Part shown: positions 1-43,455 of the stretch, in pieces | How positions within the stretch are numbered: the first letter of the stretch is position 1 | Layout: each line of letters opens with the position of its first letter | NCBI GenBank assembly: GCA_947365965.1 | Contig: CANAZG010000016.1 | Span: forward strand, 1-43,455 | Origin: an uncultured Clostridia bacterium | GTDB lineage: Bacteria; Bacillota; Clostridia; Oscillospirales; Oscillospiraceae | DNA: 43,455 bases | Direction: 5' to 3' | Translations under genes and position numbers: made by a program | Notes under the pieces: model-generated | Seen by the model: only the letters and a program-made list of their open reading frames with translations | The model's database searches: none | What the model was told of the DNA's origin: nothing

Positions 1-137
1 CCCGGCGGCACTACGCCTGGTACCTCAAGGGGGTGCCCCACGCCTCCTACTACAAGGAACAGATCGTTTCCATGGAGACGCTGGAGGACGTCTACCGGGT
101 GACGGCGGGCATCAAGAGGGATCTCCATGACGGTTGA
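1..137 (+). CDS. dusB: tRNA-dihydrouridine synthase, C-terminal end (partial)
   Basis: The window opens inside this gene. Reading from base 3, about 44 residues run to a TGA at 135-137. They contain the HYAWYLKGVPHA block and end in a helix with VTAGIKRDL. The H-x-x-WYLKG block is typical of the C-terminal helical domain of bacterial DusB enzymes, which reduce uridine to dihydrouridine in tRNA with FMN and NADPH. The catalytic TIM barrel lies upstream of the window. The stop codon overlaps the start of the next gene by 11 bases, so the two are probably translated together. Recognition rests on a short tail only. Confidence 0.75.
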   Translation, partial: RRHYAWYLKGVPHASYYKEQIVSMETLEDVYRVTAGIKRDLHDG

Positions 138-735
138 GGAGCTGGTCCGGGCCGCAGCGGGGGGCGACGAGGAGGCCTTTGCCCAGCTGGTGGGCCTGTA
201 TGAGGATAAAGTGTACAGTCTGGCCCTGCGGATGTGCGGCAGCCCGGAGGACGCCGCCGACGCGGCCCAGGAGGCCTTTTTGTCCGCGTGGCGGGCCCTG
301 CCCTCCTTCCGGGGGGAGGCGGGGTTCTCCACCTGGCTCTACCGGCTCACCGCCAACGCCTCCATTGACCTGCTGCGGCGGGTCCGGCGGCAGCGGGGGG
401 AGCTGCGGCTGGACGACGAGGACCTGGGCCTCACCGCCCTGGAGGCGGGTCCGGGCCCCCAGGAGGCCGCCGAGGAGGGGGAGCTGCGCCAAGCCCTGGA
501 TCAGGCCCTGGGCCAGCTGGGAGACAGCCACCGGCAGGTGCTGGTGCTGCGGGAGCTCCAGCAGCTCAGCTACGAGGAGATCGCCCGGGCCCTGGATCTG
601 GATCTGGGCACGGTGAAGTCCCGCATCTCCCGGGCCAGGAGGGCCCTGCGAAAAATCCTGCTGAGAAGCGGGAACTTATCCGGCTATCTGCCGTCTAAAC
701 CATCAGAACAGACGGGAAAGGGGGGACGGCCGTGA
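127..735 (+). CDS. ECF-type RNA polymerase sigma factor
   Basis: This 202-residue protein is an extracytoplasmic-function sigma factor. Region 2 spans about residues 18-90 and includes the AADAAQEAFLSAWR helix and the FSTWLYRLTANASIDLLRR segment that binds core polymerase and the -10 element. Region 4 spans about residues 120-178, with SYEEIARALDLDLGTVKSRISRAR as the helix-turn-helix for the -35 element. A roughly 25-residue basic/polar tail follows region 4. The next gene, overlapping by four bases (GTGA), encodes a zinc-type anti-sigma factor, so this is a standard sigma/anti-sigma unit in which the membrane partner sequesters the sigma until an envelope signal arrives. The ATG lies inside the end of dusB. 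The regulon cannot be told from the window. Confidence 0.93.
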   Translation: MTVEELVRAAAGGDEEAFAQLVGLYEDKVYSLALRMCGSPEDAADAAQEAFLSAWRALPSFRGEAGFSTWLYRLTANASIDLLRRVRRQRGELRLDDEDLGLTALEAGPGPQEAAEEGELRQALDQALGQLGDSHRQVLVLRELQQLSYEEIARALDLDLGTVKSRISRARRALRKILLRSGNLSGYLPSKPSEQTGKGGRP

Positions 736-1472
736 GCGCGTGCCGGGAGTACGAGGAGCGCATCAGCGCCTTTATTGACGGCTGCCTGCCGGAGAGGGAC
801 CGGGCGGAGCTGGAGGCCCACATGGCCGCCTGCCCGGTGTGTCAGGCCTACTTTGACGACCAGATCGCCATCCACGAGGCGCTGCTGGATCTGGAGGAGA
901 TCCCCGCGCCGCCGGAGCTGGCGGGGCGAATCATGGAGCGGGTGCGGGCCGAGGCGCAGGAGCCCCCCGCCCACAAAAAGACAGTCCTCCTCCCCTCCTG
1001 GAGGAGATGGGCGGCCCTGGCGGCCTGCTGCGCCATTGCGGCGGCAGGGCTGTGGGGCGGCCTCCGGCAGAGCCGGGCGGACCAGCCCCAGGTGGCCGCC
1101 TACGCCGCCCTGCCGGCGGACGGCGGCGAGGAGACGCTGACAGACTGGTCCCTGGACGCGCCGGCGATCCAGATTCTGGAGGACGCCAGTCCCCAGGAAA
1201 AGGCGGCCGAAGCGGACGCCCCTGCCCTGGCCTCGCCGACGGTCCGGGATGCGGCAAAGAGCGCCCCGGAGACCGCCCGGACCCTGACCACGGCCAGCCC
1301 TCTGGCCCAGGCCTGGGTAGAGGAGCAGCTGGGCCTCCCCTGGAACCCCGGCCAGACCTATGCGCTGTCGGCGGAGGAGTACAGCGCCCTCCGGACCCTC
1401 CTGGCGGAGGCGGGGGAGGATTTTGCCGAGACCTCCGGCCAGCCGGAGGAATACCTGCTGGCGGCGGAGTAG
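732..1472 (+). CDS. Membrane-anchored zinc-finger anti-sigma factor
   Basis: This 246-residue protein begins at a GTG that overlaps the sigma factor stop codon; AAAGGGGGG lies just upstream. The N-terminus carries the anti-sigma zinc motif HMAACPVC (His30, Cys34, Cys37), with Cys4 as a possible fourth ligand. A basic stretch and one hydrophobic segment follow at about residues 91-112 (ALAACCAIAAAGLWGGL), so the N-terminal domain should be cytoplasmic and the 130-residue Ala/Pro/Glu-rich remainder outside. The outer part shows no recognisable enzymatic domain and may be the sensor, released by regulated proteolysis as in RsiW-type systems (inference). It should bind the sigma factor at 127. 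A terminator follows directly, closing the unit. Confidence 0.87.
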   Translation: MSACREYEERISAFIDGCLPERDRAELEAHMAACPVCQAYFDDQIAIHEALLDLEEIPAPPELAGRIMERVRAEAQEPPAHKKTVLLPSWRRWAALAACCAIAAAGLWGGLRQSRADQPQVAAYAALPADGGEETLTDWSLDAPAIQILEDASPQEKAAEADAPALASPTVRDAAKSAPETARTLTTASPLAQAWVEEQLGLPWNPGQTYALSAEEYSALRTLLAEAGEDFAETSGQPEEYLLAAE

Positions 1473-1475
1473 AGG

Positions 1476-1505
1476 CGGACGGTCCCCGGCGGGACCGCCG
1501 TTTTT
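1476..1505 (+). terminator. Intrinsic terminator after the anti-sigma gene
   Basis: CGGTCCC (1480-1486) pairs with GGGACCG (1491-1497) around a CGGC loop, the stem can be extended by GG/CC past a bulged A, and TTTTT follows at 1501-1505. It begins four bases after the stop codon and separates the sigma unit from rbfA. Confidence 0.8.
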
Positions 1506-1554
1506 CCACGATTTTTCACATCGTTCCATTCTTAATGATATTGAGGAGAACAAC

Positions 1555-1947
1555 ATGGCAAGCAACCGAATCGGGCGAATCAACGAGGAAATCCAGCGGG
1601 AGCTGTCCGCGCTTTTGCGCACGGTCAAGGACCCCCGCCTGCAAAACGGGCTGGTGACCATCACCCACGTGGACACCACCGGCGATCTGCGCTATGCGAA
1701 AATCTATATCTCCGCCCTGGACAAGAGCCAGGAGAAGGACATGATGAAGGGCCTCCGGTCTGCGGCCGGGTATCTGCGCCGGGAGCTGGGGGCGGCCCTG
1801 CGGCTGCGCTACACCCCGGAGCTCCAGTTCATTGCCGACGACTCCATCCAGCAGGGGGCCCATATTCTGGAGATGCTCCGGGACCCGGAGGTGGTGAAGC
1901 CGGCTAATCCGGCCAACGAGAGCATCGTATTGGAGGACGAGACATGA
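1555..1947 (+). CDS. rbfA: Ribosome-binding factor A
   Basis: The protein has 130 residues, the usual length for RbfA, a KH-like factor that binds the 30S subunit and helps mature the 5' end of 16S rRNA. Family features visible are the N-terminal NRIGRINEEIQRELSALL helix, the VTITHVDTTGDLRYAKIYIS beta strands, and the LRLRYTPELQFIADDSIQQG segment with its kinked helix and the usual final HILEML. The reading frame stays open upstream to 1360, but the ATG at 1555 is chosen because TTGAGGAGAA sits 5-14 bases before it and the protein then begins at the family start. The stop overlaps the start of nrnA by four bases (ATGA), a pairing found in many Gram-positive genomes. Confidence 0.96.
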   Translation: MASNRIGRINEEIQRELSALLRTVKDPRLQNGLVTITHVDTTGDLRYAKIYISALDKSQEKDMMKGLRSAAGYLRRELGAALRLRYTPELQFIADDSIQQGAHILEMLRDPEVVKPANPANESIVLEDET

Positions 1948-2903
1948 GCCAGCTGACGCCTCAGGCCGCCGCAGCCCTGCTGCGGGACCAGGACCAATTC
2001 CTCATCCTCACCCACCGCCGCCCGGACGGCGACACCACCGGCTGTGCGGCGGCCCTGTGCCTCGCCCTGCGGCGGCTGAGCAAGACGGCCTTCCTGCTGC
2101 GCAACCCGGAGATGACGGAGACCAACGCCGTATACGCGGCGGAGCTGTGGGCCCCGGAGGGGTTCGCGCCGGCGTTTGTGGTGAGCGTGGACATCGCGGC
2201 CCGGAGCCTCTTTTTCCCGGCCGCAGAGGCGTATTTTGACCGCATTGATCTGGCGGTGGACCACCACCCCTCCTTTGAGGGCTTTGGGGCCCACCAGTGT
2301 GTGGACCCCTCCCGGGCGGCCTGCGGGGAGATCGTATACGAGATCTGCCGGGAGCTGGGGGAGGTGACGGCGGAGGTGGCTCTGCCCCTGTACGTGGCCG
2401 TTTCCACGGACACGGGCTGCTTTGTCTACGCCAACACCACCGCCAACACCCACCGGGTGGCGGCGGCCCTGCTGGAGACGGGCATCGACTATTTCAGCGT
2501 CAACAAGCGCCACTTCCGCACCAAAAGCCGCCGCCGCATCGCCCTGGAGAGCGCCCTGCTGGGGGGTATGGAGTTCTTCCACGAGGGCAGGGGCGTGTTC
2601 ATGGCCGTGCCCATCTCCCTGATGGAGCGGCTGGGGGCCACGGAGAACGACGCGGAGGACCTGTCCACCCTGGCGGGCATGGTGGAGGACGTGGACTGCG
2701 GAGCCGTACTGCGGGAGCTGAAGCCGGACCAGTGGAAGCTGAGCCTGCGCACCGGGGCCAACGGCCGGGTGAACGCCACCCGGGTGTGCCAGCTCCTGGG
2801 GGGCGGCGGCCACGCCATGGCCGCCGGAGCCACCCTGGAGGGGAGCCTGGAAGAGGTGAAGGCGCGTATATTGGAGGCCGTGGAGCAGGTCAGGGCCTGG
2901 TGA
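1944..2903 (+). CDS. nrnA: DHH-family oligoribonuclease / pAp phosphatase NrnA
   Basis: This 319-residue protein has both domains of the NrnA family: an N-terminal DHH domain (residues about 15-150) with HRRPDGDTTG near residue 28 and the VDHHPSF metal-binding motif near residue 105, and a C-terminal DHHA1 domain with GGGGHAMAAGA near residue 285. NrnA degrades short RNA oligonucleotides from the 5' end and dephosphorylates 3'-phosphoadenosine 5'-phosphate using manganese. The gene is coupled to rbfA by a four-base overlap. truB, a common next gene in Firmicutes, is absent; a MITE follows 20 bases after the stop instead. The order rbfA-nrnA supports the assignment. Confidence 0.93.
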   Translation: MSQLTPQAAAALLRDQDQFLILTHRRPDGDTTGCAAALCLALRRLSKTAFLLRNPEMTETNAVYAAELWAPEGFAPAFVVSVDIAARSLFFPAAEAYFDRIDLAVDHHPSFEGFGAHQCVDPSRAACGEIVYEICRELGEVTAEVALPLYVAVSTDTGCFVYANTTANTHRVAAALLETGIDYFSVNKRHFRTKSRRRIALESALLGGMEFFHEGRGVFMAVPISLMERLGATENDAEDLSTLAGMVEDVDCGAVLRELKPDQWKLSLRTGANGRVNATRVCQLLGGGGHAMAAGATLEGSLEEVKARILEAVEQVRAW

Positions 2904-2922
2904 GTCTGCTGCGCACCCTCTC

Positions 2923-3086
2923 TAGGGCATGTTTGAAAATTGTCAACACGCCCAAACGGCGGTTATTTTTCCGCCATACTGTGTTAAATTTTCTTGCCAT
3001 CCGTCAGGATGCCTGCGAAAATTTGCCTTGTCTGGCGAAAAAATTCCTCTCCGTTGGGCATATTGCCAATTATCAAACAAGCCCTA
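2923..3086 (+). mobile_element. MITE-like element, 164 bp, with 20-bp terminal inverted repeats
   Basis: The left end TAGGGCATGTTTGAAAATTG (2923-2942) and the right end CAATTATCAAACAAGCCCTA (3067-3086) are inverted repeats matching at 18 of 20 positions. Both outer ends are TA, as expected for a TA target duplication. The interior is A/T-rich compared with neighbouring genes and holds no open frame of useful length. It fits a miniature inverted-repeat transposable element moved in trans by a transposase with similar ends. The family was not identified. Strand is nominal. Confidence 0.75.
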
Positions 3087-3100
3087 AAGTTCTTTTTTGA

Positions 3101-3126
3101 TTCTTTTTTCTTTCAAGAAAAAAGAA
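3101..3126. repeat. A/T-rich dispersed palindrome, copy A
   Basis: TTCTTTTTTCTT (3101-3112) and AAGAAAAAAGAA (3115-3126) form a perfect 12-bp stem with a two-base TC loop. The flank CTAAAGTTCTTTTTTGA (from 3084) resembles the flank of the copy at 8898, in opposite orientation. It lies between the MITE and the Dabb-domain gene and may stop transcription leaving nrnA. Confidence 0.7.
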
Positions 3127-3156
3127 TGACCACAAAACACACTGAGGAGCAGTTTC

Positions 3157-3438
3157 ATGATTAAGCATATTGTCATGTGGAAATTCCGGCCCGGCACGGA
3201 AAAAGAGATGCACGAGTTCCTGGACGGCCTGCGGGGCCTGTACGGGGTCATCCCCCAGATCAAGGAGCAGGAGGTGGGCGTAAACTGCGCCCCCGGCAAC
3301 TACGACGCGGCGCTCATCTCCCTGTTTGAGAGCATGGCGGATCTGGAGGCCTACAAGGCCGATCCCCGCCATGTGGCCGTGTCGGCCAAGTGCAAGGCCA
3401 TCCGCACGGACCGGGTGGCTGTGGATTGGGAGGTCTAG
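3157..3438 (+). CDS. Dabb-domain (stress-responsive alpha/beta barrel) protein
   Basis: This 93-residue protein is a complete Dabb domain, a small dimeric ferredoxin-like barrel. The N-terminal MIKHIVMWKFRPG strand, the central GVNCAPGNYDAALISLFESMADLEAYKADPRH-type segment and the closing RVAVDWEV strand are characteristic: the YDAAL strand, the Asp-Leu-Glu-Ala-Tyr helix and the DPRH turn recur in the family. Members range from plant stress proteins to polyketide cyclases; bacterial single-domain copies mostly lack an assigned reaction, and none can be assigned here. The start has AGGAGCAG upstream. The next gene starts two bases after its TAG, so the two are likely co-transcribed. Confidence 0.88.
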   Translation: MIKHIVMWKFRPGTEKEMHEFLDGLRGLYGVIPQIKEQEVGVNCAPGNYDAALISLFESMADLEAYKADPRHVAVSAKCKAIRTDRVAVDWEV

Positions 3439-3439
3439 T

Positions 3440-4519
3440 ATGGCGCTGCGGCTGGATAGCTTTGGACTGACCGAGCTGGCGGCAAAGCCGGAGGACGCCT
3501 TTCGTCTGGCGGGCCTGGCCATGGCCGAGGGCTCCCGCCTGCCGGGCTACGGCGGGGACTACTACCGCCTGCGCATGGGGGACGCTCAGGTGGTGGTGCG
3601 CACAGGCCGGGACCGGGAGAGCGGCCAGGAGGAGCTGCTGGGCATGGACGCCCACGCCGGAAGCGGCTGCCTGTGGACCGTGCGGGTGGAGAAGGATCTG
3701 ACGCCCCCGGGGACGGACGCCCTCAGCCGCCGGATACTGGCGGGCCGGGAGGAGGGGCCGGAGCGGGCGGTGGTGGAGCTTCTCTGCCCCGACGTGCTCC
3801 CCTCCATCCGGGAGGGGGACACGCTGCGCCTGAACATGGCCGGCTTTCCCCTGCGGATCAGCTACGACGCCGGCGAGAGCTCCGGCGCCATGGAGGCGGG
3901 GGAGGATACCACCCTGCTCCAGGGGCTGGTGAAGGACGCCAAGGTGGGCGAGACCTTCCTGGGCATGGAACCCCTGACCAAATTCGTCAGCGTCACCGTG
4001 TCCACCGCCATGGGCGACATTGAGCTGTGCCACCCCCTGGACATGGTGGCGGAGCCCCAGCGGGACATGGTCCGGCCCGGGGCGGTGGTGTCCGCCCTGT
4101 GCGTCCTGTCCGGGGACTGCGCCGTGGGCCAGTACGCCGGAGGGCTGGTGTTCGGCCAGGAGCAGAATTTCCGTCTGCTGGCGGACTTCCTCCGCCGGGG
4201 CAACGTGGAGCGGCTGCGGCCCATGCTCCGCTCCGACTGCGCCGTGCGGTTTCTGGAGAACCGGCAGGAGGGAACGGAGAACGCCCTGGCGCTGCTGGAG
4301 CTGGCGGGCCGGGATCTGGCGGCGGCGGGACTGGGCTGCGTCCGCCCCGGCGTGCTCACCGCCGCCGGACAGCGGGGCAGGCCCTGCCTGCTGGTGGGGC
4401 AGGACGAGGAGCGGTTCGCCCTCCTCTGCCGCATGGATACGGACAGCCTGGGCCGGGTGCGGGAGCTGGAGATCGGCAGGGACCCGGAGTGGGAATTTGA
4501 CGTTTTAGAGAGTTTCTAG
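3440..4519 (+). CDS. Conserved-looking hypothetical protein, 359 residues
   Basis: I do not recognise this protein. The frame is open upstream, but the ATG at 3440, one base after the Dabb gene stop, is the natural start and leaves the Dabb gene intact. It has no signal peptide and no membrane segment, so it should be cytoplasmic. The sequence is acidic with alternating beta-strand and helix patterns, for example DYYRLRMGDAQVVVR and a stretch LADFLRRGNVERLRPMLR resembling a helical or limit-binding segment; the end is EFDVLESF. Codon use matches the neighbours. Coupling with the Dabb gene suggests a shared role, but none is evident. A real gene is likely given strong third-position GC bias through its length. 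Confidence 0.75.
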   Translation: MALRLDSFGLTELAAKPEDAFRLAGLAMAEGSRLPGYGGDYYRLRMGDAQVVVRTGRDRESGQEELLGMDAHAGSGCLWTVRVEKDLTPPGTDALSRRILAGREEGPERAVVELLCPDVLPSIREGDTLRLNMAGFPLRISYDAGESSGAMEAGEDTTLLQGLVKDAKVGETFLGMEPLTKFVSVTVSTAMGDIELCHPLDMVAEPQRDMVRPGAVVSALCVLSGDCAVGQYAGGLVFGQEQNFRLLADFLRRGNVERLRPMLRSDCAVRFLENRQEGTENALALLELAGRDLAAAGLGCVRPGVLTAAGQRGRPCLLVGQDEERFALLCRMDTDSLGRVRELEIGRDPEWEFDVLESF

Positions 4520-4569
4520 ATTTGATGCCAACTTGTAGCTAAATTGTAACAGATTTTTGTGGACAAGTA

Positions 4570-4578
4570 TGCTATAAT
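4570..4578 (+). promoter_or_regulatory. Extended -10 promoter for the SLH-protein gene
   Basis: TGCTATAAT is a perfect extended -10 (TG-n-TATAAT). No convincing -35 box lies 16-18 bases upstream, as is common for extended -10 promoters. The surrounding 4520-4641 gap is A/T-rich and leads into AGGAGGAAACGCAAC before the start at 4642. Confidence 0.65.
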
Positions 4579-4641
4579 GATTCCCGTACACTGTGGAGGC
4601 CTCTGCTCTCCGCGAATCTACCCACAGGAGGAAACGCAACA

Positions 4642-7371
4642 ATGAAGATGAAAAGGAAGAGCGCCCGGCGCATCCCCGCGCTGCTGCTGACGCTGGTCAT
4701 GCTGCTGTCGCTGATGCCCACGGCCCTGGCGGCGGCAACATCCTGCCCCAAATGTCAAGCTACTGGTATTGATGTTGCAGAGACTGCAACCAGGACAGCC
4801 ACCTGTTATCAAAAGGGAGAAATCAAATTACATTGCAACAAGTGTAGCTTTGAGTGGATTGAACCCACAGATATCAACCCATCCAACCACGAGTACAAGT
4901 TCCAGGACAACGGGGACGGCACCCACTCCGGCGAGTGCCCCTACCACTACAACGCGCGGATCGACAAGCAGGCCCACCAGATCGTGAACGGCCGGTGTAC
5001 GGTGTGCCTCGCTGTGGACTACAGCAAGGTGACCATCTCCCTGCCGGAGAACCCTGCGGTCTACGTGCCCCTGGGGTCCACGGACTTCGGCCTCACCCTG
5101 GGCGACGTGGCCATGAGCATCGGCTCCGCCGACATCACCGGAGATTACAACCTCACCTACAGCTGGTACCACCAGGGCACCCTGGTCTATACCGGGGACA
5201 GCTACGTCCTGCCCGCCTCCGTGACGGAGAAGGAGGGGGATCTGAGCTATGTCTGCTTTGTCATGGCCGTGCCCAAGAGCGGCCTGACCACCCAGCCCAT
5301 CAGCGCCTCCTGCACGGTGACGGTCCACGTGCGCAACCTCATCACCGCCCACGCCACGGTGGGCCTGGACGACACCTATCTGGCCCTGGGGGACATGGAC
5401 CGCTGGTCCACCCAGTCCGTGGAGGAGCAGATCTACAAAGCCGCCTATGACGCGGGCCGGGGCACCCCCCAGTACGTGGTCTTCGGGGCCAAGCCCGTGT
5501 CCAAGGTGGGCGCGCTGGAGGTGGAGAGCGGCAGCCGCTACTACTTTGACCGCTCCACCTATGATCTGAGCAACGTCCGCTTCCGGCCCAGCAAGGAGGC
5601 CACCGGCCCCTACGCCATCAACTTCACCGTCTACAACGACGCCAACGAGAGCTTCTACGGCGTGCTCACCGTCACCGTCCAGCAGTACGCCGGAAACCTG
5701 GACGTGCTCTACACCACCTCTAAGGACATGCCCGTCACCCTGGACGGGGACGACTTCGCGGACTTTTGGAACAAGAGCTACCCCCGGGGCGCTCTCATCC
5801 GGGTCACCTTCACGGAGCTGCCCAGCACCTACGAGGGCAGCCTCTACACCGGCTACGCCTCCAACGCCCGGCCCGGGACCCGCATCAAGAACCGGGACAC
5901 CTTCTACATGGATCCGGGCAACAGCCAGTACGGCATTGACGATCTGACCTTTGTGCCCGGCGTGCGCCAGGGCGAGTATGTGGCCGTGCCTTTTGAGGCC
6001 TTCGGCACCAATGACCGGGACCGCCAGACCTATCTGGACGGGGTGATGTACGTCTTCGTCAGCAGCGGCGAGGCGGAGGACATCACCTGGAAGGTAAGCC
6101 CCGGCGGGTCCTACAACTTCAACGAGGAGGACCTCCTCCGCGTCTACCAGAAGGCCACCGGCAACGCCGGCTCCAACTTCTACATCCAGCTGCTGGACGT
6201 GCCCGCCTCCGGCACCCTCTACGCGGGCTACAGCAACGGCCGGGGTGTGAAGCTCACCGAGGCCTCTATCGCCGCCCGTCCCTTCTACTACAGCGGCAGC
6301 CGCGGGGAGCTCATCAGCTCTCTCACCTACGTCTCCAACGGCGCAATCTCCGACGCGGTGCGGTACGTGGCCTATGACCTCCAGGGCAAGATCCTCTATG
6401 TGGCCAACCTCCGCTTCACGGCTCAGGACCTCTCCGTCTCCTACACCTGCACCACCGGCAGCGTCAGCTTCAAGGGCAGCGACTTTGAGGCTTTGGCCGG
6501 CGTCTCCGGCAAGCTGACCAACGTGTCCTTCACCCCGCCGGACGCCAGCCTGGGCACCCTCTACTACGGCCGCAGCGCCACCGCCGTGGGCACCGCCATC
6601 ACCAGCGACAGCGTCTGGTACAGCGTCAGCGCCACCTCCACCACGGTCAACGCCCTGCGCATGGATAACGTCTCCTTTGTCCCCAAGGCCGGGTACAGCG
6701 GCACGGTGAGCATCCCCTTCGCCGCCTATGACGCCGCCGGCAGCAAGGTGAGCGGCACAGTGAAAATCGCCGTCACCGCCGCGCCGGTGACCCCCGTCAC
6801 GCCCCCCACCACCCCGACTATCCCGATTGACCCCTCCATCTCCTTCAAGGATGTGGCCAACACCGACGCCAACAAGTGGTACTACAGCGAGCTGATGCAG
6901 CTGGCCTCCGCCGGGGTGATCGGCGGGTATGAGGACGGCACCTTCCGGCCCAACGGCAGCGTTACCTACGGCGAGGCGCTGAAGATGATTATGATGGCCG
7001 CCGGGTACCCCGCCCAGACCCCCACGGACAAGCACTGGGCCAGCGGCTTCCTGGCCAAGGCTCAGGCGGACGGCATCCTGGCCGCGGGCACGGTGGATCT
7101 GGACCGGATCATCTCCCGCTACGCCATTGCGGACATCGCCTACCGGGCCCTGAAGCTGCCCGCCTCCACCCGCACCGCCTCCCCCTTCTCCGACATGGCC
7201 ATGACCGCCGCCTCGGCCGGCTCCGTGCTGGCCTTGTACGACGCAGGCATCATTCAGGGCACCACCATCGCCACCGGCGAGGTGAAGTACTACGGCGTAA
7301 ATTCCATTACCCGCTCTCAGCTGTGCATGATTATCTACCGCATGAACGCCTACAGAGCGGCGAGGACATAA
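4642..7371 (+). CDS. Secreted SLH-domain cell-surface protein
   Basis: This 909-residue protein starts with a clear signal peptide (basic KMKRKSARR, hydrophobic core, cleavage after ALAA near residue 32). Three S-layer-homology repeats form the C-terminus at about residues 734-785, 795-840 and 848-905; the first reads FKDVANTDANKWYYSELMQ with GVIGGYEDGTFRPNGSVT. Such repeats bind pyruvylated secondary cell-wall polymer. The middle (about 110-725) is a chain of beta-rich modules with recurrent SSxTYVSNG / LxNVSFTPP / GTLYYG patterns, resembling repeated bacterial surface modules. Residues 34-75 hold two Cys-x-x-Cys pairs (CPKC, CNKC), another CxxxH pair follows, and CTVC lies near 125, possibly binding metal. 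Bases 4738-4890, encoding the first Cys pairs, are clearly lower in GC than the rest. A terminator follows. Precise role unknown. Confidence 0.9.
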   Translation: MKMKRKSARRIPALLLTLVMLLSLMPTALAAATSCPKCQATGIDVAETATRTATCYQKGEIKLHCNKCSFEWIEPTDINPSNHEYKFQDNGDGTHSGECPYHYNARIDKQAHQIVNGRCTVCLAVDYSKVTISLPENPAVYVPLGSTDFGLTLGDVAMSIGSADITGDYNLTYSWYHQGTLVYTGDSYVLPASVTEKEGDLSYVCFVMAVPKSGLTTQPISASCTVTVHVRNLITAHATVGLDDTYLALGDMDRWSTQSVEEQIYKAAYDAGRGTPQYVVFGAKPVSKVGALEVESGSRYYFDRSTYDLSNVRFRPSKEATGPYAINFTVYNDANESFYGVLTVTVQQYAGNLDVLYTTSKDMPVTLDGDDFADFWNKSYPRGALIRVTFTELPSTYEGSLYTGYASNARPGTRIKNRDTFYMDPGNSQYGIDDLTFVPGVRQGEYVAVPFEAFGTNDRDRQTYLDGVMYVFVSSGEAEDITWKVSPGGSYNFNEEDLLRVYQKATGNAGSNFYIQLLDVPASGTLYAGYSNGRGVKLTEASIAARPFYYSGSRGELISSLTYVSNGAISDAVRYVAYDLQGKILYVANLRFTAQDLSVSYTCTTGSVSFKGSDFEALAGVSGKLTNVSFTPPDASLGTLYYGRSATAVGTAITSDSVWYSVSATSTTVNALRMDNVSFVPKAGYSGTVSIPFAAYDAAGSKVSGTVKIAVTAAPVTPVTPPTTPTIPIDPSISFKDVANTDANKWYYSELMQLASAGVIGGYEDGTFRPNGSVTYGEALKMIMMAAGYPAQTPTDKHWASGFLAKAQADGILAAGTVDLDRIISRYAIADIAYRALKLPASTRTASPFSDMAMTAASAGSVLALYDAGIIQGTTIATGEVKYYGVNSITRSQLCMIIYRMNAYRAART

Positions 7372-7388
7372 ATCTCAGCCCATAAAAG

Positions 7389-7423
7389 CGCAGAGCTGCC
7401 GGAAACGGCGGCTCTGCGTTTTT
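7389..7423 (+). terminator. Intrinsic terminator after the SLH-protein gene
   Basis: CGCAGAGCTGCCG and CGGCGGCTCTGCG form a 13-bp stem with one G-T pair and a GAAA loop, followed by TTTTT at 7419-7423. It begins 18 bases past the stop codon. Confidence 0.88.
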
Positions 7424-7516
7424 GTGATATCCCGCCGGGCGGAGGCGGGCGGTAAAATCTGCGAAAATATTTCCTTCTCCGGCGGGATATTTTGGCCCCC
7501 GGCAGGGTATTAAGGG

Positions 7517-7530
7517 TGAAACGCGTTTCA
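7517..7530. promoter_or_regulatory. Perfect 14-bp palindrome upstream of the second ECF sigma gene
   Basis: TGAAACGCGTTTCA is a perfect palindrome directly before the AAGGAG ribosome binding site of the gene at 7544. Its left half contains TGAAAC, which resembles the -35 sequence of many ECF sigma factors, so it could be an operator or part of an autoregulated promoter. A full ECF -10 at proper spacing would fall on the ribosome binding site, so an operator or translation-level role is at least as likely. Confidence 0.4.
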
Positions 7531-7543
7531 AGGAGAACAGTCT

Positions 7544-8014
7544 ATGCTGACAGAACGGGAATACACGGCGGCGGCGGAGCAATTCCTGGACATGGTCTAC
7601 CGCATAGCCCTCAACTGGTTCAAGGTCCCGGCCGACGCGGAGGACGCGGCCCAGAACGTGATGCTCCGCCTGTGGCGGACGGACACGGCCTTCCAGGGGG
7701 AGGAGCACCTGCGCCGGTGGTTGGCCCGGGTGACGGTGAACGAGTGCAAGCGCATCTCCTGCCACCCCTGGCGCAGCCGCACTGTGTCCCTGGAGTGCTG
7801 TGGAGAGCCGGTCTTTGACGGGCAGGAGCAGCGGGAGCTGTATCAGGCGGTCATGGACCTGCCGGGGAAGTACCGCGTGCCCCTGTACCTCTACTACTAC
7901 GAGGGGTACGCCGTGGACGAGGTGGGGGAGATCATGGGCCTCAACCCCTCCACGGTCCAGACCCGTCTGGCCAGAGGACGGGCAAAGCTGAAAACCATGC
8001 TGACGGAGGAATAG
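7544..8014 (+). CDS. ECF-type RNA polymerase sigma factor (short)
   Basis: This 156-residue protein has only sigma regions 2 and 4. Region 2 (about residues 8-75) includes DMVYRIALNWFKVPADAEDAAQNVMLRLWR and the HLRRWLARVTVNECK helix; region 4 (about 100-153) includes YYYEGYAVDEVGEIMGLNPSTVQTRLARGRAKL as its helix-turn-helix. The ATG is preceded by AAGGAG. The next gene starts three bases after the stop and encodes a membrane protein with a short cytoplasmic N-terminus, which suggests a sigma/anti-sigma pair. It differs in length and sequence from the sigma factor at 127, so the two belong to different ECF groups. Confidence 0.92.
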   Translation: MLTEREYTAAAEQFLDMVYRIALNWFKVPADAEDAAQNVMLRLWRTDTAFQGEEHLRRWLARVTVNECKRISCHPWRSRTVSLECCGEPVFDGQEQRELYQAVMDLPGKYRVPLYLYYYEGYAVDEVGEIMGLNPSTVQTRLARGRAKLKTMLTEE

Positions 8015-8017
8015 ACC

Positions 8018-8890
8018 ATGAAAAAGGAATACAAGGAGCTGTTCGATCAGGTTCACGCCTCCCCAGCCCTGAGAACGGAGGTATTGACCATGAAGGAGAG
8101 ACACACGCGGCGGAGAAGGGTTCCGGGGGCGGCGCTGATCGCGGCGCTGCTGGTGGCGGCGCTGGCGGGCACGGCCCTGGCCGCCGGGGCCATGGGGCTG
8201 GTCCACGCGGATTTTATGGACCTGGGGCTTCTCACCAACGGCGAGCACAAGGAGGGCCTTCTGGCCCGGGGCGAGGTGGAGCCCCGGACCCTGTCGGAGC
8301 GGGCCCTGGAGCGGGTCACCGGCAAGGAGGACACCTGGATCTTTGACTCCCTGGAGGAGGCGGAGGACTTCCTGGGTCTGGAGATTGCCGACAACGGCGT
8401 ATTGGACCAGATGGAGGCGATTCCCTCCACCGCCTGCCGCAGCAACAGCGCGGAGACGATCACAGGCGGCTGTCTGGTGGATGTGACGGCCGATCCGCTG
8501 GGGGGCCAGTGGGTCCCCAGGACCCTGCGGATCTTCAACGCCTATATGGGGGAGCACGGCGCGTTCTTCCAGTCCGCCGAGGTGAAGGCGGCCCACCCCA
8601 ACCGCTGGCTGGAGGAGGACGATCCCGCCCTGGCCATGCCCACCCCGGACGGAGGCCTGGAGGTGGAGGACTACGTCACCCCCAGAGGCCTGGAGGTGAA
8701 GATCGTGAAGAACAGCTATACCCATCTGGGCGGCGTGCCCGGCGATTATTGCAGCTATGACGCCTTCTTCGTCCTCAACAACACCTTCTTTGACCTGTAT
8801 ACCAGCGTGGGCCAGGGGGAACAGTTCTATTTCAAGGACGCGGAGCTGGCTCTGGCGGAAATGAAGACCATCCTGGACGGGTACCAATGA
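8018..8890 (+). CDS. Single-pass membrane protein, probable anti-sigma partner
   Basis: This 290-residue protein has a roughly 35-residue basic cytoplasmic N-terminus ending in HTRRRRVPG, one hydrophobic segment (about residues 37-60, AALIAALLVAALAGTALAAG), and a large outer domain of about 230 residues. The outer part has LEEAEDFLGLEIADN, a motif resembling the pattern seen in extracellular domains of clostridial anti-sigma proteins, and a cysteine pair. GGAGGAATAGACC precedes the ATG. No zinc motif is present, so it is not of the same type as the protein at 732. Function as the regulator of the sigma factor at 7544 is inferred from the tight spacing and topology, not from a named domain. 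Confidence 0.75.
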   Translation: MKKEYKELFDQVHASPALRTEVLTMKERHTRRRRVPGAALIAALLVAALAGTALAAGAMGLVHADFMDLGLLTNGEHKEGLLARGEVEPRTLSERALERVTGKEDTWIFDSLEEAEDFLGLEIADNGVLDQMEAIPSTACRSNSAETITGGCLVDVTADPLGGQWVPRTLRIFNAYMGEHGAFFQSAEVKAAHPNRWLEEDDPALAMPTPDGGLEVEDYVTPRGLEVKIVKNSYTHLGGVPGDYCSYDAFFVLNNTFFDLYTSVGQGEQFYFKDAELALAEMKTILDGYQ

Positions 8891-8897
8891 AGCGGGC

Positions 8898-9000
8898 CTT
8901 CTTTTCTTTGTGAACAAAGAAAAGAAGCAAAAGAAAAACTTTATTCCCCATAGAACAGCTGCCGGCAACTGTGCAAGGGCCTCTAAAGTTCTTTTTGTTT
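8898..9000. repeat. A/T-rich dispersed palindrome, copy B, with outer inverted repeat
   Basis: CTTCTTTTCTTTGT (8898-8911) and ACAAAGAAAAGAAG (8914-8927) form a perfect 14-bp stem with a GA loop, starting seven bases after the stop codon. Next to it AAAAGAAAAACTTTA (8929-8943) is repeated inverted as TAAAGTTCTTTTTGTTT (8984-9000), giving a two-stem structure. It is the best-formed member of the four-copy family in this window and may terminate transcription from the gene at 8018. Confidence 0.72.
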
Positions 9001-9103
9001 CCCTGGTTTGTCAAGTGAAATGCAACAATCTCTGACGAGGGAAACAGTCGCTAGGAGAATGAAGTGGACCACAAGTTTAATCCCCAGGTCCCTGAATCGA
9101 AAC

Positions 9104-9136
9104 GAGGAGCGCCCCCTTCTGCGGGGAGCGCTCCTC
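9104..9136 (-). terminator. Probable terminator of the sensor-kinase gene
   Basis: GAGGAGCGC (9104-9112) pairs with GCGCTCCTC (9128-9136), and the stem continues with CCC/GGG past one mismatch. On the minus strand it comes seven bases after the kinase stop and is followed by CGTTTCGATT, a weak T-run. The 9001-9103 stretch otherwise shows nothing I can assign. Confidence 0.6.
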
Positions 9137-9142
9137 AATTAT

Positions 9143-10444
9143 TTACCCTTTTCGCTGCCGTCCGCCGCCGTTCGGCGAGGGAAAGAGGACCGCCTGTAAT
9201 GTAAAGCGCTCCTCCTCCCACCGGCACCGCAGCAGCCCGTCATACTTGTCCGCCACGGACCGGACGCTCCGCAGGCCCAGGCCGTGGCCCTCCTTCCGGG
9301 GCGGGAGGGGCATCCCATCCCGGTCCAGTTCCACCGGCCGGGGACAGTCATTGCTGATGGAGAGGAGCAGACGCTGGTTCTCAGTGAGCTCCAGAGACAG
9401 GGCGATGTGCCGGTCCTCCCGGACACTTTCTCGGCAGGCGTGAATCGCGTTTTCCAGGGTATTGGCCAGCATGATGCACAGATCCATCTCCTCGCAAGGC
9501 AGCTCCTCCGGGATGCGCACCGACGCCTTCACCGGACAGCCGGACTCCTCCGCCTGGGCGATATAGGCAGTGAGCACCGCGTTGACAGCGCTGTTGGCGC
9601 ACCATGCGTCCTGGCTGAGGCTGGCGATCTTTCCGCTCAGCTGCCGGACATACTGCCGGGCGCTGTCCATGTCACCCTTCTGGAGCATCTCCTCCAGAAT
9701 GACCAGATGGTGGCGCATATCGTGGCGGTAGATGCGCCCGATCTCCACCTTCCGGCAGATGGCGCTGTATTCCTGGCGCTGGAGCTCCATCTGCCGGGTG
9801 CTCTCGTTGACCTGCATCTGCCGCCAGAGGGAGCGCAGAATGGTCAGATAGGTCAGCGGCATCAGCAGCAGCACCAGCAGAATCCGCGCTATGCCCGCAG
9901 GCCCCGGCATAGGCGTGTCCACAGGCACTGAGGTGAACATAATCAGCAGGTAGTAGGTCCCACCGACGGCCGTAAAGAGCCACCAGGTGCCGCTGTTGAG
10001 CTTTCTCTGAAGCTCCATATAGGGTTGGCGGAAATTGCGCCAGAAAAAGGCCTCCACTACGGGGAACACCAGCAGCCGGGTAACCAGCAGCACCACATAG
10101 CCCCCGCCGGCCAGCCGGTCCAGGAAGTTTGTGATTTGCATCAGCCAGAAGCATATGGTGTCCGTCAGACAGAAGAGAAAAAAGAGCCGGCCATCCCGGT
10201 ACCTGGACAGGGCAAAGCCGATGAGCAGGGAGGGAATGGTGCAGGTAAAAAAGGAGATGCCCATGATGATGCCGTGGCCCATCCAGAGCATGGCCCCCAC
10301 GTTCACAATCAGCAGGGCGCTCGTGCCCAGAAAGCCAGCCAGCAGCGTCACCCTCTGGGAGTACCGCGGCTCAAAGAGGATGAAAAACAGGGCCACCATA
10401 TGGAGTATGGACCACAGATAGGAGATATCCCGCAGGACTGTCAC
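9143..10444 (-). CDS. GHKL-family membrane sensor histidine kinase
   Basis: This 433-residue protein has six or so hydrophobic segments in its first 205 residues, then a coiled linker (MQVNESTRQMELQRQEYSAI) and a cytoplasmic kinase. The phosphoacceptor region RHDMRHHLVILEEML lies near residue 241, with LCIMLANTLENAIHAC (N-box, near residue 325) and EGHGLGLRSVRSVADKY (G-box) closing the ATPase domain. This is the layout of AgrC/VirS-like GHKL kinases that pair with LytTR response regulators and often sense peptides. No response regulator is next to it. Translation starts at a GTG with GGAGGAGAATACT before it. It lies 79 bases downstream of the SulP gene on the same strand, so both could share a transcript. 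Its ligand is unknown. Confidence 0.9.
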   Translation of the reverse strand: MTVLRDISYLWSILHMVALFFILFEPRYSQRVTLLAGFLGTSALLIVNVGAMLWMGHGIIMGISFFTCTIPSLLIGFALSRYRDGRLFFLFCLTDTICFWLMQITNFLDRLAGGGYVVLLVTRLLVFPVVEAFFWRNFRQPYMELQRKLNSGTWWLFTAVGGTYYLLIMFTSVPVDTPMPGPAGIARILLVLLLMPLTYLTILRSLWRQMQVNESTRQMELQRQEYSAICRKVEIGRIYRHDMRHHLVILEEMLQKGDMDSARQYVRQLSGKIASLSQDAWCANSAVNAVLTAYIAQAEESGCPVKASVRIPEELPCEEMDLCIMLANTLENAIHACRESVREDRHIALSLELTENQRLLLSISNDCPRPVELDRDGMPLPPRKEGHGLGLRSVRSVADKYDGLLRCRWEEERFTLQAVLFPSPNGGGRQRKG

Positions 10445-10523
10445 AGTATTCTCCTCCTTTTCTCATATGCGCCCGCAGGGGACATGCCGTCCCCAGGGCG
10501 CGGAATCCCTGTGAAAGGGGGCG

Positions 10524-12167
10524 TTAGTGGCTTTGGACCGCAGTTCCCAGCTCCGCAGCCCGTTCCAGGGCCGCGTCAATGTTGGGCGCGAAGTTCTCCG
10601 CCCCTACCTGCTCGTAGAGGCCCGACTTCCGGAACACCGACATAGGCTGGGGGTTCACGTGGGAGAAGATCACCTGGATCCCCTTCTCCCTGCACTCCTG
10701 CCACAGCCGCTCCAGGCCGTTGAGGGCGGTGATGTCCATGGCCGGGACGGCGCGCATCCGCAGGATCAGCGCCCTGCCCTCCCGCTCTATGTGGGGAATC
10801 TTGTCCGCCGCGCCGAAAAACATGGGGCCGGTGATCTCGTAGACCATCACCTGGGGCGGCACGCTCTTGAACCGGCCCTGGCTGTCCCCGGCGTCCTCCA
10901 CGTACTCCCACTCCTTGACCACGGCCACGTCCGCCATCCGCCTCATAAACAGCAGGCAGGCCAGGGTCAGGCCCACCACAATGGCCACCACCAGATCAAA
11001 GACCACGGTGAGCAAAAACGTCACCGCCAGCACGGCCACGTCGCTCTTGGGCGAGCGCTTCACCACCTTCACCACTGTCCGCCAGCCGCTCATGTTGTAG
11101 GCCACCTGGAAGAGGATGGCGGCGATGCAGGGCATGGGGATCAGGGCCGCGTAGGGCATGAGCAGCACCAGCACCAGCAGCAGCACCGCAGCGTGGACCA
11201 TGCCCGCCACAGGGGAGCGGCCGCCGTTTTTGATGTTGGCCGCAGTCCGGGCAATGGCGCCGGTGGCGGGAATGCCCCCGAAGAGGGCGGAGGCGGCGTT
11301 GCCTATCCCCTGGGCCACCAGCTCCATGTTGGAGTTGTGGCGGGAGCCGATCATCTCGTCGGCCACCACGGCGGAGAGCAGGGACTCAATGGCCGCCAGC
11401 ACGGCGATGGTGAAGGCGTCCGGCAGCACCGCCGCCACCGTCTCATAGGAGACGGCGGGCAAGCTGAACCGGGGCGGGGCGCTGGAGATGACGTACAGGT
11501 CCCCGATGGTGTTCACCGGCAGGCTCAGGAGCTGGACTGCGGCGGCGGTGACCACGACCGCCGCCAGGGAGGCTGGAATCCTCTTGCTCACTTTTGGCCA
11601 GAGAATCAGGATGGCCAGGGCCAGACATCCCACCGCAGCGGCGGCGAGGTTCACGGTGCCGAAGGTGCGGACCACCTCCCCCAGCTTCTCCATGGTCTCC
11701 ACAGGGGCGTGGGTGAAGGTGAGGCCGAAGAAGTCCTTCAGCTGGCCGATGAGGATGGTGACGGCGATGCCGGCGGTGAAGCCGGTAGTGATGGTGTAGG
11801 GGATGAACTTAATCATGCTCCCCATCCGCAGCAGGCCCATGAGAACCAGGATGATCCCCGCCAGAATGGTGGCGACGGCCAGACCCTCCATGCCGCTGCG
11901 GGCCACGATCCCCGCCACAATGGTGGCAAAGGCGGCGGTGGGGCCGGCGATCTGCACCCTGCTGCCCCCCAGGGCGGAGATGAGGAAGCCGGCCACAATG
12001 GCGGTGTAGAGCCCCTGCTCTGGGGCTACGCCGGAGGCCAGGGCCAGGGCGATGGACAGGGGCAGGGCGATGATGGCGACGATTACGCCGGCGGTCAGGT
12101 CCTTGACAAGGTCCTGCCGGGTATAGCCCTTGAGGGTATGGATCAGCTGGGGCGTCAGATCTTTCAT
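10524..12167 (-). CDS. SulP-family anion transporter with STAS domain
   Basis: This 547-residue protein is a SLC26/SulP secondary transporter. Twelve to fourteen membrane segments fill residues about 20-425, including the family block PLSIALALASGVAPEQGLYTAI and the GSRVQIAGPTAAFATIVAG segment. A cytoplasmic STAS domain follows (about 435-547) with the PAMDITALNGLERLWQEC motif. Family members move sulfate, bicarbonate or dicarboxylates; the substrate cannot be chosen from sequence. The frame is open ten codons further upstream, but the ATG at 12167 has GGAGGAGAGATACC and a good promoter in front, so it is preferred. A sensor kinase gene follows 79 bases downstream. Confidence 0.93.
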   Translation of the reverse strand: MKDLTPQLIHTLKGYTRQDLVKDLTAGVIVAIIALPLSIALALASGVAPEQGLYTAIVAGFLISALGGSRVQIAGPTAAFATIVAGIVARSGMEGLAVATILAGIILVLMGLLRMGSMIKFIPYTITTGFTAGIAVTILIGQLKDFFGLTFTHAPVETMEKLGEVVRTFGTVNLAAAAVGCLALAILILWPKVSKRIPASLAAVVVTAAAVQLLSLPVNTIGDLYVISSAPPRFSLPAVSYETVAAVLPDAFTIAVLAAIESLLSAVVADEMIGSRHNSNMELVAQGIGNAASALFGGIPATGAIARTAANIKNGGRSPVAGMVHAAVLLLVLVLLMPYAALIPMPCIAAILFQVAYNMSGWRTVVKVVKRSPKSDVAVLAVTFLLTVVFDLVVAIVVGLTLACLLFMRRMADVAVVKEWEYVEDAGDSQGRFKSVPPQVMVYEITGPMFFGAADKIPHIEREGRALILRMRAVPAMDITALNGLERLWQECREKGIQVIFSHVNPQPMSVFRKSGLYEQVGAENFAPNIDAALERAAELGTAVQSH

Positions 12168-12197
12168 GGTATCTCTCCTCCCGTTTTCTCTACACAC

Positions 12198-12226
12198 ATG
12201 ATACGCGATGGGGCAAAAGAAGGCAA
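12198..12226 (-). promoter_or_regulatory. Sigma-A type promoter of the SulP gene
   Basis: On the minus strand TTGCCT (12226-12221) and TATCAT (12203-12198) are separated by 17 bases, 31 bases before the SulP start. Confidence 0.6.
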
Positions 12227-12536
12227 GTCCCTTTCAGGAGAAAAGGGGCGCCTCTCACCTTTGTCCGCAGCAGACGCCGGGACCGTGCTTGCGCAGGTAG
12301 CGCTTATCCAGCAGCGCCTGCTCCCCGCTGTTTGATTGGCGGGCCCGGCGGTATCGTCTTTCCCAGGCCCATAACCCCATTAAAGACGATTTTCTGCATA
12401 AAGTCAATAGATTTTCTTCCATTCCGGGGCCAAAATTCCTGTTCCGCCCCGCCCTGGGGCGCGGGGACCCGGGAACCCGGTTATGTTTCGCCGCCCATGA
12501 GCCGATAAATAGAGTAACAGAAAGGGGGCGCTTGGA
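12227..12536. other. Gap between the SulP promoter and the flagellin-like gene
   Basis: This 310-base stretch holds no supported gene. A minus-strand frame of 41 codons (12255-12380), rich in Arg and ending in VCCGQR, lacks a ribosome binding site and is not called. Short GC palindromes occur near 12448-12480, such as CCCGGGAACCCGG. AGAAAGGGGGCGCTTGGA at the right end is the ribosome binding site region of the gene at 12537. No clear promoter was seen. Confidence 0.5.
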
Positions 12537-15500
12537 ATGAGCGAGCTGAGCATCCGCAGAGACCGGGAGCTCTCCGCGGCCCGATACCGGGCGGCGGAAA
12601 AGACAGAGAAGACGGAGACCACGGAGAAGGCCGCGGGCAGCGGCCCGGTCCGGGAGAAAACGCCGGGCTTCACCCTCTCGGAGACCCTGCGCCAGCTGCT
12701 GGCCGGCAGCAGCCGGACGGAGAGCCAGATCCGGGAGAGCCGCAGGACCCTCCAGTCCGGCGAGGCCCTGCTGGCGGAGGTCCAGGAGAACCTCTCCCGC
12801 ATAGAGAAGGTGGCCCGGGAGGCCGCCGGGGAGGGGGAGATGGACCGGGACGCCCTCCAGGCCCAGCTGGACAAGCTGCGGCAGGAGATTGACCGGATCA
12901 TGCACAGCGCCTCCGGCGGCGGGAACCTATTTCTGGACGGGGAGGACGGCGCTCTGCTCCCCGGCGGCGAGATCCTGCCCAGCTGGCTGACCCAGGGGGC
13001 CGATTCTCTCACCCCGGACCAGCTTCTGGCCGCCCTGGGCCTTGATAAGAACGCCAGCGGCGCGGACCTGCTGGCCGCCATCAAGAACAGCTCCCTGGAC
13101 GGCCCCGCAGGCCGTCTGGCGGCCCTGTACCTGGGGGCGGTGATCGCAGGGAACGGGGAGATCCGCATGGACATGGCCCTGGAGGGGCTGCGGCAGCTGA
13201 TGGAGCGGGTAGCCCAGGGGGTTCCGGCGGATCAGGCGGTGAATGAGCTTACCGGAGGAACCTTTGCCAGTCTGGCCGACTTCCAGAGCCAGTTCACCGG
13301 CGGCACGGCCCCGGGCCTGGAGGCGTTTCTGACAAACCTCCTGCTCACCGGGGAGGGGGACCTCCTCCTGGAGCTCCCCGCCCTTCCGCCCCTTATGTTA
13401 GGGCTGGATGGGCTGGAGGGGATGAACCTGGATCTCCTCATGAACCTCCTCACCCCCTCCGGCGACGCGGACGGCGTCCCCTCCGATCCTGCCGCCAGCG
13501 GGGCCGATACGGCCCCGGTCCCCCCGGAGGAGCCCGGCCCCGCCGGCAGCGCCCTGGCGGCGGCAGCGGGAGAGCCCCTGCCCTCCCTGGAGGTGGGCTC
13601 CCTCCGGGTGTGGGGACAGGACCTCTCCGGGGTGTCCCTGGGGAAAGATGGCGTGCTGGTGGTGGCCGGACAGGGGGACGTGACCCTGGAGAGCACGGGC
13701 CAGGAAGGGCCCCCTGTCCGGCTGGCCGGCTCCGGGACCGTCACCCTCCGAAACGTCTCCGTCCCCCTGCTGACCGCGGAGGGCAGAGAGGTCCGGCTGG
13801 CCGGCGCGGGGGAAAATTCCCTTCAGACGGTCCGGCTGAGCCCGGGGACGGTCCTCACCCTGGAGGGGGGCGGATTTCTCCGTATGGGGGCCCTGGAGGC
13901 CGCTCCCACCGCCCTGCTCCGCCTCCGGCCCGGCGCGGCGGCGGAGGTGCGGCAGGGGGAGGAGACCCTGGGCGAGGTGAAAATCCCCGTGGTCCTGGAG
14001 GGTCCCGCCTCCCTGGCGGCCCGGACGGAGCAGGCCAGGGACGGTCAGGGCAGGAGCCTGAACCCTGTGGACCTCATCTGGAAGACCCTGCTGCCGGGCT
14101 GGAGCGCCGTCACCGCCCTGGCGGTGGACGGCCGGCAGGTGAAAACCCATCTCCCCGGCGGCGAGCTGCCGGCCCTGGTGCGGCTGTGGCTGTGCAAGGG
14201 GGACCAGGGTCATCCGATCCACGCCCTCACCCTCTGGGGCCGGGACCGCGCCGGCGAGACCAGGACCCGGTACGCCTACCTCCGCTGGAACCAGCGGGCG
14301 GGGTCCTTCCAGGAGACCCATATGTACCCCAACCCCTTCACAGTCACCGGCGGCGAGGAGGACCGGGACTGGGTGTATGAGGAGGAGACCCAGACCCTGC
14401 GAATCCTCTCCAACCAGGTGACCGCCCTGTCCGGCGGTGCGGGGACCGACGCAGGCCGGACGCCCTTCACCGGCCGGGTCGCCCTGGCCGACGGCATCGG
14501 CAGCCTGGAGCTGACCCTGGGGGGCGTGGTGTGCCGGGCTGCCGCCGGCAGAGCCTTTGCCCTGGGCCGGGAGAACAGCGCAACCCTGCTGCTCCAGAGC
14601 GGGACCGGCAGCGTCTTTGAGAGCGGACCGGGCTGCGCCGGCATCTCCCTGGGGGACGGCTCCACCCTGCGCATTGACCAGGACGGCTCCCCCGGCAGCC
14701 GGGGGAGCTCCGACGGCGCTCTCACCGCCGCGGGGGGAGCCGGCGGCGCGGGCATCGGCAGGGACCGTGGCCCCAGCCGGGATCGGAGCGCCCAAATCCA
14801 CATCCGGGGCGGCGTCATCACCGCCCTGGGGGCCGGGGGCGGCGCGGGCATCGGCAGCGGCCGGAGCAGCCCCATGGGGCCCATCGTCATTACCGGCGGC
14901 GTTATCAACGCCGTGGGCGGACCCGGGGGCGGCGCGGGCATCGGCGGGGCCCTGGCCGCGCCGGTGGGGGACATCAGCATCCGGGGCGGAACGGTCTCCG
15001 CCTCCGCCGCCGATCAGGCCGCCGCCATCGGGGCGGGGGTCCAGGGGGCCTGCGGGGACATCCTCATCACCGGCACCGCCCGGATCGTCAAAGCCCTGGG
15101 GGGCAACCCCGGGGCGGACATCGGGGCCTGCCTCTTCGGCGGGTGCGGGCAGGTGCTCATCTCCGGCGGCGCGGACATCGGCAGCGCCAAGCCCTGGACC
15201 AAGACCGGCATCTCCCTGGAGATGGGGGCCGACACGGCTACCCTGCCCCAGTTCCGCCTGTCCGCCAAGTCCCTCCGGCTGGACGGCCTCTCCGTGTCCA
15301 CTCGGGAGCAGGCCCGGGCCGCCCGGCGGACCGTGGAGCTGGACCGGCGGTGGGTGTCCCGGATTCAGGACGCCTACGGCGCGCTCTACGGCCAGCTGGA
15401 GCAGAGCTTCAGCGGCCTCTACGGCGGCCAGCCGGAGGGCCCGGTGCGGGACAGCGCCTCCGCCGGCGCGCTGGTGACGGATATGCGCCAGTCCATCCTT

Positions 15501-15572
15501 CAGGAGTCCGCCCACGTCATCCGCACCCACAGCCGGCGGACCAAGGAGTGTGTGTGGCAATTGCTGTGGTGA
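12537..15572 (+). CDS. Flagellin-end-like protein with large beta-repeat core (1011 residues)
   Basis: Residues about 44-135 align by eye with the flagellin N-terminal helical domain: TLSETLRQLLAG matches the ISEKMR-type helix, TLQSGEALLAEVQENLSRI matches the LQTAEGALNEVHDILQRM helix, and ALQAQLDKLRQEIDRI with the following FLDG matches the ALQxEIDQLxxEIDRI...LLDG signature. The last 85 residues resemble the C-terminal flagellin helices (VSRIQDAYGALYGQLEQSF; SAGALVTDMRQSILQES). The usual MRINxN start is replaced by a charged 43-residue leader, and the very end is basic and Trp-rich. The 780-residue core contains beta-rich segments and, at about 731-885, five glycine-rich repeats with GGGAGIG and xIRGGxI motifs that suggest a beta-solenoid. 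No signal peptide is present. No other flagellar gene lies in the window. Whether it is secreted as a filament subunit is unknown. Confidence 0.8.
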   Translation: MSELSIRRDRELSAARYRAAEKTEKTETTEKAAGSGPVREKTPGFTLSETLRQLLAGSSRTESQIRESRRTLQSGEALLAEVQENLSRIEKVAREAAGEGEMDRDALQAQLDKLRQEIDRIMHSASGGGNLFLDGEDGALLPGGEILPSWLTQGADSLTPDQLLAALGLDKNASGADLLAAIKNSSLDGPAGRLAALYLGAVIAGNGEIRMDMALEGLRQLMERVAQGVPADQAVNELTGGTFASLADFQSQFTGGTAPGLEAFLTNLLLTGEGDLLLELPALPPLMLGLDGLEGMNLDLLMNLLTPSGDADGVPSDPAASGADTAPVPPEEPGPAGSALAAAAGEPLPSLEVGSLRVWGQDLSGVSLGKDGVLVVAGQGDVTLESTGQEGPPVRLAGSGTVTLRNVSVPLLTAEGREVRLAGAGENSLQTVRLSPGTVLTLEGGGFLRMGALEAAPTALLRLRPGAAAEVRQGEETLGEVKIPVVLEGPASLAARTEQARDGQGRSLNPVDLIWKTLLPGWSAVTALAVDGRQVKTHLPGGELPALVRLWLCKGDQGHPIHALTLWGRDRAGETRTRYAYLRWNQRAGSFQETHMYPNPFTVTGGEEDRDWVYEEETQTLRILSNQVTALSGGAGTDAGRTPFTGRVALADGIGSLELTLGGVVCRAAAGRAFALGRENSATLLLQSGTGSVFESGPGCAGISLGDGSTLRIDQDGSPGSRGSSDGALTAAGGAGGAGIGRDRGPSRDRSAQIHIRGGVITALGAGGGAGIGSGRSSPMGPIVITGGVINAVGGPGGGAGIGGALAAPVGDISIRGGTVSASAADQAAAIGAGVQGACGDILITGTARIVKALGGNPGADIGACLFGGCGQVLISGGADIGSAKPWTKTGISLEMGADTATLPQFRLSAKSLRLDGLSVSTREQARAARRTVELDRRWVSRIQDAYGALYGQLEQSFSGLYGGQPEGPVRDSASAGALVTDMRQSILQESAHVIRTHSRRTKECVWQLLW
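14727..15190 (+). repeat. Degenerate glycine-rich coding repeats (GAGIG type)
   Basis: Inside the gene at 12537, about five units of 30-35 codons repeat the pattern [beta strand]-GG-x-[VI]-x-A-x-G-G-x-G-GAGIG. Successive copies drift to AAAIG and GADIG. Regular turns of this kind are typical of right-handed beta-solenoids. The DNA copies are diverged rather than identical. Confidence 0.65.
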
Positions 15573-15580
15573 CTGAAAAA

Positions 15581-15607
15581 CGCCCCCAAGGGGGCGCGGC
15601 CGCTTTT
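15581..15607 (+). terminator. Terminator of the flagellin-like gene
   Basis: CGCCCCC (15581-15587) and GGGGGCG (15590-15596) form a stem around AA, nine bases after the stop, followed by CGGCCG and a TTTT run. A second hairpin lies at 15626. Confidence 0.65.
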
Positions 15608-15625
15608 GATCCATGGAATTAAGAC

Positions 15626-15663
15626 ATAGAAAACCGGGGCGCCCAGGCGTCCCGGTTTTCTAT
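15626..15663. terminator. Strong hairpin with 13-bp perfect stem, possible bidirectional terminator
   Basis: ATAGAAAACCGGG (15626-15638) and CCCGGTTTTCTAT (15651-15663) form a perfect stem around a 12-base loop that can itself pair partly (GCGCC/GGCGT). The TTTTC arm gives the T-rich side for the plus strand. It lies between two genes pointing toward each other. Confidence 0.6.
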
Positions 15664-15682
15664 CGTTTGGAGGATCAGATGA

Positions 15683-15710
15683 AAAAGAAGTCTTGTCACT
15701 TGCAAGACCT
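15683..15710 (-). terminator. Terminator of the ABC cluster
   Basis: On the minus strand GTCTTG and CAAGAC form a stem around CAAGTGA (15708 down to 15690), followed by TTCTTTTTC. It lies about 75 bases after the ATPase stop codon, at the end of the long minus-strand cluster. Confidence 0.65.
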
Positions 15711-15724
15711 ACTATACCCTGGAA

Positions 15725-15757
15725 TTGTTACGAAATCCAGCACAGTTTGTTACGAAA
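15725..15757. repeat. Direct repeat TTGTTACGAAA, two copies, 22-bp register
   Basis: Identical 11-base copies lie at 15725-15735 and 15747-15757, starting 22 bases apart (two helical turns). They lie between the ATPase gene end and its terminator, in A/T-rich DNA. A protein-binding site or a 3'-UTR feature is possible; function unknown. Confidence 0.5.
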
Positions 15758-15780
15758 GTATAAAATCTCATTTTCCTCCG

Positions 15781-17052
15781 CTAATCCTCCGCAAAGGGGT
15801 CTCCCAGGTCCCGGATGGGGACCGGATCCTCCGGAGGGACCTCCTCCGCCGCTGCGGCAGGCGGTTCCGGCGGCGGGGGGAGCTCCGGCTCCGCCTGGGG
15901 CTCCTCTGGGGGTTCCTCCGCCGGGACGGCGGGCGGAAACTCCAGGTTGATCCCCGTCTCCCTGTCGAACACGTGGACCGCGCTGCCCCGGAAGGTGAAG
16001 CCCACCGCCGTGCCGGCGGCCAGGGTGTCCTCCCCTCGCTCCGCGGCCTCCTCGCTGACGGGCACCACGATCACCGCTTCCCGGCCGCAGGTGCGCACGT
16101 GGATGTGGACCGCGCTGCCCATCATCTCTGACACGTCCACCTCCGCCGGCACGGAGCCCGGCCCGCCGGACAGGGTGATGTGCTCCGGCCGTATGCCCAG
16201 CACCACCTCCTGGCTCTCCGCGCCGGCCGCCGCCAGACGGCGGCACTTCTCCGGCGAGAGGTCCACAGCCGTACCCCCCAGTTCCACGCTGTATCGGTCC
16301 CCCGTCCGGGTGAGGCGGGCGTCAAAGGTGTTCATCTGGGGCGAGCCGATGAAGCCCGCCACAAAGAGGTTGGCCGGGTGGTGGAACACCTCCTGGGGCG
16401 TCCCCACCTGCTGGACAAAGCCCTCCTTCATGATGACGATCCGGTCCCCCAGGGTCATGGCCTCGGTCTGATCGTGGGTGACGTAGATGAAGGTGGTGTT
16501 CACCTTCTGCCGCAGCTTGAGGATCTCCGAGCGCATCTGGTTGCGCAGCTTGGCGTCCAGGTTGCTCAGAGGCTCGTCCATGAGAAACACCTGGGGCTCC
16601 CGGACAATGGCCCGGCCGATGGCCACCCGCTGGCGCTGGCCGCCGGAGAGGGCCTTGGGCTTGCGCTTGAGGAGTTCCGTGATGTCCAGAATCTCCGCCG
16701 CCTCCCGGACCTTCTGGTCAATGACCCGCTTGGGGAACTTCCGCAGCTTCAGGCCGTAGGCGATGTTGTCGTAGACCGTCATGTGGGGGTAGAGGGCGTA
16801 GTTCTGGAAGACCATGGCAATGTCCCGGTCCTTGGGGGGCACGTTGTTCACCTTCCGGCCGCCGATGTGGATCTCGCCGTCCGTGATGTCCTCCAGTCCC
16901 GCCACCATCCGCAGGGTGGTGGACTTGCCGCAGCCCGAGGGGCCCACCAGCACGATGAACTCCTTGTCCGCAATCTCCAGATCAAAGGCCTGCACCGCCA
17001 CCACAGTGTTGTCGTATACCTTTTTTACCTTTCGTAAGCTCAGCTCCGCCAT
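15781..17052 (-). CDS. UgpC/MsmX-type ABC transporter ATPase with acidic Pro-rich tail
   Basis: This 423-residue protein has a complete ABC ATPase: Walker A GPSGCGKST (37-45), Q-loop VFQNYALYPHM (81-91), signature LSGGQRQR (135-142), Walker B VFLMDE (155-160) and switch His193. A C-terminal TOBE/MalK-like regulatory domain follows (about 235-370, with VLGIRPEHI). This class energises CUT1 sugar importers, so it should serve the permeases at 20344 and 21413. Unusually, residues 373-423 form a tail of Pro, Glu and Ala with almost no other residues before a short PIRDLGDPFAED end. Two ATGs are possible: 17058, overlapping the previous stop as ATGA, and 17052, better spaced from GGAGG and matching the family start; the latter is used. 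It is the last gene of the cluster. Confidence 0.9.
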   Translation of the reverse strand: MAELSLRKVKKVYDNTVVAVQAFDLEIADKEFIVLVGPSGCGKSTTLRMVAGLEDITDGEIHIGGRKVNNVPPKDRDIAMVFQNYALYPHMTVYDNIAYGLKLRKFPKRVIDQKVREAAEILDITELLKRKPKALSGGQRQRVAIGRAIVREPQVFLMDEPLSNLDAKLRNQMRSEILKLRQKVNTTFIYVTHDQTEAMTLGDRIVIMKEGFVQQVGTPQEVFHHPANLFVAGFIGSPQMNTFDARLTRTGDRYSVELGGTAVDLSPEKCRRLAAAGAESQEVVLGIRPEHITLSGGPGSVPAEVDVSEMMGSAVHIHVRTCGREAVIVVPVSEEAAERGEDTLAAGTAVGFTFRGSAVHVFDRETGINLEFPPAVPAEEPPEEPQAEPELPPPPEPPAAAAEEVPPEDPVPIRDLGDPFAED

Positions 17053-17054
17053 GG

Positions 17055-18167
17055 TCATTCCCCTCCGGATGTTTTCTCGTATTGGCGCTCCAGCCGCTCC
17101 TCCCGGCGCTTCTCCACTGCCGCCTCCACCTTCTCCGGCACCTTGGCCTTCACAAAGCGGTAGGTGCGGCGGATCTGCCGGATGCCCAGCGCCAGAACCG
17201 TCACCGCCGGGCACACGGCGAACACCATGGACAGCACCGCCAGCAGGGCGGCGTAGTCCTCTGTCAGGCGCACAGCGTTCTCCCAGTAGGGGTAGATCAC
17301 CCCGTTCAGGCGCATGGACCGCTCAGCGAAATTCTTCGCCACCTCCAGCAGGTGGGAGAAGTCGTACCGGCTGGAGTTCTCCACCAGATCGCCGCCGTCG
17401 GCGGGGAAGTCCTCCAGAATGCCCTTGGCGAAATTCCGGATAGGATTGGGCATGACGATCTCGTAGCAGGTGATGGAGGCGGTCTCCACCAGCCGGCTGA
17501 GGGCGGAGTAGGACATGTACACGCCCCCGTCCCCGGTGTAGGCCTTTTGGGTGGCAAAGTCCGTCTCCCGGGCCACCACCCCGGCCACCACGAAGGGCTC
17601 GTCGTTGATGTACATGGTCAGACCAGCCAGATCCGTGCCGCCGAAGAGCCGCCAGGCGGTCTCCTCGTCCAGCACCACCAGATCGTCCATCAGGTCATCG
17701 GAGCGGATGTAGGACCCGCCCAGGAGGGTGAGAGGGTGGAAGTAAAAGAAGTCCCCTCCCACGCCGGTGGCCTTCACGCTGGAGCCGGTGGTGTTCTCAG
17801 AGCTGACGGTGACGCTGGCAAAGCCGCAGTAGGCGTCGATGGTGAGGCTGCCGTTCTCCGGGGCCTCCAGGGACTGCTCAACCAGCGTCCCGTCCAGACT
17901 CTGGCGGAACCTCTGGATGTCCTCCTCCGACTTGCCCTTCCCCTCCGGCATAAAGACGGCCAGCTGGGCGAAGCGGGTCTCCCCCTCCCCCTGGAACCGC
18001 TGGGCGGCGGACAGGGTGGACGGGGTGCTCCGCATTTTTTCCAGGCCCGCCAGGGAGGCACCCATGGCCGCCAGCAGCAGCAGGTTCACCCCCAGCAGGA
18101 CCCAACGCCGCCAGCCCAGCCTCTTGAGGACGGACAGAATCCGCCCCAGACGGTTATCCTTCATCAT
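17055..18167 (-). CDS. MacB-core-like membrane protein with only two membrane segments
   Basis: This 370-residue protein has one membrane segment near residues 20-42, an outer domain (about 50-295) resembling the MacB periplasmic core (the DDLMDDLVVLDEETAWRLFGG and INDEPFVVAGVV stretches are characteristic), and one more hydrophobic segment (about 304-328) before a basic, charged tail. Full MacB/FtsX permeases have four membrane segments, three of them after the core; here two are missing. It may therefore be an accessory mechanotransmission or sensor subunit rather than a permease (inference). The start codons overlap the stop of the membrane-fusion gene upstream, and its stop overlaps the ATPase gene region, so these three are tightly coupled. 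Confidence 0.75.
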   Translation of the reverse strand: MMKDNRLGRILSVLKRLGWRRWVLLGVNLLLLAAMGASLAGLEKMRSTPSTLSAAQRFQGEGETRFAQLAVFMPEGKGKSEEDIQRFRQSLDGTLVEQSLEAPENGSLTIDAYCGFASVTVSSENTTGSSVKATGVGGDFFYFHPLTLLGGSYIRSDDLMDDLVVLDEETAWRLFGGTDLAGLTMYINDEPFVVAGVVARETDFATQKAYTGDGGVYMSYSALSRLVETASITCYEIVMPNPIRNFAKGILEDFPADGGDLVENSSRYDFSHLLEVAKNFAERSMRLNGVIYPYWENAVRLTEDYAALLAVLSMVFAVCPAVTVLALGIRQIRRTYRFVKAKVPEKVEAAVEKRREERLERQYEKTSGGE

Positions 18168-20224
18168 GGATTCTCCACCATCCGCACCTGGGTGCCCGGG
18201 GCCAGGGGCTTGCTGGATGTGGTAATCACGTAGTCATTCTCCGCGATGCCCGTTACGGCGGCGTTGGTGTCGTCCTCGGCCAGCACCTGCACGTCCACAC
18301 GGGTGGCGGTATAGCGGTTGCCCAGGGGGGTGTTCCGGCTGGTAATCACCAGCACAAAGCTGCCGTTGGTGTCCTGGCGCAGGGCGCTCTTGGGCACAAT
18401 GGTGTTGAAGGTGGAGCTGCGCTGGCCGATGGAGAGGCTGATGTTGGTCCCCGCGTCAATCTCGCCGGTGAGGCGGAATACCAGCAGCTTGTTCTGGCCC
18501 GGGTTAGCCGGGTCAGGGGTGATCTGCTCCAGGGTGGCAGTGATGTCGCTGCCCCAGTAAAAGTTGGTCACCTCCGCCGTGTCCCCCACCTTCACCTGCT
18601 TGGCCTGCTCGGCGGTGACGGAGATCTTGATGGTGTAGCCCCGGTCTATCACATCAATGACCGCCATGGCCTCGCCGGGCTTGTTCTCCTTGCCGGCGGT
18701 GACGTTCACCGCGCTGATAATGCCGGAGACCTTGGCGGGGATCTCCGTGTCCACCGCGTCCTTCTGGTACTTGTCCACCAGGGCCTGCAGCCGGGAGATC
18801 TCCAGGCGCATGGCCTCCAGATTCAGGTTGTTGAGCTGCTTGTCAATGTCCTTGCCGCTGAGGGCCTCCTCCAGGGCGCGCTCCTTGGCGGCAATCTCCG
18901 TAAGGGCGGCCTCGTAGTCCTTCTGCTTGGCCTGGAGCTCCTCCAGCTTGGTCTTCAGCTCCTCCACGGCGGCGGTCTGCTCCCGCTGCCCGGCCTCGTA
19001 GAGCCGCAGCTGCTCCTTCACCTGGCTGTTGGCCCCGGACAGGGCATCCAGCCGCTGCCTGGCGTCCCGCAGCTGCTGCTGCACCCCGGCCAGCTCGGAC
19101 TGGGCCGTGTCGATCTCCCGCTGGATGGCCTGCCGCTTCTCGGCCACGGTCCCGGCGGAGGCGTCCTTATCCTGGACCGCCCGCTGGTAGGCCTGCTGCT
19201 TGTCGGCTACGTCCTTCTGGTCCGCCAGGAGGGTGTCATAGGCGGTCTTATAATTGGCGTAATCATATTTTTTCCCAGACGACGGGGCAGCCGAACCACT
19301 GTCATCTCCAGCAGGCGGGGCAGCCCAATCGCCTTGCTGTAATCTACCCAACGCCCCCTCAATTTGAACCTGCTCCATACTTGACAAGGCGCGGGGAGAG
19401 GATGTTGAGAGGGTCCATCCCATCAGATCATTCAGTACCTCCGCATACGCCGCCCAATCTCCGGCCCAGTTGGTCTGGGCCTCCTCCAGAGCCCGGCGGG
19501 CGTCCTCGATCTTCCGGTCCGCGCTGAGGGCGTCATCGGCCGTCACGTCGTTGAGCTCCTTGCGCTTGGTCTCAATGGTGGTGTTCAGGGTCTCCACCTT
19601 GCCCTCCAGCTCCTTCACCTTGGTCTGGGCCTCGGTGTACTCCTCGCTCTCCGCCTGGATGGCCTTGAGCTCCTCGATCATCCGCGTCAGCTGGCTCAGC
19701 TGGGTCTGGGCGGCGGCCAGATCCCCCTTGGCGTAGGAGATGTCCGTCTCTGTGACCAGATTGGCGTCCCGGGCAGCCAGGGCCTTTTGCAGGTCCTCCC
19801 GCAGGTTCTTCACGCTCAGATCCTCCGTGGCGTAGTCCTTGGAGTAGCTGAGGATCTGCTTCTGGTACTCGATCTGCTGCTTGCTCAGGGACTCCTGGGC
19901 CTCCTTGAGTTCCTGGCTCTCCACATCCCCCAGCACGAACAGCAGATCCCCCTGCTCCACCTTGTCTCCCACCTTCACGCATACGCTCCGGATCTCCCGG
20001 GTCTGGTCCAGGGTCACCTCGTAGCTCTCATTGGCGGACACCGTGCCGCTGCCGCGGATCTTGGCGTTGATGGTGCCGGATGTGACCAGCTGCGTGGCCA
20101 CCTCGGGCAGGGATCGGTTCATGATCGTCTGGGAAAAGAAGGTCAGCACCAGCAGCACCGCCAGAAAGATGATGGCGATGGTCTTGATGAGCTCTCTTTT
20201 CTTGGACTTTTCTTTTACTTCCAT
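18164..20224 (-). CDS. HlyD/MacA-like membrane-fusion (adaptor) protein with very long coiled coil
   Basis: This 686-residue protein has an N-terminal membrane anchor (about residues 12-34), a first lipoyl-like half (about 60-102, ending VKVGDKVEQGDLLFVLGD), a helical hairpin of nearly 390 residues, the second lipoyl half (about 488-530, with IPAKVSGIISAVNVTAGKE), and beta-barrel domains to the end (VPKSALRQDTNGSFVLVI; NDYVITTSSKPLAPGTQV). Usual Gram-positive members are 350-450 residues; the hairpin here is far longer. Such proteins normally link an ABC exporter to the cell exterior. Bases about 19250-19450, encoding residues 258-325 of the hairpin, are lower in GC and differ in codon use (a Trp-, Ser- and Gln-rich stretch), as if exchanged. 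The stop overlaps the MacB-like gene start. Confidence 0.88.
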   Translation of the reverse strand: MEVKEKSKKRELIKTIAIIFLAVLLVLTFFSQTIMNRSLPEVATQLVTSGTINAKIRGSGTVSANESYEVTLDQTREIRSVCVKVGDKVEQGDLLFVLGDVESQELKEAQESLSKQQIEYQKQILSYSKDYATEDLSVKNLREDLQKALAARDANLVTETDISYAKGDLAAAQTQLSQLTRMIEELKAIQAESEEYTEAQTKVKELEGKVETLNTTIETKRKELNDVTADDALSADRKIEDARRALEEAQTNWAGDWAAYAEVLNDLMGWTLSTSSPRALSSMEQVQIEGALGRLQQGDWAAPPAGDDSGSAAPSSGKKYDYANYKTAYDTLLADQKDVADKQQAYQRAVQDKDASAGTVAEKRQAIQREIDTAQSELAGVQQQLRDARQRLDALSGANSQVKEQLRLYEAGQREQTAAVEELKTKLEELQAKQKDYEAALTEIAAKERALEEALSGKDIDKQLNNLNLEAMRLEISRLQALVDKYQKDAVDTEIPAKVSGIISAVNVTAGKENKPGEAMAVIDVIDRGYTIKISVTAEQAKQVKVGDTAEVTNFYWGSDITATLEQITPDPANPGQNKLLVFRLTGEIDAGTNISLSIGQRSSTFNTIVPKSALRQDTNGSFVLVITSRNTPLGNRYTATRVDVQVLAEDDTNAAVTGIAENDYVITTSSKPLAPGTQVRMVENP

Positions 20225-20343
20225 CGGTTTTTATCCTTTCAACAGGGTTTCGGTTGCGGAAATCAATTGCACCGCAGCAGCCTGCAATTTGCGGGGTCTG
20301 TGCGGGGGCGGGCGCCCCTTCTTTTGAAAAAGGACCGCTTCGC

Positions 20344-21231
20344 CTACCCCTTCACGGAGCCCTGGTGGGCAATGCCCTCCACCAGATAGTCCTCGCCGTG
20401 GAGGAACAGCAGCAGCGAGGGCACCATATAGATGGTGGCGATGGCAAAGGCCAGGCCCACCTCGCTGGAGTTGATGGTGGAGAGGTACACGCTCAAGGGC
20501 TGCTTCTCCGCGTCCGGCAGCAGGATGATGGGCTGCTCCACCATGTTCCAGTAGTCGATGAACACCAGAATGGCGATGGAGTACAGGGCGCTGCGGCACT
20601 GGGGCAGGCAGATGTCCTTGAACACCTGCCACTCGCTGGACCCGTCCAGCTTGGCCGCCTCAATGAGGGATGCGGGGATGCGGCGCATGGACTTGGTCAG
20701 CAGGAACACGGAGAAGGGGGCGAAGGCCCCGGGGAAGATGATGGACCACCGGGTGTTGAGAAGGTTCAGCCAGTCGCTGACCAGGTAGTTGGGCACCAGC
20801 GTCACCTGCACCGGCATGAGCATCAATATCACGTAGAAGAAAAAGAGGAACGAGCGCACCTTCCCCCGCCAGCGGGTGAAGCCGTAGGCGGTGATGGAGG
20901 CCACCCCCAGCTGGAGCAGCACAATGGGCACCACCAGGATCACGGAGTTCCAGAATTTCAGCAGATAGTCCGGGCTCTTGATGAGCACGGTGATGTACTG
21001 GCTGAGGCTGACCTTGTCGGGGATGAACTTCAGGTTCACGGTCTCGGAGATATAGGTCTTGCCCTCGCTGCCGGAGACGTTGGAGAACACCTTGCCGTAG
21101 TTGGCGCTGATCTCCGACTGGGTCATAAAGGAGTTGGTGATGGTCAGCACCGTGGGCATCAAAAACGCCAGGGCAAACCCCGCCGCCAGCACGGTCAGGG
21201 CAAGGCGCCCCAAGTAGCGGTTCTTTTTCAT
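20344..21231 (-). CDS. CUT1 ABC permease, MalG/inner-membrane type
   Basis: This 295-residue protein has about six membrane segments and the EAA loop EAAKLDGSSEWQVFKDICLPQCRSAL that contacts the ATPase. The first segment follows a short MKKNRYLGR start, and a long outer loop (about residues 35-85) lies between segments one and two, as in MalG-type partners. It should pair with the permease at 21413 to import an oligosaccharide or similar solute delivered by the lipoproteins at 22353 and 24880. A 181-base gap holding a nested inverted repeat separates it from its upstream partner gene; 119 bases without assigned features separate it from the membrane-fusion gene downstream. Confidence 0.93.
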   Translation of the reverse strand: MKKNRYLGRLALTVLAAGFALAFLMPTVLTITNSFMTQSEISANYGKVFSNVSGSEGKTYISETVNLKFIPDKVSLSQYITVLIKSPDYLLKFWNSVILVVPIVLLQLGVASITAYGFTRWRGKVRSFLFFFYVILMLMPVQVTLVPNYLVSDWLNLLNTRWSIIFPGAFAPFSVFLLTKSMRRIPASLIEAAKLDGSSEWQVFKDICLPQCRSALYSIAILVFIDYWNMVEQPIILLPDAEKQPLSVYLSTINSSEVGLAFAIATIYMVPSLLLFLHGEDYLVEGIAHQGSVKG

Positions 21232-21300
21232 GTTTTGTCATTCTCCAGTTTGGGTATAACTTTGCAGGAGACAGGCGCCGCTGATGGGCGCCGTCAGCGC

Positions 21301-21389
21301 GAATGTAGGGGCGAGCATCGCTCGCCCGCTCTGACGATACGCACCAGCGGTCCGTGAGAAGCGGGCGAGCGATGCTCGCCCCTACATTC
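21301..21389. repeat. Nested inverted repeat (29-bp perfect arms) inside the ABC cluster
   Basis: Bases 21301-21329 and 21361-21389 are perfect 29-base inverted repeats separated by 31 bases. Each arm is itself a hairpin: GGGCGAGC-ATC-GCTCGCCC at 21309-21327 and its mirror in the other arm. The unit therefore has a BIME/REP-like cruciform structure. It lies between two co-directional permease genes and would be present in their transcript, where it may block decay or lower expression of downstream genes. Similar GTAGGGGCGAGC-type elements are dispersed in many bacterial genomes (established knowledge); copy number here is unknown. Confidence 0.8.
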
Positions 21390-21412
21390 CCCGCCCCCCT
21401 TGCCGTCAGCGG

Positions 21413-22372
21413 TTACCCCTCCACGTCCTTGCCGAAGATGTCCTCCGCCTTGAACAGCAGCGCGATCAGCGCCACCATCACCAGCGCCATCAGCACCGCC
21501 GCCGAGGCCATCTTCTGGTAGTCGAAATTCTCAAAGGTGTTGTTCATGAAGTGCTGCATCATGTACAGCCCGTCAAAGGGGTACTTGCCCACCAGCAGGT
21601 AGATCTCCCGGAACACCTTAAAGGAATTGATGATGGAGAGAATCGCCACGAACAGCACTGTGGGGGACAGGTAGCGCAGCTTGATGTTGAAAAACTTGTG
21701 GGCCGCGCTGGCCCCCTCCACGTCCGCCACCTCCAGCAGCTCCTTGGGGATGTTGTTCAGGGCCGCCATAAACAGGATCATGTTGTATCCCAGGTTCTTC
21801 CACAGAAACAGCACCACAATCACCAGCAGGCAGTACTTCGAGTTGAGCCAGTCGATGGGCTCCACATGGAAGCTGGCCAGGATGACGTTCAGCGTGCCCC
21901 GGTAGTGGAACACCACCTGCCAAATGAGCACCACCGACGCCACCGGCACCATCATGGGGCTTAAAAAGAAGGTGCGGAACAGACTCTTGCAGGGGATGCG
22001 GCACTCCAGCAGCAGCGCCAGTCCCAGGCTCAGCACCACCGCCAGGGGCACCGCTATGGCGGAAAACATGGCGGTGTTGCTGGCCGCTGTGCGGAAGGAG
22101 GAGTTCCCCAGCACGGCCTTGAAGTTGTCCAGAAACACAAACTCCGGGTTCAGGGGACTGCGGATGATGGAGTAGTACACCACCACCAGGAAGGGGACGA
22201 TAAAAAATACCGCCACCCCCGTCACACTGGGTCCCAGGAAGGCGGCGGAGTGCATCACGTCCCGGATGTGCTCGTTGCTCCGGTCCCAGGTCCGCTTCAC
22301 CTTCCCCTGTCCGGCGGCCAGGGGCTTTTTCCCCCGGCCGCCGAATTTGATCTCAGCGGTTTTCATTGACAT
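21413..22372 (-). CDS. CUT1 ABC permease, MalF type
   Basis: This 319-residue protein has a basic cytoplasmic N-terminus of about 40 residues and six membrane segments. The EAA loop is present in the form LEVADVEGASAAHKFFNIKLRYLSP. It is the MalF-type partner of the permease at 20344. The first ATG (22372) overlaps the lipoprotein gene by 20 bases; a second, MKTAEIKF, starts at 22366 and overlaps by 14. Neither has a strong ribosome binding site, so translation is probably coupled to the upstream gene. Confidence 0.93.
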   Translation of the reverse strand: MSMKTAEIKFGGRGKKPLAAGQGKVKRTWDRSNEHIRDVMHSAAFLGPSVTGVAVFFIVPFLVVVYYSIIRSPLNPEFVFLDNFKAVLGNSSFRTAASNTAMFSAIAVPLAVVLSLGLALLLECRIPCKSLFRTFFLSPMMVPVASVVLIWQVVFHYRGTLNVILASFHVEPIDWLNSKYCLLVIVVLFLWKNLGYNMILFMAALNNIPKELLEVADVEGASAAHKFFNIKLRYLSPTVLFVAILSIINSFKVFREIYLLVGKYPFDGLYMMQHFMNNTFENFDYQKMASAAVLMALVMVALIALLFKAEDIFGKDVEG

Positions 22373-24764
22373 AGAGCTTCACCCGGCTCTGGATCTGGGT
22401 GACCGTGTCGTCCAGGCTCCGGTCCCCGGCGAAGTAGGAGCCCGCACCGTCGGAGACAATGCTGAAAATCTCCTGGTCATAGCTGTACACGCTGTCTACC
22501 GCGTTGTACAGGTCCATGATCTGATCGTACTCCTCCTGGCTGGTGGAGTAGATATCCACCATGAAGCCGCCCCCCCAGCCCACGGAGGAGTAGGACTCCT
22601 CGATGGGGTTGCCGTTCTCGTCCAGGACCTGCTCACCGTTCTCGTCCAGCTTGTAGCCGTCCGGGGTCATGGCGTCCTCCCGGACCAGATCAAAGTCCGC
22701 CTTGTTGGTGGGGAAGCCCCAGAAGCCGCCCCGCTGCAAGCTCTCCACATCCTCGAACTTGGGCAGCAGCAGTTGGCGCAGGAAGCTCCAGGCGCCCTCC
22801 TTGTCCTTGCAGGTGGAGGACATGGCCAGACCGCTGCTGATCGCAAAGGCGCTGCCCACGCCGCCGTCCTCCTGAGGGAAGCCCACGTAGCTCACCGAGC
22901 CGCCGAAGAGTGCCTTGTCCGTCTGGATGCTCTCAAAGTCGGACAGGTATGTGCTGTTGAGCATCTGCCGGCCCTCGGAGATGCGCTTGTAGTCGTTGTC
23001 CTGGTCGTCCACAGCGGCGGCATGGTCGTACTCCGCCGGGAACTGGTTGCAGAACTCCAGCATGGCCTTGAAGGCATCGCTCTCAAAGCTGCACTCCCCG
23101 GTCTCCCAGTTGACAAACTGCTCCAGATTCTGCATCATGACGGTGCTGAGAATGCTGTCCTTGGTGTCGTAGTAGCTGAAGACGGAGCAGCCCTCGGGCA
23201 TCCTGGCCAGGGCCTCCTGGAGGTCCGCCACGGTCCAGCTGTACCGGTCCCCCACCACGTCTGTGGCCCCGGCCACCGTCGAAATACTGAAGGTGTCGAA
23301 TACCTGATAGAGCTTGCCGTCCCGCTCGGCGGCCAGGAAGGGCCGCTCCATGAGGCTGTCCCTGCCGATGTCCGGGTCGCCGTCGATGTAGGGCCACAGA
23401 TCCTCCAACACTCCCTTGGCCGCGTACTGGGCAAGGGAGATCGTGCCGGCGTCCAGGATATCGGGCACCTTGCCGGCCACAATCTCCGTGTTCAGCCGGG
23501 TGAGGCCGGCGAAATAGTCCTCGTCGGTGCTGTACTTGGAGTAGTCCGTCACCTCAATGCGGTGGGTGGCGCTGGACTTGTTGAAGTCGATGACAGCGTT
23601 GCGCTGATCGTAGCCCATGCCCAGGGCCGCGTAGGTGAGGGTGGTCTTCTCCGGCAGGGAGGCGCGGTCCGTGGCTGTGAGCACCGCCAGCTCCGTGCTG
23701 CTGCCGCTGCCGGAGTAGCTGCGCCAGTCCTCGGTCATCACCGCCACCCGGCCGTCCTCCAGAAAGGAGAAGAACTGAACCGTGTTCACGTTGATGTCGG
23801 CGTCCAGCCAGTTGAGCAGCTCCACGCCGGTCTCGTCGGCCTCTCTGTAGCCGCAGAGGATGTCCCCCTGCTGGTAGTAGAAGAGATAGTCTCCGCCGCC
23901 GGAGTAGACCTGGTAGGCGCTGCTGGGCAGGGCGTACTCCTTGCCCCAGCCCTTGGCCTCCTTGTCGATGACCCGGACCTTGTAGCCGCTGGTGTTGGTG
24001 GTCAGGTCGCTGAAGTGCATGCGTATGGCCGCCCGGCCGTCGCTGAGGAGGATGAGATCATCCCCCCACAGCTGGTCGTCCTCAATGGTGAACTTGATGT
24101 TCTTGGACCCGTCCAGCACGGCCAGCTTGCCCTGGCCGCTGATGTAGCAGTCCCCGTCCTTGTCAAAGGTAACGCCCTGGATGTAGTCCATCTCCAGCTT
24201 CTCCGTCAGGTCCGTGGCGTCCAGATGGGTGATCTCGTTGCCCGTGGAGTCCAGCTGGCGGAACATCTGGATGTCCTCGGAGCCGGTCATGTAGCTGTAC
24301 TTGTCGTCCTTCTCCGGGTCAAAGCCCTCGGGCAGCTCAAAGCGCTGGATGTACATGCTCTCCCGCACCCACAGCGTCCCCTCCAGGCCGGCGGAGATGT
24401 TATTGATGTAGCTGTCGCCCTCGCTGCCCTCGGGGGGCTCCATGGGCGCGTAGTTCTCCAGCTCCACAGCCTCCCCGCCCTCCAGGGGCATCCGGTAGAT
24501 GGCGTAGTGTCCGTTGTAGTTCTCCTGGCTGTCCGGCTCGTCCCGGACGTAGCCCATGAGGTAGAGGTTCTTCCCGTCGGAGCAGCCCCCCTGGATGCGC
24601 TCCATGCCCACGTCCACGTCAATAAACTCCGGCACGTAGACCGTGCCGCTAAGGGGGGACGCGTCCTCCTCATCGCCGCCGGTTCCGCAGGCCGCCGTCC
24701 CCAGGACCAGCACCAATGCCAGCAGCAGAGCTGTCAGCTTCTTTCCGCGTATGTACACAATCAA
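22353..24764 (-). CDS. Lipoprotein: propeller-like domain fused to family 1 solute-binding domain (copy 1)
   Basis: This 803-residue protein has a lipoprotein signal ending in LGTAAC (Cys26). Residues about 40-360 form a beta-rich region with repeated strands such as DGKNLYLMGYVRD, EGTLWVRES and GGDYLFYYQQGDI, which suggests a beta-propeller-like fold. From about residue 370 (LPEKTTLTYA) an extracellular solute-binding protein family 1 domain follows, with LNTEIVAGKVPDILD and GGSVSYVGFPQEDG. The sole in-frame start near the signal is TTG at 24764, with GTG at 24758 as an alternative, after a weak AAAGG. The protein is a paralogue of the one at 24880. It should hand a ligand to the permeases downstream. 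The fused N-terminal domain is unusual for importers. Confidence 0.88.
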   Translation of the reverse strand: MIVYIRGKKLTALLLALVLVLGTAACGTGGDEEDASPLSGTVYVPEFIDVDVGMERIQGGCSDGKNLYLMGYVRDEPDSQENYNGHYAIYRMPLEGGEAVELENYAPMEPPEGSEGDSYINNISAGLEGTLWVRESMYIQRFELPEGFDPEKDDKYSYMTGSEDIQMFRQLDSTGNEITHLDATDLTEKLEMDYIQGVTFDKDGDCYISGQGKLAVLDGSKNIKFTIEDDQLWGDDLILLSDGRAAIRMHFSDLTTNTSGYKVRVIDKEAKGWGKEYALPSSAYQVYSGGGDYLFYYQQGDILCGYREADETGVELLNWLDADINVNTVQFFSFLEDGRVAVMTEDWRSYSGSGSSTELAVLTATDRASLPEKTTLTYAALGMGYDQRNAVIDFNKSSATHRIEVTDYSKYSTDEDYFAGLTRLNTEIVAGKVPDILDAGTISLAQYAAKGVLEDLWPYIDGDPDIGRDSLMERPFLAAERDGKLYQVFDTFSISTVAGATDVVGDRYSWTVADLQEALARMPEGCSVFSYYDTKDSILSTVMMQNLEQFVNWETGECSFESDAFKAMLEFCNQFPAEYDHAAAVDDQDNDYKRISEGRQMLNSTYLSDFESIQTDKALFGGSVSYVGFPQEDGGVGSAFAISSGLAMSSTCKDKEGAWSFLRQLLLPKFEDVESLQRGGFWGFPTNKADFDLVREDAMTPDGYKLDENGEQVLDENGNPIEESYSSVGWGGGFMVDIYSTSQEEYDQIMDLYNAVDSVYSYDQEIFSIVSDGAGSYFAGDRSLDDTVTQIQSRVKLYVNENR

Positions 24765-24792
24765 TCAACCTTTCTTCTCTTGGGATAGCTCC

Positions 24793-24823
24793 ATTATACG
24801 GATGGATGCATCATTTTTGCATC
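24793..24823 (-). promoter_or_regulatory. Promoter with TGCATC direct repeat upstream of lipoprotein copy 1
   Basis: On the minus strand TGCAAA (24821-24816) serves as -35, followed after 17 bases by TATAAT (24798-24793). The -35 lies inside a direct repeat that reads TGCATC-ATTTT-TGCATC on the plus strand (24807-24823, 11-base register). The same layout precedes the other lipoprotein gene at 27408-27438. This placement is typical of an activator site that overlaps a weak -35 box. Confidence 0.65.
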
Positions 24824-24879
24824 GAACAGGGCGGTGATTTCTTAAATATCCCTTAAGAACCTGTTCAGAATCCCCCAGC

Positions 24880-27309
24880 TCACTTGTTTTCGTTGACATA
24901 GAGCTTCACCCGGCTCTGGATCTGGCTGGCGGTCTCCTCCAGGCTCTTGTCCCCGGAGAAGTAGGCCCCGCACTGCTCGTTGACGATGTTGTAGACGTTC
25001 TCGTCGTAGCGGTACATCCGGTCAATGGCGTTGTAGAGCTCCATGAACTGGTCGTAGTCCGCCTGGGTGGGCTTGTCCATCTCGATCTCCTGGCCGGGGC
25101 TGATCCATAGGGTGTCCTTGTACACCCGGGGCTGCCCGTTCTCGTCCGTGGCGATTTCCCCGTTCTCGTCGTACTCGTAGTTGGGCTCCATGGACTTCTC
25201 TATGGCCTTCTCAAAGTCGGCCTTGTTGACGTAGAACTGGCTGTAGAACTCATCCTCGTCTACGGGCAGGAGACACTGGCGCATGAAGGACCAGGCGCCA
25301 TCCTTGTCCTTGCAGGCCGTGGACATGGCGATGCCCCGGGACCCGCTGGCAAAGCAGCTGCCCACGCTGCCGTCCTCCGTGGGATAGCCCACGAACGTCA
25401 CATCCCCCTGGAACATGGCCTTGAGCCGGGGCAGGCTCCAGTCCAGGCTGGAGACGGAGGTCTGGACGAGCATCTGCTTGCCGTTCATGATCCGGGATTC
25501 CTCATACTCCCACTCCTCCTCGTTCATCTCGTTCCAGTTGAACTCCGCGGGGAAGCTGTTGCAGAACGCCAGCAGGGACTTGAAGCTGTCGCTGTCAAAG
25601 CGGCACTCCCCCTTGTCCCAGTCCACGAAGGCGTCCGCGTTGACGCTCATGATGGTGCGCAGCATCTCGGACTTGGTGTCGGCCTGGCCGAAGATGGTGC
25701 AGCCCTCGGGCATCCTGGTCAGGGCCTCCTGGAGGTCCGCCAGGGTCCAGCTCATGCTGTCGCCCACAATACGGGAGGAGCCGGCCACGGTGGTGATATA
25801 GAAGCTGTTGAAGATTTCATAGAGCTTGCCGTCCATCTCGTTGGCCTGGAGCACCCGCTCCATAACCGCCTCCCGGCCCAGGTCCGGATCGTTTTCAATG
25901 AAGGGCCACAGGTCCTCCAGAACGCCCTTGGCCCCGTACTGGGCCAGGGGGAGGGAGGTGGTGTCCAGCAGATCGGGCACCTTGCCGGCCACGATCTCCG
26001 TATTGAGCTTGCTCAGGCCGGCGGAGGTGTCGTCCTCGGTGTTGAACTCGGAGTAGTCCTGGACCACAATGCGGTGCGTGCCGCTCTTCTTGTTGAAGTC
26101 GATGACGCTCTGGCGGGTGTCGTAGCCCAGGTACATGGTGGCGTAGGTGAGGGTGGTCTTCTCCGGCAGGGAGGCGCGGTCCGTGGCCGTCATGACGGCC
26201 AGCTCGATCTTCAGGCTGTAGGGCCCGTTCTCCGGGCGCACCCATTCCCGGGTGACCACCACCACCCGGCCGTCGGGGGTGAAATCGAAGAAGCTGACGT
26301 CGTTGCGATTGATGTCGGAGTCGATCCAGGAGAAGAGCTTCTCCCCATCCTGGGATCCGGCCTTGCAGCCGTAGATGGAGTCGTTGTTCTGGTAGTAGAA
26401 GAGGTAGTCCCCGCCGCCGGTGAAGGCGCTGTAGGCGTTGACAGGCATCACGTACTCCGGACCCCAGGCCTTGCCTGCCAGGTCGATGGTCTTCATGATG
26501 TTGCGGGAGATCTCCTTTTCCTCGTCATAGTAGTTGTGGAGCAGGGCCATGGTGCCGTCCCCCAGCAGGATCAGCTCGCCGTAGAGCTGCTCCCCGTCCA
26601 GGGAGAAGAGGAGGTTCTGGTCCTTGTCCAGGACGAAGAGCTTCTTCTCCGAGGTCACGTAGATGTTGCCCTCCCGGTCATAGTTCATGCCGCTGGTGTA
26701 CTCTGCCTCCAGCTTTTCGTTCAGGGCGGAGGCGTCCAGCTCCGTGCGGGTGATCTCGTTGCCCGCGGCGTCCAGCTGGCGGCGGAGCACCGTGTTCTGG
26801 TCCACCTCGTAGCTCCACCTGTCGTCCGTGTTCTCGTCAAAGTCCTCGGGCAGGTCAAAGGTGTAGGCGTTGATGACCTCCGTCACCCAGAGGGTGTTGT
26901 CCTCCCCGGCCGTCACCTTCTCGATGTACACGCCGCCCTCGGTCCCCTCGGGCAGCGCCGTCATCTGGTAGTTCTCCAGCTTTTCCGCCTCGCCGCCGGC
27001 CAGGGGCAGACGGTAGAGGTAGGTTTTGTAGACATAGCTGGGGTAGGTCTCGCCGGTGACGGCGTCCGTCTCCGTGGTCTCCTCCCCCTTGTTGGCGATG
27101 AGGTAGACCCAATCCCCCCCTACACAGCCGCCGGCGATGTCGTCCAGCCCCTCCAGGTTCATCTCCAGGAACTGGGGCACGTAAACCATGCTGCTGAGCA
27201 GCTGGTCCTCCCCGCCCTGCTTGCCGTCCTTCCCGCAGGCCGCAAGGCCCAGGAGCAGGATCAGCGCAAGCCCCAGGGCCGCAGCCCGTCTCCTCGTGAT
27301 CTTTTTCAT
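24880..27309 (-). CDS. Lipoprotein: propeller-like domain fused to family 1 solute-binding domain (copy 2)
   Basis: This 809-residue protein resembles the neighbour at 22353 along its whole length: both share TATDRASLPEKTTLTYA, LNTEIVAGKVPD, GAWSF and the C-terminal IQSRVKLYVNEN. The lipobox is LGLAAC. As in copy 1, a beta-rich N-terminal domain (about residues 40-370) precedes the solute-binding domain. The frame extends upstream to 27402, but the ATG at 27309 has AAGGAGG in front and gives a proper signal peptide. About 115 bases separate it from copy 1, which has its own promoter. Two binding proteins for one permease pair suggest different ligands or expression conditions. Confidence 0.9.
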   Translation of the reverse strand: MKKITRRRAAALGLALILLLGLAACGKDGKQGGEDQLLSSMVYVPQFLEMNLEGLDDIAGGCVGGDWVYLIANKGEETTETDAVTGETYPSYVYKTYLYRLPLAGGEAEKLENYQMTALPEGTEGGVYIEKVTAGEDNTLWVTEVINAYTFDLPEDFDENTDDRWSYEVDQNTVLRRQLDAAGNEITRTELDASALNEKLEAEYTSGMNYDREGNIYVTSEKKLFVLDKDQNLLFSLDGEQLYGELILLGDGTMALLHNYYDEEKEISRNIMKTIDLAGKAWGPEYVMPVNAYSAFTGGGDYLFYYQNNDSIYGCKAGSQDGEKLFSWIDSDINRNDVSFFDFTPDGRVVVVTREWVRPENGPYSLKIELAVMTATDRASLPEKTTLTYATMYLGYDTRQSVIDFNKKSGTHRIVVQDYSEFNTEDDTSAGLSKLNTEIVAGKVPDLLDTTSLPLAQYGAKGVLEDLWPFIENDPDLGREAVMERVLQANEMDGKLYEIFNSFYITTVAGSSRIVGDSMSWTLADLQEALTRMPEGCTIFGQADTKSEMLRTIMSVNADAFVDWDKGECRFDSDSFKSLLAFCNSFPAEFNWNEMNEEEWEYEESRIMNGKQMLVQTSVSSLDWSLPRLKAMFQGDVTFVGYPTEDGSVGSCFASGSRGIAMSTACKDKDGAWSFMRQCLLPVDEDEFYSQFYVNKADFEKAIEKSMEPNYEYDENGEIATDENGQPRVYKDTLWISPGQEIEMDKPTQADYDQFMELYNAIDRMYRYDENVYNIVNEQCGAYFSGDKSLEETASQIQSRVKLYVNENK

Positions 27310-27407
27310 CGTCCATTCCTCCTTATATCCATGATTTGGCCATGGAATTTCTCCTCTGCTACTATAGACGCAGAACCAGGGCAAAAAGTTTCCCACTGTC
27401 ACATTTC

Positions 27408-27438
27408 ATTTTACAGGCGCTTGCATCATCTTTGCATC
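27408..27438 (-). promoter_or_regulatory. Promoter with TGCATC direct repeat upstream of lipoprotein copy 2
   Basis: On the minus strand TGCAAA (27436-27431), 17 bases, then TAAAAT (27413-27408). The plus strand reads TGCATC-ATCTT-TGCATC at 27422-27438. Aligned with the site at 24793-24823, the first 17 minus-strand bases match at all but one position and both -10 boxes are in register. Confidence 0.62.
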
Positions 27439-27503
27439 TTTTTGGCAACACCTGTGTTTCATTTTCCAAAAAGAGGGAGGATATCGGATTTTGCGGTCAA
27501 GAA

Positions 27504-27533
27504 ACGCCCTGAAAGCGTCTGCTTTCAGGGCGT
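27504..27533 (-). terminator. Terminator of the small ORF at 27559
   Basis: ACGCCCTGAAAGC (27504-27516) and GCTTTCAGGGCGT (27521-27533) form a perfect 13-bp stem around GTCT. On the minus strand it follows the stop by 25 bases and is followed by TTTCTTG. It also shields the small gene from the lipoprotein promoter region. Confidence 0.7.
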
Positions 27534-27558
27534 CTTTGCCGATTCAGGCGGGGCGCTG

Positions 27559-27720
27559 TCAGCTGTCCCGCTCCCCGTCTGCCGCAGGCAGGACTGTGAT
27601 CTTCGTCTCCGGCGCACTGACGTAGATCTCCTCGCACCGGCGCTGCACCGCAATGCGTATGTTGATTGCCTTCTCAGTCTCACGCATCATCTCAAGATAC
27701 ATCTTTTTATAACCTGGCAC
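27559..27720 (-). CDS. Small hypothetical protein (53 residues)
   Basis: The start is a GTG (27720) with AGGTGATAAC before it; this is preferred to the ATG at 27780, which lies in the promoter. The product begins VPGYKKMYLEMMRETEKAI and ends in SAPETKITVLPAADGERDS, with one predicted helix at the N-terminus. No domain is recognised. It is transcribed divergently from the XRE gene at 27818 and has its own promoter and terminator, so it looks like a real accessory gene of unknown role. Confidence 0.6.
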   Translation of the reverse strand: MPGYKKMYLEMMRETEKAINIRIAVQRRCEEIYVSAPETKITVLPAADGERDS

Positions 27721-27751
27721 GTTATCACCTCGCTTGTGTATTATTTTGCCC

Positions 27752-27780
27752 GCTATAGTTAATATATTAGGCATGGTCAA
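27752..27780 (-). promoter_or_regulatory. Promoter of the small ORF
   Basis: On the minus strand TTGACC (27780-27775), 17 bases, TATAGC (27757-27752). A plus-strand candidate for the XRE gene, TTAGGC (27767-27772), 17 bases, TATGAT (27790-27795), overlaps it, so binding at one would interfere with the other. Confidence 0.55.
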
Positions 27781-27817
27781 TAGCTTAAATATGATATGGT
27801 TACCGTGGTGATAAAAA

Positions 27818-28021
27818 ATGATTAGTTATCAGCCGTTTTACCAGACTTTGGTGAAGCGGGGCATAACCGAATACCACTTGATTTACAAGGAAGGCATCTC
27901 CGCCAACACCCTGCACCGAATGAAGCACGGCAAAAATATCACGCTGAAGACACTGGACACGCTGTGCTTTATCCTGAATTGTGAGGTGTCCGATATTATC
28001 CGGTATGTGCAGGAGGAGTGA
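27818..28021 (+). CDS. XRE-family helix-turn-helix regulator (67 residues)
   Basis: This is a single Cro/C1-type DNA-binding domain without any partner domain. The helix-turn-helix runs through ITEYHLIYKEGISANTLHRMKHGKNITLKTLDTLC, and the end is the usual LNCEVSDIIRYVQEE. Compact regulators of this type repress their own and divergent promoters. It faces the small ORF at 27559, with overlapping promoters between them, and the remnant of another regulator gene lies directly after it. Confidence 0.88.
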   Translation: MISYQPFYQTLVKRGITEYHLIYKEGISANTLHRMKHGKNITLKTLDTLCFILNCEVSDIIRYVQEE

Positions 28022-28065
28022 GACCTCCTGCCGCTGGTATTCCGAAATGGATAAGGGATGATTGG

Positions 28066-28164
28066 ATGCGGGAGCAGTTTCGAGAAAAATATCGTCTGCT
28101 GGGCCTGAGAACAGCCTTTTACCGAAAGAAGAGGGGCTGTACCCAGGAGCGGCTGGGAGAGCGA
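28066..28164 (+). pseudogene. Remnant of an XRE-type regulator gene
   Basis: From the ATG at 28066 the frame reads MREQFREKYRLLGLRTAFY and continues KKRGCTQERLGERN, the N-terminal helices of a typical Oscillospiraceae XRE regulator. After that point the second half of the helix-turn-helix is absent and the frame turns into unrelated A/T-rich sequence (FFVHFSKKG) before the asnA ribosome binding site. The frame overlaps asnA, so it cannot be a whole gene. It is read as a truncated remnant with nothing downstream restoring the domain. Confidence 0.6.
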
Positions 28165-28240
28165 AATTTTTTCGTGCATTTTTCAAAAAAAGGGTGTATC
28201 ATAGCCTTGGACGATTTTTCCCACCAAGGAGGACGCTTTT

Positions 28241-29251
28241 ATGAACAACTGCTATATTCCCCAGGGCTACCGCACCCCCCTCTACGGCTACGACATGCAG
28301 CGGGCCATTGAATTTGTCAAGAGCAGCTTTCAGGAGAACCTAAAGTTCGCCCTGAACCTGCGCCGGGTGTCCGCGCCTCTGTTTGTGGACCGCCACTCCG
28401 GCCTCAACGACAACCTCAACGGCGTGGAGCGGCCTGTGGGCTTTGACATCCCCGCCGTGCCCGCCGCCACCGGCGAGGTGGTCCACTCCCTGGCCAAGTG
28501 GAAGCGTCTGGCCCTCAAGCGCTACGGCTTCTACCCCGGCAACGGCCTGTACACGGACATGAACGCCATCCGCCGGGACGAGGACCTGGATAACATCCAC
28601 TCCGTCTACGTGGACCAGTGGGACTGGGAGAAGGTCATCACCCCGGAGGACCGGAACGAGGACTACCTCAAGTACACGGTCCGCTCCATTGTGGGCGCGG
28701 TGTGCGACACCTGCGACGCCCTCCGCCGGGCCTTCCCCCAGCTGAACGTGAAGCTGAAGCGGGAGGTGTCCTTCATCACCACCCAGGAGCTGGAGGACCT
28801 GTACCCCGCCCTCACCCCCCAGGAGCGGGAGACGGCCTTCCTCCGGGAGCACAAGACCGTCTTTCTCATGCAGATCGGCAAGACCCTGAAGAGCGGGTCC
28901 CGCCACGACGGCCGGGCCCCGGACTACGACGACTGGGAGCTCAACGGAGATATCCTCATGTGGAACGACGTGCTGGACCGGGCCTTTGAGATCAGCTCCA
29001 TGGGCATCCGGGTCAACGAGGAGAGCCTGGCCCGGCAGCTGGAGCTGGCGGGGTGCCAGGACCGGCGGGAGCTGCCCTTCCACCGGATGCTCCTGGACGG
29101 CCAGCTGCCCCTGACCATGGGCGGCGGCATCGGCCAGAGCCGGCTGTGCATGCTGATGATCGGCTGCTGCCACATCGGCGAGGTCCAGGTGAGCCTGTGG
29201 GACCAGGAGACCCTGGACGCCTGCGCCAGGGCCGGCGTCCACCTGCTGTAA
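28241..29251 (+). CDS. asnA: Aspartate--ammonia ligase
   Basis: This 336-residue protein is the ammonia-dependent asparagine synthetase, related in fold to class II aminoacyl-tRNA synthetases. It makes asparagine from aspartate, ammonia and ATP with AMP as product. Typical segments are visible: LRRVSAPLFVDRHSGLNDNLNG near the N-terminus, RPVGFDIP, the VVHSLAKWKRLAL block, YVDQWDWEKVI, KREVSFITTQELEDLYP and the C-terminal MTMGGGIGQSRLCM-like motif (here LTMGGGIGQSRLCML). Length equals the family norm. CAAGGAGGACGCTTTT precedes the ATG. It stands alone and is closed by a strong terminator. Confidence 0.97.
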   Translation: MNNCYIPQGYRTPLYGYDMQRAIEFVKSSFQENLKFALNLRRVSAPLFVDRHSGLNDNLNGVERPVGFDIPAVPAATGEVVHSLAKWKRLALKRYGFYPGNGLYTDMNAIRRDEDLDNIHSVYVDQWDWEKVITPEDRNEDYLKYTVRSIVGAVCDTCDALRRAFPQLNVKLKREVSFITTQELEDLYPALTPQERETAFLREHKTVFLMQIGKTLKSGSRHDGRAPDYDDWELNGDILMWNDVLDRAFEISSMGIRVNEESLARQLELAGCQDRRELPFHRMLLDGQLPLTMGGGIGQSRLCMLMIGCCHIGEVQVSLWDQETLDACARAGVHLL

Positions 29252-29264
29252 ATGAATAGCAAAC

Positions 29265-29300
29265 GCCCGGACCTCCCAGTGGGAGGTCCGGGCTCTTTAT
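29265..29300. terminator. Terminator shared by asnA and the DUF4397 gene
   Basis: GCCCGGACCTCCC (29265-29277) and GGGAGGTCCGGGC (29281-29293) form a perfect 13-bp stem around AGT, followed by TCTTTAT on the plus strand. It is the only hairpin between two convergent genes and could serve both, although the minus-strand side (GTTTGCT) is T-poor. Confidence 0.8.
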
Positions 29301-29305
29301 GGCGC

Positions 29306-30388
29306 TCAGCGGTCCATGAGAATCAGATTCTGGATGTTGTTGTGGTTGGGCCCGCTCTGGAGGAGGTACACGGTATAGTTCACGCCGCTGACCACGTCCA
29401 GATACAGGGACCCGAAGGTCTCGTGGGGCGGGTAGACCCCCAGCCAGGCGGAGTCCATGGTCTCGATGTCCAGGCCCGCGGGCATGGCCATCAGGTTCGT
29501 GTCCGCGTAGAAGAACTGGTACACGCCGGGCCGGATCCGCTTGAAGGCCCCCACCTCCTTAAAGCGCAGATCGCTGTAGACCACCCGGCCGTCGCTCATC
29601 AGCACGTCCATGGGCCCGCTGTTGTAGGCCAGATTGCCGATGCGCAGGTTGGCGAAGCCGCCGGTGGGCCTGGAGGTGTTGTCGGTGATTTGCAGCAGGT
29701 CCAGGCCGCCGGCGGTGTTGATAATGGCGATGGTGCTGGCCCCGCCGGCCTGGAGGAGCATGGACTTTTGGATGTAGATGTATCCGTCCAGGCCGGAGAC
29801 GGTGACCGTGTGATAGCCCGGGCGGAATCTGCCGTAGCTGGAGACGGAGGCGTAGTTGAGGGGGCTGACAAAGCGGCCGCTGCCCACGTGGACCCGGAAA
29901 GCGGCGTAGCCGTAGGCCGCGTTGAGGAACCGCACCGAGGCGCCTCTGCGCCAGGGGGTGACGGTGGTGCAGTTGGTGCACCCCCAGCTCCCGCCCATGT
30001 TGCCGGGGTAGACAGGTCCGCCCTCGCCGGGGTTGGGCAGGGGGATCACCGCCTCACCGCCGCCCATGTCGCCGGGATAGACGGGCCCGCCCTCGCCGGG
30101 GTTGGGCAGGGGAATCACCGCCTCGCCGCCGTCCATGTCGCCAGGGTAGACGGGCCCGCCCTCGCCGGGGTTGGGCAGGGGAATGACCGCCTCGCCGCCG
30201 CCCATGTCGCCGGGGTAGACAGGCCCGCCCTCCCCGGGATTGGGCAGGGGGATCACGGCCTCCCTGCCCTCCGCCGCGCGGGGGGAGACGGCTCCCGCCG
30301 TGGTGGCCGCACACTGGGTGTGGCAGGCAAAGGGAGTAAAGTTGTTCTTCTCCATATAACAGTAAACCGGAACAGATGGCTCCGGCAC
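29306..30388 (-). CDS. DUF4397-domain protein with four 23-residue repeats
   Basis: This 360-residue protein has three parts. The first 42 residues include FTPFACHTQC and have no signal peptide. Residues about 43-134 are four near-identical copies of a 23-residue unit, EAVIPLPNPGEGGPVYPGDM plus a Gly-rich turn. The rest is a DUF4397-type beta domain starting after a CTNC motif, with VRFLNAAYGYAAFRVHVG and PGYHTVTVSG. Export and function are unclear; surface or spore-coat roles are possible but not shown. The GTG start at 30388 follows GGAGG without a spacer, and an ATG at 30355 lacks a ribosome binding site, so the start is uncertain. It follows the methyltransferase gene but behind a hairpin. 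Confidence 0.82.
   Translation of the reverse strand: MPEPSVPVYCYMEKNNFTPFACHTQCAATTAGAVSPRAAEGREAVIPLPNPGEGGPVYPGDMGGGEAVIPLPNPGEGGPVYPGDMDGGEAVIPLPNPGEGGPVYPGDMGGGEAVIPLPNPGEGGPVYPGNMGGSWGCTNCTTVTPWRRGASVRFLNAAYGYAAFRVHVGSGRFVSPLNYASVSSYGRFRPGYHTVTVSGLDGYIYIQKSMLLQAGGASTIAIINTAGGLDLLQITDNTSRPTGGFANLRIGNLAYNSGPMDVLMSDGRVVYSDLRFKEVGAFKRIRPGVYQFFYADTNLMAMPAGLDIETMDSAWLGVYPPHETFGSLYLDVVSGVNYTVYLLQSGPNHNNIQNLILMDR
29987..30262 (-). repeat. Four tandem 69-bp coding repeats
   Basis: Four in-frame units of 69 bases encode the 23-residue Pro/Gly-rich repeat of the DUF4397 protein. Copies differ by a few bases, mostly silent, with Asp-to-Asn and Gly-to-Asp changes. Near-identity at DNA level suggests recent expansion and likely length variation between strains. 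Confidence 0.85.
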
Positions 30389-30424
30389 CCTCCTTTCAGA
30401 TGATGCTGAGCCATTCTATGCAGA

Positions 30425-30454
30425 AGGGTCCGCAGCCGTGCGGCCGCGGACCCT
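30425..30454 (-). terminator. Hairpin after the methyltransferase gene
   Basis: AGGGTCCGC (30425-30433) and GCGGACCCT (30446-30454) form a perfect 9-bp stem around a GC-rich 12-base loop, followed on the minus strand by TCTGC. The T-run is poor, so termination is likely but not certain. Confidence 0.5.
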
Positions 30455-30471
30455 CTCATCCGTATACCATT

Positions 30472-31209
30472 CTATTCCCCGCCCTTGCGGCTGCGCACCA
30501 GCAGCATCATGGGCCGGCGGAGCTCGTCCGCCATCCCCGGCGCATCCAGCAGCTCCGCCGGGGGCTGGGCCTCCTCCACCGCCTCCAGGCAAAATCCCGT
30601 TCGGAGCAGCCCCATGAGGATCTGGGTCAGGGTGTGGTGCTGCTTCACCACGCTGTGGCCCAGAAAGTTCGTCACCCGCTCCCCGGGGTCAAAATAGCGG
30701 TCCACGGGCCAGTGGAGGATCCTGCCCTCCGAGTCCGTCACCCAGGTCTGGTTCACCCCTGCGGTAAACACCGGGTGCTCAATGTTGAAGAGGAACACGC
30801 CCCCCGGCTTCAGGGTGCGGTACACGCGCCGGTAGATCCCCTCCAGGTCCTCTATATAGTGGAGCACCAGGTTGGACACCACCAGATCAAAGGTATCCGG
30901 GGGATAGCCGTAGTCCTCCAGCCCCAGGACCTCGTACCGGACCCGGGGGTGGGCGCACCGCCGCCGCGCCTCCTGGATCATCCGCCCGCTGGCGTCGATG
31001 CCCAGCGCCTCCGCCGCGCCGTGGTCCGCCGCGTACTGACAGTGCCAGCCGTAGCCGCACCCCAGATCCAGCACAGACGCCCCCCGGAGGTCCGGAAACA
31101 GCGTCTTCAGCTGCCGCCACTCCCCGGCCCCGTCCAGACCCTGCCGGCTCCGGGACATCTGGGCGTAGTCCTGAAAAAAGTTCTCGTTGTCGTAGATATT
31201 TCCCATCAT
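30472..31209 (-). CDS. Class I SAM-dependent methyltransferase
   Basis: This 245-residue protein has the Rossmann-type methyltransferase motifs: motif I VLDLGCGYGWHC, the acidic residue in GIDASGRM, FDLVVSNLVLHYIEDL (motif IV/post) and LKPGGVFLFNIEHP. It belongs to the broad Methyltransf_11/25 group, which includes small-molecule and sugar methylases; the substrate is not evident. AAGGAGAAT precedes the tandem ATGs (31209 and 31206). It starts seven bases after the acyltransferase stop, as the final gene of the envelope-polymer cluster, so a role in decorating that polymer is a reasonable guess. Confidence 0.9.
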   Translation of the reverse strand: MMGNIYDNENFFQDYAQMSRSRQGLDGAGEWRQLKTLFPDLRGASVLDLGCGYGWHCQYAADHGAAEALGIDASGRMIQEARRRCAHPRVRYEVLGLEDYGYPPDTFDLVVSNLVLHYIEDLEGIYRRVYRTLKPGGVFLFNIEHPVFTAGVNQTWVTDSEGRILHWPVDRYFDPGERVTNFLGHSVVKQHHTLTQILMGLLRTGFCLEAVEEAQPPAELLDAPGMADELRRPMMLLVRSRKGGE

Positions 31210-31216
31210 ATTCTCC

Positions 31217-32269
31217 TTAAATAAGCCACCGGCTCACCACCGGAACCCGCCGCAGGCCCAGGTAGGCCAGCAGGCTCAGCCCCAGCAGCAGTGCCGCCTG
31301 GAGGGGTACGGACCAGTACACCGGCAGGGCTAGAAAGCGGTCCGGCACAGCCAGATACTGGAAAAAGGGGTGGACCAGATAGACGCAGAAGGAGGCGGCG
31401 GAGAGAAATCCCACCGCCCTGGACAGCCGGGTCCAGCGGCCGGCCGCCCACTGGCACAGCCGGAACACCCCAGCCGCCATCACCAGCACGAACAGGCCAA
31501 AGCCGTCCAGATAGAACTGGTCCAGGGCCCCGGCCTCCACGCTGCGTCCCCAGGTGCCCAGAAACGTGACCGCGAAGCCCCCCGCAAACAGCCCCAGCCC
31601 CTCCGCCCAGCTCCTGGGGGGATGGCAGCGCATGTACCAGCCCAAAAGGCCCAGCCCCGGGCAGATGGCCGCCGCAGGGAGGACGAAGTACAGCAGGGAG
31701 GACTGCATCTGGCTGATGGGCCAGAAGTGCTTGAAGAACCGTAGGAGCCCGCCGGCCAGAAACCAGACCGCCAGGATATAGCGCTGCTCCCCGTCGGAGG
31801 CGAACCGGGCCGCCAGCCGGGTCAGGGGCAGGGTGAGGTAGAGGGCGAAGACGAAATAGAAGTAGTAGAGGTGGTAGTAGGTGTTCCCGTAGAACAGGTT
31901 CTCCGCCGCGCCCCTCAGGAGCGTCCCCAGGGGGGCGGAGCCCCGGAGGGTGAACATGCGGAACAGCTCATAGAATACGCCCCAGGCCGCCAGGGCCGCC
32001 AGCAGCCGCAGCAGGTACCGGGAGAACAGCCGCCGGACGGACACGTCCCGGGCGGGATCGTTCATCAGCGCGCCGCTGCACAGCAGGAAGGCCGGCACCG
32101 CCCAGCGGCTGACGCTGCCGTAGAAGGCGGCGGCCAGCCAGCGGTTGGACCCCACGCCGTAGTTGGCAAAGTGGCTGGCGCTGCAATGGATGAGGAGCAC
32201 CGCGCAGATGGCCAGACACTTGACCAGATCCACCGCGCCGTCCCGCCGGGGGGCAGCTTTTCTGTCCAT
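31217..32269 (-). CDS. Acyltransferase 3 family membrane protein
   Basis: This 350-residue protein has about ten membrane segments and the acyltransferase 3 signature near the start: AVDLVKCLAICAVLLIHCSASH, in which the His of the LIH motif is thought to be catalytic, and a WAVPAFLLCSGALM segment. The C-terminal segment SFCVYLVHPFFQYL is also characteristic. These enzymes O-acylate (usually acetylate) sugars of surface polymers across the membrane. GGAGGTATTTTC precedes the ATG. It lies 13 bases after the flippase gene, so it probably modifies the polymer handled by the cluster. Confidence 0.92.
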   Translation of the reverse strand: MDRKAAPRRDGAVDLVKCLAICAVLLIHCSASHFANYGVGSNRWLAAAFYGSVSRWAVPAFLLCSGALMNDPARDVSVRRLFSRYLLRLLAALAAWGVFYELFRMFTLRGSAPLGTLLRGAAENLFYGNTYYHLYYFYFVFALYLTLPLTRLAARFASDGEQRYILAVWFLAGGLLRFFKHFWPISQMQSSLLYFVLPAAAICPGLGLLGWYMRCHPPRSWAEGLGLFAGGFAVTFLGTWGRSVEAGALDQFYLDGFGLFVLVMAAGVFRLCQWAAGRWTRLSRAVGFLSAASFCVYLVHPFFQYLAVPDRFLALPVYWSVPLQAALLLGLSLLAYLGLRRVPVVSRWLI

Positions 32270-32282
32270 GAAAATACCTCCG

Positions 32283-33809
32283 TTATTCTTTGGGCCTCTT
32301 TTTCCTCTTGAGAAACAGCAGCAGGTCCTCCTGGCGCAGACATGCCAGCGCCAGCGCGTACACCGCCATGGCCGCCGCGCCCAGGCCCACGCACTTCACC
32401 ACCAGCAGCGCCTTACTCTCCAGCCCCGTGAGGACCAGGCCGGTGACAGCGTACAGGGCCCCGCCGGTCAGCAGGGCGGCAATCGCGCTCTTCACCAGAG
32501 GATCCAGCCGCAGGCCCTTCACCCGCCCCAGCAGCAGGCAGGCCATCACCGCGCCCCCCAGGGTGATGGAGACCGCCGTGGCGGCGGCCAGACCCGCCCC
32601 GCCCCAGCGGGGCCCCAGCAGCCGGTTGAGGACCCAGTTGCACCCCAGGATGCCGGCGTTCACCAGCAGGGGCTCCAGGGTCCGCTCCATGGTGTAGTAG
32701 GCCTTGCTGAGAAGATCCAGGGCGCAGAAGCCCGCCATGGACAGGGCGTAAATGGTGAAAATGGCCCCGGTGGCGGCGGTGGAGTCCGCGCCGAAGTTGC
32801 CCCCCTGGAAGAGGACCTGGACAATGGGCGTGCCGAAGGCGGCCAGCAGGGCGGAAACAGGCAGCACCAACACTAAGGTGGTGCGCAGCACGTTCCAGAT
32901 ATAGCCCAGGTAGGCCTCCTTGCCCCCGCTGGCGTACTGGTGGCTGAACTTGGGGAAGAGCACCGTGCTGATGGAGTAGATCAGCGTGGTGGTCAGGGGG
33001 GTGAAGAGCTTATCCGCATAGTAGAAGGCGCTCACCGGGCTGCCCTCCAGGGAGGCGGTCATGGCAGAGTCCTGGAGGTAGCAGAAGAGGAAGATGGACG
33101 TGGTCAGCACCGTCACCAGGGCGGTTTTCAGAAAGGAGCCCACGTAGTCCGCCCGGAGGTTCAGCGCTGGCCGGTAGCGGTAGCGCTCCCTGTGGGCGTA
33201 GGGGAAGGTCATGGCCAGCTGCAACAGCCAGGCCAGAGCCACCGCCGCCACGTATCCCCCCACCCCCAGCCGCCCGGCGAAGAGGGCCAGGAAAGCGATC
33301 AGGGCCAGGTTGTAGGGGATGGACATGCTGCCCTGGAGGATGAAGTGCTCCAGGGACTGGAACAGGGCCACCAGCAGGTAGGTCAGCAGGATCACCGGCA
33401 GGGTCAGAGCCATGATGCGCATGTACCCCGCCAGCTGGGCCGTCTCCTGGGCCGTGCCGTCCCACATGGTGTCCATCCAGGGGGTGAAGGTGGCAGCGAT
33501 CCACACCCCGCTCACCAGGGCCCCCAGCAGCACGGTAACGGAGATCAGGTTGCTGGCCGCAGCGAAGCCCTCCTGCCGGTCCCGGCGGAGCCGGGGGGTG
33601 AGGATGGGCACGGCGGCCACGCACAGGGCGTAGGCCACGGTGGTGAAGAGGTAGATGGTGGCGTTGTTGGCGGTGGTGTACAGATCCGCCGCCGCCTGGG
33701 TGCCGAAGGCCCGGGCCTGGAGGGACTCCCGGACAATCCCCAGCAGCTTGGCGAACAGGGTCACCAGGGTGACGGTGCCGATGAGATTGACTGTTTGGTT
33801 CTTTTTCAC
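32283..33809 (-). CDS. murJ: MurJ/MviN-type lipid-linked oligosaccharide flippase
   Basis: This 508-residue protein has about 13-14 membrane segments and the MviN pattern: LGIVRESLQARAFGTQAAADLY at the N-terminus, then ILTPRLRRDR, and later YYADKLFTPLTTTLIYSISTVLFPKFS and LLSKAYYTMERT. MurJ flips lipid II for peptidoglycan synthesis; members of the family in polymer clusters may flip other undecaprenyl-linked units. Start is GTG in a GTGA overlap with the csaB stop. Because it is embedded in a csaB cluster, it may flip cell-wall polymer precursor rather than, or as well as, lipid II; sequence alone does not decide. Confidence 0.9.
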   Translation of the reverse strand: MKKNQTVNLIGTVTLVTLFAKLLGIVRESLQARAFGTQAAADLYTTANNATIYLFTTVAYALCVAAVPILTPRLRRDRQEGFAAASNLISVTVLLGALVSGVWIAATFTPWMDTMWDGTAQETAQLAGYMRIMALTLPVILLTYLLVALFQSLEHFILQGSMSIPYNLALIAFLALFAGRLGVGGYVAAVALAWLLQLAMTFPYAHRERYRYRPALNLRADYVGSFLKTALVTVLTTSIFLFCYLQDSAMTASLEGSPVSAFYYADKLFTPLTTTLIYSISTVLFPKFSHQYASGGKEAYLGYIWNVLRTTLVLVLPVSALLAAFGTPIVQVLFQGGNFGADSTAATGAIFTIYALSMAGFCALDLLSKAYYTMERTLEPLLVNAGILGCNWVLNRLLGPRWGGAGLAAATAVSITLGGAVMACLLLGRVKGLRLDPLVKSAIAALLTGGALYAVTGLVLTGLESKALLVVKCVGLGAAAMAVYALALACLRQEDLLLFLKRKKRPKE

Positions 33810-34909
33810 TTCGCTCGCTCCATAATCTCTCGAATCAGGTCCTCATTCTTATCCAATTTGGAGACCAGCTCCTCCACGGCCCGGGCCGTCTCAGCGCAGA
33901 TTTGCTCCCGGCTCTCCAGGGTCTCCCGGAAGGCGGCCTGGAATTTCTCCAGGGTGAAGTCCCGCACCGTAAAGGGGGTGGGCCGCTGGATGGAGGACAG
34001 GAAGGAGTCCACCTTGGGATCGTAGCTGACGCCGATCATGGGCACCCCCATGACCGCAGCGTAGATGAGGGCGTGGAGGCGGACCCCCACCAGCACGTCC
34101 ATGCACCCGATGATGGACAGGGTCTGCTCGGAGAGGTATTTTTGCCGCAGGCACCCCGCCTGCCCGTCCAGACCCTGGGCCACGGCGTCGCAGACCTTCC
34201 AGTCCTCGTCGTGGAAGAAGGGGATGAGCACCGAGTCCGCGCCGTACTCCTCCCGGAGCCAGCGGATGCACCGCTCCACCTCCTGGAGAAAGGCCCTGTC
34301 CGGGCCCCGGGACTTCACCGCCCAGCCCACCGTCAGCCGGCCCGGCCGGCGGGGGCAGCCCTCCTGGGCCAGGATCTCCAGGCCCAGGGCCGGGTCCGCC
34401 TTCTTCACCCGGATCACCGGGTCCGCGGTGACGTGGACCAGCTCCCCCGGCACCCCCAGGCCCAGCAGCAGATCCCGGCTCTTGGCGTCCCGGACCACGA
34501 TGCCGTCGGCCCGCCGGAGGACCCGGGCGGCCAGCCGCCGGTTCCGGGGGGTGGAGATGGGGCCGATGCCCTGGCTGTAGATGAAGGTCTGGCGGCCCAG
34601 CAGCTGGGCCAGCCGGAGGATGAACAGATAGTAGAGGATGCTGCGGCCCGAGGTGGCGTCCTGGAGGAGGCTGCCGCCGCCGGAGAGGAGCAGGTCACAG
34701 CGCCAGACGCAGCGGAAGATGGCCCACAGGCTCATCCGGGCCGCCGCCTTGACGCCGTATTTCTCCGCCGTCTGGGCCGGGGCGTGGGAGAGGACGGTGA
34801 TGTCCACGTCCGGCACCTTCTCCCGCAGGTTGTCGATGACCGTGCGCAGGATGGACTCGTCGCCGATGTTGTTGAAGCCGTAGTAGCCCGATATCAGTAT
34901 GTTATACAT
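33806..34909 (-). CDS. csaB: Polysaccharide pyruvyl transferase CsaB
   Basis: This 367-residue protein is CsaB-type: the start MYNILISGYYGFNNIGDESIL, the GGGSLLQDATSGRSI-YY block, FIYSQGIGPI, ADPVIRVKKADP and VGVRLHALIYAAVMGVPMIGVSYDPKV are family hallmarks. CsaB transfers pyruvyl groups from phosphoenolpyruvate to secondary cell-wall polysaccharide, making the ligand of SLH domains. The frame is open upstream to 34969, but the ATG at 34909 matches the family start; it overlaps the DUF5693 stop by eight bases. The SLH protein at 4642 is a plausible client. Confidence 0.95.
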   Translation of the reverse strand: MYNILISGYYGFNNIGDESILRTVIDNLREKVPDVDITVLSHAPAQTAEKYGVKAAARMSLWAIFRCVWRCDLLLSGGGSLLQDATSGRSILYYLFILRLAQLLGRQTFIYSQGIGPISTPRNRRLAARVLRRADGIVVRDAKSRDLLLGLGVPGELVHVTADPVIRVKKADPALGLEILAQEGCPRRPGRLTVGWAVKSRGPDRAFLQEVERCIRWLREEYGADSVLIPFFHDEDWKVCDAVAQGLDGQAGCLRQKYLSEQTLSIIGCMDVLVGVRLHALIYAAVMGVPMIGVSYDPKVDSFLSSIQRPTPFTVRDFTLEKFQAAFRETLESREQICAETARAVEELVSKLDKNEDLIREIMERAK

Positions 34910-37097
34910 TCTCTCTCTGTTCCGTCTCTCCATATTTTTGCCGGACTCTCCGGCAGAGCCGGCAGGCAAGCTCGAAGCAGCAAACGTAGATCACCCCCAG
35001 GACCATGCCCAGAACCAGGGAATAGCCGGTGCGGGCAAAGCCCAGGTACAGGGGGGTGCGGATGTGCATGAAGGTGTTGCACACGCTGGTCAGGCCGATG
35101 GCGCTCACCAGCCCGAAGAGGCCCGTCCAGAAGGGGAGCCGGCGCACGGCGCAGTATGCCGCCAGCATGGCGCAGGGGAAGGCGGCCAGAAACTCCTTGG
35201 TCCGGGGCCGGGCCAGCAGGTTGTTCTCCAGGGTGTTGCGCAGGATGATCTCCAGGCTGGAGATCGTCACATCCGTCTCGTGGCCCGTGCGGGCCAGGTA
35301 GTAGTAGCCCACTGCGCCCACCGCGGCCAGCAGCGCCAGGGTCCACACGGGGATGGTCCAGCGCAGGGCCCCGGCCACGTCCCGGATTTGCAGGGTGTTG
35401 GACTGCCGGTCCCTCTCAAAGAGGCCGTAGTAGGCCAGAAACAGCACGCAGAAGAAGGCCAGCGGGGCCAGCTGGGCCGCCTTGACCCCCCGGAAGATGC
35501 CCAGCTCCAGCATGAAGTCCGTGGACGACAGGGGCGCGGCGGTCATTATGGCCCCGCACAGGGCGATGAACACCGCCCCCGCCAGCAGGAGGGCCGCCCG
35601 GGGCAGAATGCGCAGAAGGCCCGCGTCCTGGGGCAGGCTCCGGCCCATCCCCTTGGCCGCGCTGAGGAAGAAGGCCGCAGCCAGACAGGCGAAGACCACC
35701 GCGCTGGCGAAGCTGGCCAGCAGACGGAAGGAGTTGGGCGCGGCGTACCACGCGCCGGCCACGCACACGCAGGCGGCCCCGGCCAGCAGCAGGGTCCACC
35801 GCCTCTTTATGGGCAGGCAGGTGGCGGGCAGCAGCGCCCCGCCGATCCCCGCCCCCAGGCCCAGGGCAAGCATGGCCAGAGGGGGCACCTGGACATTCTC
35901 CAGCACCGAGGCCCGGCCCCGGGCGATGCCGTGGCCGGCCAGCCGCTGATCCAGGCTCTCGAACATGTCCCGGTAGATCTGGGGATCCGTGACGTAGGCG
36001 AAGCGGTTGTCCTGCTGCTTGATGGGCTTGAAGTAGACAATGCGGATGTTCCGCTCCACAATGGCCCGGTAGAGGGTGTTCTCGATCTCCTCCGCCCCCT
36101 GGTAGCCGTAGTAGCCGTAGCGGAACTGGATATAGTCCCACACGGAGAAGACCCGGACCATATTGTAGTCCGTGGCCCTGGCGATGTCCTCCACGCCGGA
36201 CTGCATGATGTTCTCCCGCTGGACGTTGGTCTCGATGAGGCCCACGGTGATATTGTTGCTCTGGATATAGTCCAGGGCAAAGGCGTCCTCCCGGTCGTCG
36301 TAGCCCACCACGGCCTCGCCGCCGGCGATGATATAGTCCGGGGTGATGCCGTACTTCTCATAGCCCTCCAGCACCGCCTGGGCGTAGCGTGCGTCGTTGC
36401 GGCCGTTGTAGCAGAGGGTGCGGGGCACGATGGACATGCCCAGGCTCTGGATGGTCTCCACCTTCTCGGGCATCAGGCCCAGGGAGATGTACATGAGCTT
36501 GGAGGCCTGGATCTCCCGGCGCTCCACGAAGCCCTTGTTCATGGTGGTGTAGTAGCTGGCGGCGGCGCTGTAGAGGGTGTCGTTCACCGTGCCGTTGAGG
36601 AGAATATAGGCCTCCTCCCCCTGGTCCAGGAGCACTACGTCCCGGCTGTGGAAGCGGCGCTCCACCGCGTCCACCACGAACCCGGCCGCCTCCCGGCCGG
36701 AGACCTGGACCAGCACGTCAAAGCGGTCATAGCCGTAGCGCTGGATGTCCTGGACAAAGGCGGCGGGGTAGCTCTCCGCCCAGTCGGAGTCCTGGATCAC
36801 CTCGTCCATCATGGTGGCGGTGACCGCCAGGGGGGAGTTCTCCATCAGGGTGATGAGGCTCTCCTCTGTCAGGCCCACCTGGGTGACGCCCATGTCCCGG
36901 AACTGGGCCAGCCACCAGGACACGTCGTGGTCGCTCTGCTCGGCCAGCAGCTCCAGCTCGTTGTAGTCCAGGACAATGTCGTAGGTCTTATTGTTGGCCT
37001 CCGCCCGCCAGCGCACGGCGATAACCGCCGCGCTGACCGCCACGGTCAGGGCCAGCAGGATGAGGAGGATTCGGTTTGTCTTGATGTATTGCTTCAT
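34902..37097 (-). CDS. DUF5693 family membrane protein
   Basis: This 731-residue protein has an N-terminal membrane segment (about residues 8-29), an outer domain of about 370 residues with DIVLDYNELELLAEQS, GVTQVGLTEESL and a barrel-like repetition of short beta strands, then about ten membrane segments from residue 400 on. This is the layout of DUF5693, a family regularly found just before csaB in Clostridia and Bacilli. Its reaction is not known; a role in polymer assembly, modification or export is inferred from context. GAAAGGAGCCCCC precedes the ATG. Translation is coupled to csaB. Confidence 0.9.
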   Translation of the reverse strand: MKQYIKTNRILLILLALTVAVSAAVIAVRWRAEANNKTYDIVLDYNELELLAEQSDHDVSWWLAQFRDMGVTQVGLTEESLITLMENSPLAVTATMMDEVIQDSDWAESYPAAFVQDIQRYGYDRFDVLVQVSGREAAGFVVDAVERRFHSRDVVLLDQGEEAYILLNGTVNDTLYSAAASYYTTMNKGFVERREIQASKLMYISLGLMPEKVETIQSLGMSIVPRTLCYNGRNDARYAQAVLEGYEKYGITPDYIIAGGEAVVGYDDREDAFALDYIQSNNITVGLIETNVQRENIMQSGVEDIARATDYNMVRVFSVWDYIQFRYGYYGYQGAEEIENTLYRAIVERNIRIVYFKPIKQQDNRFAYVTDPQIYRDMFESLDQRLAGHGIARGRASVLENVQVPPLAMLALGLGAGIGGALLPATCLPIKRRWTLLLAGAACVCVAGAWYAAPNSFRLLASFASAVVFACLAAAFFLSAAKGMGRSLPQDAGLLRILPRAALLLAGAVFIALCGAIMTAAPLSSTDFMLELGIFRGVKAAQLAPLAFFCVLFLAYYGLFERDRQSNTLQIRDVAGALRWTIPVWTLALLAAVGAVGYYYLARTGHETDVTISSLEIILRNTLENNLLARPRTKEFLAAFPCAMLAAYCAVRRLPFWTGLFGLVSAIGLTSVCNTFMHIRTPLYLGFARTGYSLVLGMVLGVIYVCCFELACRLCRRVRQKYGETEQRENV

Positions 37098-37134
37098 GGG
37101 GGCTCCTTTCGTATATGCTGTTCAGTGGGTTCCC

Positions 37135-37177
37135 TTTGGGCGGTTTTTCTTGTATGGATGAAGAAAAACCGCCCAAA
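37135..37177. terminator. 17-bp perfect inverted repeat between ruvX and DUF5693
   Basis: TTTGGGCGGTTTTTCTT (37135-37151) and AAGAAAAACCGCCCAAA (37161-37177) form a perfect stem around nine bases, nine bases after the ruvX stop. Partial melting leaves GGGCGG plus a T-run on either strand, so it may act as an intrinsic terminator separating ruvX from the polymer cluster. Confidence 0.6.
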
Positions 37178-37186
37178 AAACAGGTT

Positions 37187-37606
37187 CTAGGCCTGGCTTC
37201 TCCGGAAGGTGAGATACCCCTCCAGGATCAGCGCTGCGGCCACGCCGTCCACGGTCTTCTTCCGCTTTTTGGCGTTCTGTCCGGCAAAGGCCAGAATCTG
37301 GTGGGCGTCGATGGTGGTGCGCCGCTCGTCCCAGAGGCGGACCGGCAGGCCGAAGGCCTCCTCCAGATCCCTGGCAAAGGCCTCCGCCTTCTCCGCCCGG
37401 GGCCCCAGGGTGCCGTCCATGTTCTTGGGGTACCCCAGCACCAGCTCCGTGACGCCGTACTCCTGGATGATCCTGCCCAGACCGGCGAGGATCTCCTCCC
37501 GCCGCCGGCTGTGGATGACCTGGGTGTATCCCGCCAGCAGGCCTGTGAGATCGGAGACCGCCGCGCCGGTGTGGGCGTCCCCGTAGTCAATCGCCATGAT
37601 GCGCAT
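37187..37606 (-). CDS. ruvX: Putative pre-16S rRNA nuclease / Holliday-junction resolvase-like YqgF
   Basis: This 139-residue protein is of the RuvX/YqgF family, an RNase H-like fold. The start is RIMAIDYGDAHTGAAVSD with the first catalytic Asp; the LVLGYPKNMDGTLGPRAEKAEAFA block, WDERRTTIDAHQIL and the final KTVDGVAAALILEGYL, which supplies the last Asp, are all present. The usual Arg in DxGxxRIG is replaced here by His-Thr. YqgF processes the 5' end of 16S rRNA and is essential in several bacteria. Transcribed away from rpmG. Confidence 0.95.
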   Translation of the reverse strand: MRIMAIDYGDAHTGAAVSDLTGLLAGYTQVIHSRRREEILAGLGRIIQEYGVTELVLGYPKNMDGTLGPRAEKAEAFARDLEEAFGLPVRLWDERRTTIDAHQILAFAGQNAKKRKKTVDGVAAALILEGYLTFRRSQA

Positions 37607-37662
37607 GGCAGTCCTCCTTATTTAATGTGTGCTTTTTCGCGGTTTCTATCGCGTTACCCTCC

Positions 37663-37668
37663 ATTATA
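37663..37668 (-). promoter_or_regulatory. Probable -10 box for ruvX
   Basis: TATAAT on the minus strand, 56 bases before the ruvX start. No good -35 box; a T-rich tract lies 17-18 bases upstream. Confidence 0.4.
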
Positions 37669-37714
37669 CAATATCTGTAAAGGAAAAAAAAGTGGATTAT
37701 TTGAAAAATTTATG

Positions 37715-37743
37715 TTGACCTGGGGCCTGTAAGGTGATATAGT
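37715..37743 (+). promoter_or_regulatory. Strong sigma-A promoter of the rpmG-secE-nusG-rplKA operon
   Basis: TTGACC (37715-37720), 17 bases, TATAGT (37738-37743). It leads to a leader of about 130 bases before rpmG. The leader holds one small hairpin (CAGGC 37835-37839 / GCCTG 37846-37850) and no tRNA; I see no recognised regulatory RNA. Confidence 0.8.
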
Positions 37744-37879
37744 AGACAATACCTGTGGAAATGGGTTTCTTTTTGTGCGCTTTTCGCTTCCGCGCAGCAG
37801 GCGGCCCAGATCTCCAACAGGGAGGCAATCGGTACAGGCCTCAGAGCCTGCATACATGAATAAGGAGGTGCCGTTAGGA

Positions 37880-38029
37880 ATGCGCGTGAAAATTACACTC
37901 AGATGCAACGAGTGCAAGCAGAGGAACTACAACACGGTCAAGAACAAGAAGAACGACCCTGACCGTCTGGAGATGAAGAAGTACTGCCCGTTCTGCCGGA
38001 AGCATACTGTTCACTCTGAGACGAAGTAA
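37880..38029 (+). CDS. rpmG: 50S ribosomal protein L33
   Basis: The 49-residue product has the exact L33 length and pattern: [19 protein letters not shown], then [25 protein letters not shown]. Two Cys-x-x-Cys pairs (CNEC, CPFC) mark the zinc-binding (C+) form. The frame is open upstream, but AAGGAGGTG at 37862 and the family start fix the ATG at 37880. L33 before secE-nusG is a common Gram-positive order. Confidence 0.97.
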
Positions 38030-38046
38030 GGAAAGGAACATCCAAC

Positions 38047-38262
38047 ATGGCTGAAGAAAAGAACGTCAAGAAGGACCGGGGCCGCTGGTTCCGCGAGATG
38101 AGAAGCGAGCTGAAAAAGGTGGTGTGGCCCACCCCGGAAAAAGTCGCCAAGAATACGGGCACTGTCATTCTCTACAGCTTGGTGTTCGGCGCCTGCATCT
38201 GGGTCTTTGACGGCGTGGCCGCCCTGTTTATCAAGACCCTCCTGTCCGTCTTCTCGGCGTAA
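38047..38262 (+). CDS. secE: Preprotein translocase subunit SecE
   Basis: This 71-residue protein is the short Gram-positive form of SecE. It has a basic amphipathic helix with RWFREMRSELKKVVWPTPEKV, the family signature, and one membrane segment (about residues 42-65). SecE clamps the SecY channel. It lies 17 bases after rpmG and 11 before nusG. Confidence 0.97.
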   Translation: MAEEKNVKKDRGRWFREMRSELKKVVWPTPEKVAKNTGTVILYSLVFGACIWVFDGVAALFIKTLLSVFSA

Positions 38263-38273
38263 GAGGGTCCGGT

Positions 38274-38801
38274 ATGTCCGATAACGCGAAGTGGTACGTG
38301 GTCCACACCTACTCCGGCTACGAGAACGCCGTCAAGACCACCATTGAGAAGTTCGTCACCAACCGCCACCTGGAGGAGATGATCGTGGACATCCAGATCC
38401 CTCTGGAGACTGTCACGGAGATCAACGAGTCCGGCGTTGCCAAGCAGGTAGAGCGGAAGGTGTTCCCCGGGTACGTGCTCATCAAAATGATTATGACCGA
38501 CGACACCTGGCATCTGGTGCGCAACGTCCGGGGCGTCACCGGCTTTGTGGGCGAGGCCAGCAACAAGCCCATCCCCCTCAGCGACGACGAGGTCATCGAG
38601 TGGGGCATGGAGAAGCACGAGATCGTGGTCAACTACCGGGAGGGGGATCAGGTCCGCATCAACGACGGGCCCCTGGAGTCCTTCACCGGCATTGTGGAGG
38701 AGATCGACGCGGAGAAGAACAAGGTCACCGTGGTGGTGTCCATGTTCGGCCGCGAGACCCCCGTGGAGATGGAGCTGGACCAGGTGGAAGTCGTGTCCTG
38801 A
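38274..38801 (+). CDS. nusG: Transcription termination/antitermination protein NusG
   Basis: This 175-residue protein has the NGN domain (WYVVHTYSGYENAVK at the start, VFPGYVLIKM, VRNVRGVTGFVG) and a C-terminal KOW domain beginning GDQVRINDGPLESFTG. NusG binds RNA polymerase, affects pausing and links transcription with ribosomes or Rho. Length and order are typical. A dispersed palindrome copy lies 12 bases after its stop, between it and rplK. Confidence 0.97.
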   Translation: MSDNAKWYVVHTYSGYENAVKTTIEKFVTNRHLEEMIVDIQIPLETVTEINESGVAKQVERKVFPGYVLIKMIMTDDTWHLVRNVRGVTGFVGEASNKPIPLSDDEVIEWGMEKHEIVVNYREGDQVRINDGPLESFTGIVEEIDAEKNKVTVVVSMFGRETPVEMELDQVEVVS

Positions 38802-38813
38802 TTGTTTCTTTTG

Positions 38814-38845
38814 ATGCTTTTCTTTGCGTGATAAAAGAAAAGCAT
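38814..38845. repeat. A/T-rich dispersed palindrome, copy C
   Basis: ATGCTTTTCTTT (38814-38825) and AAAGAAAAGCAT (38834-38845) form a perfect 12-bp stem around GCGTGATA. It lies between nusG and rplK and could attenuate read-through within the operon. The 38846-38910 remainder holds the AAGGAGGTG of rplK. Confidence 0.68.
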
Positions 38846-38910
38846 AGCTGTGGGAGGGGGAACCCCAGGCGGACCCCGCCACCACCACATTATACAAGGA
38901 GGTGCCTGAC

Positions 38911-39336
38911 ATGGCACAGAAAGTCGTAGGCTACGTTAAGCTGCAGATTCCCGCGGGCAAGGCGACGCCCGCTCCCCCCGTTGGTCCCGCCCTGGGCCAG
39001 CACGGCGTCAACATCGCCGCTTTTACCAAGGAGTTCAACGAGCGCACGAAGAACGACATGGGTATGATTATCCCTGTCATCATCACCGTCTACTCCGACC
39101 GCTCCTTTACCTTCATCACCAAGACTCCCCCTGCGGCCGTCCTCATCAAGAAGGCCTGCAACATCGAGTCCGGCTCCGGCGTGCCCAACAAGACCAAGGT
39201 GGCCACCATCAGCAAGGCCGACGTGCAGAAGATCGCCGAGACCAAGATGCCCGATCTGAACGCCGCCAGCCTGGAGTCCGCCATGAGCATGGTCGCCGGC
39301 ACGGCCCGCAGCATGGGCGTCGTCGTGGGTGAATAA
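38911..39336 (+). CDS. rplK: 50S ribosomal protein L11
   Basis: This 141-residue protein is a full-length L11: [32 protein letters not shown] at the start, [17 protein letters not shown] in the middle, and the C-terminal RNA-binding domain ending in AGTARSMGV. The ATG at 38911 rather than the one three codons upstream matches the family start and lies well spaced from AAGGAGGTG. L11 forms the GTPase-associated centre with 23S rRNA. Confidence 0.98.
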
Positions 39337-39351
39337 AGGAGGGCTTGAGAA

Positions 39352-40044
39352 ATGTTTAGAGGAAAGAAATACCAGAACAGCGCCAAGCAGATCGACCGGG
39401 CCACTCTCTATGAGTCCAAGGACGCCTTTGAGCTCATCTGCAAGACCGCTTCCGCCAAGTTTGACGAGACTGTGGAGCTCCACGTGAAGCTGGGCGTTGA
39501 CTCCCGCCACGCTGACCAGCAGGTCCGCGGCGCGGTGGTCCTGCCCCACGGCACCGGCAAGACCGTCCGGGTGCTGGTGTTCGCCAAGGGCGACAAGGCC
39601 GATGCCGCCCGTGAGGCCGGCGCGGACTACGTGGGCGACATGGACATGGTGGAGAAGATCCAGAAGGAGAACTGGTTTGAGTTCGACGTGGTGGTGGCCA
39701 GCCCCGACATGATGGGCACTGTGGGCCGTCTGGGTAAGCTGCTGGGCCCCAAGGGCCTGATGCCCTCCCCCAAGGCCGGCACCGTCACCCCCGACGTGGG
39801 CAAGGCTGTGCAGGAGGTCAAGGCCGGTAAGATCGAGTACCGCCTGGACAAGACCAACATCATCCACTGCCCCATCGGCAAGGTCTCCTTCGGCGCGGAG
39901 AAGCTCAACGACAACTTCAACACCCTCATGGGCGCCATCATCAAGGCCAAGCCCGCCGCCGCCAAGGGCCAGTATGTGAAGAGCTGTGTCACAGCCTCCA
40001 CCATGGGCCCCGGCGTGAAGGTGAGCACCGCCCGCCTGATGTAA
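39352..40044 (+). CDS. rplA: 50S ribosomal protein L1
   Basis: This 230-residue protein is a standard L1: [12 protein letters not shown] at the start, [30 protein letters not shown], the [20 protein letters not shown] signature, and TMGPGVKV near the end. L1 forms the mobile stalk and in many bacteria represses its own operon through an mRNA site. A strong terminator follows directly, so rplJ and rplL, the usual next genes, are not in this transcript. Confidence 0.98.
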
Positions 40045-40067
40045 TCCATTGTAGATTGATTATGTGG

Positions 40068-40103
40068 AAAATAGCCAGATCCTTTCGGATCTGGCTATTT
40101 TTT
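40068..40103 (+). terminator. Strong intrinsic terminator after rplA
   Basis: AAAATAGCCAGATCC (40068-40082) and GGATCTGGCTATTTT (40087-40101) form a perfect 15-bp stem around TTTC, with a T-run at 40098-40103. The symmetry makes it usable on both strands. Confidence 0.93.
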
Positions 40104-40194
40104 GTGTTTTCGTGGGACGGTTCGCCTGTGGAAAACACGGCAAATCCACCTCAAACGCTTGCCTCTTCGCCCGTTTGACGGTCCTCATCTGACA

Positions 40195-40362
40195 TCATAC
40201 CGTTCCTCCGCAGCACGAATTTCCCGGCATACATGCCATGATCGGCGGCGGAGGCGGCTCCTCCAGGGGGCCCAGGCTGGGAAATTCCCTGCATCCGGCC
40301 AGCGCCAGCGCCGCCAGAAGCAGCATGAGCCCCAGCGCCCTCCGCCCAATCCTCCCCTTCAT
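40195..40362 (-). CDS. Small lipoprotein (55 residues)
   Basis: This short gene starts MKGRIGRRALGLMLLLAALA and has the lipobox LALAGC (Cys24) of a lipoprotein signal peptide. The mature part is only 32 residues: a Pro-rich stretch (EEPPPPP) and a Cys-rich end (MACMPGNSCCGGTV). GGGAGGGACTCGA precedes the ATG, and a good promoter lies further upstream. The product is not recognised; a small surface-attached peptide or entry-exclusion-like role is possible but unsupported. The two adjacent cysteines near the end and the lack of a folded domain are unusual. Confidence 0.72.
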   Translation of the reverse strand: MKGRIGRRALGLMLLLAALALAGCREFPSLGPLEEPPPPPIMACMPGNSCCGGTV

Positions 40363-40419
40363 TCGAGTCCCTCCCCTGTTTCTCTCTGCGGTAGGGAATA
40401 TAAATCCCGGTTACTGCCC

Positions 40420-40448
40420 ATTATATATGCTGTAAATCTTTTTGTAAA
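40420..40448 (-). promoter_or_regulatory. Promoter of the small lipoprotein gene
   Basis: On the minus strand TTTACA (40448-40443), 17 bases, TATAAT (40425-40420), 57 bases before the start codon. On the plus strand TATACT near 40495 may serve the XRE gene, but its -35 box is weak. Confidence 0.7.
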
Positions 40449-40522
40449 GAGAAATATATCCTAATTTTCCTCGTTTCTCGCCGGTCCAGGATTTATACTA
40501 TATACAAAGCAGGGGGTGTCGT

Positions 40523-40855
40523 ATGGACTACTTAGCGTGGGTGCCAGAGCGGATTGCCCAATTGCGGACGGAGAAGGGCGTGTCGGCCCGGGACATGAGC
40601 CTGTCCCTGGGGCAGAGCGAGAGCTATATCAACAAGATTGAAAACCGGCGGACGCTGCCGTCCATGGCCGGATTCCTCTATATCTGCGAATACTTCCACA
40701 TCACGCCCCGGGATTTTTTTGACCCCGGGGCGCTCTCTCCCCAGAGCGCCGGAGATCTGGCCAGGGAGATCGGCCGGCTCACCCCCGCCCAGGCCAGCCA
40801 TATTCTTCAGGTCATCCGGGATCTGGGTGAAAAAAACGGGAGAGTGGGCAGATAA
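40523..40855 (+). CDS. XRE-family transcriptional regulator (110 residues)
   Basis: The N-terminal two thirds is a Cro/C1-type domain: ERIAQLRTEKGVSARDMSLSLGQSESYINKIENRRTLPSMAGFLYICEYF is the helix-turn-helix with its flanking helices. A short C-terminal region (about residues 75-110) has one helix (TPAQASHILQVIRDLGEKN) that may mediate dimerisation. GCAGGGGGTGTCGT precedes the ATG. It may regulate itself or the small lipoprotein gene facing away from it. Confidence 0.9.
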   Translation: MDYLAWVPERIAQLRTEKGVSARDMSLSLGQSESYINKIENRRTLPSMAGFLYICEYFHITPRDFFDPGALSPQSAGDLAREIGRLTPAQASHILQVIRDLGEKNGRVGR

Positions 40856-40882
40856 TGAGGGGTGACGGTCCATCCGGGACCC

Positions 40883-40911
40883 TTGACAGGGCGGCCCGGC
40901 TCAGGTATAGT
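40883..40911 (+). promoter_or_regulatory. Consensus sigma-A promoter of the flavoprotein gene
   Basis: TTGACA (40883-40888), 17 bases, TATAGT (40906-40911), 41 bases before the ATG at 40953. It has the only perfect -35 hexamer among the promoters noted in this window. Confidence 0.85.
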
Positions 40912-40952
40912 GGACAGAGAAGCAACCGCCGCGACAGGAAAAGGAGGTTTCC

Positions 40953-42350
40953 ATGGACAGAGACGTTGTCATCATCGGCGCAGGACCCGCTGGTATCTTC
41001 ACAGCCCTGGAGATGCTGAAAAAGGGCGGCAAACAGAAGATCCTCATTGTGGAGAAGGGCCGGGCGGTGGAGGACCGCCGCTGCCCCAAGAGCAAGACCG
41101 GCCAGTGCGTCAGCTGCAAGCCCTACTGCCACATCACCACCGGCTTTTCCGGGGCCGGCGCCTTCTCCGACGGCAAGCTGTCCCTCAGCTTCGAGGTGGG
41201 CGGCGATCTGCCCAGCCTCATCGGCCCGGACAAGGCCCAGGAGACCATCAACTACACCGACGGCATCTACCTGGAGTTCGGCGCGGACAGCCATGTGGAG
41301 GGCCTGGGCAACACGGAGGAGGTCAAGGCCATCCGCAGGCGGGCCATCCGGGCGGGGCTGAAGCTGGTGGACTGCCCTATCCGCCACCTGGGCACGGAGA
41401 AGGCCCAGGACCTCTACTACGCCATTGAGCAGCACCTTCTGAAAAACGGCGTGGAGCTGCTCTTCGGCTGCGAGTGCACCAACCTCATTCTGGAGGGAGA
41501 CGTGTGCCGGGGAGTGCAGGTGCGCCAGAACGGCCGGGAGGAGGAGATCATGGCCCGCCATACGGTGATCGCCACGGGCCGCCGGGGGGCCGACTGGCTG
41601 GAGAGCCTGTGCGCCCAGCACAACATCGCCCACCAGCCGGGCACGGTGGACATCGGCGTGCGGGTGGAGGTGCGCAGCGAGGTCATGGAGACGGTGAACC
41701 GGGTCCTCTACGAGTCGAAGCTAGTGGGCCACCCCAGGCCCTTCAAGAACAAGGTGCGCACCTTCTGCCAGAATCCCGGGGGCTTTGTGAGCCAGGAGAA
41801 CTACGACAACGATCTGGCGGTGGTCAACGGCCACAGCTACAAGGAGCTGAAAAGCGACAACACCAATCTGGCCATCCTCTGCTCCCACAACTTCTCCTAT
41901 CCCTTCAACCAGCCCATCGCCTACGCCCAGCGGGTGGGGGAATTGACCAACATGCTGGGCGCGGGCCACATCATGGTCCAGCGGTTCGGGGACATCCTGG
42001 ACGGCAAGCGGACGTGGCAGAAGGAGCTGGCCTTCTCCAACGTGCGGCCCACTCTGCCGGATGTGGTGGCCGGGGACATCACCGCCGCTATGCCCTACCG
42101 GGCCATGACCAATATCATCAACTTCATCCAGGCTATGGATGAGGTGGTGCCGGGATTCGCCTCCTCAGAGACCCTGCTGTACTCCCCGGAGCTGAAGTTC
42201 TACTCCAACCGGGTGAAGATGGACGAGGCGTTCAACACCAACATCCAGGGGCTCTACTGCCTGGGCGACTCCAGCGGCTGGACCCGGGGGCTGATGATGG
42301 CCTCCGCCATGGGCGTGCTCATGGGGCGGCGGCTGGCGGCCGAGGGGTAA
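40953..42350 (+). CDS. FAD-dependent oxidoreductase, COG2509 type
   Basis: This 465-residue protein starts with a dinucleotide-binding fold (VVIIGAGPAGIFTALEM, residues about 5-21; IVEKGR as the acidic strand end) and closes with the second FAD-binding segment (GLYCLGDSSGWTRGLMMASAMG). Next to the first fold lies a Cys cluster, CPKSKTGQCVSCKPYC, followed by TGFSGAGAFSDGKLSLS, both typical of this family, in which the cysteines could bind an Fe-S centre or be redox active. Family members are described as uncharacterised FAD-dependent dehydrogenases; the substrate is unknown. AAAAGGAGGTTTCC and a consensus promoter precede it. It is a single-gene unit. Confidence 0.9.
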   Translation: MDRDVVIIGAGPAGIFTALEMLKKGGKQKILIVEKGRAVEDRRCPKSKTGQCVSCKPYCHITTGFSGAGAFSDGKLSLSFEVGGDLPSLIGPDKAQETINYTDGIYLEFGADSHVEGLGNTEEVKAIRRRAIRAGLKLVDCPIRHLGTEKAQDLYYAIEQHLLKNGVELLFGCECTNLILEGDVCRGVQVRQNGREEEIMARHTVIATGRRGADWLESLCAQHNIAHQPGTVDIGVRVEVRSEVMETVNRVLYESKLVGHPRPFKNKVRTFCQNPGGFVSQENYDNDLAVVNGHSYKELKSDNTNLAILCSHNFSYPFNQPIAYAQRVGELTNMLGAGHIMVQRFGDILDGKRTWQKELAFSNVRPTLPDVVAGDITAAMPYRAMTNIINFIQAMDEVVPGFASSETLLYSPELKFYSNRVKMDEAFNTNIQGLYCLGDSSGWTRGLMMASAMGVLMGRRLAAEG

Positions 42351-42353
42351 TTC

Positions 42354-42385
42354 CTTCTTTTCTTTTGTGAACAAATGAAGAGAAG
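42354..42385. repeat. A/T-rich dispersed palindrome, copy D
   Basis: CTTCTTTTCTTTTGT (42354-42368) and ACAAATGAAGAGAAG (42371-42385) pair with two mismatches around GA. It begins four bases after the stop codon and carries the same GTGA core and AAGCAC/AGAAAAA flank as copy B. It may terminate the flavoprotein transcript. Confidence 0.65.
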
Positions 42386-42392
42386 CACGAGA

Positions 42393-42427
42393 AAAAACGT
42401 TAGAGGCGGTCGCATGACCGCCTCTAA
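42393..42427 (-). terminator. Terminator downstream of the IS630 remnant
   Basis: TTAGAGGCGGTC (42400-42411) and GACCGCCTCTAA (42416-42427) form a perfect 12-bp stem around GCAT. On the minus strand it is followed by CGTTTTTTC. Confidence 0.75.
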
Positions 42428-42482
42428 ATCATGTAGACACGAGTTAATCGCGGATAGTAGCCTATAGCAACCATCAAAAATC

Positions 42483-43058
42483 CTAACAATAATCAGAAGC
42501 GGCGAACCAACGGAAGCAGTCTAGAGGAGAAACACAAGAGAGCGCGTTTTGGATGACATCCGGGAGGAGGTCCAGGGTGCGGATTTTCCAGCGGCGCAGG
42601 ATGGCTTTCATCTTGGGCCACATTTTCTCAATCGGGTTGAGATCAGGGCTATAGGGCGGAAGATACAGCACTTTCATGCCCTTTGCCTCCAGAATTTCCC
42701 GGACGGCCTTTACATGATGAGAGCGCATATTGTCCATCACTACGATGTCGCCTGGCCGAAGAGTTGGAAGTAAAATCTCTTTCAAATACTGGACAAAGCG
42801 TTCTCCAGTTGTTCCGCCTTGGTAAGTTGTAAATGCTTTTTCCCCATCCAGGCGAATGGAGGAAAGAACGGTCGTTGTCTGCGGTGTATTCAAGGGAGCA
42901 TGGTCCACTGCTCTTGGGGATGAGGGTGCCCGTCCATAAAGACGGGTCAAATCTGTATTTACTCCGCTTTCGTCCAGAAATACTAAGTGTTCCGCCATCT
43001 CAGCTTTTATGGTTTCTCTCCATTCTCTGCGCTTTTCCTGCACATCGAACACGGTCAC
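42483..43058 (-). pseudogene. IS630-type transposase, DDE catalytic part
   Basis: This 191-residue frame carries the whole DDE domain: LVFLDESGV (Asp29), DIVVMDNMRSHH (Asp109) and LPPYSPDLNPIEKMW (Glu144), numbering from the track-like start at 43058. All three catalytic residues are intact, so this half alone is not visibly damaged. It is out of frame with the DNA-binding half, needing a +1 (or -2) shift in the 59-base overlap at 43000-43058. IS630 elements normally use a -1 shift when split, so an indel mutation is the simpler reading. Confidence 0.8.
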
Positions 43059-43395
43059 GCTCGCTTGCGTAGAGTGATTTCTTTTTCAGCGTATAGCCCA
43101 TTGCGTCTATTGCTCGTTCCACTGTTGAATAGCTTGCAGAAAGATTCAGTTTCTCCTGTATTTCTTCTATCGTGATGTCTGGACTCTCATCTATACAATG
43201 CTGGATATTTTCTTTGTCCTCTGCGGTCAGAACCGGTTTCCGGCCGCGCTGGCTGGTCCGCAGGGCAACGCTGCCTGTTTTCCGCTTCTGCTCCGCCAGC
43301 CGGTACACCGTCCATTTACTCACAGAATACGCCTTGCCAATCCCTTACGCGTCATGGGTTGCTTCATAGCCTTAACCGTCTCCAATCCGACAGAA
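43000..43395 (-). pseudogene. IS630-type transposase, N-terminal DNA-binding part, interrupted
   Basis: From a GTG at 43323 the frame reads SKWTVYRLAEQKRKTGSVAL and continues through a second helix-turn-helix (ITIEEIQEKLNLSASYSTVERAIDAMGY). Just upstream in the same frame are GIGKAYSV, a TAA (43345-43347) where a Gln codon is expected, and GYEATHDA; before that the match jumps to another frame (SVGLETVK), which implies a one-base loss near 43372. The normal family start reads like KxYSxGLRExVVKxYEETHDAQGIAKAYSVS. No start codon for the whole protein remains, so the gene is judged inactive. Confidence 0.7.
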
Positions 43396-43455
43396 ATCTC
43401 AGAGCCTGTTTAAAATCTTTTGACAAAAGGAGGCGGGAGGCAGATAATAGAGAAA

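Follow-up and report, generated by a model that had tools for sequence, protein, structure and literature searches.

The pairing of sugar-importer genes with MacA/MacB-like genes in a single run raises the question of whether their products form one machine. In the textbook view, a type I importer needs no more than a solute-binding protein (SBP), permeases and an ATPase. The run lies in a 43,455-nucleotide stretch of an uncultured Clostridia bacterium of the Oscillospiraceae (contig CANAZG010000016.1), the whole of which is called the window here. Its seven open reading frames (15781..27309), all on the minus strand, are present as a first-pass annotation had them, and the stop/start overlaps proposed for the last three genes are confirmed by the coordinates, with membrane-fusion protein (MFP)/MacB-core and MacB-core/ATPase each overlapping as ATGA.

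Composition of the seven-gene run

SBP1 (24880..27309) is an 809-residue lipoprotein with an invariant lipobox cysteine (alignment A3) and a C-terminal sugar-type solute-binding domain, its SBP_bac_1 score in Pfam being 17.3 bits, under the cut-off of 26. Its N-terminal ~370 residues are perhaps propeller-like, the only matches being weak ones: one member matched SGL, one matched SdiA-regulated, and 2p4o was matched at 0.005. SBP2 (22353..24764; 803 residues) is a paralogue, 50% identical, with an SBP_bac_1 match at 1e-7 in Pfam; this domain was detected (E ≤ 0.01) in 35 of 46 members scanned, and sugar SBPs are among the PDB matches of the C-terminal domains. The MalF-type (21413..22372; six hydrophobic segments) and MalG-type (20344..21231) permeases are both of the CUT1 type I importer kind, with BPD_transp_1 domains (8.2e-15 and 7.1e-15 in the Pfam search) and EAA loops. 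The loop is canonical in MalG and deviant in MalF, where proline is replaced by arginine. This replacement holds in 56 of 56 sequences of the close set, 15 of which also have serine for glycine, whereas the E, DG and P of the MalG loop are retained in 109 of 109. MalG is 88 to 94% identical to same-genus copies.

The MFP (18164..20224; 686 residues) has one N-terminal transmembrane (TM) helix and matches HlyD_3 and Biotin_lipoyl_2. As judged from Pfam, the model and structure matches to AcrA, MacA, EmrA and BesA, it has the lipoyl and barrel parts and the hairpin of a MacAB-type adaptor, and the longest hairpin helix is predicted to run for 168 residues (322-489), or ~25 nm. The protein also contains a TFFSNT stretch, and the MacB-core protein a conserved PxWEN stretch. 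The MacB-core protein (17055..18167; 370 residues) matches MacB_PCD alone (3.9e-11), and neither Pfam nor the model shows an ATPase domain. Its model (pLDDT 90.7) has MacB as best PDB matches, and Foldseek matched it to MacB, Spr0694-0695, the YknZ domain, YbbAP, HrtBA and LolE/LolCDE. The modelled layout is TM1, the MacB periplasmic core and TM2 within a 74-residue helix whose tail is predicted to be cytoplasmic; of the MacB/FtsX fold, TM3-TM4 is missing, and the earlier proposal that the importer ATPase also drives the MacB-like part is thus unsupported. Two TM helices are predicted in 67 of the 70 rows of alignment A1, and in members that branch early at least four segments are predicted, the change between at least four and at most three being counted once on the MalG tree. 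We infer, rather than read from the tree, that this change was a loss, because the outgroup branches that place the root are very long.

The ATPase (15781..17058) carries ABC_tran, OB_MalK (the MalK OB fold) and TOBE_2 domains, its likely start being 17058 and the alternative 17052. NCBIfam assigns it to UgpC (488.7 bits, cut-off 432), and its best PDB match is 7x0q, entered as "ABC transporter related protein", which we take to be Clo1313_2554. Two of the four multitask residues of MsmX given in excerpts of PMC7658222 (D77, R104, E110 and K154, MsmX numbering) are kept in the alignment, E110 being replaced by Val and K154 by Gln.

Spacing within the run is unequal in tightness because SBP2 and MalF overlap by 20 bases whereas MalF and MalG are 181 bases apart. 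This gap contains a perfect 30-base inverted repeat with a 29-base spacer (21301..21389). The scan found no terminator-like site on the minus strand between MalG and MFP, and three terminator-like hairpins (15580..15710, minus strand) 3′ of the ATPase gene. Such evidence is weak, since 17 sites were found in the region against 8.0 expected and 11 of them are intragenic. No minus-strand promoter was found in the scan, whose two matches (2.4 expected) were both on the plus strand.

Linkage across relatives

The seven-gene run exemplifies a composite ABC system that is conserved both within Clostridia and in further classes of the phylum, and its arrangement, recurring across dozens of species, is more than chance. 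Around MacB-core probes, all 58 loci with 3 kb of room had MalG upstream (58 of 58), all 53 with room of 4 kb also had MalF there (53 of 53), and an MFP was adjacent in 69 of 71, both misses falling at a contig edge. Probing with MalG recovered both MFP and MacB-core at 42 of 43 loci with at least 3.5 kb downstream. The neighbourhood was thus unbroken between MalG and MFP (20224-20344), where a break had beforehand been named as refuting, at these 58 of 58 and 42 of 43 testable loci, and the two-way linkage bears out the first-pass view that importer and MacA/MacB-like parts make up one conserved unit. Among 60 genomes, MalG (E ≤ 1e-60) was found in 28, MacB-core (E ≤ 0.001) in 30 and both in 27; among the four discordant cases, three fall at contig edges and the other is a weak match. 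At one locus (L178) the gene order is permuted and the genes are still together. Across the phylum, the MacB-core profile alone reached E ≤ 1e-10 in 32 of 398 genomes and went beyond 1e-100 in four, one of which was the window's own; the weaker matches inspected (G210, G262 and G403) were all the system, and the remaining ones may be ordinary MacB-type permeases.

The core of the system is MalF-MalG-MFP-MacB-core with binding proteins, and a UgpC-type ATPase beside it is optional. The seven genes are therefore not the fixed unit first supposed: the ATPase adjoins in only 21 of 66 MacB-core-probed and 13 of 43 MalG-probed loci, and SBPs differ in number and position. In seven relatives of the same family (G026-G028, G031, G032, G034 and G035) that have the MacB-core, UgpC-type matches (E ≤ 1e-90) lie only on other contigs. 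We rejected a shared motor, in which the window's ATPase (P0007), as its genome's sole UgpC-type copy, serves six other CUT1 permease pairs. The next UgpC-type match in that genome stands at 49%, and the stretches fetched for the six pairs held no ATPase. Since the assembly is 76.6% complete and a further copy occurs in five of six same-genus genomes tried (the nearest 61 to 66% identical to P0007), P0007 is more likely dedicated to its own system.

Identity to a related locus (L043, genome G006) is 95.5% over SBP1-SBP2-MalF, 82% in MalG and about 70% in MFP. The inverted repeat sits at the end of the 95.5% block, and the cassette boundary falls between MalF and MalG, dividing the importer itself rather than marking where importer meets adaptor. 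A chimeric contig was rejected as the source of this block; local exchange is likelier because the right flank (asnA) is 84% identical and the MFP and MacB-core proteins are 59% and 57% identical. A co-change of long MFPs with long SBPs (raw Spearman 0.51, 79 loci) was likewise set aside, the MalG tree offering no independent support: of three supported independent pairs, one was in favour and two were uninformative. Single loci adjoin GH2, GH5, GH43, sugar-kinase or UxaC genes. Housekeeping-type genes, not sugar genes, flank the loci examined in Butyrivibrio and Ruminococcus, and the window's locus also lacks sugar-gene neighbours. Two-component genes lie within 2.5 kb of 15 of 92 loci, a weak enrichment (0.058 versus 0.033 per kb further out).

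The statement that no named system has this composition was nearly right, the exception being transporter C (the CbpC operon) of Clostridium thermocellum, which is a member and was apparently overlooked. Its locus (L182; Cthe_2125-2128 in excerpts of PMC8303734) carries CbpC (981.6 bits to 7x0o), MalF, MalG, MFP and MacB-core, and no adjacent ATPase was found there. The SBP (460 residues) is without the extra part found in the window's SBPs, the MFP is split over two overlapping reading frames in the assembly used, and the MacB-core protein (473 residues) has six hydrophobic segments. In the parts of PMC9601137 consulted, the CbpC pocket is reported to be blocked by an extra loop and the tested sugars to be unbound (section 10), a mutant grows normally on glucose, cellobiose and Avicel, and an "acra" gene is named without comment among sugar ABC operons (Fig. 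1 legend). Searches of the PMC library turned up no paper recognizable as a description of the MalFG/MFP/MacB-core composition; "cbpC" in excerpts of PMC4300822 is a different gene, and "MACB" in two Caldicellulosiruptor papers is part of strain names.

A possible composite envelope machine

Our preferred reading, which we hold about as firmly as we doubt it, is one composite envelope machine with a type I (CUT1-like) importer as its frame and an adaptor ring held by the MacB-core. The lipoprotein SBPs would hand a ligand, probably a glycan, to the MalF/MalG pair, energized by a UgpC-type ATPase; the window's locus supplies its own copy, whereas many relatives probably rely on one encoded elsewhere. 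The MFP would form a ring on the outer face, presumably hexameric by homology, and its long hairpins could traverse peptidoglycan. The core domain of the MacB-core protein would hold this ring by gripping the base of the adaptor, much as MacB does with MacA. Since the protein lacks a motor and, in the lineage of the window, has just two TM helices where MacB has four, it would act as a clamp or transmission part.

We count for one machine the two-way linkage, the permuted L178, the predicted folds, the sugar-SBP matches, the sugar-gene neighbours and the absence of Omp85 from the 14 genomes tried (7 of 14 control genomes were positive). Against it we count the blocked CbpC pocket, unbound sugars and normal mutant growth (excerpts of PMC9601137), the deviant MalF loop, the non-sugar neighbours, and MFPs of about 340-490 residues in some members, which could hardly span a thick wall. 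Also against it are OEP (TolC-family) profile matches above the cut-off of 22 in 9 of 14 genomes. The best scores 57.1 bits and that of the window's own genome 24.2, and two of the matches are by position the MFP itself (G006 C7 and G787 C1:2523390). More tentatively, the system may represent a new class of envelope-spanning importer in cells with no outer membrane, in which an adaptor tube of up to ~25 nm passes through peptidoglycan and MacB has become the importer-tube coupler, losing its motor and then half its TM helices.

The altered MalF coupling loop and the reportedly blocked, sugar-free CbpC pocket (excerpts of PMC9601137) would also suit an importer frame turned receptor, with little or no transport, in which the SBPs and MFP would bind a ligand or register a state of the wall, and the MacB-core and MalFG would relay this to the ATPase or to different partners in the cytoplasm. 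We consider this sensing relay unlikely: the housekeeping-type neighbours in Butyrivibrio and Ruminococcus and the nearby two-component genes fit it, but the latter enrichment is weak, the MalG loop is intact throughout and some loci adjoin sugar-use genes. It is improbable that a glycan, lipid or lipoprotein of the envelope is exported or extracted, with SBPs as acceptors or regulators; MFPs and MacB cores are elsewhere parts of exporters and extractors, and the Foldseek matches are consistent with this, but MalF, MalG and the SBPs are of importer families and the window's unit has no MacB-type ATPase. Still less probable are two separate co-transcribed machines, one importing sugar and the other an adaptor/MacB-core pair for another ATPase, as the subunits' different ABC types and the 181-base gap and cassette boundary might suggest, since linkage is two-way across classes, L178 is permuted yet linked, and that boundary lies within the importer.

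In cellulolytic Clostridia and in those of gut and rumen, one permease subfamily almost always occurs with two MacAB-branch parts, which hints that material may be moved or sensed across the thick wall in an unstudied way. If the parts do form one composite machine, the importer branch of ABC systems is able to merge with the mechanotransmission branch, with a bearing on how larger glycans pass through the thick wall and a fresh reason for CbpC's un-sugar-binding-like behaviour. Mutants of the transporter C operon already exist (excerpts of PMC9601137), which makes the composite machine soon testable.

Comparison with known systems

With the named CUT1 type I importers compared (MalFGK2, AraNPQ with MsmX, and C. 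thermocellum transporter B with Clo1313_2554), the system has in common an SBP, two BPD_transp_1 permeases and a UgpC/MalK-type ATPase often encoded elsewhere. It differs in its MFP and MacB-core partners at nearly every locus, its changed MalF EAA loop and its ~800-residue SBPs with an extra N-terminal part. The adaptor fold and the MacB periplasmic core are common to MacAB-TolC, Spr0693-0694-0695 and YknWXYZ, from which the system is set apart by having no MacB-type ATPase, two TM helices rather than four, and linkage to a type I importer. Its modelled 168-residue hairpin helix (~25 nm) compares with a barrel of 56 Å (5.6 nm) in Spr0693, whose hairpin tip is untraced. With the type VII mechanotransmission systems FtsEX and LolCDE it shares the fold of an extracytoplasmic core carried by two TM helices, whereas the window's unit is without TM3-TM4 and without an FtsE/LolD-type ATPase.

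Linkage of importer and adaptor genes

The seven minus-strand genes claimed by the first-pass annotation are all present, and ORF reading and profile searches confirmed their families. ATGA overlaps link the genes for the adaptor (MFP), the MacB-core protein and the ATPase, and the SBP2 and MalF genes overlap by 20 bases. The terminator scan found no minus-strand terminator-like site in the 119-base MalG-MFP gap. It placed three terminator-like hairpins 3′ of the ATPase gene, which is weak evidence given that the region has 17 such sites (8.0 expected), 11 of them intragenic, and a scan of the region picked up no minus-strand promoter.

Probing GTDB species genomes with the MacB-core protein gave 71 loci, with record titles mainly of Oscillospiraceae, Ruminococcus, Butyrivibrio and other Lachnospiraceae. 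MFP adjoins MacB-core in 69 of them, both misses (L082 and L100) being contig ends; MalG lies upstream in 58/58 loci with at least 3 kb upstream and MalF in 53/53 with at least 4 kb, and an SBP was found in 52 of the 61 with sufficient flank. An ATPase directly follows MacB-core in only 21 of 66 loci with at least 0.7 kb downstream. Because this set was found by MacB-core itself, MalG served as a second probe (E <= 1e-60), with positives in 7/398 phylum and 38/391 class genomes (the window's genome counted in each) and, with MalG of genome G262 as query, in 12/113 genomes of that genome's class. The probe matches fall in 55 distinct places besides the window, of which 48, in 47 regions, were taken (those left out are in G823, G662, G620, G915, G855, G849 and G872). 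Together with two regions from nearest-genome MalG matches (G050 and G018 C55), they form loci L161-L209, which carry 50 MalG genes, 43 with at least 3.5 kb downstream. Both MFP and MacB-core lie beside MalG in 42 of these 43, and an ATPase is adjacent in 13. The sole exception is a second copy in L187, with MacB-core and no MFP match; L169 (MalG 37%), with no recognised MFP in its 1 kb, is too short and stands outside the 43, and L178 has a permuted order with MFP and MacB-core upstream. Of the 60 nearest genomes, 27 have both MalG and MacB-core, 29 have neither, and four are discordant (contig edges in G001, G004 and G027, a weak match in G058). The counts from both probes thus indicate that the break between importer and adaptor that would have counted against one envelope machine, as first proposed, does not occur in the testable loci (58/58 and 42/43).

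Over 6.1 kb, the SBP1-SBP2-MalF block shares 95.5% identity with the locus of G006, a genome of the same genus; past the block, MalG drops to 82% and MFP to about 70%, and the outer flank gene asnA is at 84%. The SBP and MalF half seems to have been exchanged, with MalG, MFP, MacB-core and ATPase retained, an apparent exchange that is one event. At its junction lies a perfect 30-base inverted repeat (21301-21389), which might be a mobile element of palindromic form or a hairpin that tunes MalF-MalG expression; its 19-base core is matched exactly in one locus out of 209, at the same place.

Binding proteins, motor and MacB-core protein

The binding proteins are predicted lipoproteins, since Cys26 is invariant in all 46 aligned rows and a lipobox-like motif occurs in 63 of 69 complete members. 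Their C-terminal half is a solute-binding protein domain, the best PDB match of the family profile being CbpC (1.1e-38), and the N-terminal ~370 residues might perhaps form a beta-propeller. In the MalG EAA loop, E, DG and P are kept in 109/109 aligned sequences. The MalF loop ends in Arg in place of Pro in 56/56 close members, 15 of which also have Ser for Gly; 47 distant MalF have mixed residues at these positions.

The nearest PDB structures to the ATPase are MsmX and 7x0q, which we take to be C. thermocellum Clo1313_2554. In alignment, it retains two of the four MsmX residues tied to multitasking in PMC7658222. In seven family relatives that have MacB-core, a UgpC-type match lies solely on other contigs, and ATPase adjacency switches eight times on the MalG tree, an upper bound since loci truncated at contig ends were scored as lacking it. 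The sparse adjacency, other-contig copies and switches make the motor look like an exchangeable part.

The AlphaFold2 model of MacB-core (70 rows, mean pLDDT 90.7, pTM 0.82) has a TM helix (19-47), a core domain and a 74-residue helix (294-367) comprising TM2 and a cytoplasmic tail. Its top PDB structure matches are MacB chains, followed by Spr0694-0695, a YknZ domain, YbbAP, HrtBA, LolE/LolCDE and YtrEF, with whole-chain query TM-scores below 0.4 because core and helices differ in relative placement. P293 and W295-N297, immediately before TM2, are invariant across the 70 rows, 67 of which have two predicted hydrophobic segments. Distant members have 4-7, and the three profiled all still match MacB_PCD. 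On the MalG tree, rooted with five CUT1 MalG paralogues from the window's own genome, the change between forms with at least four segments and those with fewer is counted once, and the former lie nearest the root; given the long root branches, we infer the direction of this change. A MacB permease without ATPase would have joined the importer and later dropped TM3-TM4 in the window's lineage.

Adaptor and cell envelope

The MFP model (56 rows, pLDDT 84.6, pTM 0.36) shows a single TM together with lipoyl and barrel parts; a single 168-residue helix, ~25 nm long if straight, forms the return arm of its hairpin. In PMC5768738, the Spr0693 helical barrel is 56 Å high with its tip untraced, and the pump is modelled as reaching 154 Å above the membrane. 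Total hairpin stretch spans 206 to 425 residues across the 56 rows, and MFP is under 500 aa in 19/21 loci having a MacB-core with at least four segments and one complete MFP. The well-conserved TM region, over the 56 rows, and the motif T[FY]F[SA][NQ]T, in 76/100 MFPs, suggest a fixed membrane partner.

An outer membrane is unlikely, because Omp85 was found in 0/14 genomes searched and in 7/14 control genomes, although an OEP (TolC-family) profile scored above cut-off in 9/14, two of these being MFP itself by position. By profile matches, the window also encodes an SLH-domain protein (4642-7371) and a minus-strand row of MurJ, CsaB-type polysaccharide pyruvyl transferase and DUF5693 genes (32283-37097), together a probable S-layer anchoring set; the SLH protein, transferase and MurJ make an S-layer outside the wall likely. 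Elsewhere, a 1011-aa protein (12537-15572, plus strand) that matches the flagellin N-terminal profile (PF00669, 1.4e-6) and carries GGGAGIG-type repeats further along the chain is perhaps a large flagellin-like surface protein, and a DUF4397 protein (29306-30388, minus strand) with a 69-base tandem repeat of ~3.9 copies is possibly a length-variable surface protein.

Proposed composite machine or sensing relay

A studied member is found in L182 (genome G787), whose SBP matches the CbpC crystal chain with 981.6 bits over 437 residues and whose genes comprise CbpC, MalF, MalG, MFP and a 473-aa MacB-core protein. In this assembly the MFP of this C. thermocellum CbpC operon (6134-7487, minus strand) reads as two overlapping ORFs, one of 300 and one of 152 aa; a frameshift, a sequencing error and a real break are all possible. 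PMC9601137 lists 'acra' and 'hp' among sugar ABC operon genes and reports that sugar binding to CbpC was not detected, that an extra loop closes off its pocket, and that a transporter C mutant grew on glucose, cellobiose and Avicel without defect; it also cites an earlier study that had reported binding. An engineered strain in PMC7471329 showed increased cbpC expression on xylose. A plain sugar importer is a poor match for the binding and mutant results. In two Lachnospiraceae loci (L067 and L078), genes for an FGGY sugar kinase and a DUF4867 protein, assigned by Pfam on the L067 copies, lie downstream of the system, and in L067 a GH2 enzyme lies upstream, a hint of a sugar used there.

The findings are best read as a single composite machine built on a type I importer frame, on which a motor-less MacB-core would grip a ring of adaptors. 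The main rival is a sensing relay, in which the importer frame would have turned into a receptor; it gains from the altered MalF EAA loop and from the lack of sugar binding and the blocked pocket reported for CbpC in PMC9601137. For the one-machine reading the genetic side is well supported, and we infer complex formation, a wall-spanning tube, direction and substrate. Every component is of a known family, and one member, transporter C, has been mutated before; neither the combination nor its breadth or reduction series appears to have been described in the PMC literature searched.
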